From a virus, in the IMG/VR virus record IMGVR_UViG_3300023222_000800, positions 1 to 45,861 of that record: 45,861 nucleotides of DNA; one strand, written 5' to 3'. Below the pieces are notes generated by a model that did not search any database, was not told where the DNA came from, and was given only the letters and a program-made list of their open reading frames with translations. This document shows, one piece after another, positions 1 through 45,861 of the stretch. The translations under genes and the position numbers were made by a program. Position 1 is the stretch's first letter, and every line of letters begins with the position of its first letter.

Positions 1-291
1 ATGATATTGAGATATGTAATTGGCGGTATTATAGGAATGTGCTTTGGACTCGCTGCGTTTGTTTTCTATGCACCCGAGCCTGAGATAAAGATGGTATTAG
101 TACCCCAACCACCAGCACCAGTAGTATGTCACACCTTTCATGTAGCCCTATCTGGTGAATTAGAAGGGGTTATCTATATGGGTCAAATTGAACTGTGTGG
201 GGAGAATATGGAGTGGTCAACTATATGGGGGCCGATTGGTAGTGAGAGACCCGAACCAAAAGTTGAAATGAAACCGGGCATACTACAATAA
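1..291 (+). CDS. Small membrane-anchored protein, possibly 5'-truncated
   Basis: The protein has one N-terminal hydrophobic segment (about residues 4-24, with GG/G motifs), then a Pro-rich stretch (residues 26-42) and a short polar tail with two cysteines. It would sit in the inner membrane with its tail outside or inside, or be secreted. The ATG is the first base of the window, so the true start and any ribosome site cannot be judged and the gene may begin upstream. I do not recognise the family. Phage proteins of this size and shape are sometimes lysis or superinfection-exclusion factors, but nothing here shows that. Confidence 0.5.
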   Translation: MILRYVIGGIIGMCFGLAAFVFYAPEPEIKMVLVPQPPAPVVCHTFHVALSGELEGVIYMGQIELCGENMEWSTIWGPIGSERPEPKVEMKPGILQ

Positions 292-308
292 CTTGTGATT
301 TAGGGATC

Positions 309-337
309 TTGAATCCTCTGTCTTTTGGGCTTACAAT
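309..337 (+). promoter_or_regulatory. Sigma-70-like promoter before the nonulosonic acid operon
   Basis: TTGAAT (309-314), a 17-base spacer and TACAAT (332-337). It lies in the gap after the first gene and would give a leader of about 30 bases ahead of the start at 374. It is the only promoter-like match seen upstream of the rightward sugar genes. Confidence 0.5.
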
Positions 338-373
338 AAAAAGTAAAAGCCTGATGGGATGGAGGATTTTCTT

Positions 374-571
374 ATGCCTTACGAATCTATCTTCGAGAAA
401 GCCCTAAGAGAGTTAATAAATCTGGAATCAATGGAAAATGCATCCAATACCCCAGATTTCATCTTATCTCAATATTTGTTGGGTTGTTTGGATGTATTTA
501 ATACAGCGGTACAGCAGAGAGAAACATGGTATGAGAGAGACCCTAGACCTTCTGTGAGGTTAAATAAATAA
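374..571 (+). CDS. Small phage protein, ASN-TPDFILxxYLLGCL type
   Basis: This 65-residue protein has the pattern LRELIN..SMENASNTPDFIL..YLLGCL followed by AVQQRE. I recognise it as a small conserved protein of tailed phages whose function is unknown. An ATG also exists at 359, but GGAGG at 361-365 lies inside that extension and is 8 bases before the ATG at 374, so 374 is the better start. The stop overlaps the next start as TAATG, which suggests coupled translation with the oxidoreductase. Confidence 0.7.
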   Translation: MPYESIFEKALRELINLESMENASNTPDFILSQYLLGCLDVFNTAVQQRETWYERDPRPSVRLNK

Positions 572-1536
572 TGCACATCTTAGTAGTAGGTGCTGGTTCA
601 ATTGGTCAAAGGCATATCAAGAACTTGGTGGAGTTGGGTGTTGGGAGTGTTGCAGTGGTAGATACAGATGTAGACAGATTACTTAGTCTGTCTAAAATTG
701 GTGATGTTGCTGGATTCACTTGTATTGAAGATGCCCTAAGATTGCCAACTGATGCCGCCATAGTATCCGTACCAACCCATCTCCATATGGAAGTAGCTCT
801 CCAACTAGCCCAACACAACATGCCCCTATTCATAGAGAAACCTGTAGCCAATATCCTAGAAGATGCTTGGGCATTAAGAGACCTTCAAGACCACTTTAAA
901 CAGTGGACGGTTATTGGGTATAGTATGCGGTTCCATCCTGCAATCCAGATCGTTAAAGAACTACTACCTGAAATAGGAACACCTCTATATGCCCGTGCAG
1001 AGGTTGGGCAATACCTACCAGACTGGCATCCTGATGAGGACTATAGGAACTGGTACATGGCGCACGAAGACCAGGGTGGTGGTGCCTTGTTGGATTTGAG
1101 TCATGAGATTGATTATATGAGATGGCTGTTTGGTGGAATTGATGGACATAATGAAGGATATGTTGATAAAATATCTGAATTGGATATAGACTCAGATGAT
1201 ATAGCAGAGTTCAATATAGCCTTTTGTGCGGGACCATACGCTTCTATCCACATGGACTTACTAGACCGTTCCTACAATAGAAGGTTGAGGATTGTAGGAT
1301 CAGAAGGCACCATAGATTGGGGCAATAAGGGGAACTACGTCTCTCTTTTCAAACCCATTGAAGGATTCACCTACCACCAATATGACCAAGAACGCAATGT
1401 ACAGTTTATGGAGGAGATGAAAGCCTTTGTAGATAGTGTGGAGTGTGGTATTCCACATCCTGAGATGGCTACCCTTGAAGATGGGATAGAGGTGTTGAAG
1501 GTGGTTAAATTGTTGAAGGAGCAAAATGGCAGATAA
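571..1536 (+). CDS. Gfo/Idh/MocA family NAD(P)-dependent sugar oxidoreductase
   Basis: Residues 1-120 form a Rossmann fold with the GAGSIGQRH dinucleotide-binding loop near residue 7 and the family EKP motif (FIEKPVA) near residue 90. The C-terminal half matches the alpha/beta substrate domain, with GGGALLDLSHEIDYMRWLFG near residue 170 carrying the usual D..HEID pattern. The length of 321 is normal. Such enzymes oxidise or reduce sugars or nucleotide sugars, and relatives occur in sialic and legionaminic acid clusters. The next gene, a CMP-sugar synthetase, overlaps by 11 bases, supporting a role in the same pathway. The exact substrate cannot be told. Confidence 0.9.
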   Translation: MHILVVGAGSIGQRHIKNLVELGVGSVAVVDTDVDRLLSLSKIGDVAGFTCIEDALRLPTDAAIVSVPTHLHMEVALQLAQHNMPLFIEKPVANILEDAWALRDLQDHFKQWTVIGYSMRFHPAIQIVKELLPEIGTPLYARAEVGQYLPDWHPDEDYRNWYMAHEDQGGGALLDLSHEIDYMRWLFGGIDGHNEGYVDKISELDIDSDDIAEFNIAFCAGPYASIHMDLLDRSYNRRLRIVGSEGTIDWGNKGNYVSLFKPIEGFTYHQYDQERNVQFMEEMKAFVDSVECGIPHPEMATLEDGIEVLKVVKLLKEQNGR

Positions 1537-2260
1537 TATCCTAGCCATAATACCCGCTCGTGGTGGTTCCAAACGCCTACCTGGTAAGAACATCAAAGAA
1601 CTAAATGGTAGACCTCTGATAGCCTATTCTGTGTTGGTTGCACAGGAGACATTCTCCATTGGTGACATAGCAATTGGTACTGACTCATTAACTATTATGG
1701 AGCTATATGAAGCCACTAAGTCCAGATATTGTGTACCGTTACCAAGCGGTCTAACTACGGACAGTTCAACGCTTACAGAGACCATGCGATATGTGTGTGC
1801 GTATGGTAGCACAAAACCCGATTGGGTAGTCCTCCTCCAACCCACTTGCCCCCTACGCCAACCCTCCTTAATCGAACGCTGGATACAGGAAGTCCTACAC
1901 ACCCCCAATTGTGAAGGCGGTCTAACCGTAGACAAAGGCGGATTCAAACTAGGTTACTGTGATAGCTCAGGTTACTTCACACCAGACTATAAACCCATGA
2001 CATCTAAAGCGGATGCCAAGAAGAAGTGGGGTAGGGAAAATGGTGTGTTCTATATGTTTAAGGCCGAGAATGTATTAAAGGGTAAGCCATTTGGTAAATG
2101 TACTAGGATGATACCTCTTGAATGCCCTAGAGAGCAATCTTTGGCTAACATAGACACCCAACTGGATTGGAACCTCACTGAATTCCTATTCCAGCGGTAC
2201 GGATATGATCTGATGTTTAAACACTTGGAGTTTGATATACATGGGTTAAAGATCGGATGA
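1526..2260 (+). CDS. neuA: Acylneuraminate (nonulosonate) cytidylyltransferase, NeuA-like
   Basis: The N-terminus carries IPARGGSKRLPGKNI (about residues 9-23), the CTP-binding signature of CMP-sialic acid synthetases, followed by LNGRPLIAYSV. LLQPTCPLR near residue 103 is the second family block. The length of 244 fits a single-domain enzyme. It should join CTP and a nonulosonic acid to give the CMP-activated sugar. AAGGAG lies 4 bases before the ATG, which sits inside the end of the oxidoreductase gene. With the NeuB- and NeuC-like genes nearby it completes a recognisable pathway. Whether the sugar is Neu5Ac, legionaminic or another acid is not resolved. Confidence 0.92.
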   Translation: MADNILAIIPARGGSKRLPGKNIKELNGRPLIAYSVLVAQETFSIGDIAIGTDSLTIMELYEATKSRYCVPLPSGLTTDSSTLTETMRYVCAYGSTKPDWVVLLQPTCPLRQPSLIERWIQEVLHTPNCEGGLTVDKGGFKLGYCDSSGYFTPDYKPMTSKADAKKKWGRENGVFYMFKAENVLKGKPFGKCTRMIPLECPREQSLANIDTQLDWNLTEFLFQRYGYDLMFKHLEFDIHGLKIG

Positions 2261-2388
2261 AACAGTGGATACTCAGACTACTCCGAATTGACAGAATAAT
2301 CTGTCCTAGATGCAACAGCACCTTTATACTTCTGAAAGCTACCAAGAATATACGCAAGGGAGATTTATGGTTAAGCAAGTTAAACTAG
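2257..2388 (+). CDS. 43-residue CxxC microprotein (possible)
   Basis: This short frame starts with an ATGA overlap on the neuA stop and encodes a basic, hydrophobic N-terminus followed by ICPRCNSTF, a single CxxC knuckle. It overlaps the neuB start by 22 bases. It fills the otherwise unexplained 106-base gap between neuA and neuB and matches the habit of this genome of placing tiny Cys-pair proteins between enzymes. No clear ribosome site precedes it, so the call is tentative. Confidence 0.4.
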   Translation: MKQWILRLLRIDRIICPRCNSTFILLKATKNIRKGDLWLSKLN

Positions 2389-3386
2389 GCAATTTAACCC
2401 TTGGCAATGGTCTCAAACCAATCTTCATAGCGGAACTAGGCATAAACCACAATGGAGACTTCCAACAAGCTGTAGCTCTAACCAACGCTGCCATCAACTC
2501 AGGTGCCGATATAGTTAAATTCCAACACCACTTACCTGAATATGAAATGGTAGGTAATCATGAATGGCAAGGCTTGATGAAACAATGCGCCTTATCACTG
2601 CAAGATCTTAAATCTCTTCAGACATACATAAGGGGCTTGGGCAGAGAATTCCTCTGTACACCTTTCTGCACACAAGCTGCTGAGGAATTAGAATCAATAG
2701 GAGTATCAGGATTCAAAACAGGTAGTGGGGAATGTAACAACACACCATTCCAAGAGTTTGTAGCCCAATACAAGAAACCCACCTTAATATCAACCGGCAT
2801 GACCTCCCGTAACGAATTAATGAATACCATAGACAAGGTGCTCAAGATCAACAACAAGATAGTCCTACTCAACTGCACCTCTACATACCCAGCTACACCT
2901 AGAGAAGCCCGTCTACGGCGCATACAGTGGCTCAGGAGCACCTTTAATCTACCAGTTGGACAGTCGGATCACACACCTAACATATCAACTGCTTTGGGGG
3001 CAATTGCTCAAGGTGCTGTGTGTATAGAGAAGCACTTTACTTTAGACAGAGGATGGGATGGCCCGGATCAATCGGCTTCCATATTGCCTAGTGAGTTTAA
3101 GCAGATGGTAGAGATGGGCATGGAGATATGGGAAGGGATGGGAATGTGTATTGAAGCGGATATGGGTATATTAAGGGGTGAGCATAAGGTTAGAGAGATT
3201 GCTAATCATAGTGTAGTAGCTATGAAATCTATAAAGAAAGGACACTTCTTTGATCTAAAAAACATTGGTACTATGAGACCTGGGAATGGAGATATACCCG
3301 CCTCTAGATGTGGTGAACTATTGGGTAGATCGACAACACGAGATATTGACTCAGGTGAGTTGATTTGCTACGAGGATTTGAGATGA
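2367..3386 (+). CDS. neuB: N-acetylneuraminate synthase family protein, NeuB-like
   Basis: The body is a NeuB TIM barrel: FIAELGINHNGDF near the N-terminus, SGADIVKFQ, FLCTPF, KTGSGE, STGMTS, LNCTSTYPA and the QSDHT block. The last 60 residues (VAMKSIKKGHFF.. to the end) form the SAF/antifreeze-like domain that closes the partner active site. It condenses phosphoenolpyruvate with an N-acetylated hexose to give the nine-carbon acid. The longer frame from 2310 is less likely, since AAGGGAG sits just before the ATG at 2367 and family homology starts there. The stop overlaps the HNH start as ATGA. The specific sugar is not settled by sequence alone. Confidence 0.93.
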   Translation: MVKQVKLGNLTLGNGLKPIFIAELGINHNGDFQQAVALTNAAINSGADIVKFQHHLPEYEMVGNHEWQGLMKQCALSLQDLKSLQTYIRGLGREFLCTPFCTQAAEELESIGVSGFKTGSGECNNTPFQEFVAQYKKPTLISTGMTSRNELMNTIDKVLKINNKIVLLNCTSTYPATPREARLRRIQWLRSTFNLPVGQSDHTPNISTALGAIAQGAVCIEKHFTLDRGWDGPDQSASILPSEFKQMVEMGMEIWEGMGMCIEADMGILRGEHKVREIANHSVVAMKSIKKGHFFDLKNIGTMRPGNGDIPASRCGELLGRSTTRDIDSGELICYEDLR

Positions 3387-3823
3387 AGCAGGAAAGAACC
3401 AAAAAGTCTCTGGACGAAAAGATGCTTAAGTATATACCTATAAGAGATGATGGGGATTGTTGGGAGTGGACAGGGGCCAAAAGTGGTTTGGGATATGGGG
3501 CTATTACCCATAACGGCTCTATTATTTACGGGCATAGATTTATCTATGAGTTGATGATAGATAAAATTCCTAGAGGATATGACATAGACCATATCTGTAG
3601 AAACAGGGCTTGTTGTAATCCATTTCATCTTGAACCAGTAACACACAGAGAAAACGTTTTAAGAGGCAATGGACCAGCTGCTAAAAATGCGCGTAAGACA
3701 GTGTGTTATAGAGGGCACTCATTTGAGACTGTGATTAGGAATGGGAAGACAGTCAGATGGTGTCGGGAGTGTTACAATATATGGCATCGGGAATACCGAA
3801 AGAAGCAAGATATTGCACAATAA
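3383..3823 (+). CDS. HNH endonuclease, phage/homing type
   Basis: The central region reads as an HNH nuclease: YGHRFIYEL, then DIDHICRNRACCNPFHLEPVT and HRENVLRG, with the catalytic DH, the structural N and the final H. The C-terminal part adds CYRGHSF and WCRECYN, a likely zinc knuckle. The start at 3383 forms an ATGA overlap with neuB and has GAGG upstream. Free-standing HNH genes of this type commonly invade phage genomes next to unrelated genes. It is the last gene before a convergent terminator, so it does not break the pathway. Confidence 0.9.
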   Translation: MKQERTKKSLDEKMLKYIPIRDDGDCWEWTGAKSGLGYGAITHNGSIIYGHRFIYELMIDKIPRGYDIDHICRNRACCNPFHLEPVTHRENVLRGNGPAAKNARKTVCYRGHSFETVIRNGKTVRWCRECYNIWHREYRKKQDIAQ

Positions 3824-3893
3824 TGTTGATTTGGTGTACAATACATATTGCCTGAGATTTCAGGAGGTAGGTGGGGAGGGTTCTAGATTGAGA

Positions 3894-3915
3894 GGGTCTT
3901 AATTGGCCCTTTTTT
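3894..3915 (+). terminator. Rho-independent terminator after the HNH gene
   Basis: GGGTC, loop TTAATT and GGCCC are followed by six T (3910-3915). The stem is only five pairs with one G-T, so it is modest. It overlaps the stop of the convergent epimerase gene. The 75-base gap before it (3824-3898) holds only a short CCTGA/TCAGG inverted repeat. Confidence 0.5.
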
Positions 3916-4828
3916 CTTTTGCCATATCTTTAATACACTGCTCTAGACTAATGGTACACTCCCAGTCTAGGAGCAGTTTTATCTTTCCCAAGTCTGGTAC
4001 CCTATGTACCATCTCCGTATACCCTTCTGAATAATCCATCTTAACAATCTCAGCATAAGGATTAACATACTCCCTAACCCTCTCTGCCAATTCCCACATG
4101 CTAATGTGCTTATCATTACCTATGTTATAGATCTCCCCGCCTATCTGGTTACTAGGCAAATCGACAAACTGCACTAACGCACCTACTATATCCCTTACAT
4201 CCGCGAAACACCTAGTACTAGCACCATTCCCATAAACCGTTATCTTCTCACCCCTCAAAGCCTGTCCAACCATAATAGGCACCACATACTTCTCACTCTG
4301 CCCTGGACCTGTTACATTGAAGAACCGTATTACCGTCCCATTATTAGCCAAGGTCAAGTGTTCCCCTGCTAATTTAGAGATAGCGTAACTCCAACGTGGT
4401 TCCACTGATGGTCCAATTGCCAGCATACCATCTTCTCTAAAGGGCAGATCAGTGCTTTTACCATAAACATCCGAGGTTGAAGCAAATATGAGTTGGGCAT
4501 TATAGGACTTGCATAGGTTGGCAATGTGTAAAGTACCCAATACATTCTCACTTACTGTTTCTCCTGGTTTGTCCATTACGTCCTGCACCCCTAACTTAGC
4601 GGCCAAATGGTAGACTAGATGAGGTCTAAAGGTATCGAAGTCTAGGGCTAGGGATTTATAGTCTAGAATGTCTCTAGTTATATAAAGGATACCATCACTG
4701 CTGTAACGGCTTGAATAGAGGCAGTTTGCTTTATCTAGTGATGCTACTGTCATACCCTCTTCTTTTATAAGAGCTTGGGTTAGATGTGTGCCTATGAAGC
4801 CTGATCCGCCTGTTATTAAGATCCGCAT
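3899..4828 (-). CDS. NAD-dependent sugar epimerase/dehydratase (extended SDR)
   Basis: The N-terminus MRILITGGSGFIGTHL carries the TGGxGFIG cofactor loop. YHLAAKLGV and ASTSDVYG precede the catalytic YAISK (YxxxK) near residue 147, and RFFNVTGPGQ is the usual substrate-side block. At 309 residues it is a normal extended SDR acting on a nucleotide sugar. It is the last gene of the leftward operon behind a NeuC-like gene, so it may shape the precursor of the nonulosonic acid or an accompanying sugar. Whether it epimerises, dehydrates or oxidises is not determined. Confidence 0.9.
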   Translation of the reverse strand: MRILITGGSGFIGTHLTQALIKEEGMTVASLDKANCLYSSRYSSDGILYITRDILDYKSLALDFDTFRPHLVYHLAAKLGVQDVMDKPGETVSENVLGTLHIANLCKSYNAQLIFASTSDVYGKSTDLPFREDGMLAIGPSVEPRWSYAISKLAGEHLTLANNGTVIRFFNVTGPGQSEKYVVPIMVGQALRGEKITVYGNGASTRCFADVRDIVGALVQFVDLPSNQIGGEIYNIGNDKHISMWELAERVREYVNPYAEIVKMDYSEGYTEMVHRVPDLGKIKLLLDWECTISLEQCIKDMAKEKRAN

Positions 4829-5019
4829 AATTCAGTATTCCTCTGATATATATAGTCTATGTGGTCTTCTATAGTCAATCTAGCTCCAGTTCCTGGTTTT
4901 TGATCTACCGAAATAGCAAACCAGTATATACCGTGGTAACAGACAGCATACTGCCTGCTAGATGGATAGACTCCTACACCGAAGTATCGAAGCGTCCATC
5001 CTTTAGGAAGTTTACGCAT
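4816..5019 (-). CDS. Hypothetical 67-residue protein
   Basis: The protein is rich in aromatic residues (WTLRYFGVGVY, YHGIYWFAISVD) and ends with a small acidic part. I do not recognise it and see no motif. It starts as TAATG on the neuC-like stop and its end overlaps the epimerase start by 13 bases. That tight packing is the main evidence that it is translated. Confidence 0.5.
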   Translation of the reverse strand: MRKLPKGWTLRYFGVGVYPSSRQYAVCYHGIYWFAISVDQKPGTGARLTIEDHIDYIYQRNTELCGS

Positions 5020-6083
5020 TAGTAAAACCTCTTTTGTATATTAGGCATCTCAACCTCTGCCAATATCTTAGCTATATACTGTCCTGCTTTACCATCACCG
5101 TAGAGGTATTCAGGCTCATACCTTTGCCCCAACTGCCAATTTATACAGCGTCTGATGATGACTGGTCTATTGACTGAGTATCTAACGTTTCTACCCCTAG
5201 GCATTCGGTTAAGCTGCCTACTCCCCACATCTACCACAGGCGTACCAAAGTAACAAGCCTCTCTAATCCCGGCACTACTATTCCCCACCATAACTTCAGC
5301 ACGTGCCATCAGATTAACAAACTGGTCATGTGGCACTATGTGGGGAGCCTGTACATCTGCATCCTTAATAGCACTCCAAACCCCATGATTACCAGCATCG
5401 TGGTTAGGCCCTATCACCACCACCAAGCCATCCCATGCCGCTTTAACACCATCCAATACTGCCTCCATTTGGTTGTAGCTCTCTTCATATTCAGTAGTGA
5501 CAGGATGATATAGGACTAGTACATACGGCTCCTGTGTGGGCTTCTCAGACACATCTACACGCAACAGCAGATCAGTGGCAGGACATCCTACATTGAATAC
5601 ATAATCCTTATTCTCTCCCATGCCTACAATCCTCTGAGCGGCTTCATCAGTTGCAGGAAAGTGGATATGGCTTAACTTGGTAACTGCATGTCTTACACTT
5701 TCATCAATGGTACCAGTTACCTCTCCACCCTGAATATGAGCAACCCTAATATTCATCAAAGCGGCTGTTTGAGCAATTGCTAAGGTTTCATATCTATCTG
5801 TCAGAGCAACTACTACATCGGGTCTATTATACATAAAGCAACTAGACAAAGCGGTTAGGATATTAGCAGAGGAAGTAACCATAGATCGTGGCGTATCAGC
5901 ACCGTGATAAGTCGGGCATACATTATCTGGTTTACGATCAGTCCAACACTGCCACTCATAGGCAAACTTACTACAGGCTATAAACTGGCATTTAAGGTCT
6001 GGGTGCTGGTCTATGGCTTCAATTACAGTAGCGGCCCTAGTCCAGTTGGCACGAGAATCTACAGGTATAGCAATTGTCTTCAT
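5019..6083 (-). CDS. neuC: UDP-N-acetylglucosamine 2-epimerase (hydrolysing), NeuC-like
   Basis: The fold is GT-B-like, as in the WecB/NeuC family. HIQGGEVTGTIDESVRHAVTKLSHIHFPAT (described in pieces here: HIQGGE, then ESVRHA, then HFPAT) is the family core around residues 135-165. VGNSSAGIREACYFGTPVV near residue 265 is the UDP-binding block, and the GSRQ..R..GRNV tail follows. The 354-residue length fits. It should release N-acetylmannosamine or a related sugar and UDP, the first step toward the acid made by the NeuB-like enzyme. No strong ribosome site is visible before its ATG. It leads the leftward operon from the control region at 6084-6453. Confidence 0.9.
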   Translation of the reverse strand: MKTIAIPVDSRANWTRAATVIEAIDQHPDLKCQFIACSKFAYEWQCWTDRKPDNVCPTYHGADTPRSMVTSSANILTALSSCFMYNRPDVVVALTDRYETLAIAQTAALMNIRVAHIQGGEVTGTIDESVRHAVTKLSHIHFPATDEAAQRIVGMGENKDYVFNVGCPATDLLLRVDVSEKPTQEPYVLVLYHPVTTEYEESYNQMEAVLDGVKAAWDGLVVVIGPNHDAGNHGVWSAIKDADVQAPHIVPHDQFVNLMARAEVMVGNSSAGIREACYFGTPVVDVGSRQLNRMPRGRNVRYSVNRPVIIRRCINWQLGQRYEPEYLYGDGKAGQYIAKILAEVEMPNIQKRFY

Positions 6084-6169
6084 ACCTAATTATTATGACA
6101 CACCCTTGACCTTAATACAACACAAATGGTAAAATTCAAAGACACCTAACTAAAAAGAAATCCCACCAA

Positions 6170-6198
6170 ATTATACCCCCTTCTCAATATTATGTAAA
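6170..6198 (-). promoter_or_regulatory. Leftward promoter for the neuC operon
   Basis: On the minus strand TTTACA (6198-6193), 17 bases and TATAAT (6175-6170): five of six and six of six consensus positions. It leaves a leader of about 80 bases before the neuC-like start. Its -35 box is only 4 bases from the -35 box of the rightward promoter, so the two face away from each other. Confidence 0.65.
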
Positions 6199-6202
6199 CC
6201 AA

Positions 6203-6232
6203 TTGACACTACCATATTTTCTTTGATATTCT
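6203..6232 (+). promoter_or_regulatory. Rightward promoter in the divergent region
   Basis: TTGACA (6203-6208), an 18-base spacer and TATTCT (6227-6232). It is followed 14 bases later by the first copy of the 20-bp repeated element. A second, isolated TATAAT (6313-6318) lies 13 bases before the second copy, without a good -35 box. Confidence 0.55.
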
Positions 6233-6246
6233 TAAGACAAAAGTTG

Positions 6247-6266
6247 GGACACACCCCGTAGTAACA
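6247..6266 (+). repeat. 20-bp direct repeat, copy 1
   Basis: GGACACACCCCGTAGTAACA. An identical copy lies at 6332-6351, 85 bases further on, and an imperfect inverted copy at 6383-6402. A partial match (GACACACCC) lies near 6097. The spacing just downstream of -10-like boxes suggests a protein-binding or transcript-control site; this is inference. Confidence 0.7.
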
Positions 6267-6331
6267 ACGTACCACGATACCAGACCGATTCTACTTAACC
6301 ATAACGCTAGTTTATAATGATTATAGGACTT

Positions 6332-6402
6332 GGACACACCCCGTAGTAACACTGTGCATAAGAAGTATTATACTTATACACATGTTACTACGCCCCTTGT
6401 CC
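6332..6402. promoter_or_regulatory. 71-nt imperfect palindrome in the divergent intergenic region
   Basis: The second copy of the 20-bp element (6332-6351) faces an inverted partner (6383-6402). The arms share GGACA and CGTAGTAACA exactly and differ over five central bases. Inside them TGTGCATAAG pairs with CTTATACACA with one mismatch, and the centre holds AAGTAT-T-ATACTT. The result is a stem of about 30 pairs if extruded or transcribed. The whole 370-base gap (6084-6453) holds no gene. Candidate roles are operator, attenuator or replication origin. Confidence 0.7.
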
Positions 6403-6453
6403 CAGAGTTAACAAACACCACTCAAGTTTAATTAAGCGACTTAACATAATATT

Positions 6454-6702
6454 ATGAAACTTTGTACTCTTTGTAACGACTATAAATTTGATGATGAGTT
6501 CTCAAATGTCTATCGCCAGAGACGGACAGATGTCGGGGAGGGGGTAGTTACATTTGGTAGAACGTTATATAAGCAGTCTTGGTGTAGGGAGTGTACCAAT
6601 CGTAGGTTGAGATTCAGAAGGGGTAGTCAGACTACACTAGACATATTATCCCAAATCTGTATAGACCTAGATCAAGAGTTTAGGCAGTGGATGAGGTTGT
6701 AA
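6454..6702 (+). CDS. Zinc-ribbon small protein
   Basis: This 82-residue protein has CTLC at residues 4-7 and a second pair, CREC (in SWCRECTNRRLRFRR), near residue 47, followed by an Arg-rich stretch. That suits a small zinc ribbon that could bind nucleic acid. It is the first rightward gene after the palindromic control region. No Shine-Dalgarno sequence is visible in the 15 bases before its ATG (ACATAATATT only), so initiation may be leaderless or the start may differ. The family is not known to me. Confidence 0.6.
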   Translation: MKLCTLCNDYKFDDEFSNVYRQRRTDVGEGVVTFGRTLYKQSWCRECTNRRLRFRRGSQTTLDILSQICIDLDQEFRQWMRL

Positions 6703-6724
6703 CGTCATTGTGATTTAAACCCTA

Positions 6725-6752
6725 TTGACCTTACCACCACTCCATCTATAAT
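6725..6752 (+). promoter_or_regulatory. Strong sigma-70-like promoter
   Basis: TTGACC (6725-6730), 16 bases and TATAAT (6747-6752). It would drive the run of very small genes from 6789 and perhaps the replication block behind them, since no terminator is seen before 11136. Confidence 0.7.
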
Positions 6753-6788
6753 AGTCTAATACAGACAAAGAATTAGTGAGGTAACCCG

Positions 6789-6923
6789 ATGGTAAAGATT
6801 TGGTTTGGCTTTATGGCATTCGTAAGCATTGGTGGTTATCTATTCTTTAGTGGCCTAGTTAATCCTAACAACATGAACGGTCTGGATACCGCAATGAAGA
6901 CTATTCTTAGTGGCGGGATCTAA
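6789..6923 (+). CDS. 44-residue single-span membrane protein
   Basis: MVKIWFGFMAFVSIGGYLFF is a hydrophobic N-terminal span, followed by a short polar tail with three Met. GTGAGG lies 7 bases before the ATG and a near-consensus promoter about 40 bases upstream, so expression is well supported. Function is unknown. Confidence 0.6.
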   Translation: MVKIWFGFMAFVSIGGYLFFSGLVNPNNMNGLDTAMKTILSGGI

Positions 6924-6927
6924 AGTA

Positions 6928-7035
6928 ATGCCATTCATACTGTTAGCGGCTATTCTAGGATGTGCGGTAGTGTATTGCAAGGTTTTAAGTAATCCCAGAT
7001 GTGGTAAGAAGCATAGGAGGATTTGGTTAAGATGA
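6928..7035 (+). CDS. 35-residue membrane or Cys-rich microprotein (possible)
   Basis: It starts with a hydrophobic segment (MPFILLAAILGCAVVYC) and ends with a strongly basic tail (CGKKHRRIWLR). Its stop overlaps the next start as ATGA. No clear ribosome site precedes it, but it begins 4 bases after the previous stop, which allows reinitiation. Confidence 0.4.
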   Translation: MPFILLAAILGCAVVYCKVLSNPRCGKKHRRIWLR

Positions 7036-7256
7036 TTTGTCTGATGTGTAATAATACCTTTAGTAAATCGGGACTCTGTACTAGTTGTGTCCTCGAACTA
7101 GAAGAACAATTAGATAGAGATATAGAAGATATGAGGCATGAATGTTTTTCCGACAAGAATCCCCCCTGTTCATATTGCGATCCATTGGTTGCTGTGGGGA
7201 TAGTGGAAGTAGATGGAGAAATAGTAGTTTTAAGTAATGAGGAGTTGGGTAGATGA
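7032..7256 (+). CDS. Small zinc-binding protein with two CxxC pairs
   Basis: Two Cys pairs open the 74-residue protein (CLMC, CTSC) and a third pair (CSYC) follows a coiled-coil-like acidic segment, LELEEQLDRDIEDM. A zinc knuckle is likely. The ATG at 7032 is chosen over the TTG at 7023 because GGAGG (7016-7020) would be only 2 bases from the TTG. It is coupled by ATGA overlap on both sides. Confidence 0.6.
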   Translation: MICLMCNNTFSKSGLCTSCVLELEEQLDRDIEDMRHECFSDKNPPCSYCDPLVAVGIVEVDGEIVVLSNEELGR

Positions 7257-7417
7257 TGAATATTGTATGTGCATGGTGTCAGAAGTACCTAAGACAAGAA
7301 CCAGGGCCAGAGGGTGCCACAAGTCATGGTATCTGTAAGAAGTGCAAAGAACAGCAGTTGATACAGTTCAAACAGTTCATGGCTGATGGGGGATATGATG
7401 CCTTGGCCCCCAACTAA
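7253..7417 (+). CDS. 54-residue zinc-ribbon protein, SHGIC type
   Basis: CAWCQKYL, a charged stretch, then SHGICKKCKEQ form a CxxC...HGxCxxC zinc ribbon. Similar little proteins of unknown function occur in many tailed phages. GGAG lies 8 bases before the ATG at 7253, which overlaps the preceding stop as ATGATGA. It is followed directly by yet another zinc-ribbon frame. Confidence 0.65.
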   Translation: MMNIVCAWCQKYLRQEPGPEGATSHGICKKCKEQQLIQFKQFMADGGYDALAPN

Positions 7418-7571
7418 ATGCCGACATTGTGGAGTAGATGGTACCCATAACTTCTATAAGGATACTATACAAACGGTTACTTATAGATGTAGGTCGTGTG
7501 GTACTGAGCACTACAAGGATATAATTTATGTTAAGGGGTCGAACCCCAAATCAGGAGGAGAGAATTTATGA
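7386..7571 (+). CDS. 61-residue zinc-ribbon protein
   Basis: CRHCG and CRSCG spaced by about 20 residues form a rubredoxin-like zinc ribbon, followed by a basic Lys-rich tail. Its start overlaps the previous gene by about 30 bases and could be the ATG at 7386, 7395 or 7398; GGGGGA supports the later ones. The paired CxxCG motifs argue for a real product. Confidence 0.55.
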   Translation: MGDMMPWPPTKCRHCGVDGTHNFYKDTIQTVTYRCRSCGTEHYKDIIYVKGSNPKSGGENL

Positions 7572-7741
7572 CTGTATTCCTGTGGGCGATGATAGGATTT
7601 TTTTCCCTCCAATTGTTCTTGATATTGATGAGACTTGGAGGATGGAAACCACACACTTCTGGGCCTCTGAGTCGTGGGATAGACCTTCTTATATATGGAA
7701 GTTTACTAGTATGGATACTCAAGTTGTTGGAGGTTGTATAG
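7568..7741 (+). CDS. 57-residue two-span membrane protein
   Basis: Two hydrophobic helices (residues about 2-21 and 38-53) flank a short polar loop. GGAGGAGAGA lies just before the ATG, a strong site, and the stop abuts the next ATG. A competing frame at 7528-7755 has no ribosome site and a less plausible sequence. A two-span protein of this size could be holin-like, but it sits far from any visible endolysin, so the function stays open. Confidence 0.65.
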   Translation: MTVFLWAMIGFFSLQLFLILMRLGGWKPHTSGPLSRGIDLLIYGSLLVWILKLLEVV

Positions 7742-8293
7742 ATGAGCCAAGATAAAGAAACAAGCCCGTTGGTAGAAATAGACCCATCAGAGTTTCGTGT
7801 CCCATCAGAAGATGATAAGGGACATGATGCCAGACTTAGTGTAAGAGTACACAAAAATGTGCCAGTCCAAATACAAAGGATATATGACTCTAAATGGTTT
7901 CCGTATAAAACTACTCACCAGATAGTGAGACATGCCCTACGTAAACACTTTGAATGGATTGAAACCCTAGCTCCTATTACTAACTCAAACCTACACAGAA
8001 CCAATGCTATGATGGAAATAGTATATGAGGAAGAGGAGCAGGATAGATTTGTAGAAGTCATTGAGAAGATGGCTAAACAGATTGGGCAATATTTATCTAA
8101 GGGCAGGGTTGATAGGGCTAGGAGTTTAGTAAACAGGGTATTTGAACAAGTAGAACAGATGCCAGAGGGTACATGGAAGGATCAATATAGAGATGAAATC
8201 AAGGAGCGGTTTGGGTATTTGTTGAAGAAGGAAGAGGGTAAGAGTGAGGATGAGAGTGTGGCTAGTTTGTTGGATTTGGGTCAAGAGGATTAG
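7742..8293 (+). CDS. Hypothetical protein, possible ribbon-helix-helix fold
   Basis: The 183-residue protein has a segment from about residue 30 (DARLSVRVHKNVPVQIQRIY..) through HQIVRHALRKHFEWIE, which looks like a strand followed by two helices as in ribbon-helix-helix DNA-binding proteins. The rest is charged and helical. GGAGG lies 8 bases before the ATG. It is upstream of the helicase gene in the same run. A regulatory or DNA-binding role is inference only. Confidence 0.55.
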   Translation: MSQDKETSPLVEIDPSEFRVPSEDDKGHDARLSVRVHKNVPVQIQRIYDSKWFPYKTTHQIVRHALRKHFEWIETLAPITNSNLHRTNAMMEIVYEEEEQDRFVEVIEKMAKQIGQYLSKGRVDRARSLVNRVFEQVEQMPEGTWKDQYRDEIKERFGYLLKKEEGKSEDESVASLLDLGQED

Positions 8294-8296
8294 AGG

Positions 8297-8497
8297 ATGT
8301 TTAATCCAATCCCACTCCACCAGGCCAAGATAGGTGATTACATCCTGATACCCGATGGATCAGTTTGGATACTGGATTGCGAAGAGTCGATTGCCAATAT
8401 ACCACAGGTTGCGTTCTTCTATCAGTCTATGGGAAATAGTGAGCCTATGGTGTTTGAGAGTTTAGAGGAAGCTAGATTTTGGATGTATAGGAATTAA
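8297..8497 (+). CDS. Hypothetical 66-residue protein
   Basis: It reads as a small beta-rich domain: AKIGDYILIPDGSVWILDCEE, then FFYQSMGNSEPMVFESLEEA. I recognise no family. GAGG overlaps the start region and the gene ends 3 bases before the helicase start, so it belongs to that operon. Confidence 0.55.
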   Translation: MFNPIPLHQAKIGDYILIPDGSVWILDCEESIANIPQVAFFYQSMGNSEPMVFESLEEARFWMYRN

Positions 8498-8500
8498 CCC

Positions 8501-10099
8501 ATGCCGCTACCAACCCCTAACATAATTCTCAATCATCCTAAGTTCGACCACTGGTATCCTGGTCAAGAAGAAGCCCTTGTATCAATCCTACAGTGGTTAA
8601 ACGGCCCCAAGAGATTCCTATGCGCCTCTATGCCTACTGGTAGTGGTAAGTCTTTGTTGGCTGTTCTATCCTCTGTGTTGGGGAGTAGAAGGGCTGCTGT
8701 ACTGACAGTTACCAAAGGACTACAGGGGCAACTTACACAGGACTTTGAACAGATCGGTATGGTGGATATTAGGGGGCAGAATTCATACCTGTGCAATCTG
8801 ATTCAGGATGGAGAGACTGCTGTAGATGATGGGCCGTGTCATGCTGGTATTGTGTGTTCTCTTAAGACTAGTGGTTGTTCCTACTATGATAAGCTCTCTA
8901 CTGCAAAGGCTTCCAATCTCCTAGTCACCAATTACTCCTACTATCTAGCCCAAACCATATATGGAAAAGATGGACTACAGGAGGGTCAGAATACCAATCC
9001 TCTACAGCTTCTAGTATGTGATGAAGCCCACCTAGCGTTCCAAGCTCTTGAATCCTTTATGGCGGTTTATTTGAGCAATGGTGAAGTAGAAGCACTAGGC
9101 ACCCACTTCCCTTACTCAGATGATTGGGAGACATGGCAAGACTGGGCAGCTAAGACAGCCATCAAAGCAGAAATAGAACACGAAAAGATAAAGAGAGAAA
9201 TCAAGAACCTATTGGAGACCGGAAGTAAGATAACTGGTGTCATGTTGCGGAAAAATAAACACTATGCTAATCTTGTGATAAGGCTTAAATCCTTGTCTGA
9301 CGCTAGTGGTAGATGGATATGGGACAAGAAGAAAGGTGGTGTGTCTTTTGCTCCTGTGTGGCCTGGTGAATCAAGCCGATTGCTGTTTCAAAATACCCCC
9401 AAGATCCTAGTCATGTCAGCAACTCTATCAGCCAAAACAGCAGACTCTCTAAACATACCCCAAGACCAGCGGGAATGGTTAGAAGTCCCATCTTACTTCC
9501 CTAAAGAAAACAGCCCAATTGTCCATGTTAAAACAGCCCGTATGAACCACCGTATAACACCAGCAGATTTGGACCTGTGGGTAACCCGAATAGACCAAAT
9601 TATCAATAAGCGCAAAGACAGAAAGGGCATAGTGTTCACAGTGTCTTATGACCGTCGTAACTACTTGATGTCTAAATCCAGCCATGTTAATATAATGCAA
9701 ACACATGGAAAGGATGATGTATATGCGGTTGTTGAGAAGTTTAAGCGGTCAAGTGCTCCTGCTGTATTGGTGAGTCCTACTGTTACAAGTGGTTGGGACT
9801 TTGCTGGGGATACGTGTCAATACGGCATAGTGGGCAAGATACCCTACCCAGATACCAGAGACCCAGTTGTAAAGGCCAGATGCGAAGATGACAGCGATTG
9901 GGGGGCATATCTAGCGATGCAGACGTTAGTACAGGAGTGCGGCAGGGGCACAAGGAGTGCGGTGGATAAGTGCGAGTATTTGATTTGTGACGATAATTGG
10001 AGTTGGTTTTGGGGGAAGTATAAGCACTTCAGTCCCAAGTGGTTTCAAGATCGGGTTAAGAGTGGGATGGTGGAGATAGTGCCGGAGCCGATGGTATGA
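8501..10099 (+). CDS. DinG/XPD-like superfamily 2 DNA helicase with iron-sulfur cysteines
   Basis: Walker A is MPTGSGKS (residues 44-51) and the DEAH box is residues 174-177. Between them four cysteines (98, 113, 119, 126) follow the spacing of the iron-sulfur cluster domain of XPD and DinG. VLVMSAT appears mid-protein and QECGRGTRS near residue 480 is motif VI. At 532 residues it is shorter than DinG but typical of phage versions. It should unwind DNA 5' to 3' during phage replication or repair. It is followed by an ATGA-overlapping small frame. Confidence 0.88.
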   Translation: MPLPTPNIILNHPKFDHWYPGQEEALVSILQWLNGPKRFLCASMPTGSGKSLLAVLSSVLGSRRAAVLTVTKGLQGQLTQDFEQIGMVDIRGQNSYLCNLIQDGETAVDDGPCHAGIVCSLKTSGCSYYDKLSTAKASNLLVTNYSYYLAQTIYGKDGLQEGQNTNPLQLLVCDEAHLAFQALESFMAVYLSNGEVEALGTHFPYSDDWETWQDWAAKTAIKAEIEHEKIKREIKNLLETGSKITGVMLRKNKHYANLVIRLKSLSDASGRWIWDKKKGGVSFAPVWPGESSRLLFQNTPKILVMSATLSAKTADSLNIPQDQREWLEVPSYFPKENSPIVHVKTARMNHRITPADLDLWVTRIDQIINKRKDRKGIVFTVSYDRRNYLMSKSSHVNIMQTHGKDDVYAVVEKFKRSSAPAVLVSPTVTSGWDFAGDTCQYGIVGKIPYPDTRDPVVKARCEDDSDWGAYLAMQTLVQECGRGTRSAVDKCEYLICDDNWSWFWGKYKHFSPKWFQDRVKSGMVEIVPEPMV

Positions 10100-10236
10100 T
10101 TAATAAGTCTGGTAAAATTTGGTTTTATAACGAATCTTTTTATTGGCTTCCATTATCTCTGTGGATAGAACTATTTGAATCAGAAGAGATAATACCGCTA
10201 GAAGATACTGAGTATTATAAATACATCCAAAACTAG
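10096..10236 (+). CDS. 46-residue hypothetical protein in frame with the next gene
   Basis: The sequence is aromatic and acidic (KIWFYNESFYWLPLSLWIELF..). It starts with an ATGA overlap on the helicase. Its TAG at 10234-10236 is in the same frame as the phosphoesterase that follows, with no other stop between. The two could be joined by readthrough, but a strong GGGAGG right after the TAG favours a new start instead. Confidence 0.5.
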   Translation: MINKSGKIWFYNESFYWLPLSLWIELFESEEIIPLEDTEYYKYIQN

Positions 10237-10248
10237 GGAGGTACCACC

Positions 10249-11136
10249 ATCGAAATACCAGATATAAAATCAACCCCAAATCTACGCCTGGACTGGAGAC
10301 CCTGTATCATAGTACCAGTCAGCGATAGTCAAGTAGGTAGTACTGCCTGTTCATCCAAACGATTTAGGAGATGGGTAGTTCGCTTGCTCGACATTGCGGA
10401 TGTAATGGGATACCAGATCCGCTTCATAGGACTTGGTGACTATACAGATAGCCTCAGACCTTCTATAAGGCGTAAGCTTCTGATTTCTGGTCTAGATGAG
10501 GATGAGCATTTCGTAACTGCAATCCACAAAGAAGTACAGAAGCATATTGATGAGTTCTGTAAGCTAGTAGAAGGTACAGAGGGATTGTGGATTGGTATGC
10601 TGGAGGGTCATCACTTCTTTGATTTTGGTGATGGTAGAACAAGCGATACAGTAATAGCAGATAGACTTGGTGCTACCTTCTTAGGCGATTGTACCAGAGT
10701 ACATCTAACTTTTGAGCGACCAATACCCAACGGAAAACCATCCTCGGCTGACTTTCAAATATGGGCACATCATGGAGAAGGAGGTGGAGCATTACCAGGC
10801 GCACCACTTAACAAACTCAATCCGATAAAGGGGGCCTTTGAAGCAGACGCATTCCTGATGGCACACCAGCATAAATCCGTAACAGCCAAGGTTCCTTATT
10901 GCTATGATAGGCGGGTTAAAGATGGGTATGTGATGGAGCACAAGGATATTAGCTTGACCTGTACTGGTGGATGGTTGCAGGGATATGGGCAGAATAGCAG
11001 AAGTGGCGGTAGGGCTGGTGGATATTATCCTGAACAGAAGATGTTGACGCCATTGAGTCTGGGGGGTACAAGGTTGGAGTTGTTTCCAATGAGAGAGAAT
11101 GGGAGGAACCTTATATTCCACGAGGTGGTGGTTTAA
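10249..11136 (+). CDS. Divergent calcineurin-like metallophosphoesterase, apparent AUC start
   Basis: Read from ATC at 10249 the protein is 295 residues. It shows the order of motifs of this superfamily: VPVSDSQVGS (DxH replaced by DxQ), GLGDYTD, LEGHH where GNH is usual, WAHHGEGGG and MAHQHK. Several metal ligands are therefore substituted, though the layout is kept. The first ATG, GTG or TTG in frame is the TTG at 10384, after the first motif, so a conventional start would delete part of the active site. GGGAGG lies 7 bases before the ATC. Family members include SbcD-like nucleases and phosphatases; a role in DNA end processing fits the neighbours but is not shown. Confidence 0.7.
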   Translation: MEIPDIKSTPNLRLDWRPCIIVPVSDSQVGSTACSSKRFRRWVVRLLDIADVMGYQIRFIGLGDYTDSLRPSIRRKLLISGLDEDEHFVTAIHKEVQKHIDEFCKLVEGTEGLWIGMLEGHHFFDFGDGRTSDTVIADRLGATFLGDCTRVHLTFERPIPNGKPSSADFQIWAHHGEGGGALPGAPLNKLNPIKGAFEADAFLMAHQHKSVTAKVPYCYDRRVKDGYVMEHKDISLTCTGGWLQGYGQNSRSGGRAGGYYPEQKMLTPLSLGGTRLELFPMRENGRNLIFHEVVV

Positions 11137-11175
11137 GGAGGTGAAATAGCCAATATCACAATTTAACCCAACATC

Positions 11176-11204
11176 TTGACACTAACAAATCCACAAGGTA
11201 ATCT
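11176..11204 (+). promoter_or_regulatory. Possible promoter before the SSB-like gene
   Basis: TTGACA (11176-11181) with a 17-base spacer and TAATCT (11199-11204), a weak -10. It lies in the 107-base gap before the gene at 11244. The gene itself has TGGAGG 7 bases before its ATG. Confidence 0.4.
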
Positions 11205-11243
11205 TAAATTCAAGGAACCAAAACAAATAACTGGAGGATATTA

Positions 11244-12041
11244 ATGGTAGATCAAACCCAACAAGTTGGAGCAAGTTTTAACCCAGAGGATTTTGGACAG
11301 GGTGGATTGTTTGATGCACTTTTGACCATTAAATCAGGGCTGTTTCAACACAATACGTTTACTCCAACAGAAGGGCCTAATGCCGGACAAGAGGTTAAGA
11401 ATCTAGAAGCCAAGATAACCTATACCAAAGAAGACGGGAATGATGCGGAGTGGACGTATAGTGTTGGACCTGCTGATAGTTGGAATCCTAGTAAAGACGG
11501 TCTAAGTGCTGTACCTATCAAAGATGGTGGTAAGATTTCACAGTCTAGTGCGTTTGGTACGTTTCTGTTTGAATTGCTAAATGCCGGATTCCCTGGCAAT
11601 CGGATGTCATCTGGTAGGTTGGATGCTTTGTTCGGTACTCAGTTTCAATCTCAGGGTGTTGTTAGGAAGGGTGCTGAGGCTGGAAGTAAACAGGTGTTGT
11701 CAGCTAAATTGGTAGTAGGGGTTCCTGGTGAGGTTGCTGGTGGAAATACTGCAAGTGTAGCAACTCCTCCTGTACCGCCTACACCGTCTGCTCCTGCTGT
11801 TTCTACCCCTCCACCCACTGCTAGTAATGGTGCTGTGGATGTTGGACAGTTGGCTATGACTTCAGCATTGAATCTCAAGAGGGATACCTTTACGCTTCAA
11901 GATGTCATGGCTCAGGTTATGCAGGATTTGGCTAGTGATCCTAGTAGGGACGCTGCTGCTGGTCATGTGTTTACTCCTGAGTTTACAGGGCTGTTGCAAG
12001 GTGCTGGATATACTGTTAGCCAGTACAATGTAAGTAAGTAA
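11244..12041 (+). CDS. Probable single-stranded DNA-binding protein of the recombination module
   Basis: Residues 1-150 look like a compact beta-rich domain (LEAKITYTKEDGNDAEWTYSVG, then FGTFLFELLNAGFPGNRM..LDALFGTQF). A Pro/Ala/Thr linker follows at about 172-192, and the last 60 residues are helical. Proteins with this layout stand next to Cas4-like and Sak4-like genes in other phages and are usually called hypothetical or SSB-like. The position directly before those two genes here agrees. No OB-fold signature can be proved by eye, so the assignment is mainly by context. It starts at an ATG with a good GGAGG. Confidence 0.55.
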   Translation: MVDQTQQVGASFNPEDFGQGGLFDALLTIKSGLFQHNTFTPTEGPNAGQEVKNLEAKITYTKEDGNDAEWTYSVGPADSWNPSKDGLSAVPIKDGGKISQSSAFGTFLFELLNAGFPGNRMSSGRLDALFGTQFQSQGVVRKGAEAGSKQVLSAKLVVGVPGEVAGGNTASVATPPVPPTPSAPAVSTPPPTASNGAVDVGQLAMTSALNLKRDTFTLQDVMAQVMQDLASDPSRDAAAGHVFTPEFTGLLQGAGYTVSQYNVSK

Positions 12042-12107
12042 ATCCTTTTCTTTGAGGGGGAGAGGTGAGAGGGAGAGGTTGGGTGTAGGGACATCGCTTA
12101 AAGGAAT

Positions 12108-12136
12108 GGGGGCGGCGATTCAATTAAATAGCCCCC
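12108..12136 (+). terminator. GC hairpin between SSB-like and nuclease genes
   Basis: GGGGGC and GCCCCC enclose a 17-base AT-rich loop, followed by AAGTTATTT. The tail is not a clean T run, so it may only slow or partly terminate transcription. The rest of the 117-base gap is G-rich with no gene. Confidence 0.4.
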
Positions 12137-12158
12137 AAGTTATTTAGATAGGATAGTA

Positions 12159-12818
12159 ATGCCAAACTTAGTAACCGTCCCCCATCAACTCAGCGACATC
12201 ATAGATTGTTTCGATCCACCACAGAACCGTAAACCTGGTTGGCATGTAACAGATCTGTACTATGCTGCTGAGGCTATCTCTAAAGGTAAGTTGGATGGGT
12301 TTGTCCATGAGAAGTTAAACGTGCCTTGGGTAGACGATAGCGGTATGCCATCATGGGGTAGGATGTGGGAAGGTGCGGTTAGAGATTGGGTTGACAAGAA
12401 AACACTGGATATGGGATTACTCTTTCTACCACCAGAACCCAATAGTCCTGGAATGGTAGTGGATGGTATCATCGCCAATTTAGACGGGCAGATAATATGT
12501 GGTGACCCATTAACTTACGATGATGAACACAATGTAGCAGTGGTTGAAATGAAAGCCACTACTGGATCTAACAGCCCATTTGACCACCTCAACTGGATAG
12601 CTCAAACCAAAGCCTACTGTCATATGATAGGGGTTAATCAGGTATGGTTCATAGTACTCCACATGCCACGTAGAGGTGCCCCAACAGCCAAAGTATACCA
12701 GCACATCGTTACCTTTGAGGACTGGGAGATAACTGAGAATTGGCAGATGTTGATTAGTACTAAGGAGTATTTGGAGAGTAAGGGGATTAAACTATGGCTG
12801 GACACGCAGACACAATAG
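12159..12818 (+). CDS. PD-(D/E)XK nuclease, Cas4/RecB-like
   Basis: The 219-residue protein has the motif series of the RecB/Cas4 nucleases: GRMWEGAVRDW with E71, GDP with D116, VEMKATTG with E130 and K132, and QTKAY with Q149 and Y153. These form the metal-binding catalytic core. I see no iron-sulfur Cys quartet. It would be a DNA exonuclease making single-stranded DNA for annealing or replication. The SSB-like gene is upstream and the Sak4-like ATPase downstream, so the three look like a recombination unit. Confidence 0.85.
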   Translation: MPNLVTVPHQLSDIIDCFDPPQNRKPGWHVTDLYYAAEAISKGKLDGFVHEKLNVPWVDDSGMPSWGRMWEGAVRDWVDKKTLDMGLLFLPPEPNSPGMVVDGIIANLDGQIICGDPLTYDDEHNVAVVEMKATTGSNSPFDHLNWIAQTKAYCHMIGVNQVWFIVLHMPRRGAPTAKVYQHIVTFEDWEITENWQMLISTKEYLESKGIKLWLDTQTQ

Positions 12819-12991
12819 GTAAAGCAGCTTCACTAGATAAGGTAGAGCAAATTCTAAAGGATAATCACGGCAATATCCATTTTGCCTACATGACCAATTC
12901 TCCTGTTCTAACTGTACTAGAACCTATTATCTTTGAGGTGACTGGTTCTAGTGTAGAGGAATGGTTGAATACAATGGGGGACGAGAACTAA
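12794..12991 (+). CDS. Hypothetical 65-residue protein
   Basis: It overlaps the nuclease gene by 25 bases and the next start by one (TAATG). The sequence, with KVEQILKDNHGNIHFAYMT and a C-terminal acidic helix, matches nothing I know. The tight overlaps are the only support beyond an intact frame. Confidence 0.5.
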   Translation: MAGHADTIGKAASLDKVEQILKDNHGNIHFAYMTNSPVLTVLEPIIFEVTGSSVEEWLNTMGDEN

Positions 12992-13734
12992 TGGTTAACC
13001 AGCAGATAATAGACCAACTCAAAGCAGCAGGATTCCAAGACACCCTACCCCAACCTCCCCAACGTGCCATAGTAGACATGGCTGCAGAAGAGAAATCAGG
13101 TAAATCTCACTTTGCTCTAACTGGACCTGCACCCATCATCTACCATTCAATTGATGTAGGTACAGAAGGTGTAGTGGAGAAGTTCCAATCCACCAAAGAG
13201 ATACTAGTCAAGGAAATACTCTATCAACAGGGAGAACCTCAAAGCGTATACCAAGATATGTGGAACACCTTTAAGGATGATTGGGCATTGGGTCTAACTG
13301 CTGGTTATGGTACGGTGGTGTGTGATACATGGACAGAGATATACGAACTGGCTAGGTTAGCTAGGTTCGGTAAGTTGGAACAAGTACAAGCCCACCACTA
13401 CGGGCCGGTTTATGCTGAGTTGAAGAAACTGATACGCGACATATACGATACCAAGATGTCAGCGGTACTATTGTCTAAGATGGGTAGGGAGTATGGTACT
13501 ACTAATATGGAGGTCAAAGGGTATAAGGATACGTGTTTCCTTGTACAGATGAACCTCAGAGCATACAGGACGTTGGGTAGTGATGGTAAGCCAGTGTATA
13601 GTTTGACTGTGAAAGATACTAGATTGAATGCCAAGAACCTAACCAATCTTACCCTTAGTAGTGTGAATGAAGACGGTGTGGATAGGTTTGATTTCAGTCA
13701 GCTTATTTGGTTGGCTCATAATTGGGAGGTATAA
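12991..13734 (+). CDS. Sak4-like RecA-fold ATPase (AAA family, annealing/recombinase)
   Basis: Read from ATG 12991 the protein is 247 residues. A Walker A-like AAEEKSGKSH (about residues 31-40) and Walker B-like VVCDTWTEIYEL (about 109-120) match the pattern of phage Sak4 ATPases, with the D followed by T/S and W. KMSAVLLSKMGREY follows, as in that family. The frame can be read from 12961, but the shorter start overlaps the previous stop and keeps the whole fold. It likely promotes single-strand annealing with the SSB-like protein. The Walker A is not the standard GxxxxGK[ST], which lowers certainty slightly. Confidence 0.8.
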   Translation: MVNQQIIDQLKAAGFQDTLPQPPQRAIVDMAAEEKSGKSHFALTGPAPIIYHSIDVGTEGVVEKFQSTKEILVKEILYQQGEPQSVYQDMWNTFKDDWALGLTAGYGTVVCDTWTEIYELARLARFGKLEQVQAHHYGPVYAELKKLIRDIYDTKMSAVLLSKMGREYGTTNMEVKGYKDTCFLVQMNLRAYRTLGSDGKPVYSLTVKDTRLNAKNLTNLTLSSVNEDGVDRFDFSQLIWLAHNWEV

Positions 13735-13736
13735 AA

Positions 13737-13898
13737 ATGAATAAGCACGACGCATTGGTTTTTATTTCTGTGGTGGTATCTGTTGCATTAGTGGTAGTGA
13801 GTATAATAGGTGCTGTAGCTGCTGACTCAATAGCTAAGAGCGTCTATGATCAACATAATACTACCGATAGAACCATAATAGAGACTCGTGGAAAATGA
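13737..13898 (+). CDS. 53-residue single-span membrane protein
   Basis: A long hydrophobic segment (about residues 6-29, VFISVVVSVALVVVSIIGAV) is followed by a polar tail. GGAGG lies just before, the start is 2 bases after the preceding stop and the end overlaps the XPF-like start as ATGA. The frame fills the gap exactly. The function is unknown. Confidence 0.65.
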   Translation: MNKHDALVFISVVVSVALVVVSIIGAVAADSIAKSVYDQHNTTDRTIIETRGK

Positions 13899-14668
13899 CC
13901 CTCTCACCAATCTATGTCACCAACGAACCCAACGACAAAGATCTAGCCAAGCAACTAGGAAAGCTATGTGAACCCTACGAACTCAAGTGTGGTGATGTTA
14001 ATTTCCTAGCCAACTGGACAGATGATGAGCAGGTCTGGGTATGGGGGGAGCGTAAGAAGCTAGGGGATCTAGTAACATGTGCTACTGATTCAGGACGCCT
14101 ACTAAGACAAGTACAGGAAGCACATCAAGCAGGTTTCAAGTTCTTATTCCTCATCATTGAAGCCATCTATAGACGTGATCCAACTAGTGGCCTCCTTCAG
14201 ACTAGAAACGGTAAGGACTGGCAAGACTACCACATCAACCCAAAGGACAAGAAGAGTAAGACCATCCCTTACAGTCGCATAAGTGGTTACCTTAACCAAC
14301 TCAGGTATTATCTAGGTGTCCACATCTACCATACCGCTTCAGTTAGAGAAACAGCCTTGACCATAATGGACATCTATGGTATGTTTCAAACTCCACCAGA
14401 AGATCACAACAGCCTTAAACAGTTTGCTACTACACCTGAACCTGTAGCATCGTTTCTACAGAAGCCCAGTTTGATACGTAGGATGGTTAAGGAATTGCCA
14501 GGTATAGGGTGGGATAGGAGTAAGGATATAGAAGCTGAGTTAGGTAGTGCTAAGAGGTTGTGTGAGGTGTTGTCGGGAGGTGATAGGGAAGCGTTGTTGG
14601 GTATTGAAGGGATAGGTAAAAAGACAGTTGACAATATTCAGGTGGCGTTGGAAGAGGATGAGAGGTAA
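13895..14668 (+). CDS. ERCC4/XPF-like nuclease with C-terminal HhH
   Basis: GERKKLGDL at residues 51-59 is the ERKxxxD catalytic motif of the XPF/Mus81 nucleases, with upstream DVNF fitting the metal-binding acidic position. Residues from about 194 (LIRRMVKELPGIGWDRSK..) to the end hold tandem helix-hairpin-helix elements, ending in LLGIEGIGKKTVDNIQ. The enzyme would cut branched or flap DNA. Phage versions of 250 residues are known as resolvase-type nucleases. It lies between recombination and polymerase genes, so processing of recombination or replication intermediates is the likely job. Confidence 0.88.
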   Translation: MTLSPIYVTNEPNDKDLAKQLGKLCEPYELKCGDVNFLANWTDDEQVWVWGERKKLGDLVTCATDSGRLLRQVQEAHQAGFKFLFLIIEAIYRRDPTSGLLQTRNGKDWQDYHINPKDKKSKTIPYSRISGYLNQLRYYLGVHIYHTASVRETALTIMDIYGMFQTPPEDHNSLKQFATTPEPVASFLQKPSLIRRMVKELPGIGWDRSKDIEAELGSAKRLCEVLSGGDREALLGIEGIGKKTVDNIQVALEEDER

Positions 14669-14973
14669 TGCCAGATAAAAAACTCTACCAAATGGGTAGC
14701 CGTCCAACTGGTGGTCAAGTATTTTCCATGATGAAGTACATGATGCTATACCATCCAGATCAAATGGTGGGACTTTACCACGTCTATGATGATGATATTA
14801 ATGTGCTAGAAGGTTGGCTTACTGGATTTGCTTATGCCTTTGCCTTGGTGGAAGATTGTGGAATGCCTGTTGATATAGATGATGCATTACATAACTGGGA
14901 CTGGGAGGAGGAGGGAGAGTCGTTTGACATGGAAGCAGCGGTTAAGAGTTGGATTGCTGAGAATAAGGGTTAG
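14668..14973 (+). CDS. Hypothetical 101-residue acidic protein
   Basis: No known motif. The sequence has Met-rich helices (SMMKYMMLYHPDQM) and a very acidic end (DWEEEGESFDMEAA). It overlaps the previous stop by one base (TAATG) and stops 2 bases before the UDG fusion, so it is part of the operon. Confidence 0.6.
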   Translation: MPDKKLYQMGSRPTGGQVFSMMKYMMLYHPDQMVGLYHVYDDDINVLEGWLTGFAYAFALVEDCGMPVDIDDALHNWDWEEEGESFDMEAAVKSWIAENKG

Positions 14974-14975
14974 GA

Positions 14976-16463
14976 ATGTCGTCAATCCCAGTAACACCCA
15001 TCTACAACGCCAATCGAGCATGTACAGCCTGTCCTCTTCATAAAGATTGTACAGCACCAGTACCGGCTATAGGCCCCCTGGATGCTCAAATCATGCTTGT
15101 TGGAGAGGCTCCTGGTGCAGGTGAAGACAAGACAGGCATACCATTCAAGGGTAGAGCAGGACAATACCTAGACTACCTACTTGGATCCATCAGACTACCC
15201 CGCGAACAGGTCTGGATATCCAACACGGTTAAATGCCGACCCTCCAACAACCGTGACCCTCTACCATCTGAAGTAGACACCTGTGCCAATCTGTGGCTAG
15301 ACCTTGAAATTAAAACAGTACAGCCTAAGATTATAGTAGCCTTGGGTCTGTTCGCTGCACGATATCTAACCAAAGACCCAAATCTAACAATGGAGAAGTC
15401 ACATGGCATACCTCGTATGGTTGATGGTAGGATTGTACTACCAGTCTATCATCCAGCAAGTGGTCTACACCAGACACGCAATATGCGTTTTATACAAGAG
15501 GACTTTGGTGTTCTTGAGAGGCTTATTAATGGGGTATCATTAGACCAACTGATACCAGAAGACCAACATCCCAATGTAGATTACAAGGAGGTAACAGATG
15601 TTAGAGAAGCGGTGGATTTGCTCTCCCAGCCAAAGTTCGCATTGGATACTGAGACTGTTCAGGCGGATGGGCAAGCCCAAATCTGGAGTGTGCAGGTGTC
15701 TGATAGAGCAGGTACAGGATACTTCATCCCATCATCCATCTGGGGACAAGGAGATAGCATATTATCTCTCGATGGGATATTCCAGATACCAGAAACGTCC
15801 CAAGTCCTAGTACATAACTACCTCTACGATGCTCAGTTCTTAACCATACCCAATCCAATTGACACGATGGTAGCGGCTTACCTCTTACAACTACCAATGG
15901 GGTTGAAGGAACTAGCATATCGGTTCTGTGGTATGATCATGTATTCCTATGAAGAGTATGTCCTACCCTACCGACGCAAGAAGGCCCTATCCTACCTCTA
16001 CCGGTTAGCTTCTTACATGGCTGATGTAACAGTACCTCAGAACCCCAAAGCTAAGAAGCCCAAGAAGTTCAAACGTGTAGTATGGGGATGGCCTGATCCT
16101 CCTGAGATAGTGGATATAGAGTGGGACAATAAAGTAGGACAGCTTGTACATAAGCAAAAGAACCCACATAATATCAATGGCAAGATATTGGACAGGATAA
16201 GGAAGAGCTTTACTGATTCAGACTTTGATCCTTATACTGCTTGGTATGATATTGACCAGAGAGAGAGGGCATTGGTAGAGAAGATATTTGGCCCTATGCC
16301 GGACGTAGATTTAAGGGACGCGCCTTATGACCAAGCAGTGTACTATTCAACTAGAGACCCTGATGCTACCATTAGGATAGGTGAGGTGTTGCTGTCGATG
16401 TTAGAAGAGGCTGGGCTGATGGACGTATTTAATATGGAGATGGGACATGTTGGACATGTATAG
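14976..16463 (+). CDS. Family 4-like uracil-DNA glycosylase fused to the 3'-5' exonuclease half of a family A polymerase
   Basis: Residues 1-185 form a family 4 type UDG: C16, C19, C87 and C103 fit its iron-sulfur ligands, GEAPGAGED (43-51) and PFKGRAG the first active-site block, VYHPAS (157-162) the second. Residues 215-475 are a DnaQ-like proofreading exonuclease: DTE (224-226), NYLYD (281-285) and YSTRD (457-461) are Exo I, II and III. The chain ends in DVFNMEM plus seven junk-like residues, exactly where a normal polymerase continues into the palm. The polymerase domain is the separate gene at 16998. UDG-polymerase fusion is known in some phages (for example SPO1). The two halves would have to work together. 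Confidence 0.88.
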   Translation: MSSIPVTPIYNANRACTACPLHKDCTAPVPAIGPLDAQIMLVGEAPGAGEDKTGIPFKGRAGQYLDYLLGSIRLPREQVWISNTVKCRPSNNRDPLPSEVDTCANLWLDLEIKTVQPKIIVALGLFAARYLTKDPNLTMEKSHGIPRMVDGRIVLPVYHPASGLHQTRNMRFIQEDFGVLERLINGVSLDQLIPEDQHPNVDYKEVTDVREAVDLLSQPKFALDTETVQADGQAQIWSVQVSDRAGTGYFIPSSIWGQGDSILSLDGIFQIPETSQVLVHNYLYDAQFLTIPNPIDTMVAAYLLQLPMGLKELAYRFCGMIMYSYEEYVLPYRRKKALSYLYRLASYMADVTVPQNPKAKKPKKFKRVVWGWPDPPEIVDIEWDNKVGQLVHKQKNPHNINGKILDRIRKSFTDSDFDPYTAWYDIDQRERALVEKIFGPMPDVDLRDAPYDQAVYYSTRDPDATIRIGEVLLSMLEEAGLMDVFNMEMGHVGHV

Positions 16464-17010
16464 AAGTTGGCCATCCAGAAAATATAGCATCATTTATGCT
16501 GACCCACCTTGGTCTTACAAAGATAAAAGGGATACTCACCCTAGACTGTGTGGTGGTGCATCTGTTCACTATAGTACGATGTCTCTAGATGATATAAAAC
16601 TGGTTCCAGTGTCCATTATATCTGAAGAGAATTGTATGCTATTCTTGTGGGCCACATTCCCCAATCTACAAGAAGCTCTCGATGTTATTATGGCATGGGG
16701 GTTTACATATAAAACACTTGGATTCAGTTGGGTCAAGACTAATAAAAAGAATGGACAGCCGTTTTTTGGTATAGGGTATTATACTAAATCCAACTGTGAA
16801 ATCTGTCTGATAGGAGTTAAGGGGAAACCAATCAAGGTTAGTAATAGTATTAGTAGTGTGTTAATTGAGCCACGTGAAGAACACAGTAAAAAACCGGCTA
16901 TAGTGAGAAATAAGATAGTAGAATTCTGTGGAGATTTACCTCGTATAGAACTCTTTGCTAGGGATCAGGTAGATGGGTGGGATTGTTGGGGTAATGAATG
17001 CTCCCCATAG
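16447..17010 (+). CDS. MT-A70-type adenine methyltransferase inserted in the polymerase gene
   Basis: YADPPWSY (residues 17-24) is the DPPW motif of N6-adenine methyltransferases of the MT-A70 family; LFLWATFPNLQEALDVIMAWGF and the C-terminal EHSKKPAIVRNKIVEFCGDLPRIELFAR (family block near residues 145-170) match as well. At 187 residues it is a compact phage type. It would methylate adenine in DNA, though RNA cannot be excluded. It has GGAG 7 bases before its ATG, overlaps the upstream half by 17 bases and the downstream half by 13. It fills the entire break between the two polymerase halves. Codon use looks more AT-rich and lacks the C-to-G gradient of its neighbours. Confidence 0.92.
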   Translation: MLDMYRSWPSRKYSIIYADPPWSYKDKRDTHPRLCGGASVHYSTMSLDDIKLVPVSIISEENCMLFLWATFPNLQEALDVIMAWGFTYKTLGFSWVKTNKKNGQPFFGIGYYTKSNCEICLIGVKGKPIKVSNSISSVLIEPREEHSKKPAIVRNKIVEFCGDLPRIELFARDQVDGWDCWGNECSP

Positions 17011-18224
17011 TCCTAGAGATGATGCAAACCGGCATGAGAGTAGATCTAGAAGCCCTAAACCAACTCTCAACCCAATGCCTAGACCTTATGCAGATAGAAG
17101 CCGCTAAGGTAGCTTCAATAGCTGGTTATGGTCTCAATCCCAATAGTGATGTCCAGGTAAGGGAGTTGGTCTATACCAAGCTAGGATTCAAACCTACCAA
17201 GCTAACCAAAGAGTCAAGGGTAGCCTCAACCAACGATAAAGAACTAAGTAAGATATCGCACCCTGTAATTAAGCACATTCTAGAATACCGCAAGATAGCC
17301 AAGATAAGAGATAGTTATGCTGAAAAACTTCCACGGTATACCGCCACTGATAGCAGTGGTAATTCTATTATCCATTGTAATATTAGGCTCACTGGTACAG
17401 ATACAGGTAGACTCAAGGTAACCGATCCACCCCTTCAGACCCTTCCAGTACGTACAGAACTAGGCAAACAAGTGAGAAATGCTTTTATTGCTAGACCAAA
17501 TTGTCAGTTGGTATTCGTGGATCTCAGCCAAATTGAGATGCGTGTATTGGCTCATGTATCTAATTGCCATAACCTTATTGAGTTGTTTAACACTGGTGGC
17601 GATATACATACTGATACTGCTTGTAGTGTCTTTGGTGTAAGTAGGGAAGATGCCAAATTAGATAAGTACCGCAAGCCTATCAAGAACGTCAACTTTGGAG
17701 TAGTATACGGTATATCTGCCCAAGGACTCTATAACTTAATGGTGGAGAATGAAGTAGAAGGATGGACGCTACAGGACTGTGAAAAGCTGATCCATGACTA
17801 TTTCACCTTATACCCTGAGATTAAAGACTACACGCATGAAACAGTAGCTTATGCTATCAGAAATGGTTGTGTAAGGGATATGTTTGGTAGGCGTAGGATC
17901 ATACCCGAACTGAAGTCGCCTTTTGAGTTTGTAAGGGCTGAGGGACATAGACAGGCTGGTAATGGGCCTATCCAGATGGGAGCACAGGGGATACTTAAAC
18001 TGGCTACTAATAGGATGTATCAGGAACGGTACCAAATACCCTTCAAGTTCTTGATGCAGGTGCATGATGAATTGGTTCTAGAGTGCCCTGTTGATGATGT
18101 GGTGTATGTGGCTAGGTTTGTCAAAGAGAGAATGGAGACTACTACTCAATTATCAGTACCAGTTCTAGCGGAATGTAAAGCTGGATATAGTTGGGGCAGT
18201 GCTACAGATATAGAAGGGTTGTGA
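16998..18224 (+). CDS. polA: DNA polymerase family A, polymerase domain only
   Basis: The 408 residues run from the region just before the palm to the end. Motif A is VFVDLSQIEMR (D175), motif B has R225, K229, F233 and YG at 237-238, motif C is QVHDE (D357). TGRLK and LQTLPVR blocks lie near 135 and 145. All catalytic residues of polymerization are present, while no exonuclease lies in this chain. The first residues LPIVLEMMQTGMRVD align with the point where the UDG-exonuclease gene stops. A Phe at the position equal to E. coli F762 is present. It should be the replicative polymerase, completed by the product at 14976. Confidence 0.93.
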   Translation: MLPIVLEMMQTGMRVDLEALNQLSTQCLDLMQIEAAKVASIAGYGLNPNSDVQVRELVYTKLGFKPTKLTKESRVASTNDKELSKISHPVIKHILEYRKIAKIRDSYAEKLPRYTATDSSGNSIIHCNIRLTGTDTGRLKVTDPPLQTLPVRTELGKQVRNAFIARPNCQLVFVDLSQIEMRVLAHVSNCHNLIELFNTGGDIHTDTACSVFGVSREDAKLDKYRKPIKNVNFGVVYGISAQGLYNLMVENEVEGWTLQDCEKLIHDYFTLYPEIKDYTHETVAYAIRNGCVRDMFGRRRIIPELKSPFEFVRAEGHRQAGNGPIQMGAQGILKLATNRMYQERYQIPFKFLMQVHDELVLECPVDDVVYVARFVKERMETTTQLSVPVLAECKAGYSWGSATDIEGL

Positions 18225-18313
18225 TTTGGTTGATAGATGGCGGTCTTGAAGTCTAGTTGGTGTGTTGGTAAGATGGGTCTATCAGGTTTCTGGAGGATAT
18301 AAGGAGATACGCT

Positions 18314-18691
18314 ATGCCAAGAACTAAAAAGGAACCAGACCACATCCCTCATCTAATAGATGCCAACATACACAACCTAGCCGCCCGTCTACGTGCTACC
18401 AGAGACGCCATAGCCAACCTCAAACTAAAGGAGAAAGAGTTAGTAACAGAACTTGAACCCTTTATCACCGACATAGAAGGCGGTAAGATGGTGGTGGATA
18501 CCTCTGAAGGGTTTGCACCCAACCAATATCCAAAGTACACCTTAACCCTATCACCAGGTTCGAACAGCACCATCAAGCGTGAGAAGCTACTAGAGCGTGG
18601 TGTTGGGCCTGATGTGATTGACTACGCTACTAGTAGGACTGGATATACACAGATTAGGGTACAGGAGACTAAGGAGAATAATGATGCTTAA
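18314..18691 (+). CDS. Hypothetical 125-residue protein with coiled coil
   Basis: Residues 15-55 (LAARLRATRDAIANLKLKEKELVTEL) predict a coiled coil, followed by a small beta-rich part (PKYTLTLSPGSNSTIKREKLLERG). No family recognised. AAGGAGA precedes the ATG. It follows the polymerase after an 89-base gap and overlaps the next gene by 8 bases. Confidence 0.6.
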   Translation: MPRTKKEPDHIPHLIDANIHNLAARLRATRDAIANLKLKEKELVTELEPFITDIEGGKMVVDTSEGFAPNQYPKYTLTLSPGSNSTIKREKLLERGVGPDVIDYATSRTGYTQIRVQETKENNDA

Positions 18692-19022
18692 ATTCACATA
18701 CAATGGTCACGAATATGAATTTAGGGGTGAATATAGACCAGTACAGCCAAATGAGTATTTTCTATCTGATGCAGTTGGTATTGAGCAGGTTGTACATTAT
18801 AGGAACTGGCGAGAGTCTACTGCCATACGTGCAATAGTGCATCCAGTAGAAAAGTACCATGACTTTGGTGGTGTGAGGTTTAGGGAGACAGGCGAAGTTA
18901 GAAAAGCGGTATATGGTGAATGGTGGTTAGCTAGTGAAAATATTATATTGTGTCAGTGGGAAGAAGGTACCAATGGGGCGCATCAAATCCTAGAACCCGT
19001 TGAAATCATATCCAAGGAGTAA
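18684..19022 (+). CDS. Hypothetical 112-residue protein
   Basis: The sequence reads as a small beta-rich domain (LKFTYNGHEYEFRGEYRP..) with many aromatic residues. I know no family. ATG codons stand at 18681 and 18684; AAGGAG is 4 and 7 bases before them, so 18684 is slightly better. A longer frame from 18618 runs through the previous gene and is not credible. Confidence 0.6.
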   Translation: MLKFTYNGHEYEFRGEYRPVQPNEYFLSDAVGIEQVVHYRNWRESTAIRAIVHPVEKYHDFGGVRFRETGEVRKAVYGEWWLASENIILCQWEEGTNGAHQILEPVEIISKE

Positions 19023-19027
19023 TATCA

Positions 19028-19441
19028 ATGGAATTTGGACACTATAGACATCCCCTAGATGAATACCCCTCAATGGATATATCCGTACCTGTAGACTTCC
19101 CCAATATAGTCTGTATCTGTGGTTCAACCCAATACTGGCAAGAGTTCCAAGATGCAGCAGAACAGGAGATACTCAAGGGTAACATCGTTTTGAGCGTAGG
19201 TATACCCTATCGAGATGGTAACCCAACCTATGACTCCCATTCACCCGAAGGCAGAGAATATACCAAGGAATGTTTAGACTATCTACACAAGAGGAAGATC
19301 GACCTAGCTGATGAAGTCTTAGTACTTAACGTAGATGGATACATAGGCGACAGTACCCGTAGTGAGATTGAATACGCTCTTAAACACAACAAGCCCATCA
19401 GATATCAATACCCGAACCTATATCCCGCTGTTAGTGGTTAG
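19028..19441 (+). CDS. Nucleoside 2-deoxyribosyltransferase-like protein (DUF4406 type)
   Basis: VCICGST (28-34) opens a Rossmann-like fold, and HKRKIDLADEVLVLNVDGY.. with DSTRSEIEYALKHNKPI is the recurring end of this group, carrying the catalytic-like Asp and Glu. The family includes nucleoside deoxyribosyltransferases and relatives of unknown function that are common in phages. A role in nucleotide salvage or base modification is possible. The length of 137 is usual. AAGGAG precedes the start. Confidence 0.75.
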   Translation: MEFGHYRHPLDEYPSMDISVPVDFPNIVCICGSTQYWQEFQDAAEQEILKGNIVLSVGIPYRDGNPTYDSHSPEGREYTKECLDYLHKRKIDLADEVLVLNVDGYIGDSTRSEIEYALKHNKPIRYQYPNLYPAVSG

Positions 19442-19452
19442 TGGTTTGTGAG

Positions 19453-19494
19453 TTGAACTTTAAATCCACAGCCTACTATACTAACTATATCAGG
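19453..19494 (+). promoter_or_regulatory. Promoter with TATACTAnnTATATCAGG element, copy A
   Basis: TTGAAC (19453-19458), 18 bases and TATACT (19477-19482), continuing as TATACTAACTATATCAGG (19477-19494). The same element occurs at 24164-24181 and, inverted, at 40445-40462, always about 19-23 bases before a start codon of a small gene. The 75-base gap holds nothing else. Confidence 0.6.
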
Positions 19495-19516
19495 CAACCA
19501 AAGGACACAAATATAA

Positions 19517-19633
19517 ATGCTTAGACTAACCCAATGTGGAGACTGTGGTAAGATCAAATACCGTATCATACCATTAGACCTAGAGCTTAAATGCTTGAGG
19601 TGTGGTAGTGATTATGTGTTGGTAAGGAGCTAG
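19517..19633 (+). CDS. 38-residue zinc-ribbon microprotein
   Basis: CGDCGK and CLRCG lie 19 residues apart, the minimum for a zinc ribbon. The ATG stands 22 bases after the conserved promoter element, giving an independent reason to believe it is expressed. The ribosome site is weak. Confidence 0.55.
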   Translation: MLRLTQCGDCGKIKYRIIPLDLELKCLRCGSDYVLVRS

Positions 19634-19639
19634 ATTAAG

Positions 19640-20035
19640 ATGGGTGAGACTAGATACGCTGGAACCAAGATCCACATACCAACCTGTGCTTGTCAGAGGT
19701 GTACACTTGCTAAGATGGCATGGTCTCGTGTATGGAAACCTAAGCCGATACATACCAGCACCATCCACAGCCGTACTGCGGATAAAAAGTGTATAGCTAG
19801 CTGTATCTGTTGTAAGTCTAACCAAGAAGAAATCATACTAGACCAATCCTATGACAAACCTCTACCCAAATCGCGGCCCATGTCTAATAGTGATTTCTGG
19901 GATTACACGGACTGGCTAGGCAGAACAGCAGTGCAACGCTTTCGGGGCGATCCACTAGACCATGACATTGAAAAAGTATTTGACATGTTGGTAGATCTGT
20001 TTATACAGAAGAGGCGTAGAGATGAGGGTAACTGA
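19640..20035 (+). CDS. Hypothetical Cys-rich protein
   Basis: The first 60 residues carry two clusters, CACQRC and CIASCICC, suggesting zinc binding; the remainder is helical and charged, with WDYTDWLGRTAVQRF.. and EKVFDMLVDLFIQKRRR at the end. Length 131. I do not know the family. The gene overlaps the next start as ACTGATGG. Confidence 0.6.
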   Translation: MGETRYAGTKIHIPTCACQRCTLAKMAWSRVWKPKPIHTSTIHSRTADKKCIASCICCKSNQEEIILDQSYDKPLPKSRPMSNSDFWDYTDWLGRTAVQRFRGDPLDHDIEKVFDMLVDLFIQKRRRDEGN

Positions 20036-20397
20036 TGGAACCCTGGATACATAAAGGTCAATTAGCCCCGGAGCGTTGCCATCAAGAGGTGGGGGATTAT
20101 TCTCTAAATTGGCCTCACTATCACCAGTGCTATCGTAAATGGAAGGTTGAGGTAGGTGGCAATCGTTTCTGTACCCAACATGACCCTGTAAAGGTAGAAG
20201 AGAAGCGTAAGGCTAGATGGTATAAATACAATGCCGAGTCAAATACTAGAGTAGCCAAATTGAAGCGTCAAGCCATAACAAAAGCAGCCTGTACCGATGT
20301 GCCTAATGAGCTACTACCACCCGGTATAGTACGCAAACTAATAAACTATGTTTATGAAATGGATAATCAAGCCTTGATGAAGGAGATAGAAGGGTAA
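20035..20397 (+). CDS. Hypothetical zinc-binding protein
   Basis: The N-terminal half shows RCHQEV..PHYHQCYRKWKVEVGGNRFCTQHDP in pieces, a Cys/His pattern like a small zinc finger in which FCTQH closes the site. A Lys/Arg-rich helix follows, which could bind nucleic acid. It is coupled to the previous gene and ends 2 bases before the next one. Confidence 0.6.
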   Translation: MEPWIHKGQLAPERCHQEVGDYSLNWPHYHQCYRKWKVEVGGNRFCTQHDPVKVEEKRKARWYKYNAESNTRVAKLKRQAITKAACTDVPNELLPPGIVRKLINYVYEMDNQALMKEIEG

Positions 20398-20399
20398 CC

Positions 20400-20756
20400 G
20401 TGCGGATGAAACGTGTGGGGGATAGTAAAAAGCGTAAGTCTACTACAACCAATATATTACTTAACCAAGACTTTGGTACTTGGGAATTGGATGGCATCTA
20501 TAAGGATACTGGATGTCCGGTATATACCAAATGCCTTAAGTGTCCATTACCCCAATGTATATACGACTCAGAACCATCCAAAGGAGCTATTAAGGGATAT
20601 AGCATAATGGCTAGCTTTTATCCGTATGTACAACTGTCAGAGTTCCCAGAACAGCTATCAGAATTAGCAAATATTAGTGTTAGGTCTGCACAAAGGCTAC
20701 TGAAACGGTATAGAGAAGCCGATGGAGATTATGGAAGGTTCATTGGTGTGATTTGA
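20400..20756 (+). CDS. Cys-rich helix-turn-helix protein, possible regulator
   Basis: CPVYTKCLKCPLPQC forms a Cys cluster (four Cys), and the C-terminal LANISVRSAQRLLKRYREA reads as a helix-turn-helix. It could sense or bind DNA. The GTG at 20400 is 5 bases after AAGGG and the ATG at 20406 is 11 bases after it, so GTG is slightly favoured. A promoter overlaps its end and begins the terminase block. Confidence 0.6.
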   Translation: MRMKRVGDSKKRKSTTTNILLNQDFGTWELDGIYKDTGCPVYTKCLKCPLPQCIYDSEPSKGAIKGYSIMASFYPYVQLSEFPEQLSELANISVRSAQRLLKRYREADGDYGRFIGVI

Positions 20757-20782
20757 CCCCCTAACCCCACATATGTTAAACT
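20753..20782 (+). promoter_or_regulatory. Promoter for the terminase genes
   Basis: TTGACC (20753-20758), 18 bases and TAAACT (20777-20782) preceded by TG-T, an extended -10. It leads to the terminase small-subunit gene, whose ATG lacks an evident Shine-Dalgarno sequence; the leader of about 46 bases is AC-rich. Confidence 0.5.
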
Positions 20783-20835
20783 AAACCTTGCACCCAAAAG
20801 CAACATCACATTAGCACAAAATCACACAAAAACAT

Positions 20836-21465
20836 ATGAGCAAGAAGTCTGACATAACTCGACTCAAGAAGTCTTCATCTCAAGCCTTGGCTATTAAAGA
20901 AAGGCGCAAACTAGTACACCTCAGACTACAACAACACCTCACCATTAGACAGATAGCTGATCAACTCAATGTAGCTACTGCAACCGTAATGAAGGACAAA
21001 CAGGCAATAGCCGCATCATTAGCAGTTGAACACACAGACATCAAAGCTATCGACCTAGACGATCTGGATACGATGGAAAGGGAGTGTCTAGACCAACTAC
21101 AGAAGAGGCTATTGGAAGTTGGTGCTTTACTCCAGGACACAGATGGTATGGGTGAGTTGGGTAGTGCTGCACCTAAGATCCTCAAGGTTATGTATGACAA
21201 TGCTGGTAGCTGGTGGGATAAGCGTCTGAGGTTGAAGCAGTTAAGGGGTAAGTGGTTGGGGTATGAAGTGAAGGAAGCAACACCACTAACTGGTCCAACT
21301 ACCAACAACACTATCAACCTTAACATAACCAATCCAGATGGTAGCAGTGTACCGTTTGATAAATGGGCAGAGGGTATGTTTAGAGATGTAGGTGAGGTGG
21401 TTGAGTTAGACGGTGGGGAGTTGCCTGAATTGGAAGAGGGTAAGGATGAAAACAACAGTGAGTGA
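20836..21465 (+). CDS. terS: Probable terminase small subunit
   Basis: The N-terminal part has a helix-turn-helix, LTIRQIADQLNVATATVMKD (about 35-54), a DNA-recognition module often found in small terminase subunits. The middle is helical and the C-terminus is acidic. It is located immediately before the large subunit gene, in the usual order. Alternative: a general DNA-binding regulator. No Shine-Dalgarno sequence is seen before the ATG. Confidence 0.7.
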   Translation: MSKKSDITRLKKSSSQALAIKERRKLVHLRLQQHLTIRQIADQLNVATATVMKDKQAIAASLAVEHTDIKAIDLDDLDTMERECLDQLQKRLLEVGALLQDTDGMGELGSAAPKILKVMYDNAGSWWDKRLRLKQLRGKWLGYEVKEATPLTGPTTNNTINLNITNPDGSSVPFDKWAEGMFRDVGEVVELDGGELPELEEGKDENNSE

Positions 21466-21607
21466 AACTAGAACCATGATGTGTAGCAGATGTAAAGAAT
21501 CTGTTCCTATCACAGAATGGCAATATAAACCACAAGCATTCTACGGTAGAGGAGGATGGGAACACCTGTGCGGCTGGATAGCCAAGATTCCTAAGAAGAT
21601 TGCTTAA
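21446..21607 (+). CDS. 53-residue CxxC protein
   Basis: MCSRCKESV and a later Cys in EHLCGW suggest a small zinc-binding fold; the end is Lys-rich. GAGG lies 6 bases before the ATG. The gene overlaps both the small-subunit gene (20 bases) and the large-subunit start (8 bases), a position often held by such micro genes here. Confidence 0.55.
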   Translation: MKTTVSETRTMMCSRCKESVPITEWQYKPQAFYGRGGWEHLCGWIAKIPKKIA

Positions 21608-23054
21608 CCCCAACTCACTATCCTTCAATCAACCTATAGACCCCTCCAACCTCCCCCAAGGCTTCCTCCACCCTGGTCAATTCCACCAAGGTCAAACCCG
21701 TCTACTAACGTCTAGAAAGCGTATAACCGCTGCTGTTGCTGGTCAAGGTGGTGGTAAGACATCCGCATGGTACTGGCGTTTGTATGCCTTTATGAGAGCC
21801 TTTCCTAATGAATCCCACTTTGTAGGTTTCCCCACTTACATGCTGCTCGACCGTGTTATCATCAACCCAGTAGATGCAGATCGCTATACCCTGATGCAGT
21901 TCTTAACAGCTATGGGGGAGGTGCCAGTTCTGCATGTAATGGCTAGGTGGATAGAGTGTAGATCAGGCCAAGTGCTCTTTGCATCCGCTGAAAACCTCCT
22001 TAACTGGGAAGGCTCCCATGTCATATCCGCTACCATTGATGAGTTCGATGAATGCCCTGTAGGGGCCTTTGATAGAGCCTATGAGCGTACTAGGCTTAAA
22101 CGTGGCTATGTAACTCTTGCCGGTACACCCCGCCATGTAAGGTGGATAAAACAGAAGCTCATGTATAAAACCGATGACGGCGCATGGGTTCCTAACGACA
22201 ATGTGGAGATGATTCAATTCCCCTCTACCGCCAATCCTAAGTATTCCCAAGAAGCTATGGATGAGGCTAGAGGTGCGATGGCTGGATTTGAGTATAGGCG
22301 TCTACACCTTGGTGAGTTGGCTGATGCAGAAGGTGGGAATCTCTTTAAACGTGAATATTGGCAATACTATCAGGATCTACCAAAAGAGATGGAGCAAGTA
22401 GTACAGTTCTGGGACACAGCACATAAGGCCCAGGAATCCAACGACTATAGCGTGTGTGAGACCTGGGGCAAGTGTGGAGGTAAGCTGTACTTAATGGATG
22501 TGTATAGAAAGAAGATGGAATGGCCTGAGTTGGTAGAAACGGCTGCTGGGGAGGAAGTTGCAAAGGGTGTATATCGTGGAGGGTTGTATCAAGCATGGAA
22601 TCCTGAAACGGTGCGTATAGAAGATAAATCCAGTGGACAATCATTGATACAAGAATTACGCCATAGGATGATACCGGCTATGGGAGTTAATCCCGGACGT
22701 GTAGATAAGTGGTCAAGAGCCTCCAGTGTAGTGGGTTTAGTTAAAGCGGGATTAGTCCACCTACCTGAATATGCTCCTTGGCTTGGTGACTTCATAGAGG
22801 AACATGCCCAGTTCAGCCCTATAGAGAAAGAGTATGACTATGATGACCAGGTAGACACTACCTCTATGGCGTTGGCTTATTTCAAGGCTGGTATATTGGT
22901 AGGTGGCAGTAGTAGGATCATTGGGGAGAAGAAGGGTAGCAGATGGACGGGTAAAGGCCGTGATGGTGGGGTTAAAGAGGCAGATAGAGAGGGGTTGCAA
23001 TTAGAGGGTGAGGGTAAGATAATGGGTAAGAGACAAACTAGCAAGTGGAGGTAG
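21600..23054 (+). CDS. terL: Terminase large subunit (Terminase_6 type)
   Basis: The ATPase half has Walker A AGQGGGKT (47-54) and Walker B with D147-E148 (ISATIDEFDE). The nuclease half opens with QFWDTAHKAQESNDYSV (D272), has EDKSSGQSLIQEL (E341, D342) and DYDDQVDTTS near 413-421, matching the RNase H-like core. It cuts and pumps DNA into the head through the portal. Length 484 is normal. The only reasonable start is the TTG at 21600: an in-frame TAG at 21579 lies upstream and no ATG comes before the ATPase motif. Its ribosome site is poor. Confidence 0.93.
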   Translation: MLNPNSLSFNQPIDPSNLPQGFLHPGQFHQGQTRLLTSRKRITAAVAGQGGGKTSAWYWRLYAFMRAFPNESHFVGFPTYMLLDRVIINPVDADRYTLMQFLTAMGEVPVLHVMARWIECRSGQVLFASAENLLNWEGSHVISATIDEFDECPVGAFDRAYERTRLKRGYVTLAGTPRHVRWIKQKLMYKTDDGAWVPNDNVEMIQFPSTANPKYSQEAMDEARGAMAGFEYRRLHLGELADAEGGNLFKREYWQYYQDLPKEMEQVVQFWDTAHKAQESNDYSVCETWGKCGGKLYLMDVYRKKMEWPELVETAAGEEVAKGVYRGGLYQAWNPETVRIEDKSSGQSLIQELRHRMIPAMGVNPGRVDKWSRASSVVGLVKAGLVHLPEYAPWLGDFIEEHAQFSPIEKEYDYDDQVDTTSMALAYFKAGILVGGSSRIIGEKKGSRWTGKGRDGGVKEADREGLQLEGEGKIMGKRQTSKWR

Positions 23055-23059
23055 TTACT

Positions 23060-23527
23060 GTGGATAACGCCCGCCGTGTTGCAGAGGCGCTCTGCCCGAC
23101 TTGCGAAGGGCCTTCACAACATTGGGGCTTTAGCATGAGCCATCCCTGCCCCGACTGCGAAGGAACTGGCCGCCGCTGGCCTTGGGCGCAGAAGAAGTGT
23201 CCGTGCCTTGAAGGTTATACATCTACTTGCTGCCCGACCTGCTTGAAGTATGGCAGTCATGCTGGAACCGATGGATGGTGCCAGGCTTGCCAAGGCTACG
23301 GCTACACCCTCCCCACTGAGCCAGAGGGTACGTATTGGGGGCTGGAGTGGCTAGGTAGATACTTCGTAGATGGTATTGTCGAAATCTATTTTCGGTACTC
23401 CAATCATCCTTATTGGAGCATTGCCAAGATAATCATGGATGACGAATATCGCCTAGAAGAACTCGCTATCGGCTACACCCTACGCCATGCCGTCTACGCG
23501 GCGATGCTGAAGGAAGACAATGGATAA
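23060..23527 (+). CDS. DnaJ-type zinc-finger-like protein
   Basis: Repeated Cys motifs (CPTCEG, CPDCEGTG, CPCLEG, CPTCL, CQACQGYG) follow the CxxCxGxG style of the DnaJ zinc domain, then an unrelated C-terminal helical part. It has no J domain. The GTG at 23060 is 8 bases after GGAGG (23047-23051), so it is preferred to the earlier GTG. The DNA is visibly more GC-rich than its flanks (GCC, CCG and CGC codons), hinting at recent acquisition. Its role is unknown; such modules serve as protein or nucleic-acid binders. Confidence 0.65.
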   Translation: MDNARRVAEALCPTCEGPSQHWGFSMSHPCPDCEGTGRRWPWAQKKCPCLEGYTSTCCPTCLKYGSHAGTDGWCQACQGYGYTLPTEPEGTYWGLEWLGRYFVDGIVEIYFRYSNHPYWSIAKIIMDDEYRLEELAIGYTLRHAVYAAMLKEDNG

Positions 23528-24041
23528 CTGGGATTCCTACTTCATGTCCATTTGTGACACCATCTCTACCAACGTCAAATGCCCATCGCGTCAAATAGGA
23601 GTTGTACTGGTTAGAGATAAGCATATAGTATCTACTGGGTATAATGGGCCACCTTCTGGGTTTCCACATCCAGGTAGTGTTGAGTTCAATGTACCTGCTT
23701 CCAATTTGCATCGTGCTGGCTGCTTGGTATTTCCTAGAGATTTTGATGGATGTCCACGGAGAGTCTTGAATGTACCATCAGGGGAACGTCTGTCTCTATG
23801 CCCCTGTGCCCACGCAGAAAGGAACGCTATTGACTCAGCCGCCAAAATGGGACATGCAACTGCTGGGTGTACTCTATATCTTAATACTTGTATGCCTTGC
23901 TTGGATTGTAGTTATAGTATCGTCAACTCAGGGATTGTAGAAGTGGTGGTTAGGGAATTGGAAGAGTACAAGCAGGAAGGCTTTACTGGTAAGATGATCT
24001 TGGAAGAATGTGGGGTTAAGATTAGACAAGGAGATAAGTGA
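23520..24041 (+). CDS. Deoxycytidylate (dCMP) deaminase
   Basis: HAE at 98-100 supplies the zinc ligand and catalytic glutamate and PCLDC at 126-130 the two Cys ligands, in the deaminase order. The N-terminal SRQIGVVLV..STGYNGPPSG is typical of dCMP deaminases. The protein of 173 residues converts dCMP to dUMP to feed dTMP synthesis. An insertion of extra Cys residues (GCLVF..FDGCP) precedes the active site. A phage UDG exists in the same window, so uracil handling may be regulated jointly. It overlaps the previous gene by 8 bases. Confidence 0.9.
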   Translation: MDNWDSYFMSICDTISTNVKCPSRQIGVVLVRDKHIVSTGYNGPPSGFPHPGSVEFNVPASNLHRAGCLVFPRDFDGCPRRVLNVPSGERLSLCPCAHAERNAIDSAAKMGHATAGCTLYLNTCMPCLDCSYSIVNSGIVEVVVRELEEYKQEGFTGKMILEECGVKIRQGDK

Positions 24042-24103
24042 AGATACTAAAGCGAATTGTGGTAGCTCTATATGAGATGTTAGTGTTACGTAGGGTCTGG
24101 TAG
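24038..24103 (+). CDS. 21-residue microprotein (weak)
   Basis: A GTG with AAGGAG 4 bases before it opens a tiny basic, hydrophobic peptide overlapping the deaminase stop as GTGA. It may be spurious; I list it because the ribosome site is clear. Confidence 0.2.
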   Translation: MKILKRIVVALYEMLVLRRVW

Positions 24104-24163
24104 ATGTTAGGTGGTTGTGATTAACTGATGCTCCTGTGTGATGTTGCTGGTAGATGTAGGGGG

Positions 24164-24181
24164 TATACTAAGTATATCAGG
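24164..24181 (+). promoter_or_regulatory. TATACTAnnTATATCAGG element, copy B
   Basis: TATACTAAGTATATCAGG, in which TATACT-A-AGTATA is a perfect 6+1+6 inverted repeat. It lies 23 bases before the ATG at 24205. No good -35 box is 16-18 bases upstream, so a protein-binding site or non-sigma-70 promoter is possible. Confidence 0.55.
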
Positions 24182-24204
24182 TTAAGACAAGGAGATATTA
24201 AAAA

Positions 24205-24414
24205 ATGAATAACACCCCTGCATATCGGGTTGAAGTCAAGTATGCTGATAACCCCACCTACAAGCCCTTCGATGTAGCAGCTACCTTCACCAACAAGACC
24301 CGGAAGCCCTTAGCAGAGTGGGTAGGTAAGTTTGAAGAGGTAAACGGAGACAAGATTAGCGAAGCAAGGATAGTAGAAAACAAGGTCAACGGCAGCATAG
24401 TAGAGGAATACTAA
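24205..24414 (+). CDS. Hypothetical 69-residue protein
   Basis: A small beta-alpha sequence (AYRVEVKYADNPTYKPFDVAATF..PLAEWVGKF) with no recognised family. AAGGAG precedes it, the conserved promoter element lies upstream and a terminator follows at once. It thus appears to be a separately controlled single gene. Confidence 0.65.
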   Translation: MNNTPAYRVEVKYADNPTYKPFDVAATFTNKTRKPLAEWVGKFEEVNGDKISEARIVENKVNGSIVEEY

Positions 24415-24418
24415 ACAA

Positions 24419-24453
24419 GAGGGAGGTCTAGCAAGCCTCCCTCAAGTTTTGTT
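24419..24453 (+). terminator. Rho-independent terminator
   Basis: GAGGGAGG (24419-24426), a 9-base loop and CCTCCCTC (24436-24443), then AAGTTTTGTTT. It closes the single-gene unit before it. Confidence 0.7.
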
Positions 24454-24462
24454 TGGGAGAAT

Positions 24463-24690
24463 ATGGGCAAGCGATATATGGACAGACGTTATATGGTCAA
24501 ACAGCGTATAGGACAATGGACTAACCATAGGGGACAGGAATTTGCTCTGTATGAGACCGGAGATTCTAAATGGGTGCTGTTAGACCCGATGATACCAATG
24601 GGCAGTCCTGGTACATTTGCTAGTTCCTGTAGCCAATTCCCTTATGAGAAGAAGCGTATGCCGAAAGGGTGGAGGAATCAGGTTCATTAA
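24463..24690 (+). CDS. Hypothetical 75-residue basic protein
   Basis: The sequence is basic at both ends (KRYMDRRYMVKQR and EKKRMPKGWRN) with a middle part WTNHRGQEFALYETGDSKWVLLD that looks like a small beta sheet. Unknown family. It sits between a terminator and the portal promoter. Confidence 0.55.
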   Translation: MGKRYMDRRYMVKQRIGQWTNHRGQEFALYETGDSKWVLLDPMIPMGSPGTFASSCSQFPYEKKRMPKGWRNQVH

Positions 24691-24696
24691 AAACAT

Positions 24697-24727
24697 TTGA
24701 CACCCCCTCCCACTAATATGCTATAAT
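24697..24727 (+). promoter_or_regulatory. Extended -10 promoter before the portal block
   Basis: TTGACA (24697-24702), 19 bases and TATAAT (24722-24727) with TG-C just before it, an extended -10. An 8-bp inverted repeat, ATACCCTC (24726-24733) and GAGGGTAT (24753-24760), overlaps the -10 and the ribosome site GGAGGG of the next gene. Confidence 0.65.
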
Positions 24728-24765
24728 ACCCTCTAGGCACCTTATCCGCTTGGAGGGTATTTGCT

Positions 24766-25047
24766 ATGTCGGATAAATACTTCACTTATTCAGAAAACAT
24801 CACCACAACCCCAGATCAGCTATTTGAACAAACCACAGTATCCCCTCATGTCAATCAGTTCATGGTTGATTATCTCTTTACCCATGACAAACTCTTAGCC
24901 TCCAACGTCAACCCACAAATAGACACAGGTATGGGTGAGGCTGATTTGGCATTGTCTATTGTTAATGATGCCTATGAACATGAGAGAAGGACTAAGGCGC
25001 AACAGGTAGAACAACCGGTAGAGAGTGTGCCAATTGACAACTCCTAA
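24766..25047 (+). CDS. Hypothetical 93-residue protein before the portal
   Basis: A soluble, acidic, mostly helical protein with no known motif. GGAGGG lies 8 bases before the ATG. Its end overlaps the portal start by 23 bases. Genes in this position are often small head or packaging helpers. Confidence 0.6.
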   Translation: MSDKYFTYSENITTTPDQLFEQTTVSPHVNQFMVDYLFTHDKLLASNVNPQIDTGMGEADLALSIVNDAYEHERRTKAQQVEQPVESVPIDNS

Positions 25048-27949
25048 AACACGCCATATCCGCAAATACGCTCATAACCCACGCCATATAACCACTAGAC
25101 CTGGTGAAGCAGACGTATCCCAAGTAATAGGTGTTCGTGGTCTCAAGAATCTAGGCGGCAGGGTCCAAGAGGAATACGATAAACTCCTACTCTCTTGGCA
25201 AGATGCCGTTGACTTCTATATTGAGATGCGCGATGACATAACCATCTCAACCCTCATGTCTTCTATTAAACTCCCCCTATTAGCTGCTGAGTTCAATGTT
25301 GAAGCTGCCTCAGACTCTATGGTAGATATGGCTGCTCGTGACTGGCTATGGGATGCCATGAACAATATGCAGCATCAAACCTGGAGAAGCCATGTACAGG
25401 ATATGCTAGACTCTCCTGGGTTTGGATGGGCCTTGGGTGAGATTGTCCTTCAGAAGCGTAAGGACGGTAGATTATGGCTTAGGAACATCGACCCTAGAGG
25501 ACAGGAGACCCTACACAAGTGGGAGTTCGATGAGTTCGACCATACCACAGCCTTTATCCAGAAAGACCCTGATACCGGTAAGATTGTATCCATACCGATT
25601 CAGAAAGCCGTACACATGACTTTTGGCGGCAGAAAGGGCAACCCCCAAGGTAGGGGTATGTTTAGGGTTCTGTTCAGGACGTGGCGATTTCTTAAGAACA
25701 TAGAGAATCTTGAAGGCATAGGATTAGAGCGCAACATTGGTGGTATGCCGATGGCAGAATTACCACCTGAACCATTGAGTGATGATGATCTAGGTAATCT
25801 ACAGGATGCTTTGAGGGATTTGAGATTAGATGAGGAAATGTATCTCATCTTCCCAAATGGTCTGAAGATTAGTGCTTATAGTGGGTCTATCAACACAGCC
25901 CCATTAAACCTGGTAATAGACCGCAAGCAAAAGGAAATCCTTCAACTAGGATTCGCGCAGTTCATCAAGTTGGGTATGTCTCAGGTAGGCACACAAGCAT
26001 TGGTCAAAGGGTCACAGGACTTCTTTACCTTGGGTCTGGTAGCAATCCAACAACAGATGTTGGAGGCGTGGAATGGGCAATTAGTACCCTTCCTATTTAG
26101 ATTCAATGAATTCTCCTTCCCTGGTATGACCGGCTTCCCTGAGATAACATGGGCTGATCCTGGTAAGGTTGATGTTGACTCTGTATTAGCAGCCTACAAT
26201 ACCGCCATTACCGCCAAAGCCATGACACCCACGAGACAGGATGAGGAGCACTTTAGAGGCTTGTTGGACTTGCCTGATTTGCCGGAGGGTGTAGGGGAAG
26301 AAGTTAGGAGTGTAGATGGCGATGGGGGCGCGCCTTCTGGTGGTAGCCCTTTTAGTCGGGATGATTCGGCAGCAGATTTCCACCCTGGACATCCAGACCA
26401 AGGGGTACATGCAGGTGGTAAGTTTGCGCCTATGACTGGATTTATAGGTAGGGCTGGAGATGTCCCCCCAGCTTTAGCAGTAAGTAATAGAGCACTATTG
26501 TCAGGAAATCCAGACGGGCAAGAGTTATTAAGGGTTACAGATGTGTGGACTGACGGGCCATTAGGAGAACCCCCGAAAGATATGGATGTATTCAGAGGGG
26601 AGGCTTCAGCATGGTTGACAGAGGGTACGGAAGGTACAGATGGAGCCATTCTAGCAGAAGCTATAGCCTCATCACCTCCAACAGATGAAACTTTATTTAG
26701 GGGGATTGCTCTACGAGGACAAACATCAGATCAGGTACTAGAACAATTTGACCCTGGTTCAAATTATGACATAGGCCCCTCTAGCTTCAGTACAGATGCA
26801 ACTATATCTGAAAACTTTGCAGAAGTCGGTAGACTAGACACTAATTCATCTTCCGTCATGTTTGAAGTTGAACCAGGGAGTAGAGTATTTAATGCACAAG
26901 CCATAACAGACGAGGCTTGGCTTAATAATCAAAAGGAACGAGTGGGGATGGGTAGGTATGAGGTTCTAGGATCTGAATTAGACGAGCGGGGTATTGTTCG
27001 TGTTCGGTTGCGGCAGTCTAACGTATTCACTGATGTAGCTATGGCAGCAAGTAATAAACTTCCTCGCGAATCGTTTAAACCAGCCCCCCCAGAAATCGAC
27101 GCTATATTTCGAGATAGTATACGGATTGTAGGGCAGCGCTTGGGAATTGATCCAACTAGATCCAGACCGTCTACTATGTCTAGTTTTGCAGAAGAAGACC
27201 CCAACCTACGCTCTGGTGGTGGAGACTATGAAAACACCACCAACCGTCTACAATCCCAACTGCTAAACATATATGATCGTTGGGCAATCGACACCCGCAC
27301 TCAGATCCTATCCGCACAAGAACAAGGCATAGCACCTGAACAGTTCAGCCGCATAATAGCGGGTAGAGTATCAGATCTTGAAACCAATCTAATCAATGCT
27401 CAAGCTCTAGGTATAACCGCTGCTGTAGGGATTGCCATATCTCAGTCTCTCCGCAACTCAGCCCGTGTACAGACCGCTATAGCTGCCCTAACCCTAACTG
27501 CAGCTACCTCGATACGTACCTCCCTCATAGACAATATCCAGACCCGTCTATCTACTAAACTAGCCGATGCTGCTGGAACAGTAGCCTTTGACCGCTCAAC
27601 CCTTAAGGACATATTTGACACTAACCGCGCTAGTGTTGCTTCATCTGCTGGTTTGGCATGGTCGGGTATCTTCACTGCCCTTTTAGCCGCTGGTCAAGAA
27701 CAGGAACAGCAAACAGGCCAAACACAGCGAGTTAGATGGGTGTTGAATGATGCCGCTGCCCATTGTGACGATTCACCTGGTAGGTTTGGGTGTCCTGGAC
27801 AATCTGGTGTTTATGACTCATGGGCTGAACTTGAAACGGTGCCAGCAGGTCAGGTGACGTGTAGGGGGAATTGTAGATGTAGGTTGGAGGTAGAAACTGA
27901 ACCTGGCAGCAATAATTGGGTGAGAGGTCTTCCGGGGTTTAACCCATAA
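25025..27949 (+). CDS. Portal protein fused to an ADP-ribosyltransferase and a MuF-like minor head protein
   Basis: Residues 1-430 read as a Mu gp29-like portal (DUF935 type): LMSSIKLPLLAAEF, GFGWALGEIV, the long helix KQKEILQLGF..MLEAWN. Residues 437-475 are a linker with HPGHPDQGVHAGGKFAP. Residues 520-665 fit an R-S-E ADP-ribosyltransferase: R559 in LFRGI, FSTD (588-591), and QKE (636-638). Residues 725-974 are helical and end in RVRWVLNDAAAHCDDSP.. with Cys-rich GNCRCRLEVE, the C-terminus of MuF-type head proteins. The portal would form the packaging ring, MuF would lie in the head and the ART could travel with the DNA. The start may be GTG 25025 or TTG 25034; neither has a clear ribosome site. 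Confidence 0.85.
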   Translation: MCQLTTPKTRHIRKYAHNPRHITTRPGEADVSQVIGVRGLKNLGGRVQEEYDKLLLSWQDAVDFYIEMRDDITISTLMSSIKLPLLAAEFNVEAASDSMVDMAARDWLWDAMNNMQHQTWRSHVQDMLDSPGFGWALGEIVLQKRKDGRLWLRNIDPRGQETLHKWEFDEFDHTTAFIQKDPDTGKIVSIPIQKAVHMTFGGRKGNPQGRGMFRVLFRTWRFLKNIENLEGIGLERNIGGMPMAELPPEPLSDDDLGNLQDALRDLRLDEEMYLIFPNGLKISAYSGSINTAPLNLVIDRKQKEILQLGFAQFIKLGMSQVGTQALVKGSQDFFTLGLVAIQQQMLEAWNGQLVPFLFRFNEFSFPGMTGFPEITWADPGKVDVDSVLAAYNTAITAKAMTPTRQDEEHFRGLLDLPDLPEGVGEEVRSVDGDGGAPSGGSPFSRDDSAADFHPGHPDQGVHAGGKFAPMTGFIGRAGDVPPALAVSNRALLSGNPDGQELLRVTDVWTDGPLGEPPKDMDVFRGEASAWLTEGTEGTDGAILAEAIASSPPTDETLFRGIALRGQTSDQVLEQFDPGSNYDIGPSSFSTDATISENFAEVGRLDTNSSSVMFEVEPGSRVFNAQAITDEAWLNNQKERVGMGRYEVLGSELDERGIVRVRLRQSNVFTDVAMAASNKLPRESFKPAPPEIDAIFRDSIRIVGQRLGIDPTRSRPSTMSSFAEEDPNLRSGGGDYENTTNRLQSQLLNIYDRWAIDTRTQILSAQEQGIAPEQFSRIIAGRVSDLETNLINAQALGITAAVGIAISQSLRNSARVQTAIAALTLTAATSIRTSLIDNIQTRLSTKLADAAGTVAFDRSTLKDIFDTNRASVASSAGLAWSGIFTALLAAGQEQEQQTGQTQRVRWVLNDAAAHCDDSPGRFGCPGQSGVYDSWAELETVPAGQVTCRGNCRCRLEVETEPGSNNWVRGLPGFNP

Positions 27950-28092
27950 TGAATATGCAACCTATACCTAAATGTACCCACTGTAAAGTATCCATCTACA
28001 ACATTGATGTGGCAGTAGAGGATGTGGAAGGTAATTTCTACCATCCTGAGTGTTGGAAGGATATATTCCCTATGGGTTTGAGGAAGAGGTAG
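27949..28092 (+). CDS. 47-residue zinc-finger microprotein
   Basis: CTHCKV and HPEC form a CxxC...HxxC zinc site in 47 residues. It begins as TAATG on the portal stop. Function unknown. Confidence 0.6.
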   Translation: MNMQPIPKCTHCKVSIYNIDVAVEDVEGNFYHPECWKDIFPMGLRKR

Positions 28093-28093
28093 C

Positions 28094-28122
28094 TTGACAT
28101 TAGCGTATTCTTAATAGATACT
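28094..28122 (+). promoter_or_regulatory. Promoter of the exported-protein cassette
   Basis: TTGACA (28094-28099), 17 bases and GATACT (28117-28122). Transcription would start near 28129, about 40 bases before a strong terminator and about 105 before the first gene. Confidence 0.6.
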
Positions 28123-28153
28123 AAATTGTAGGAACAGCCATATATCCACCTTC

Positions 28154-28170
28154 GAGAGAGAGAGAGAGAG
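28154..28170 (+). repeat. (GA)n microsatellite in the leader
   Basis: Seventeen bases of uninterrupted GA repeat directly before the terminator stem, in the transcribed leader. It is the only dinucleotide run of that length I noticed. Confidence 0.85.
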
Positions 28171-28202
28171 TCCCCGATTGAGAGTGTGTCGGGGGCTTTT
28201 TC
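28170..28202 (+). terminator. Strong terminator in the leader, possible attenuator
   Basis: GTCCCCGA (28170-28177) pairs with TCGGGGGC (28189-28196) and T residues follow. It lies downstream of its own promoter and 30 bases upstream of the next gene, so it may end a short RNA, attenuate the gene or terminate the portal transcript. Confidence 0.75.
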
Positions 28203-28233
28203 TATAAAAACAAATCAAAAGGAGAGGTACTAA

Positions 28234-28653
28234 ATGCGACAAAAAAACCTAAACCAAGGGAACAAATCCAGTAGAGGTAAATGGCTCAAACGACAGGCTC
28301 TATTGTTAGTCTTACTTCTTTTGCCTCTAGGTATACTAGCAGCGTACAAAGTAACTACAATAGAAATGGTTGTAAATATTGATGAAGTCTTAGAAGTCAT
28401 ACCTTCCCAAGTAACCCTAGATGTAGATCCCAATGAGACCGTACAACAGGTTTTTATTATTAGGAATACTGGTCGAGGGGATCTACTAAACGTCAATCTA
28501 TCCAACCGGATAATCCCTGGAACCTTAACCCTGAATCTAACAGAATTCGTTGATGTACCAGCCCTGTCAGAAGTAACACTAACTGCTGAGATAACCGCAC
28601 CCCAGGATATACCCCCTGGACAGCACACCATTCAGGTAGAGGTACACCGTTAG
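28234..28653 (+). CDS. Membrane-anchored or secreted protein with Ig-like domain
   Basis: A basic start is followed by a hydrophobic helix (about residues 20-37, ALLLVLLLLPLGILAAY), then a beta-sandwich-like domain of about 95 residues (IEVIPSQVTLDVDPNETVQQVFIIRNTG..). The repeated T/V pattern resembles NPCBM/Ig-like extracellular modules. It would stand in the membrane facing out. GGAGAGG precedes the ATG. It is paired with the next exported protein in a cassette with its own promoters. No phage function is recognised. Confidence 0.7.
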   Translation: MRQKNLNQGNKSSRGKWLKRQALLLVLLLLPLGILAAYKVTTIEMVVNIDEVLEVIPSQVTLDVDPNETVQQVFIIRNTGRGDLLNVNLSNRIIPGTLTLNLTEFVDVPALSEVTLTAEITAPQDIPPGQHTIQVEVHR

Positions 28654-28673
28654 ATAGCTGTGATATAACTGGG

Positions 28674-28702
28674 TTGAAGTTAGTATTGGCTATTTGTAAA
28701 CT
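28674..28702 (+). promoter_or_regulatory. Promoter before the thrombospondin-repeat gene
   Basis: TTGAAG (28674-28679), 17 bases and TAAACT (28697-28702). It lies in the 155-base gap between the two exported-protein genes and suggests separate control. Nothing else is seen in that gap. Confidence 0.45.
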
Positions 28703-28808
28703 AACAATATCAAAGAAAGAAGGAGATGTTACTGGAACAGGAATTCAAAAATTGAAAGTAGTGTGTTAGATTTACAAAAGTAGAAGAAGGATATTAAAAG
28801 GATCTAAA

Positions 28809-29906
28809 ATGCGAACGCAAATTAAACTCTTTAGTGGATTGATACTTGGAATGCTCTTGACCTTGGGTGTGGTGTTAGTAGCTAGTGCTAATTTCTCAAC
28901 CACACCGTTAAACGCAGGTTTCAATGGTAGCCGCAATCTAGACGGATATGTAACTGAAGATCGTAACTACAAGTTCAAGATGACCACTGATGGCACCAAA
29001 ACTAATATAAGCAGGGGAGAAATTAAATTCACAGCCTCATGTGTTAGTTTTGTACCTGTATTCACGGTCTTTGAATGGGACGATATTCTCTCGGTGACGG
29101 GAGCACCCGCTCAGTTCGAGTATGGCACTCTAGCGACTCTCGTGGGTATAGGGGTCTATGCAAACACCCATACCACCGTAAATTTCGGTCAGCAGCAGAG
29201 CTTGAGGTTAAGCCAAAACCCCAACGGCAATACCGATGTTACATTCATGGGGGTGACTACGGAAGTAGTGTCCGGTTTGCCTACTGGCTATGTAGTAGAT
29301 TTCCATGAAGACTATCAGGCAGTAACAGCGAATGGTGTAAAGATTATTGAGACCTTTGAAACCGTATTCGCGGTACCCAGTAACATCACTATAGAGTCTT
29401 GTGGTGGGAGTGATTCCCAGACTCACGCCATCATGGACTATCTGCGAATCAAGCCGGTTGCGTCCGTACCGGATGATCCTACTCCTCCTCCCGATCCAGG
29501 TATATTGGATAGCGATGGTGATGGTGTCCTAGACGTAGATGATCTCTGCCCTAGTACCCCTGCTGGTACAGTAGTAAATCAGTTTGGGTGCCAACCTGCA
29601 TCCACACCTACTCCAACTCCTCCTCCCTCAGTAGACACTGATGGTGATGGTGTACCTGACAACTTAGACCTGTGCCCTGGTACACCCGCTGGCCGTCCAG
29701 TTGACGTGGTGGGCTGTGAGGCTGCTGATATTAATGATACCCAGACGGCTATAGACCAACTCAAGGCTGATGTGTTGGCACTGAAGCTGGAGAACCAACA
29801 GCAAGCACAGGAACTATCTCAACAGGATCAGCGGTTGATATTTCTAGAAGCCTTTAACAAACTGCTGATGTGGCTAAACAATACCTTTGGCGTATTGGTA
29901 AACTAA
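28809..29906 (+). CDS. Secreted protein with thrombospondin type 3 repeats
   Basis: Residues 1-27 are a signal peptide ending at VASA-N. A beta-rich domain runs to about 215, with two Cys. Pro/Thr linkers separate two calcium-binding thrombospondin type 3 repeats (234-262 and 276-303), each with D-x-D-G-D-G-V and a following LCP..TP.G..V...GC. Residues 309-346 are a coiled coil rich in Gln. It would be exported and attached or displayed at the host cell surface. This architecture is typical of bacterial surface proteins and unusual next to phage genes. It could alter adhesion or block other phages, which is inference. It is closed by a strong terminator. Confidence 0.8.
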   Translation: MRTQIKLFSGLILGMLLTLGVVLVASANFSTTPLNAGFNGSRNLDGYVTEDRNYKFKMTTDGTKTNISRGEIKFTASCVSFVPVFTVFEWDDILSVTGAPAQFEYGTLATLVGIGVYANTHTTVNFGQQQSLRLSQNPNGNTDVTFMGVTTEVVSGLPTGYVVDFHEDYQAVTANGVKIIETFETVFAVPSNITIESCGGSDSQTHAIMDYLRIKPVASVPDDPTPPPDPGILDSDGDGVLDVDDLCPSTPAGTVVNQFGCQPASTPTPTPPPSVDTDGDGVPDNLDLCPGTPAGRPVDVVGCEAADINDTQTAIDQLKADVLALKLENQQQAQELSQQDQRLIFLEAFNKLLMWLNNTFGVLVN

Positions 29907-29939
29907 AACATATCTAATTTAACTTAGTTTCCCACAGCA

Positions 29940-29980
29940 CCCTACTTACTAGGTCACCCCACTTAGTAGGTAGGGCATTT
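29940..29980 (+). terminator. Rho-independent terminator, 12-bp stem
   Basis: CCCTACTTACTA (29940-29951) and TAGTAGGTAGGG (29964-29975) pair fully with one G-T, followed by CATTTTATT. It ends the exported-protein cassette and isolates it from the sugar operon. Confidence 0.8.
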
Positions 29981-29989
29981 TATTGTGAG

Positions 29990-30033
29990 TTGACCCTTGT
30001 TATAGACGGTGATACACTAATTCTATAGTGTAT
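29990..30033 (+). promoter_or_regulatory. Promoter with overlapping inverted repeat, heptose operon
   Basis: TTGACC (29990-29995), 17 bases and TACACT (30013-30018). An exact 8-bp inverted repeat, ATACACTA (30012-30019) and TAGTGTAT (30026-30033) with a 6-base centre, covers the -10 and start of transcription, a classic operator position. The first gene's GGGGAG follows. Confidence 0.65.
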
Positions 30034-30047
30034 GGGGAGTTTGTTTT

Positions 30048-30980
30048 ATGCGAGTATTGGTAACTGGAGGGGCGGGGTACATCGGTTCAATCTTATGTGA
30101 ACATCTACTAGATGCCGGTCATCATGTAACGGTATTGGACAATCTCATGTATGGTAGTGGGAGTCTGTTTCATTTAGCACATAGAGAGGAATTTGAGTTT
30201 GTTAAAGGGGATGTTAGGGATCGGGGTGTACTTAATCCACTTGTTCAAACTGCTGAGATTATCATTCCACTAGCAGCTATAGTAGGAGCACCTGCTTGTG
30301 ACCAAGATCCTAGTGCAGCAAACTCTACTAACTATAAGGCAATACTGGAGATCCTGTTTGCTACTACTGCAACCAGGCAATTGATAATCTATCCCACAAC
30401 CAACAGCGGCTACGGTACACAGTCTGATAATATCCTCTGTACAGAGGATACACCGCTACGGTCTATATCTATCTACGGACTTACCAAGGAAGAGGCAGAA
30501 TGGAAAATCTTAGACCGTCCTAATACCATCTCTCTCCGTCTAGCTACCGTCTTTGGCTGCTCCCCTAGAATGCGCCTAGACCTACTAGTTAATGACTTCA
30601 CCTACAAAGCCTTTACAGACGGGTACATTGCCCTTTATGAACCTCATTTCAAACGTAACTATGTACATATTAGAGATGTAGCGGATTGCTTTATTCACTG
30701 TATTGACAATGCTGATAAGATGGTAGGTAGGGTTTACAATGTAGGTCTGGATTCAGCCAATCTCTCAAAGCTACAGTTGGCAGAACAGATAAGTCACCAT
30801 TTAGACGTAGAGGTATTTCAATCTGATTATGGCACCGATCTAGATAAACGCAACTATGTAGTGTCCAATCAGCGTTTAAGGGAAGCAGGGTTTGAGGCTA
30901 AGAGAGGGTTGGATGAGGGGATTGAGGAATTGATTAAAGGGTTTAAGATGATGGGCAGAGGAAGGTATAGCAATGTATGA
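30048..30980 (+). CDS. NAD-dependent nucleotide-sugar SDR
   Basis: VTGGAGYIGS at the N-terminus binds the cofactor; LAAIVGAPA and YPTTNSGYG lead to YGLTK, the catalytic YxxxK near residue 142. RLATVFG and the HVRDVAD-like YVHIRDVADC follow. The TDE signature of 4,6-dehydratases is absent (TTNSGYG instead), so an epimerase or dehydrogenase is more likely. It opens the heptose operon under a promoter with an operator-like palindrome and overlaps gmhA by 8 bases. Confidence 0.88.
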   Translation: MRVLVTGGAGYIGSILCEHLLDAGHHVTVLDNLMYGSGSLFHLAHREEFEFVKGDVRDRGVLNPLVQTAEIIIPLAAIVGAPACDQDPSAANSTNYKAILEILFATTATRQLIIYPTTNSGYGTQSDNILCTEDTPLRSISIYGLTKEEAEWKILDRPNTISLRLATVFGCSPRMRLDLLVNDFTYKAFTDGYIALYEPHFKRNYVHIRDVADCFIHCIDNADKMVGRVYNVGLDSANLSKLQLAEQISHHLDVEVFQSDYGTDLDKRNYVVSNQRLREAGFEAKRGLDEGIEELIKGFKMMGRGRYSNV

Positions 30981-31527
30981 ACAAAATACCCAAGCAAGAC
31001 AACACATTCAACAACACATTCAAGTCATGTGGGATGTCTATTTCCACTGTATCCAAGATATAATAGAAGCCGCCGACTTGATAACTACTGCCTTCAAGAA
31101 CGGTAACAAACTCCTCCTCTGTGGTAATGGTGGTAGTGCTGCTGACTGCCAACATCTAGCTGCTGAGTTTGTACCTATGGGGTTACCGGCTATAGCGTTG
31201 ACTACTGATACTAGTTTCTTGACAGCTTATAGTAATGACCATAGTTTTAACGATGTGTTCATGACGCAGATATTCGCTCTAGGGGAAGCTGGAGATGTAG
31301 TGATGGGTATTAGCACAAGTGGGCGTTCTCAGAATATTATAAAAGCACTAATTGGTAACTCTGGGAGGTTGCACACCATAGCTCTTACTGGCATGGGTGG
31401 AATAGCTTCTGTTACATTTCAGCCCACTGTATCTATCAAAGTCCCATCTACCAATACCCAACACATCCAAGAGGCCCATATAACGATAGAGCATCTAATC
31501 TGGCAACTGGTAAAGGAAGCATTATGA
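30973..31527 (+). CDS. gmhA: Sedoheptulose-7-phosphate isomerase, GmhA-like
   Basis: A SIS domain with LLCGNGGSAADCQHLAAEF (about 48-66), the phosphoheptose isomerase signature, and GISTSGRSQNI (about 113-123) for phosphate binding; the QEAHITIEH end contributes the catalytic His/Glu. At 184 residues it has the family length. It converts sedoheptulose 7-phosphate into D-glycero-manno-heptose 7-phosphate. The two-gene transketolase downstream can make that substrate and the kinase next to it uses the product. Confidence 0.9.
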   Translation: MYEQNTQARQHIQQHIQVMWDVYFHCIQDIIEAADLITTAFKNGNKLLLCGNGGSAADCQHLAAEFVPMGLPAIALTTDTSFLTAYSNDHSFNDVFMTQIFALGEAGDVVMGISTSGRSQNIIKALIGNSGRLHTIALTGMGGIASVTFQPTVSIKVPSTNTQHIQEAHITIEHLIWQLVKEAL

Positions 31528-31694
31528 GTTTAGATGTTTGGTTTATCTATATGTGGACATGTGATGGGTGTGGAAAGAAGGAAGAAGAAACTAGTGACCT
31601 ATCTGTTACTGATCCACCTGTTGGTTGGTCTTGGGATTTTTGTAGCGAATGTAGATTAGATCAACCACTTGAGGTAGATGTTGATAATAACTAG
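31524..31694 (+). CDS. 56-residue zinc-ribbon protein between gmhA and hddA
   Basis: CDGCGKKEE and FCSEC form two Cys pairs about 25 residues apart. The gene starts as ATGA on the gmhA stop and overlaps the kinase start by 17 bases, filling the space between two pathway enzymes exactly. Function unknown. Confidence 0.6.
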   Translation: MSLDVWFIYMWTCDGCGKKEEETSDLSVTDPPVGWSWDFCSECRLDQPLEVDVDNN

Positions 31695-32622
31695 AACACC
31701 CCTCCGTATATCCTTTTTAGGTGGTGGTTCAGACTATCCCCAATGGTACAACGAACACATGGGCATGGTTCTAGGTGCCACCATAAACAAGTACTGCTAC
31801 ATAACCTACCAACCCAACCAATCTAACTTCCGTATACTTTATTCCAAACTAGAGGAACACAGGATAGTAGAAGAGATACAACATCCAGCAGTTAAAGCCT
31901 GTTTAGAATATATGAACATGACCACACCCGCTGGTATATTCCATGCTTCAGACTTACCTTCTAGAAGCGGCTTGGGATCTAGTTCTGCTTTTGTAGTGGG
32001 GTTGTTAAATGCTCTATATGCTTCCAAGGGACAGGTGCCGCATAAACTGGAAGTAGCTGATGATGCTACTAAGATAGAGCAGGACATCCTTAATGAACCA
32101 GTAGGATCACAAGATCAGATACTATGTGCTATGGGTGGTATGAAACAGATAGTATGGCACCCATCAGGTGAGGTTGCTATAAGGAGTATATCGGCTCTAC
32201 GTCTCTGTGAACTACATCACCATCTAATGCTCTTCTATACTGGACCTAGAGCGGAAACTACACCAACCCCTTTAACATTTAACATTGACATTACCAGAAG
32301 ACTCGCTACAATGGCTAAGGAAGGAGCAGATATTCTAACTGGCGATGGAGATATAAGTGCCTTTGGTGAATTGCTAGATGAGGGTTGGCAGCTTAAGAAA
32401 CAGATGTCGCCTAGTATCAGCACTGATATGATAGATGTACACTACGCATGGGCTAAGGGGTATGGAGCTATTGGTGGTAAGATACTAGGATCTGGTGGTG
32501 GTGGTTTTATGTTACTCTTTGCTAAACCTGAAGACCACCAAAGCATCATAAACCATGTACAGATGCAGCATGTACCCTTTGAGTTTGAGTTTCAAGGTAG
32601 TAAGGTGATTTATAATGGTTAA
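31678..32622 (+). CDS. hddA: D-glycero-D-manno-heptose 7-phosphate kinase, HddA-like GHMP kinase
   Basis: RTPLRISFLGGGSDYP opens the sugar site, PSRSGLGSSSAFVV (about residues 98-111) is the GHMP ATP loop and KILGSGGGGFMLLF near residue 267 closes the fold. This set matches heptose kinases of the capsule pathway. It should phosphorylate C1 to give heptose 1,7-bisphosphate. The start could be ATG 31678 or TTG 31681; GAGG sits close before both. The phosphatase and guanylyltransferase that normally follow in the pathway were not seen. Confidence 0.9.
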   Translation: MLIITRTPLRISFLGGGSDYPQWYNEHMGMVLGATINKYCYITYQPNQSNFRILYSKLEEHRIVEEIQHPAVKACLEYMNMTTPAGIFHASDLPSRSGLGSSSAFVVGLLNALYASKGQVPHKLEVADDATKIEQDILNEPVGSQDQILCAMGGMKQIVWHPSGEVAIRSISALRLCELHHHLMLFYTGPRAETTPTPLTFNIDITRRLATMAKEGADILTGDGDISAFGELLDEGWQLKKQMSPSISTDMIDVHYAWAKGYGAIGGKILGSGGGGFMLLFAKPEDHQSIINHVQMQHVPFEFEFQGSKVIYNG

Positions 32623-33130
32623 GGTTGAACAAACCAAACTAGATGGTGTCCTACTAGTAACCCCAGAGACCTTCAGAGACCACAGAGGCATCTATAAAGA
32701 GACCTACAACATCAATACCTACACCATAGCAGGTATACCCCAACTCTTTGTTCAAGATGACATCTCTATGTCTAGGCGTAATGTCCTGAGAGGCATACAT
32801 GGGGATAGGGCAACTTGGAAGTTAGTATCCTGTCTCTTCGGCTCTATATCTCTTGTAGTAGTCAATTGGGATATGGAATCAGGTGAGTATGGACAATGGC
32901 AGCTATTCAACCTATTAGGGGAGCATTACCAGCAAGTTTTGATACCGCCTAAGTTTGGGAATGGACATCTGGTGCTATCTGACCAGGCCATGTTTCACTA
33001 TAAGCAGACTACCTATTACAACCAGTACCCACAATTCACCATACCCTATAATGATCCTGGATTGGGTATAGATTGGCCTATTATGCTTGGAAAACAGCCT
33101 ATTACATCTGAGAGGGATAGAGCGGTATGA
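32615..33130 (+). CDS. RmlC-like NDP-sugar 3,5-epimerase (cupin)
   Basis: The cupin pattern of dTDP-4-keto sugar epimerases is present: FRDHRGIYKE, QDDISMSRRNVLRGIHG with the catalytic His, and PPKFGNGHLVL followed by an aromatic end. At 171 residues it is the usual size. Proteins of this type also act on GDP-heptose in surface-polysaccharide pathways, which suits the neighbours. It overlaps the kinase by 8 and the transketolase by 4 bases. Confidence 0.85.
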   Translation: MVKVEQTKLDGVLLVTPETFRDHRGIYKETYNINTYTIAGIPQLFVQDDISMSRRNVLRGIHGDRATWKLVSCLFGSISLVVVNWDMESGEYGQWQLFNLLGEHYQQVLIPPKFGNGHLVLSDQAMFHYKQTTYYNQYPQFTIPYNDPGLGIDWPIMLGKQPITSERDRAV

Positions 33131-33963
33131 GTGAGTTGGAAGATAAAGCCAAATGGATAAGGCGCAAGTGTGTGGAGATGTCCCACAATGCTAAAGAGGG
33201 GCATCTAGGTAGTGCGTTGAGTTGTGTGGATATCTTGGTTGCTTTGTATGAGCATTTCAACCTAGATCCATCTCCTGGCACAGAAAACTACCCAGACCGA
33301 AATACCCGACCCGATAGGGATAGACTATACTTCAGTAAAGGCCATGCTTGTTCTGCTCTATATGCTACTATGGCAGCATTTGACGTTATCAATCCAGACG
33401 CATTAGACCATTATGCCAAAGGGGTATTGACACCTCATCCAGACATGAATCTATTTCCTAAACTTGAAATGTCCTCTGGTTCTTTGGGACACGGCTTAGG
33501 GATAGCTTGTGGTGCTGCCTATGCTCTGAAGCAGCAAGGTAGTAAAGCCAAGTGCATTGTACTTATGGGTGATGGTGAATGTAATGAAGGGAGTGTGTGG
33601 GAAGCTGCTCAGTTTGCCGCTGCTCATAAACTAGATAATCTGATAGTGGTGGTGGACTATAATAGGATACAGTCGATTGGTAGGACTGATGAGATAAGTG
33701 GGGGTAAAGGGCTTAAACAGAAGTTTATTTCGTTTGGATGGACTGCTGGTAACTTTGATGGACATCGTTTTACAGATGCAACTGTGCATCTACCAGCAAT
33801 GGATAATGGACTGAATTATACGGAGTACCAAGAATACCCAACAGCCTTAATAGCCCATACAACCGCTGGTAAAGGTGTATCATTCATGGAAGATCAGATC
33901 CTATGGCACTATCGAGTACCTGATGCGGATGAGGTTAAAAGGGCATTGGAGGAATTGAAGTAA
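33127..33963 (+). CDS. Transketolase N-terminal subunit
   Basis: The chain has the ThDP-binding half of a transketolase: GHLGSALSCVDILVALY, SKGHACSALYA, LGHGLGIACG and VLMGDGECNEGSVWEAAQFA, where GDG..NEG binds the cofactor with metal. The C-terminal half is encoded two genes on. Two-gene transketolases are common in archaea, some bacteria and sugar clusters. It could provide sedoheptulose 7-phosphate for GmhA or transfer a two-carbon unit to a nucleotide sugar. It ends as TAATG with a zinc-ribbon gene. Confidence 0.92.
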   Translation: MSELEDKAKWIRRKCVEMSHNAKEGHLGSALSCVDILVALYEHFNLDPSPGTENYPDRNTRPDRDRLYFSKGHACSALYATMAAFDVINPDALDHYAKGVLTPHPDMNLFPKLEMSSGSLGHGLGIACGAAYALKQQGSKAKCIVLMGDGECNEGSVWEAAQFAAAHKLDNLIVVVDYNRIQSIGRTDEISGGKGLKQKFISFGWTAGNFDGHRFTDATVHLPAMDNGLNYTEYQEYPTALIAHTTAGKGVSFMEDQILWHYRVPDADEVKRALEELK

Positions 33964-34070
33964 TGGCTAGTTTTTTTAGATGCTATCGGTGTGGGAATTT
34001 TGATTGTATTTTGACAGAGTATTTTTGTAAACGGTGTAAGGCTATAATCGAAGAGAGAGTGACGAGATGA
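33963..34070 (+). CDS. 35-residue zinc-ribbon between the transketolase subunits
   Basis: CYRCG and CKRCK in only 35 residues form a minimal zinc ribbon. It is joined to both transketolase genes by TAATG and ATGA overlaps, so it must be translated if the second subunit is to be coupled. It might be a subunit clamp, but nothing proves it. Confidence 0.6.
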   Translation: MASFFRCYRCGNFDCILTEYFCKRCKAIIEERVTR

Positions 34071-34933
34071 GAAAAGCCTTTGCAGACACCCTCTTAACCC
34101 TAGCCACCAATGATTCCAAGATAATCCTCTTAACAGGTGACTTGGGCTTTGGTGTCTTTGACCAATATCAAACCGACTTTCCAGATCGTTTTATCAACGT
34201 AGGCATCTGCGAACAAGCGATGGTAGATATAGCTGCAGGATTGGCACTAGAAGGGTATAAGCCAATTGTCTATAGCATTGCCTCATTTATGACAGGTAGA
34301 GCCTGGGAACAGATTAAGGTATCATTAGCCTATCAGAACCTTCCCGTAGTAGTAGTTGGTGCCGGTGGTGGCTATACCTACTCTACCGCCGGTACTACCC
34401 ATCACGCTGCCGAAGACTTGGGATTGATGTCTCTGTTGCCTGGTGTGACGGTGACTGCTCCAGGTTGTCCTAGTGAGGTATCTGCCCTTCTACCCCAGTT
34501 GATAGAATTGGATGGACCCAGTTATATGCGTATCGGTAAGTATGGTGAGGCTGAGTATGTGGGAGAGGAAGTTAAAGTAGGTAAGGCAAGCTGTATAAGA
34601 TCAGGCCAAGGGGCATCCATAGTTACCACAGGCGATATGGCTAGCAAATGTCTGGATGTAGTAGGCCCTCAGATATGGCAATTCCACACCATCAAACCCC
34701 TTGACACTGCAACTCTAGCCAGTATACCAGAACCCATCATAGTGGTAGAAGAACACTCGCCCTACAATGGTCTCTATGCTGCTATCATGGCTACAGGTAT
34801 ATCAAGCGATGTAATTAGAATAGGGCCAAAGGATGAACTGCTGCTGGATTCGATTAGTAGAGAGGAGTTTCATAAAAGGAATGAGATGGACGTCGAATCC
34901 ATACAGCGTATATGTTGGGAGAGTAGATCATGA
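34067..34933 (+). CDS. Transketolase C-terminal subunit
   Basis: Pyrimidine-binding and C-terminal parts of a transketolase: LTGDLGFG, FINVGICEQAMVDIAAGLA with the catalytic Glu, and SIASFMTGRAWEQIK, then the C-terminal domain with PSYMRIGKYGE and VVVEEHSPYNGL. With the N-terminal subunit it forms the complete heteromeric enzyme. GAGAGTGACGAG precedes the start. It overlaps the SDR gene by 4 bases. Confidence 0.92.
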   Translation: MRKAFADTLLTLATNDSKIILLTGDLGFGVFDQYQTDFPDRFINVGICEQAMVDIAAGLALEGYKPIVYSIASFMTGRAWEQIKVSLAYQNLPVVVVGAGGGYTYSTAGTTHHAAEDLGLMSLLPGVTVTAPGCPSEVSALLPQLIELDGPSYMRIGKYGEAEYVGEEVKVGKASCIRSGQGASIVTTGDMASKCLDVVGPQIWQFHTIKPLDTATLASIPEPIIVVEEHSPYNGLYAAIMATGISSDVIRIGPKDELLLDSISREEFHKRNEMDVESIQRICWESRS

Positions 34934-35895
34934 AGACAATCCTAGTAACAGGTGGTAATGGTGTATTGGGTAGTGCGTTTAAGGCTATAGAGGATGATTG
35001 GCCTGGGTATGAGTTTGTGTACCCCACTTCTGATGAGATGGATTTATTAACAGTTACTAGTACAGAAGATGGCTTGCTTTGGTATCAAGCAGACTACATC
35101 ATCCACTGTGCTGCCCTATCAGGTGGTGTAGGTATATCCGCTAAACACCCTGCTACCCTCCTACGTGACAATGTCTTGATGTCTATTAACATCTTGGAAG
35201 CTGTTAGGATATGTGGTATTGAGAAGACCATTATGACATTGAGTAGCGGGATGTATCCAATCAGTCGTATAGGTTTTCCTATGGATGAAAGCTATATACA
35301 CAAGGGTCCACCACATGATTCCAACTACGCCTATGCCCATGCCAAACGTTTAATAGACCCCCTTATCCGCTCCTACCGTGAAGAGTTCAACATGAACATA
35401 ATAGGCTTAGTACCCAATGGCATCTTTGGTGAGAATGACTACTTTGGTTTAGAAGACTGTAACATGACAGCCGCTCTAATACGTAAGTTCTATGCTGCCA
35501 GAGACACAGATGAGGACATTGTACTCTGGGGAGATGGTACGCCTTTAAGAGAATTAACCTATGCCAAAGATCTAGCTAGAGCATACATGTGGGCATTGGA
35601 GAACTATGATGATGGGCAGATACTTAATGTGGGAAATACACAAGAATACTCTATTGCATTTATAGCGGAACGAATTGCCTTTATGACTAATGTTGACTGG
35701 AATAGGGTTAAATGGGATACTACTAAGCCTAGTGGTCCATACCGTAAACCTACTGATAACTCAAGGTCCCTAGGGTTATCTGACTTCCAGTATACAGATG
35801 TACGAGATGCTCTAGCTTGGACTGTTAGATGGTATCATGATACTATGCAAACCAACCCAGATTCCATACGTACAGAGAATAAGGTGAGGGTATGA
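34930..35895 (+). CDS. GDP-fucose synthase-like SDR (NDP-sugar 4-reductase/epimerase)
   Basis: VTGGNGVLGSAF is the cofactor loop, HCAALSGGVGISAKHP the family block and LSSGMYP with YAYAHAKRL the Ser/Tyr/Lys active site. These align with GDP-L-fucose synthase and with heptose 4-reductases such as the MlghC type. Length 321. With the RmlC-like epimerase it could turn an activated heptose intermediate into a deoxyheptose, but no 4,6-dehydratase was recognised here. Confidence 0.85.
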   Translation: MKTILVTGGNGVLGSAFKAIEDDWPGYEFVYPTSDEMDLLTVTSTEDGLLWYQADYIIHCAALSGGVGISAKHPATLLRDNVLMSINILEAVRICGIEKTIMTLSSGMYPISRIGFPMDESYIHKGPPHDSNYAYAHAKRLIDPLIRSYREEFNMNIIGLVPNGIFGENDYFGLEDCNMTAALIRKFYAARDTDEDIVLWGDGTPLRELTYAKDLARAYMWALENYDDGQILNVGNTQEYSIAFIAERIAFMTNVDWNRVKWDTTKPSGPYRKPTDNSRSLGLSDFQYTDVRDALAWTVRWYHDTMQTNPDSIRTENKVRV

Positions 35896-36842
35896 ACTAC
35901 CGCCAACTAGGTAACACAGGCATACAAGTATCCGAAATAGGTATGGGTTGTTGGGGTATAGGCTCAAACGCTTACGGTCACATTCCAGACTCAGTATCCA
36001 TATCCACCTTACAAGCTGCTGTAAATCAAGGTGTCACATTCTTTGATACTGCTGATATCTATGGTAATGGTCACAGTGAAGAGTTGGTAGGTAGAGCACT
36101 AAAGGATGTGCGCCATGATGTAGTTATAGCCACCAAGGTAGGTAGTATTCCACACGATGGTAAGGATATGCCAGTTGCTCTAGACCCTGTGCACATCAGA
36201 ACATCATGTGATAAAAGTCTAAAGAGATTACAGACAGATTATATAGACATATATCAACTTCACAGCCCACCAGTATCAGAGGAATTGAATGAAGCTATTT
36301 GTGAATTGAACTGCTTAACATGGGAAGGCAAAGTGGGTGTTGTTGGTGTATCTTGTAAGTCTCCTGATGATGCTATCGAAGTATGGGAGTTGGAAAACTC
36401 ATATATGATAGATGTTATCCAAGTCAACTACAACATGATAGACCAACGTGCTAGAGACAATGGCCTACTTGCCAAATGTGCTGAATTAGGTATAGGAGTT
36501 ATAGCCCGTACCCCATTAGCCTTTGGGTTTCTAACAGGAGATCATATACCAGATAAGCACTTCTGCAAACCAGACCATAGAGCTAACTGGTCCCAAGAGC
36601 AAATAAACCTGTGGGCCAACTCTTACGAACTATTCAAACAGATAGCAGTTAACCACGGTATCACATCTACTCAATTAGCCTTGGGGTTCTGCTTATCTGA
36701 TGCTGCTGTGTCTACTGTTATACCTGGTATGATGACACCCATAGAAGTCTTGGAAAACACCAGCAGATACAAACTAACCTCATCAGAGATAAGTGTGATA
36801 CACTCTATATATAAGGCTAACAACTTCTTCATAGAGGAATGA
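35892..36842 (+). CDS. Aldo/keto reductase
   Basis: MNYRQLGNTGIQVSEIGMG starts the barrel; FDTADIYGNG supplies D and Y, IATKVG the Lys and YIDIYQLHSP the His of the catalytic tetrad. Length 316 is normal. It would reduce a carbonyl with NADPH, possibly a keto sugar made by this operon. It overlaps the previous gene by 4 bases. Confidence 0.9.
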   Translation: MNYRQLGNTGIQVSEIGMGCWGIGSNAYGHIPDSVSISTLQAAVNQGVTFFDTADIYGNGHSEELVGRALKDVRHDVVIATKVGSIPHDGKDMPVALDPVHIRTSCDKSLKRLQTDYIDIYQLHSPPVSEELNEAICELNCLTWEGKVGVVGVSCKSPDDAIEVWELENSYMIDVIQVNYNMIDQRARDNGLLAKCAELGIGVIARTPLAFGFLTGDHIPDKHFCKPDHRANWSQEQINLWANSYELFKQIAVNHGITSTQLALGFCLSDAAVSTVIPGMMTPIEVLENTSRYKLTSSEISVIHSIYKANNFFIEE

Positions 36843-36843
36843 T

Positions 36844-37674
36844 TTGGTACCCATAGAAGTAACTATGTACACAGATTTGTCCTCAGAAGAAAAGGAGATA
36901 ATGCAAGAGTATATCTCCGATGTATCTGAGGGGATTGTAGTTGAAATAGGTATGGGGAGGGGGGGTACAGCCTTATTACTCCAAAGGTGGCTACCTGACT
37001 GTAGGATATATACAATTGATCCATACCCTAAAATGGATATTATCCCAGTACTAGTAGACAGTGGCATCACCGTTTTTAGAGGAACATCTGCGGCTGTATC
37101 GAAGCTTTGGGATGAAGGCCCAATCAATTTACTGTTCATAGATGGGGCTCATGATTTCCAAAGCCTCATTACAGATGTGGCTTCGTGGTTACCCTTCTTG
37201 TCTGATGATGGTGTAGTTATTTTTGACGATTATGAACCACCTAACCGTGGTGGGGCTTCCAATTTGGCTGTCAAGGTTTGTTTGGATGCTTTAATATCTA
37301 CCGGGATGCTCACTAAATTAGACCATATACAAAAATTGTTGAAGGTAAAAGTAAATCGTCTTCTACAGCAATCAGATATAGAAGCTTGTTTGGAAGTCTA
37401 CCGGCAAATAGGGGCTGTGGATACCGATCTGTACACACAGCGGATGACTTATATTAGACTGGCGCAGCAGCTACCAGATAGATTTTGGGAGCTAATAGTT
37501 GAAGCAGTAGATCCAATCGGGTTCCGGTTAGCTGTTGAGACGTACTCCCAACTCAACATCGCTACGGAACCGGCTAGCAATGGGTTAGTTGGACATCTGT
37601 CTAGGGATATTGCTCAAGAACAAGTTAGACTCAATCTGGTTAAGCAAATGTATAAAACGTTACGAGGCGACTAA
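36844..37674 (+). CDS. SAM-dependent methyltransferase (Methyltransf_24-like)
   Basis: VVEIGMGRGGTALLL is the SAM-binding motif I, YTIDPYP motif II, LLFIDGAHDF and DDGVVIFDDY the later class I blocks found in sugar and rhamnosyl O-methyltransferases. The C-terminal 120 residues are helical and unassigned. The TTG at 36844 has GAGG 6 bases before it; an ATG follows at 36865. It may methylate the phage-made sugar. Confidence 0.8.
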   Translation: MVPIEVTMYTDLSSEEKEIMQEYISDVSEGIVVEIGMGRGGTALLLQRWLPDCRIYTIDPYPKMDIIPVLVDSGITVFRGTSAAVSKLWDEGPINLLFIDGAHDFQSLITDVASWLPFLSDDGVVIFDDYEPPNRGGASNLAVKVCLDALISTGMLTKLDHIQKLLKVKVNRLLQQSDIEACLEVYRQIGAVDTDLYTQRMTYIRLAQQLPDRFWELIVEAVDPIGFRLAVETYSQLNIATEPASNGLVGHLSRDIAQEQVRLNLVKQMYKTLRGD

Positions 37675-38954
37675 TGAAGGTAACAATCATATCTGAAAAC
37701 TCCTTACCCATGTCTACAGGTGGAGGCCCCAGACTAAACCAATACGCCATATGTGAAGAACTCCGCCAACGTGGTCATCAAGTCCAGATCATATGGATAA
37801 CCACCAACCAAGAAATAGGACTACATGAAGCCATAGGTCTACAAGCATTACAAGCTAGAGGTATGCAGGTTATACCAATGCCCTATGCCACCTGTAATCC
37901 ATCTGCTGTATCCAGGCTGCTAGGCTCGATATCCCCCGATGTCGTATTTGGACTGGGCACCTACAACATAGCATGGGCAGCAGCATACAATCCAGCAGTA
38001 CCACGTATCTGTATGTTAGGTGATCCTGAACACATCATACAAGGTTACAGACGCCAGTATAAGAACCCTGAACCTATGAGCTATGAAGAGATAGCCCAAT
38101 ATCACAATATGGGTATGCAGGCTAAGGAATCGTATCTCCAGATCCTTCAAACATGTACCGCTGCCTTTTGTGCCGCTCGACACTCTACTAAATGGTTTCA
38201 AGATCAAGGGTTAGCTGTTGAATATATCCCAATGCCGGTTGTTGAACCTGCCTATCTAGGTTGGAGAAGACGTAAAGAGGATATGCCCAACAACCCCAAA
38301 CCCCGTATCCTAATGGCTGGGCATCTGGGTGGTATAGCTACCCTTTCATCCCTTTACTATTTGGCAGATGAAGTTCTACCCCATATGGATGACATAGATG
38401 ACTACGATTGGCATATATGTGGCGGAGACACCTTACAGGAGGATCTAGTCAATCGCTTCAAGAAGTACCCTCAGATCCAATTCAGGGGCTATGTGGAGGA
38501 TATTAGGAAGGAGATTCTACAGGCTGATATATTCCTCTGTACTACTTCAACTACTGTAGGGGTGAGGACTAGGTTGGTTGAGGCTATGGCATTGGGTAGT
38601 TGTATAGTGGCTCATTCGGCTAATGGGTTTGGACAGCCAGAGTTTATTAGTAACAATAATATACTTCTACCTGAGAGTGCAGAACAAATGATTGTTCATA
38701 TCAAAGAGCTTGGTAAGGATTCCGAATTAAGACACACATACGGATTAGCTGCCCGTCAAACCTATGAAGACCACTTCAGAACCGAACTATCAGCAGGTAG
38801 GATAATTGATAAGATGGAAGAGGTAGTAAGATTGTGTAAGCAGAAATGTAAGTCGTGTGATGGAAGCGGCTATCAGCGTATTATAAATTCAACAGAGTCA
38901 GAAAGATGTTTATCATGTAATCCTATGCCTAAACCCAAAAAGGTTGATAAATAA
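37674..38954 (+). CDS. Family 4-like glycosyltransferase with a C-terminal zinc motif
   Basis: A GT-B fold protein: the N-terminal ISENSLPMSTGGGPRLNQYA and ICEELRQRGHQVQII begin as in GT1/GT4 enzymes, and FLCTTSTTVGVRTRLVEAMALG near residue 285 is the donor-site helix with the usual Glu. The last 40 residues contain CKSCDGSGYQ and CLSCNP, a DnaJ-like CxxCxGxG pair not normal for this family. It would transfer an activated sugar to a surface or virion acceptor in the cytoplasm. Confidence 0.85.
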   Translation: MKVTIISENSLPMSTGGGPRLNQYAICEELRQRGHQVQIIWITTNQEIGLHEAIGLQALQARGMQVIPMPYATCNPSAVSRLLGSISPDVVFGLGTYNIAWAAAYNPAVPRICMLGDPEHIIQGYRRQYKNPEPMSYEEIAQYHNMGMQAKESYLQILQTCTAAFCAARHSTKWFQDQGLAVEYIPMPVVEPAYLGWRRRKEDMPNNPKPRILMAGHLGGIATLSSLYYLADEVLPHMDDIDDYDWHICGGDTLQEDLVNRFKKYPQIQFRGYVEDIRKEILQADIFLCTTSTTVGVRTRLVEAMALGSCIVAHSANGFGQPEFISNNNILLPESAEQMIVHIKELGKDSELRHTYGLAARQTYEDHFRTELSAGRIIDKMEEVVRLCKQKCKSCDGSGYQRIINSTESERCLSCNPMPKPKKVDK

Positions 38955-39611
38955 ATGTCAACTCTCAAAAATGAAACCAACGACAACTCCACTCGTCTAT
39001 CCGTATACTGTCCGGTAGGATTTCATGGTGACCCCTACCTTCTATCCTTGGTAGACCACTTTATCCAAGAATGCAACCAGTTCATAGAGACCGGTACAGA
39101 AGCAGGTAGTACAGTAGGTTACACTGCCCGTATGTACCCACATTTAGCCTGTTACACCGCTGAAACAGACAAGGGTACGTATGAACTAGCCAAGCACAAC
39201 CTAGCCAACCATCCTAATGTAGATCTACTCAACATGCATTCTCTAGACTTCCTAAAAGAGTTGGACTCTGTACCTATTGCTATGTTCTGGTTAGATGCTC
39301 ACTCACACGGCTATGGTTGTGACTTGGGTGGGGAGGTAGATATAATCCTAAGCCGTTGGGATAGCGGCTACATCCTACTTGATGACTTTGAAGTACCAGG
39401 TAGAAAGGACTTTGGTTTTGACTGGTATGAATCATATGGTAAACTTAATTGGGAGACTGTAGCAGCCGACATAACCCCAGAGATGAAGGAACGTATAAAG
39501 GGCATCTACTACCCAGACTATAAGCCCCCATACGGTACTAGGGGTTGGCTGCTCATCCGGTTTGGTGATGTACCTGATTGGGACGTACCTGAGTTTGTAA
39601 AGGAGGATTAA
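38955..39611 (+). CDS. Class I methyltransferase-like protein
   Basis: FIETGTEAGSTVGYTARMYP fits motif I of a SAM enzyme, YTAETDKGTYELA motif II, AMFWLDAHSHG and YILLDDFEVPG later motifs. The resemblance is to the FkbM or Methyltransf_24 groups. The ATG follows the glycosyltransferase stop directly. It likely modifies a sugar in this operon, but its substrate is unknown. Confidence 0.7.
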   Translation: MSTLKNETNDNSTRLSVYCPVGFHGDPYLLSLVDHFIQECNQFIETGTEAGSTVGYTARMYPHLACYTAETDKGTYELAKHNLANHPNVDLLNMHSLDFLKELDSVPIAMFWLDAHSHGYGCDLGGEVDIILSRWDSGYILLDDFEVPGRKDFGFDWYESYGKLNWETVAADITPEMKERIKGIYYPDYKPPYGTRGWLLIRFGDVPDWDVPEFVKED

Positions 39612-39620
39612 CGCCAGCAA

Positions 39621-39728
39621 TTGATAGAAGGAATATTGATACTAGCTACAGTTGGGATCTACGGGTTTCTACTCTGGAAAGCATTTAGAGGATATGATGG
39701 AAGCAGACATACTACAAGACATAGGTAG
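39621..39728 (+). CDS. 35-residue membrane microprotein, TTG start (tentative)
   Basis: From TTG the frame gives IEGILILATVGIYGFLLW, a hydrophobic span, then a basic tail. AGGAGG is 14 bases upstream, farther than usual. It overlaps the next membrane gene by 32 bases. No other use of the 85-base gap is seen. Confidence 0.35.
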   Translation: MIEGILILATVGIYGFLLWKAFRGYDGSRHTTRHR

Positions 39729-39858
39729 ATCTCTACCAGCCGCACTGTGGGCCTTTACAGGTGTATTGGCTTACTGTGCTATGTTAGCTACTTATGTGGT
39801 GGTCTTTGAACAGCGGAGGCGCAAGAGGACTAAGTCTGATGAGGATGATTGGAGGTAG
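39697..39858 (+). CDS. 53-residue single-span membrane protein
   Basis: An amphipathic N-terminus is followed by one hydrophobic helix (ALWAFTGVLAYCAMLATYVVVF) and a highly charged tail (RRRKRTKSDEDDW). GAGG lies 5 bases before the second ATG. The topology resembles small holins or spanin parts, without a lysin nearby to support it. Confidence 0.55.
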   Translation: MEADILQDIGRSLPAALWAFTGVLAYCAMLATYVVVFEQRRRKRTKSDEDDWR

Positions 39859-39863
39859 TTAAT

Positions 39864-40190
39864 ATGGCTCCACTCTGCGTCTGTTATCAATGTGGTGGCA
39901 AAATGGACTGTGACCCTGGTGGTATGTGTGAAGTGTGTGAGGAATATGTAGAAGCTCTTGCTGAACCCTCAAAGCCACACCATCAAACACTGAAACTAGA
40001 ACCAGGTGACCGTCAAATCCTGAACATTCTACAACGTTTACATAGAAGCATGTTACAAGAGACCCAGCCATATGTCAGTTATACCAAAGAGTGTAGGTGG
40101 AAGTTTAGTGAAGGGGTGTATGGGTGTGACCATGTTAGCATCAGGGAAGAGGATGTAATGGATAGCTATAAGAGGCAGATGGAGAAGTAA
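39864..40190 (+). CDS. Zinc-ribbon protein of 108 residues
   Basis: CVCYQCGG and MCEVCEEY form two Cys pairs in the first 30 residues, with a helical second half that has CRW and GCDH. GGAGG is 8 bases before the ATG at 39864, so the longer frame from 39849 is rejected. It is the last gene of the rightward sugar block. Confidence 0.6.
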   Translation: MAPLCVCYQCGGKMDCDPGGMCEVCEEYVEALAEPSKPHHQTLKLEPGDRQILNILQRLHRSMLQETQPYVSYTKECRWKFSEGVYGCDHVSIREEDVMDSYKRQMEK

Positions 40191-40195
40191 GGGGC

Positions 40196-40224
40196 CAAAA
40201 AGAAAGGGGAGCCTTAAGGCTCCC
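40196..40224 (-). terminator. Terminator for the leftward small genes
   Basis: GGGAGCC (40207-40213), TTAA and GGCTCCC (40218-40224) form a perfect 7-bp stem. Read leftward it is followed by TTTCTTTTT, so it ends the minus-strand genes; the plus side has no T run. Confidence 0.7.
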
Positions 40225-40239
40225 TCAGTATATTCTCAC

Positions 40240-40425
40240 TTATCTGTGTGTACTCCACCATACTTTTTCGGTGTACCGATTCTTTGCGTCTCTTGATTGT
40301 TCTATGGTTGGAGGTTGTCCGGTTTTAATCCCACCTATGCACAGTTGGCAGAAATCCATATGTGCATCTCTATGTGCTACCACTTTAACATCTCCACATC
40401 TTTGGCAATAGGTGCCGTACTTCAT
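40240..40425 (-). CDS. 61-residue zinc-ribbon protein
   Basis: CQRCGD and FCQLC are spaced for a zinc ribbon with a nearby His-rich stretch (AHRDAHMDF). The conserved TATATCAGG element lies 19 bases before the start and GGGAG just before the ATG. A terminator follows, so this is a compact single-gene unit. Confidence 0.65.
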   Translation of the reverse strand: MKYGTYCQRCGDVKVVAHRDAHMDFCQLCIGGIKTGQPPTIEQSRDAKNRYTEKVWWSTHR

Positions 40426-40444
40426 AATTTATATCTCCCTTAAA

Positions 40445-40462
40445 CCTGATATATCTAGTATA
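40445..40462 (-). promoter_or_regulatory. TATACTAnnTATATCAGG element, copy C
   Basis: On the minus strand TATACTAGATATATCAGG. It precedes the gene at 40425-40240 and matches the two rightward copies in 16 of 18 positions, the two variable bases being at the centre. Confidence 0.6.
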
Positions 40463-40500
40463 CCAACCCCCTCACTACTCAATAGGGTACTACCACCCAT

Positions 40501-40791
40501 CTACCTCAAACTCGGAAACTGCTTCCTCCTCTCTTTTAACCAATCATAACACAGCATACTCCCACTACTCCCAAATCCAAAATACCGCATCATAGCAAAG
40601 TTAATCCCCTGCATCTGTAACACTGGGGTTTTATGATCCAGGCTATTACACGACTCTGGATTATATACGGCATCCTCCATAAACGGAAGAGAGACATCTA
40701 CCACTGACTTTTTAGAACCATCATCGTATCCTTCATGTGGGCAGTTTCGGTATCCACACTCTGAGCAGAATTTATCTTGATTCGTTGACAT
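40501..40791 (-). CDS. Zinc-binding hypothetical protein
   Basis: FCSECGYRNCPHEG near residue 8 gives a C-x2-C-x4-C-x-H zinc site; the remaining 75 residues have no known motif. AGGAGG is 13 bases before the ATG, a long spacing. A TATAAT box (40842-40837, minus) lies upstream. It diverges from the head-gene promoter. Confidence 0.55.
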   Translation of the reverse strand: MSTNQDKFCSECGYRNCPHEGYDDGSKKSVVDVSLPFMEDAVYNPESCNSLDHKTPVLQMQGINFAMMRYFGFGSSGSMLCYDWLKERRKQFPSLR

Positions 40792-40860
40792 TTTCTTCTA
40801 GATACCTCCTTTTCAATCTACACTTACCCTACCCACATTATACACTATTTTCAATACCCC

Positions 40861-40890
40861 TTGACACACTTGTTACATATTTGTTATATT
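40861..40890 (+). promoter_or_regulatory. Promoter of the head protease operon
   Basis: TTGACA (40861-40866), 18 bases and TATATT (40885-40890) with TG-T before it, an extended -10. It is a strong candidate for the structural gene block from 40926. Confidence 0.7.
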
Positions 40891-40925
40891 TATCGGCTGG
40901 CTAATAAAAGGAGAGGTGTGTATAT

Positions 40926-41429
40926 ATGCCCATTGGCCTCTATCCAACATTCAACGCATGTGTTAAAGCCAACCAAGATAAACGCAATCCCGAAGCATTC
41001 TGTGCAGACTTGGAGCGAAAGATTAAACAGCAAATGGCAGAAGCAAACTATCAAATCTTAGATAACGCTCCTCTTAGATCATTTTTTGAAGCTTTAAGTG
41101 AACCTATTCCAGTACCATCTAGCCCACAGAATGATTTAATTCTAAGTAATAAGGTAGCAAGTATAGAAAATTTCCTTTTCCCGAATAGAAAAACAGCAGT
41201 TCCTCTACAACTTGGGGATCGCGTACAATCCGATCTACGAATGCCACCAGGGATGCAGGGATTTGGAGGATACATTATAGCGGAAGTATCACTTACTCAA
41301 GGCGTATTCGTGTTATGGGACAATGCACACATTACTTGGGATGGTATAGAAACACTGGAACCCCAGAGTCTTGGTGTAGCAGCTAGTGAAATGTCTAAAA
41401 TATTCTCTAACTTTTTGGACAAGATATAA
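40926..41429 (+). CDS. Hypothetical head-region protein with DCV..DPEAYCA-like motif
   Basis: Residues 8-33 (FNACVKANQDKRNPEAFCADLER) have a short Cys motif that recurs in phage proteins and also in the middle of the protease that follows (FAKCMSF.. and FCAWLNKEYTGEWP). The rest, with a small beta domain (LGDRVQSDLRMPPGMQGFGGYI), is unassigned. It ends as TAATGA on the protease start. Confidence 0.6.
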   Translation: MPIGLYPTFNACVKANQDKRNPEAFCADLERKIKQQMAEANYQILDNAPLRSFFEALSEPIPVPSSPQNDLILSNKVASIENFLFPNRKTAVPLQLGDRVQSDLRMPPGMQGFGGYIIAEVSLTQGVFVLWDNAHITWDGIETLEPQSLGVAASEMSKIFSNFLDKI

Positions 41430-43174
41430 TGACTTCACAAGCACCAGAAATGCATACTGTAAAAGGCATTGAAATCTTCGCTGCTGGTACTTGGACGGAT
41501 AGCCAAGGCCAAGAGCGTGAGTGGGGTGATGCAGATCTAGATAGAATCCTTAAGAACTTCAACACCGATTCCAAAGACACCCCACTACCTGTCAAAGTAG
41601 GCCATACGGATGATGAGTTCAACACTCGTGTAGCCGATGAACTAGGTATACCTAACTCTCTGGTAACTGGGGATGAAGGCTTAGGTGCCCCCAGACTAGG
41701 TCAAATCTCCAATGTACGCAAAGAAGGTAGCACCCTACTAGCTGACTTTGAAAACGTACCCAACATCATCACTGAGATGATTCAGGCGGGTCTCTACAAT
41801 GCTGTATCAGTAGAAATAGACATGCCGGATGAAGACGATCCCCATCTATCAGGAATAGCAATTCTGGGTGCGGAACTACCAGCAGTTGGTACTCTAGCCT
41901 CATTAGATACCGCCTCAATCTTCTCCAATGCCAAAAAGCCTTGGATTACCTTATCCTTCCAAGAAGATGAGCCAGTACAAATAGATCCCGAAGAACTTGC
42001 TGTTGAATTCCAAGATATCAGCACCAAGATGGAAGAGATCATAAAGGGCAAGAAGGGCGCACGTCTCTTGAGGGCTTTCTGGTCTGAGATTAGGCGTAAG
42101 ATGTCGGATGTTACAGGTAAGAAGTTTTCAGCATCCAACTGGGCTACCATCATCGAGGAACAGCGTAAAGATTCCAACATCAAACTGCCGCTTGAACTAG
42201 TTGCCCAACTATGCCCCGACTGTGCAGGTGAGATGGGTAAGCGTGGTATAACTGCCCTTAAGATCAAGAACTTTGATGATATACCCGACCAGCTTAAAAC
42301 TTCTCTTATGACATCAATAGGTGAACCAGATACCAACTTCTTTGCCAAATGTATGAGTTTCGACGTAGGCGTAAAGGGTGGAGAGAAGTTGGGCTTTTGT
42401 GCTTGGTTGAACAAGGAATATACGGGTGAATGGCCCAACTTAGATGATGGAGGTGAAGTACCCTCTGTACCAGAGCAAGAACCGAAGGATGAATCCAACA
42501 ACACACAAGATGATGAATTTAATATACAGGAGGAAACTATGGGAGAATTTGTACTAGCCCCTGAAGACCTGCCCCGTTTGTATGAGGCATTGGGACTTCC
42601 AGACACGGCTACCATTGAAGACGTTCTAGCGGCTATTGAAGCCATGCGTGGCGGAGAGATGCCTATGCCCCCAGGTGATGAACAGCCGCCTATGGGATTG
42701 CCTATGTCGGAAGAAGAAAAAACCCCGAACGCAGAGAATGTCCGTATTGCAGCCCTTGAAGCTGAACTGCAACAACTCAAGGGATTCAACAAGAATCTAG
42801 AACATGAAAAGCTGGTAATCACCTACGCCGAAAAGGCCCAGAACTGGATAACCATGTCTGGTACCCCTAAAGAGCGTGGTGAGGAACTTGCTGCCATCTA
42901 CGAGTCTGCTGGTGCTGCCACTGCTGATAAAGTAGCCAAGGGTTATCAGATGGCCCATCAAGCTGCTGAAGATGCTGGAGTCCTTAAGTCTCTTGGGGCA
43001 ATTCATCGAGAGGATGAAGCAAAACCCGATGACTTCCAAGACATGACCGACGAATATGCCAAGGAACACGGTGTGGAATTTGAGGTAGCCTTGACCGTCA
43101 TGGCTAACAAACATCCAGCAGCCTTCAAAGAATACTCCAAACGGGTCAAGATGGCTGTACAAGGAGGTAAGTAA
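41429..43174 (+). CDS. Mu gpI-like prohead protease with C-terminal scaffold
   Basis: Residues 1-170 match a Mu I-type protease: IEIFAAGTWTDSQGQEREW, LPVKVGHTDD, LGQISNV and the AVSVEID and LGAELPAV blocks, with H and S candidates for catalysis. Residues 195-350 are an added segment with Cys motifs (CPDCAGEMGKRG, FCAWL). From about 371 a linker and a coiled coil (IAALEAELQQLKGFNKNLEHEK) form the scaffold. The head assembles on the scaffold and the protease then matures it. An internal start for the scaffold alone is present. Confidence 0.85.
   Translation: MTSQAPEMHTVKGIEIFAAGTWTDSQGQEREWGDADLDRILKNFNTDSKDTPLPVKVGHTDDEFNTRVADELGIPNSLVTGDEGLGAPRLGQISNVRKEGSTLLADFENVPNIITEMIQAGLYNAVSVEIDMPDEDDPHLSGIAILGAELPAVGTLASLDTASIFSNAKKPWITLSFQEDEPVQIDPEELAVEFQDISTKMEEIIKGKKGARLLRAFWSEIRRKMSDVTGKKFSASNWATIIEEQRKDSNIKLPLELVAQLCPDCAGEMGKRGITALKIKNFDDIPDQLKTSLMTSIGEPDTNFFAKCMSFDVGVKGGEKLGFCAWLNKEYTGEWPNLDDGGEVPSVPEQEPKDESNNTQDDEFNIQEETMGEFVLAPEDLPRLYEALGLPDTATIEDVLAAIEAMRGGEMPMPPGDEQPPMGLPMSEEEKTPNAENVRIAALEAELQQLKGFNKNLEHEKLVITYAEKAQNWITMSGTPKERGEELAAIYESAGAATADKVAKGYQMAHQAAEDAGVLKSLGAIHREDEAKPDDFQDMTDEYAKEHGVEFEVALTVMANKHPAAFKEYSKRVKMAVQGGK
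42539..43174 (+). CDS. Nested head scaffold protein (internal start)
   Basis: AGGAGG at 42528-42533 lies 5 bases before an in-frame ATG, giving a 211-residue product from GEFVLAPEDLPRLYEALGL to the end of the protease gene. It contains the coiled coil and the C-terminal domain. In Mu and lambda the scaffold is likewise made as a shorter product from inside the protease gene, so this is probably the same arrangement. Confidence 0.7.
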   Translation: MGEFVLAPEDLPRLYEALGLPDTATIEDVLAAIEAMRGGEMPMPPGDEQPPMGLPMSEEEKTPNAENVRIAALEAELQQLKGFNKNLEHEKLVITYAEKAQNWITMSGTPKERGEELAAIYESAGAATADKVAKGYQMAHQAAEDAGVLKSLGAIHREDEAKPDDFQDMTDEYAKEHGVEFEVALTVMANKHPAAFKEYSKRVKMAVQGGK

Positions 43175-43575
43175 TGGCTAATTTCGTAGCAATCCCAGGA
43201 GCTATAGCTGACGGTAACATGAGTACACGCCAGTTCTCCGCTGTTATCCTGAGTGAAGGTACTGTTGATTTCGAGATGCATGGAACCACTGCCAACACTC
43301 AAAGACCTGTTGGGGTTCTTCAGAATGCCCCTGATACTTCAGGACATGCGGCTGAGGTATGCCACTCAGGTATCTGTAAATGGCAATTCGGTGGATCAAT
43401 AACCCAAGGGGATGAACTCGGTGTAGATGCTAATGGTCTAGCCGTATCCCTTGGCGCACCTGCTTCCACTGGTGGTCATGCTGGACGTTATGTGCTTGGA
43501 CAAGCCCTGCAAACTGGCACCTCAACTGGTGTCTATTTTGTGGTACTCCAACCCGCATATCTGTTCACGACTTAA
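43174..43575 (+). CDS. Capsid decoration/cement protein (DUF2190-like)
   Basis: A Gly/Ala/Thr-rich beta protein of 133 residues with RQFSAVILSEGTVDFEMHG.., PVGVLQNAP and GRYVLGQAL, the pattern of small trimeric head-decoration proteins encoded directly before the major capsid gene. It starts as TAATG on the protease stop. Confidence 0.75.
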   Translation: MANFVAIPGAIADGNMSTRQFSAVILSEGTVDFEMHGTTANTQRPVGVLQNAPDTSGHAAEVCHSGICKWQFGGSITQGDELGVDANGLAVSLGAPASTGGHAGRYVLGQALQTGTSTGVYFVVLQPAYLFTT

Positions 43576-43598
43576 TTCTAAGGGAGGTAAGAGAAAAA

Positions 43599-44567
43599 AT
43601 GCCAAATTATAAGCGTTATGCCTTTGCACAGCCCAATGTAACTGATGTAAATCCCGTTAACCCTGTTCTTACATCTCTTAGCATCGGGTTCAAAAACGAA
43701 TCTTTCATGTGGGAGAAAATGGCCCCTGTTCATGAGTCTGATTTGCGAAATGGTACCTATCCTGTTTATGACCGTGAATTCTGGTTCAGGCGTCAAGAAG
43801 GTGCCGAACGTGCTGCTGATGGTCCCTACCAACGTGTAGGGTATGGGGTTTCCACTCAGACTTTCATAACCGTAGAAATTGGTTATGAAAAGCTGTTGAG
43901 CGATGTAGTTAATGCATCCAACCAATTTGGTGATAACTTGGAAACTAAAGATGTCGCTTTCTTGACCAACCTCATAGAGCTTGAGATTGAGAAGCGGGTA
44001 TCTGAAACCCTTTTTATCACTGGTGTGTGGGGTACCTCTAATACTCTAACTGGGACTAGCCAATGGAGCGACTTCGCCAACAGTGACCCTATAGCTGACT
44101 CTGATACCGCCAAGCGTACTATCAAACGTAACACTGGCTCAGATGTCTCTAATGGATTCATCGGTCTGTTGGGATGGGAGAAACTCAAGGAGCATCCCCT
44201 CCTGCTGGACAAATATAAGCATACCCAAACCGGTATCTTGACTGAAGAATTGGTAGCTGCTGCTTTTGGTATTCCTGAGATTACCGTTGGTAATAGTGTG
44301 GAAAACACTGCTGACGAGAAACAGGTATATGTGGGTGCTGACATCTGGACTGACAACATGTTATTCCAAACTACCAACCCTGCTGGTCTTGATGTTGGAA
44401 ACTCTGCTTATACCATTATGTGGAATGAGCGTGGTAACATACCTTGGGCTGTAGAGTCCTACAGGGAAGAGCAAACTAGGGGCGATGTCAATAGGGTCTT
44501 CACCCACATGATTCCTACGGTAACCTCCGCACAGCATGGGTACCTGTTCCTAGACCTCGTAGCCTAA
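43599..44567 (+). CDS. Major capsid protein
   Basis: At 322 residues, in the canonical position after protease, scaffold and cement. It has the N-terminal arm region, a long central domain (YEKLLSDVVNASNQFGD, FLTNLIELEIEKRVSETLF) and the loop GFIGLLGWEKLKEHPLL, characteristic of HK97-fold Mu-like capsids. GGGAGG precedes the ATG. No domain can be dissected further by eye, but the context is firm. Confidence 0.85.
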   Translation: MPNYKRYAFAQPNVTDVNPVNPVLTSLSIGFKNESFMWEKMAPVHESDLRNGTYPVYDREFWFRRQEGAERAADGPYQRVGYGVSTQTFITVEIGYEKLLSDVVNASNQFGDNLETKDVAFLTNLIELEIEKRVSETLFITGVWGTSNTLTGTSQWSDFANSDPIADSDTAKRTIKRNTGSDVSNGFIGLLGWEKLKEHPLLLDKYKHTQTGILTEELVAAAFGIPEITVGNSVENTADEKQVYVGADIWTDNMLFQTTNPAGLDVGNSAYTIMWNERGNIPWAVESYREEQTRGDVNRVFTHMIPTVTSAQHGYLFLDLVA

Positions 44568-44612
44568 AGTGGCTCTTCATATACGTAAAAAGAAAAAGAG
44601 GAAGTAGATAAA

Positions 44613-44981
44613 ATGGAAGCCTATAGAGTTAGAAAGAACTTCCAGTGGGATGGTTGGATATATGCCCCAAGGCCAGAAAGTGGAGAATGTAAATGCGACT
44701 GTGGTGAGGAAAACCGCTGTACTGGCATGGTAGCAACTGGTTGTGTGTGTAGTGGATGTAGGTGCGATTGTGCTATTAAGACTCATCTATACGGTGGAGA
44801 TGTGTGGTTTGTAGATGAGAACAATCCTCGTAAAGAGATGATGCTAGCTCACAGATTTGCTACTTATGATTCCAGTCTCCCACCTACTGATTCTATGTTG
44901 GAACAAGATGAATATAAAAGGCTACTCACTATGCCTCCTACTATAGATGGTAGGCGCAAACGTGTTGTAGCAGCTAACTAA
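44613..44981 (+). CDS. Cys-rich head-region protein
   Basis: Residues 26-53 hold nine Cys (26, 28, 30, 36, 44, 46, 49, 51, 53), many as C-x-C, enough for one or two metal clusters. The flanks are ordinary (WDGWIYAP, then GGDVWFVDENNPRK). It comes right after the capsid gene, a place for head completion proteins; the Cys block seems an insertion. Confidence 0.6.
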   Translation: MEAYRVRKNFQWDGWIYAPRPESGECKCDCGEENRCTGMVATGCVCSGCRCDCAIKTHLYGGDVWFVDENNPRKEMMLAHRFATYDSSLPPTDSMLEQDEYKRLLTMPPTIDGRRKRVVAAN

Positions 44982-45003
44982 AAACAAAAGGAGGTGATGT
45001 GAG

Positions 45004-45522
45004 ATGGGAGTTATGGATCGTTTCCGGGGTAAAGTAGTTATTGAGAGTGGCATCTATGGTAATGCTGTATCTCAGACTCAGCTAGATGCACTGTCTTCAA
45101 GTCCCCTAGCTGCCCCAACTATTGTATCCGCTGGTGCTCTCTCTACTGCTGCCCTTGCACCTGTATTCGTATTTGATATTACCATGAATAGAAACCAGAC
45201 AGACGATACCGGTACTGAAGCATTGGCTAGGCGTGCGGTTATGCACTATCACTTTGAGGATACAGCAGGTGCTCTACTGGATGGTGCCACCTTTACCTTA
45301 GCAGCCGCTACTCATACTAGTGGATTAACCGCCTCTGGTTTAGTTGTACCGAATGATACGGTGTCTGCGTGGGGAACTGGTAGGTTATATTGTAGTAGCA
45401 CTGGCGGTGTTCAGCTTGGTGTAACTACTAGCTCAGGTGGTGGTACCACTGGTGTGTTGGTGTTGACTCTTCCTAATGGTGTTATTGCTACCAGCAGCCA
45501 AGTAGCCTTCTCTACTGCTTAG
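45004..45522 (+). CDS. Phage structural protein, beta-rich
   Basis: Ser/Thr/Gly/Ala-rich with no Cys cluster. PVFVFDITMNRNQTDDTGTEALARRAVMHYHF and repeated TLPNG/TSSG stretches suggest an Ig-like or decoration domain. A near-perfect AAAGGAGGTGATG lies before the ATG, fitting strong expression of a virion component. Function within the head or neck is not known. Confidence 0.65.
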   Translation: MGVMDRFRGKVVIESGIYGNAVSQTQLDALSSSPLAAPTIVSAGALSTAALAPVFVFDITMNRNQTDDTGTEALARRAVMHYHFEDTAGALLDGATFTLAAATHTSGLTASGLVVPNDTVSAWGTGRLYCSSTGGVQLGVTTSSGGGTTGVLVLTLPNGVIATSSQVAFSTA

Positions 45523-45537
45523 GGGCTATGTAGACTA

Positions 45538-45567
45538 TTGACCTACAACCAAGGATTTTGGTATATT
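45538..45567 (+). promoter_or_regulatory. Promoter before the last gene
   Basis: TTGACC (45538-45543), 18 bases and TATATT (45562-45567) with TG-G before it, an extended -10. It lies in the 81-base gap after the structural gene. Confidence 0.6.
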
Positions 45568-45603
45568 AGGGGGCTAACTAATTTTTGAAGGAGCATTTAA
45601 GAG

Positions 45604-45861
45604 ATGCCTGAGACGAAAAAGGAAGCCCCTACTGTTGTGTCTAGTGATAACCAAGTGCCAAACGATGCTATTACTATAACTGATGATGCTTCAGTAGTAG
45701 TGATAGCTCCATTCTCCCCTGTTACATCTACTACTCGTGGACGTACAATTGCCATAGTAGGATTTGCTGAAACCTCCCGTATGCAAGTCCTAGCAGAACC
45801 AGATACTACCGAAATATGGTCTCTGAATCGCTGTTACACCTTCCTTAAACGTTGGGATGTA
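45604..45861 (+). CDS. Rossmann-like phage protein, 3' end outside the window
   Basis: Only the first 86 residues are present. A disordered N-terminus is followed by RTIAIVGFAETSR and EIWSLNRCYTFLKRWDV, a short nucleotide-binding-like core that recurs in phage proteins of unknown function. GGAG is 12 bases before the ATG. The frame is open to the last base. Confidence 0.6.
   Translation, partial: MPETKKEAPTVVSSDNQVPNDAITITDDASVVVIAPFSPVTSTTRGRTIAIVGFAETSRMQVLAEPDTTEIWSLNRCYTFLKRWDV

Follow-up and report, generated by a model that had tools for sequence, protein, structure and literature searches.

Our analysis showed that a family A DNA polymerase is encoded by two adjacent genes in IMG/VR virus record IMGVR_UViG_3300023222_000800 (45,861 nt; this whole stretch is called the window below). 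One carries the UDG and 3′-5′ exonuclease domains (exo half), the other the polymerase domain (pol half), and a complete MT-A70 methyltransferase gene fills the gap and overlaps both (Table 1). The same codon boundary is broken in four IMG/VR phages, namely the window, L001, L063 and L068, and the contents of their gaps are unrelated. The initial annotation had reported the split between the exonuclease and polymerase domains, the methyltransferase gene overlapping both halves, and the coordinates and open reading frames of the three genes, all of which were confirmed. We consider it probable that the polymerase was split once between domains long ago, that its halves reassociate through the exo-pol contact, and that the gap is a slot for translated cargo.

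Table 1. Features of the split polymerase locus (window positions).
Feature	Position	Strand	Basis
N-terminal half gene, family-4-like UDG + 3′-5′ exonuclease, 495 aa	14976..16463	+	Pfam, PHROG_17, L001 match
UDG domain	15069..15485	+	PF03167
3′-5′ exonuclease domain, core match	15618..15950	+	PF01612, residues 215-325
ATGGAGATGGGA, last shared codons (Met-Glu-Met-Gly) of exo half; holds SD-like GGAG	16434..16445	+	
Insert, 552 bp, between Gly codon and pol-half Met codon	16446..16997	+	vs unbroken L067, L078
MT-A70 family DNA adenine methyltransferase, 187 aa	16447..17010	+	PF05063, PHROG_359, PADLOC
TAA TGA ATG, two pol-frame stops directly 5′ of pol start	16992..17000	+	
C-terminal half gene, complete family A polymerase domain, 408 aa	16998..18224	+	PF00476, AlphaFold2, Foldseek

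The two halves and the join

The two halves matched one phage polymerase profile, PHROG_17, as consecutive parts (positions 478-841 for the exo half and 846-1237 for the pol half), and they are also consecutive in Klenow and Taq alignments. The site is unbroken in 11 related loci, which represent 8 distinct polymerases, and in 5 reference phages. This indicates that the adjacent genes are consecutive parts of an ancestral polymerase. In family A the arrangement of proofreading and polymerase domains in one chain is canonical, yet not universal; here they lie in separate ORFs with stops between them.

Pfam searches found UDG (PF03167, 9e-29) and DNA_pol_A_exo1 (PF01612, 1.5e-9) in the exo half. 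Cys16, 19, 87 and 103 of the UDG domain are nearly invariant, and the DEDDy set of the exonuclease is complete (D224, E226, D285 and Y457-x3-D461), with motif III (Y457-D461) at 16344-16358, beyond the PF01612 core match. Two genes upstream of the polymerase is an ERCC4-type nuclease gene (13895-14668), which is kept in L001, L063 and L068 and had no match in a PHROG search. The pol half matched DNA_pol_A (PF00476, 3e-99) over profile positions 2-380 of 381, and the presence of motif A (Asp, 17520-17522), motif B (17670-17708) and motif C (His-Asp-Glu, 18063-18071) places it in family A (Pol I-type). Its catalytic residues D175/E180, R225/K229/F233/Y237 and H356-D357-E358 are kept, so that both halves retain all catalytic residues, as had been claimed. 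The window and L001 are 80% identical in the exo half (dN 0.15, dS 1.26) and 79% identical in the pol half (dN 0.18, dS 1.58), which indicates purifying selection on both.

AlphaFold2 gave a confident, complete fold for the pol half alone (pLDDT 90.2, pTM 0.82), and Foldseek aligned this model along its full length to KlenTaq 3po4 (TMq 0.89, 401 columns). The pol half is thus by fold a complete palm-fingers-thumb module, and the Klenow polymerase domain retains activity when its exonuclease domain is removed. Both points would suit a reading without reassembly, where the pol half acts as a lone non-proofreading polymerase and the UDG-exo half as a separate protein for repair or proofreading in trans. 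Against this, both active sites are retained in all split members, and the genes are adjacent and in the same order in all four. We regard separate action as unlikely, and prefer reassembly of the halves.

The initial annotation had placed the join between MEM and LPIV. The continuity from one residue to the next was borne out, but the exact point lies between MEMG and MLPIV, the Gly being kept in the exo half, whose shared sequence stops at Gly490 (16443-16445). The window reads NMEMG / MLPIVLEMM, and the corresponding region is KMEMS-MLPVCLEMM in unbroken L067, MMDMG-TLPIALEME in unbroken L078 and, by profile alignment, NIEMP-LVPVLSRIE in E. coli Pol I. The residue after the break is Met in L067, and the same position is the start codon of the pol half in the window. 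Judged from these alignments, no polymerase residue is lost at the break. The AlphaFold2 model of unbroken L078, too poor to show the interface (pLDDT 64, pTM 0.49), hints that the join lies inside a helix (483-502).

The last codons before the insert, ATGGAGATGGGN, are identical in 4 of 4 split phages, whereas unbroken L067 has ATGGAAATGTCT in their place. The GGAG within ATGGAGATGGGA forms a Shine-Dalgarno-like site for the following gene. The methyltransferase gene begins within the last 17 nt of the exo half, and its final 13 nt, with the stop, are shared with the start of the pol half (16998-17010). Since TAA TGA abut ATG 16998 in the pol frame, translation cannot run in frame into the pol half from upstream. 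A possible RNA hairpin with GGAG in its loop was seen at the methyltransferase start (16420-16470), a weak one (z -1.67); a sequestering hairpin at this start, as for Aeh1 mobE, was rejected because z was only at this level.

The gap and its occupants

The methyltransferase in the window matched PF05063 over its full length (3e-29, profile 1-172 of 172), PHROG_359 (4e-80) and the PADLOC type II MTase (8e-66), and carries a DPPW motif at 16501-16512, as in the MT-A70 family. Its nearest relatives, in L002 and L003 (67%), adjoin a C5 methyltransferase-like gene and not a polymerase. PADLOC classed the window and L068 methyltransferases with type II or orphan methyltransferases. The window MT-A70 is an orphan adenine methyltransferase that, from its family, probably modifies phage DNA against host restriction during copying.

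The gaps of the window, L001, L063 and L068 are 552, 82, 685 and 651 bp long, respectively. The closest relative, L001 (78% identical to the window over exo+pol), has in its 82 nt a single 29-codon hydrophobic ORF and no methyltransferase. In L063, whose halves are 60% and 68% identical to those of the window, the 685 nt hold a 63-codon and a 77-codon cysteine-containing ORF and one more ORF; there is also a hydrophobic ORF of 30 codons, and its TGA overlaps a TTG pol start. In L068 (62% and 68% identical), the 651 nt hold a Dam-type methyltransferase (PF05869, 8.7e-28) and a 67-codon ORF overlapping the pol start. Each cassette has an SD-like GGAG before it and overlaps the pol start at its far end.

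A third methyltransferase family, an N6_N4 type (PF01555, 5e-28), was found at the same polymerase locus in L001 (3697-4467), beside the MT-A70 and Dam types; the last bases of this gene are also the first of the UDG-exo half. Among 14 related records, each of the three families turned up in a single one, and every time the gene lay within or overlapped the split polymerase genes; most of these records are fragments, so that absence from the others is weak evidence. In Mel-JY34 and ctMlz233, whose polymerases are unbroken, a methyltransferase gene also lies a few genes upstream of the polymerase.

The MT-A70 gene had also been taken to be what split the polymerase. This would require its insertion into an intact gene in the lineage of the window, and the insert boundaries do coincide with those of the methyltransferase gene within 13 nt. 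Its G+C content (39%, against 46% and 43% in the exo and pol halves) suggests a recent arrival; the L068 methyltransferase is likewise low (45%, flanks 52 and 53%), and being AT-richer than the flanks in both phages fits later arrival of these genes. But L001, which is the nearest relative, L063 and L068 are split at the same boundary with other contents and without MT-A70, and the insertion reading could hold only if four separate insertions had hit a single codon boundary, or if the other phages had lost MT-A70. The claim was therefore not upheld, and we give this origin very little credence. More probably, the gap was already there and the methyltransferase of the window came to fill it later, rather than having caused the break.

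Phage polymerases often carry introns or inteins: SPO1 gp31 has an intron, and unbroken L067 has a 277-aa HNH intein within motif A of its polymerase (VDL / SQIEMR; 8337-11378, minus strand). One polymerase might thus be restored from the two genes by RNA splicing of an intron with a methyltransferase, by protein splicing or by ribosomal bypassing. However, the L001 gap of 82 nt is too short for a self-splicing intron, not every gap length is divisible by three, the contents are unrelated, and each half has a stop and a start of its own. No group I or II intron was found by Rfam search at gathering and permissive thresholds (E up to 5), and the window insert had no Hint match, its methyltransferase lying in a different frame. 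Restoration of one chain is, in our estimate, extremely improbable. By Pfam, the inserts were MT-A70, Dam or of no family, and no homing endonuclease (mobE/seg) or other mobility function was recognised in the four gaps, in a scan of all their ORFs but the 29-codon one of L001 and the last one of L063.

A frameshift or chimera as the cause is strongly disfavoured, the same split being present in three independently assembled contigs from separate metagenomes. The window also has a free-standing HNH_3 endonuclease gene of homing type (3365-3823), which adjoins a NeuB-like gene. It was rejected as the agent of the split, being 11 kb away and showing only 24% identity over 72 aa to the intein nuclease of L067, and nothing was found to link it to the locus. 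Elsewhere in the window, transketolase is encoded as two adjacent genes for its N-terminal and C-terminal parts (33127-33963 and 34067-34933). There are also two sugar-nucleotide gene blocks (571-6083 and 30048-36842), which encode NeuB, cytidylyltransferase, UDP-GlcNAc 2-epimerase, epimerases, SIS isomerase and GHMP kinase.

Origin of the split and a proposed mechanism

The relatives proposed for checking yielded both forms, 8 distinct unbroken polymerases and 3 further split phages. All four split phages are known from uncultivated contigs, and three of these contigs are short, at 11-13 kb. The collections were scanned with exact motif patterns, by which members can be missed; hand-made patterns recovered L063 and L067-L078, and alignment-driven scans with few patterns recovered little. 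A DNA-level search of phages gave no match, and a search of genome contigs gave only a bacterial UDG.

In a tree of 733 exo+pol columns, the four split phages and unbroken L067 formed one group (100/100). No UDG domain was detectable in the 55.7-kb record of L067. Free trees nested L067 within the split group, with L068 for pol (89/89). This placement would be expected if one hot spot had been struck independently several times, L067 being either a genuine unbroken member of the group or re-fused. An exact 14-nt direct repeat, GGAGATGGGACGAT, at 6854 and 7045 (minus strand) of L063 points the same way: it flanks the first small ORF of the gap and starts both the slot and its second ORF, a sign that cassettes may come in through short homology at the ribosome-binding region. 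On the other side, constraining the four split phages as a clade cost 2.9 lnL units and was not rejected (AU p=0.277), ATGGAGATGGGN is common to the split members, and L067 is the longest branch of the group. Repeated use of a hot spot, or re-fusion in L067, is possible, and we hold several independent strikes to be a minority reading with perhaps some chance of being right. A single split with subsequent turnover of the gap content is the simplest account of these sequences, a single origin being not proven.

Under the single old split that we prefer, an ancestral single-chain UDG-exonuclease-polymerase would have been broken, probably once, in the helix connecting exo and pol, precisely after the Gly codon and before the next residue, which is Met in L067. 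The exo half would then stop just past the break, and the pol half would use that next position as its start codon. Most likely the two products come together again through the usual exo-pol contact and form a functional replicative polymerase; such reassembly is plausible because other phages have split gp43 and NrdA proteins that are active once their halves meet (PMC2988022). The anatomy of the gap suggests a permissive slot: an incoming gene would gain the SD-like GGAG of ATGGAGATGGGN and would pass translation on to pol by the stop/start overlap, so that coupling would run through the cassette. The slot content would have turned over, and here it is an orphan MT-A70 adenine methyltransferase that, from its family, probably protects phage DNA from host restriction.

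A further reading, which we think rather improbable, is that the split has been kept because it is useful, the gap in the replicase operon being a translationally coupled dock for exchangeable methyltransferases. The methyltransferase may then join the polymerase halves and modify DNA as it is made.

The usual explanation for a split polymerase is that a mobile element interrupted its gene. A break kept in four phages while its content changes, twice to unrelated methyltransferases, makes the cause of the split separable from its present occupant. The unbroken, 82-bp-gap and methyltransferase-filled forms offer a natural set for testing how a replicase withstands a break that separates its proofreading and synthesis domains. 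The same set bears on whether replication operons act as docking sites for anti-restriction genes.

Comparison with known split genes

The order UDG-exonuclease-polymerase is shared with ctfzr933 (MW202455), Mel-JY34, ctMlz233 and SPO1 gp31. Unlike the polymerase here, those of MW202455, Mel-JY34 and ctMlz233 are single chains at the join; SPO1 has its intron elsewhere.

Gene 43 (43A/43B) of the Aeromonas T4-like phages 25 and 44RR likewise encodes the replicative polymerase in two genes, and the intervening DNA varies as in the gaps here, with a seg-type endonuclease in 25 and an untranslated spacer in 44RR (PMC2988022). In phage 25 the gp43A and gp43B halves purify together and have polymerase activity, and fragmented NrdA is active as well (PMC2988022). 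These gene 43 products are of family B and their gap has no methyltransferase (PMC2988022), whereas the break here is between UDG-exo and a family A pol. In the OM43 phages MEP401 and MEP402, a family A polymerase is likewise encoded by two ORFs with a small ORF between them, conserved in the group (PMC10580990). They differ in that the break lies within the DNA_pol_A domain, a UDG was not reported and the ORF is of unknown function; an intron was suspected by the authors (PMC10580990).

The initial annotation had compared the locus with nrdA of Aeh1, which is split by mobE. The likeness holds for the outcome, a free-standing gene inside a fragmented gene with a still functional product, but not for the intruder, which in Aeh1 is a homing endonuclease (PMC2988022), none being recognised in the four gaps here.

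Split phage polymerases are thus already known in family B (25 and 44RR; PMC2988022) and in family A (OM43; PMC10580990). Our literature searches found no methyltransferase inside a polymerase gene. As far as the literature searched shows, what is new is a break exactly between UDG-exonuclease and polymerase genes, and a fixed site with changing content that has unrelated DNA methyltransferase families among its occupants.
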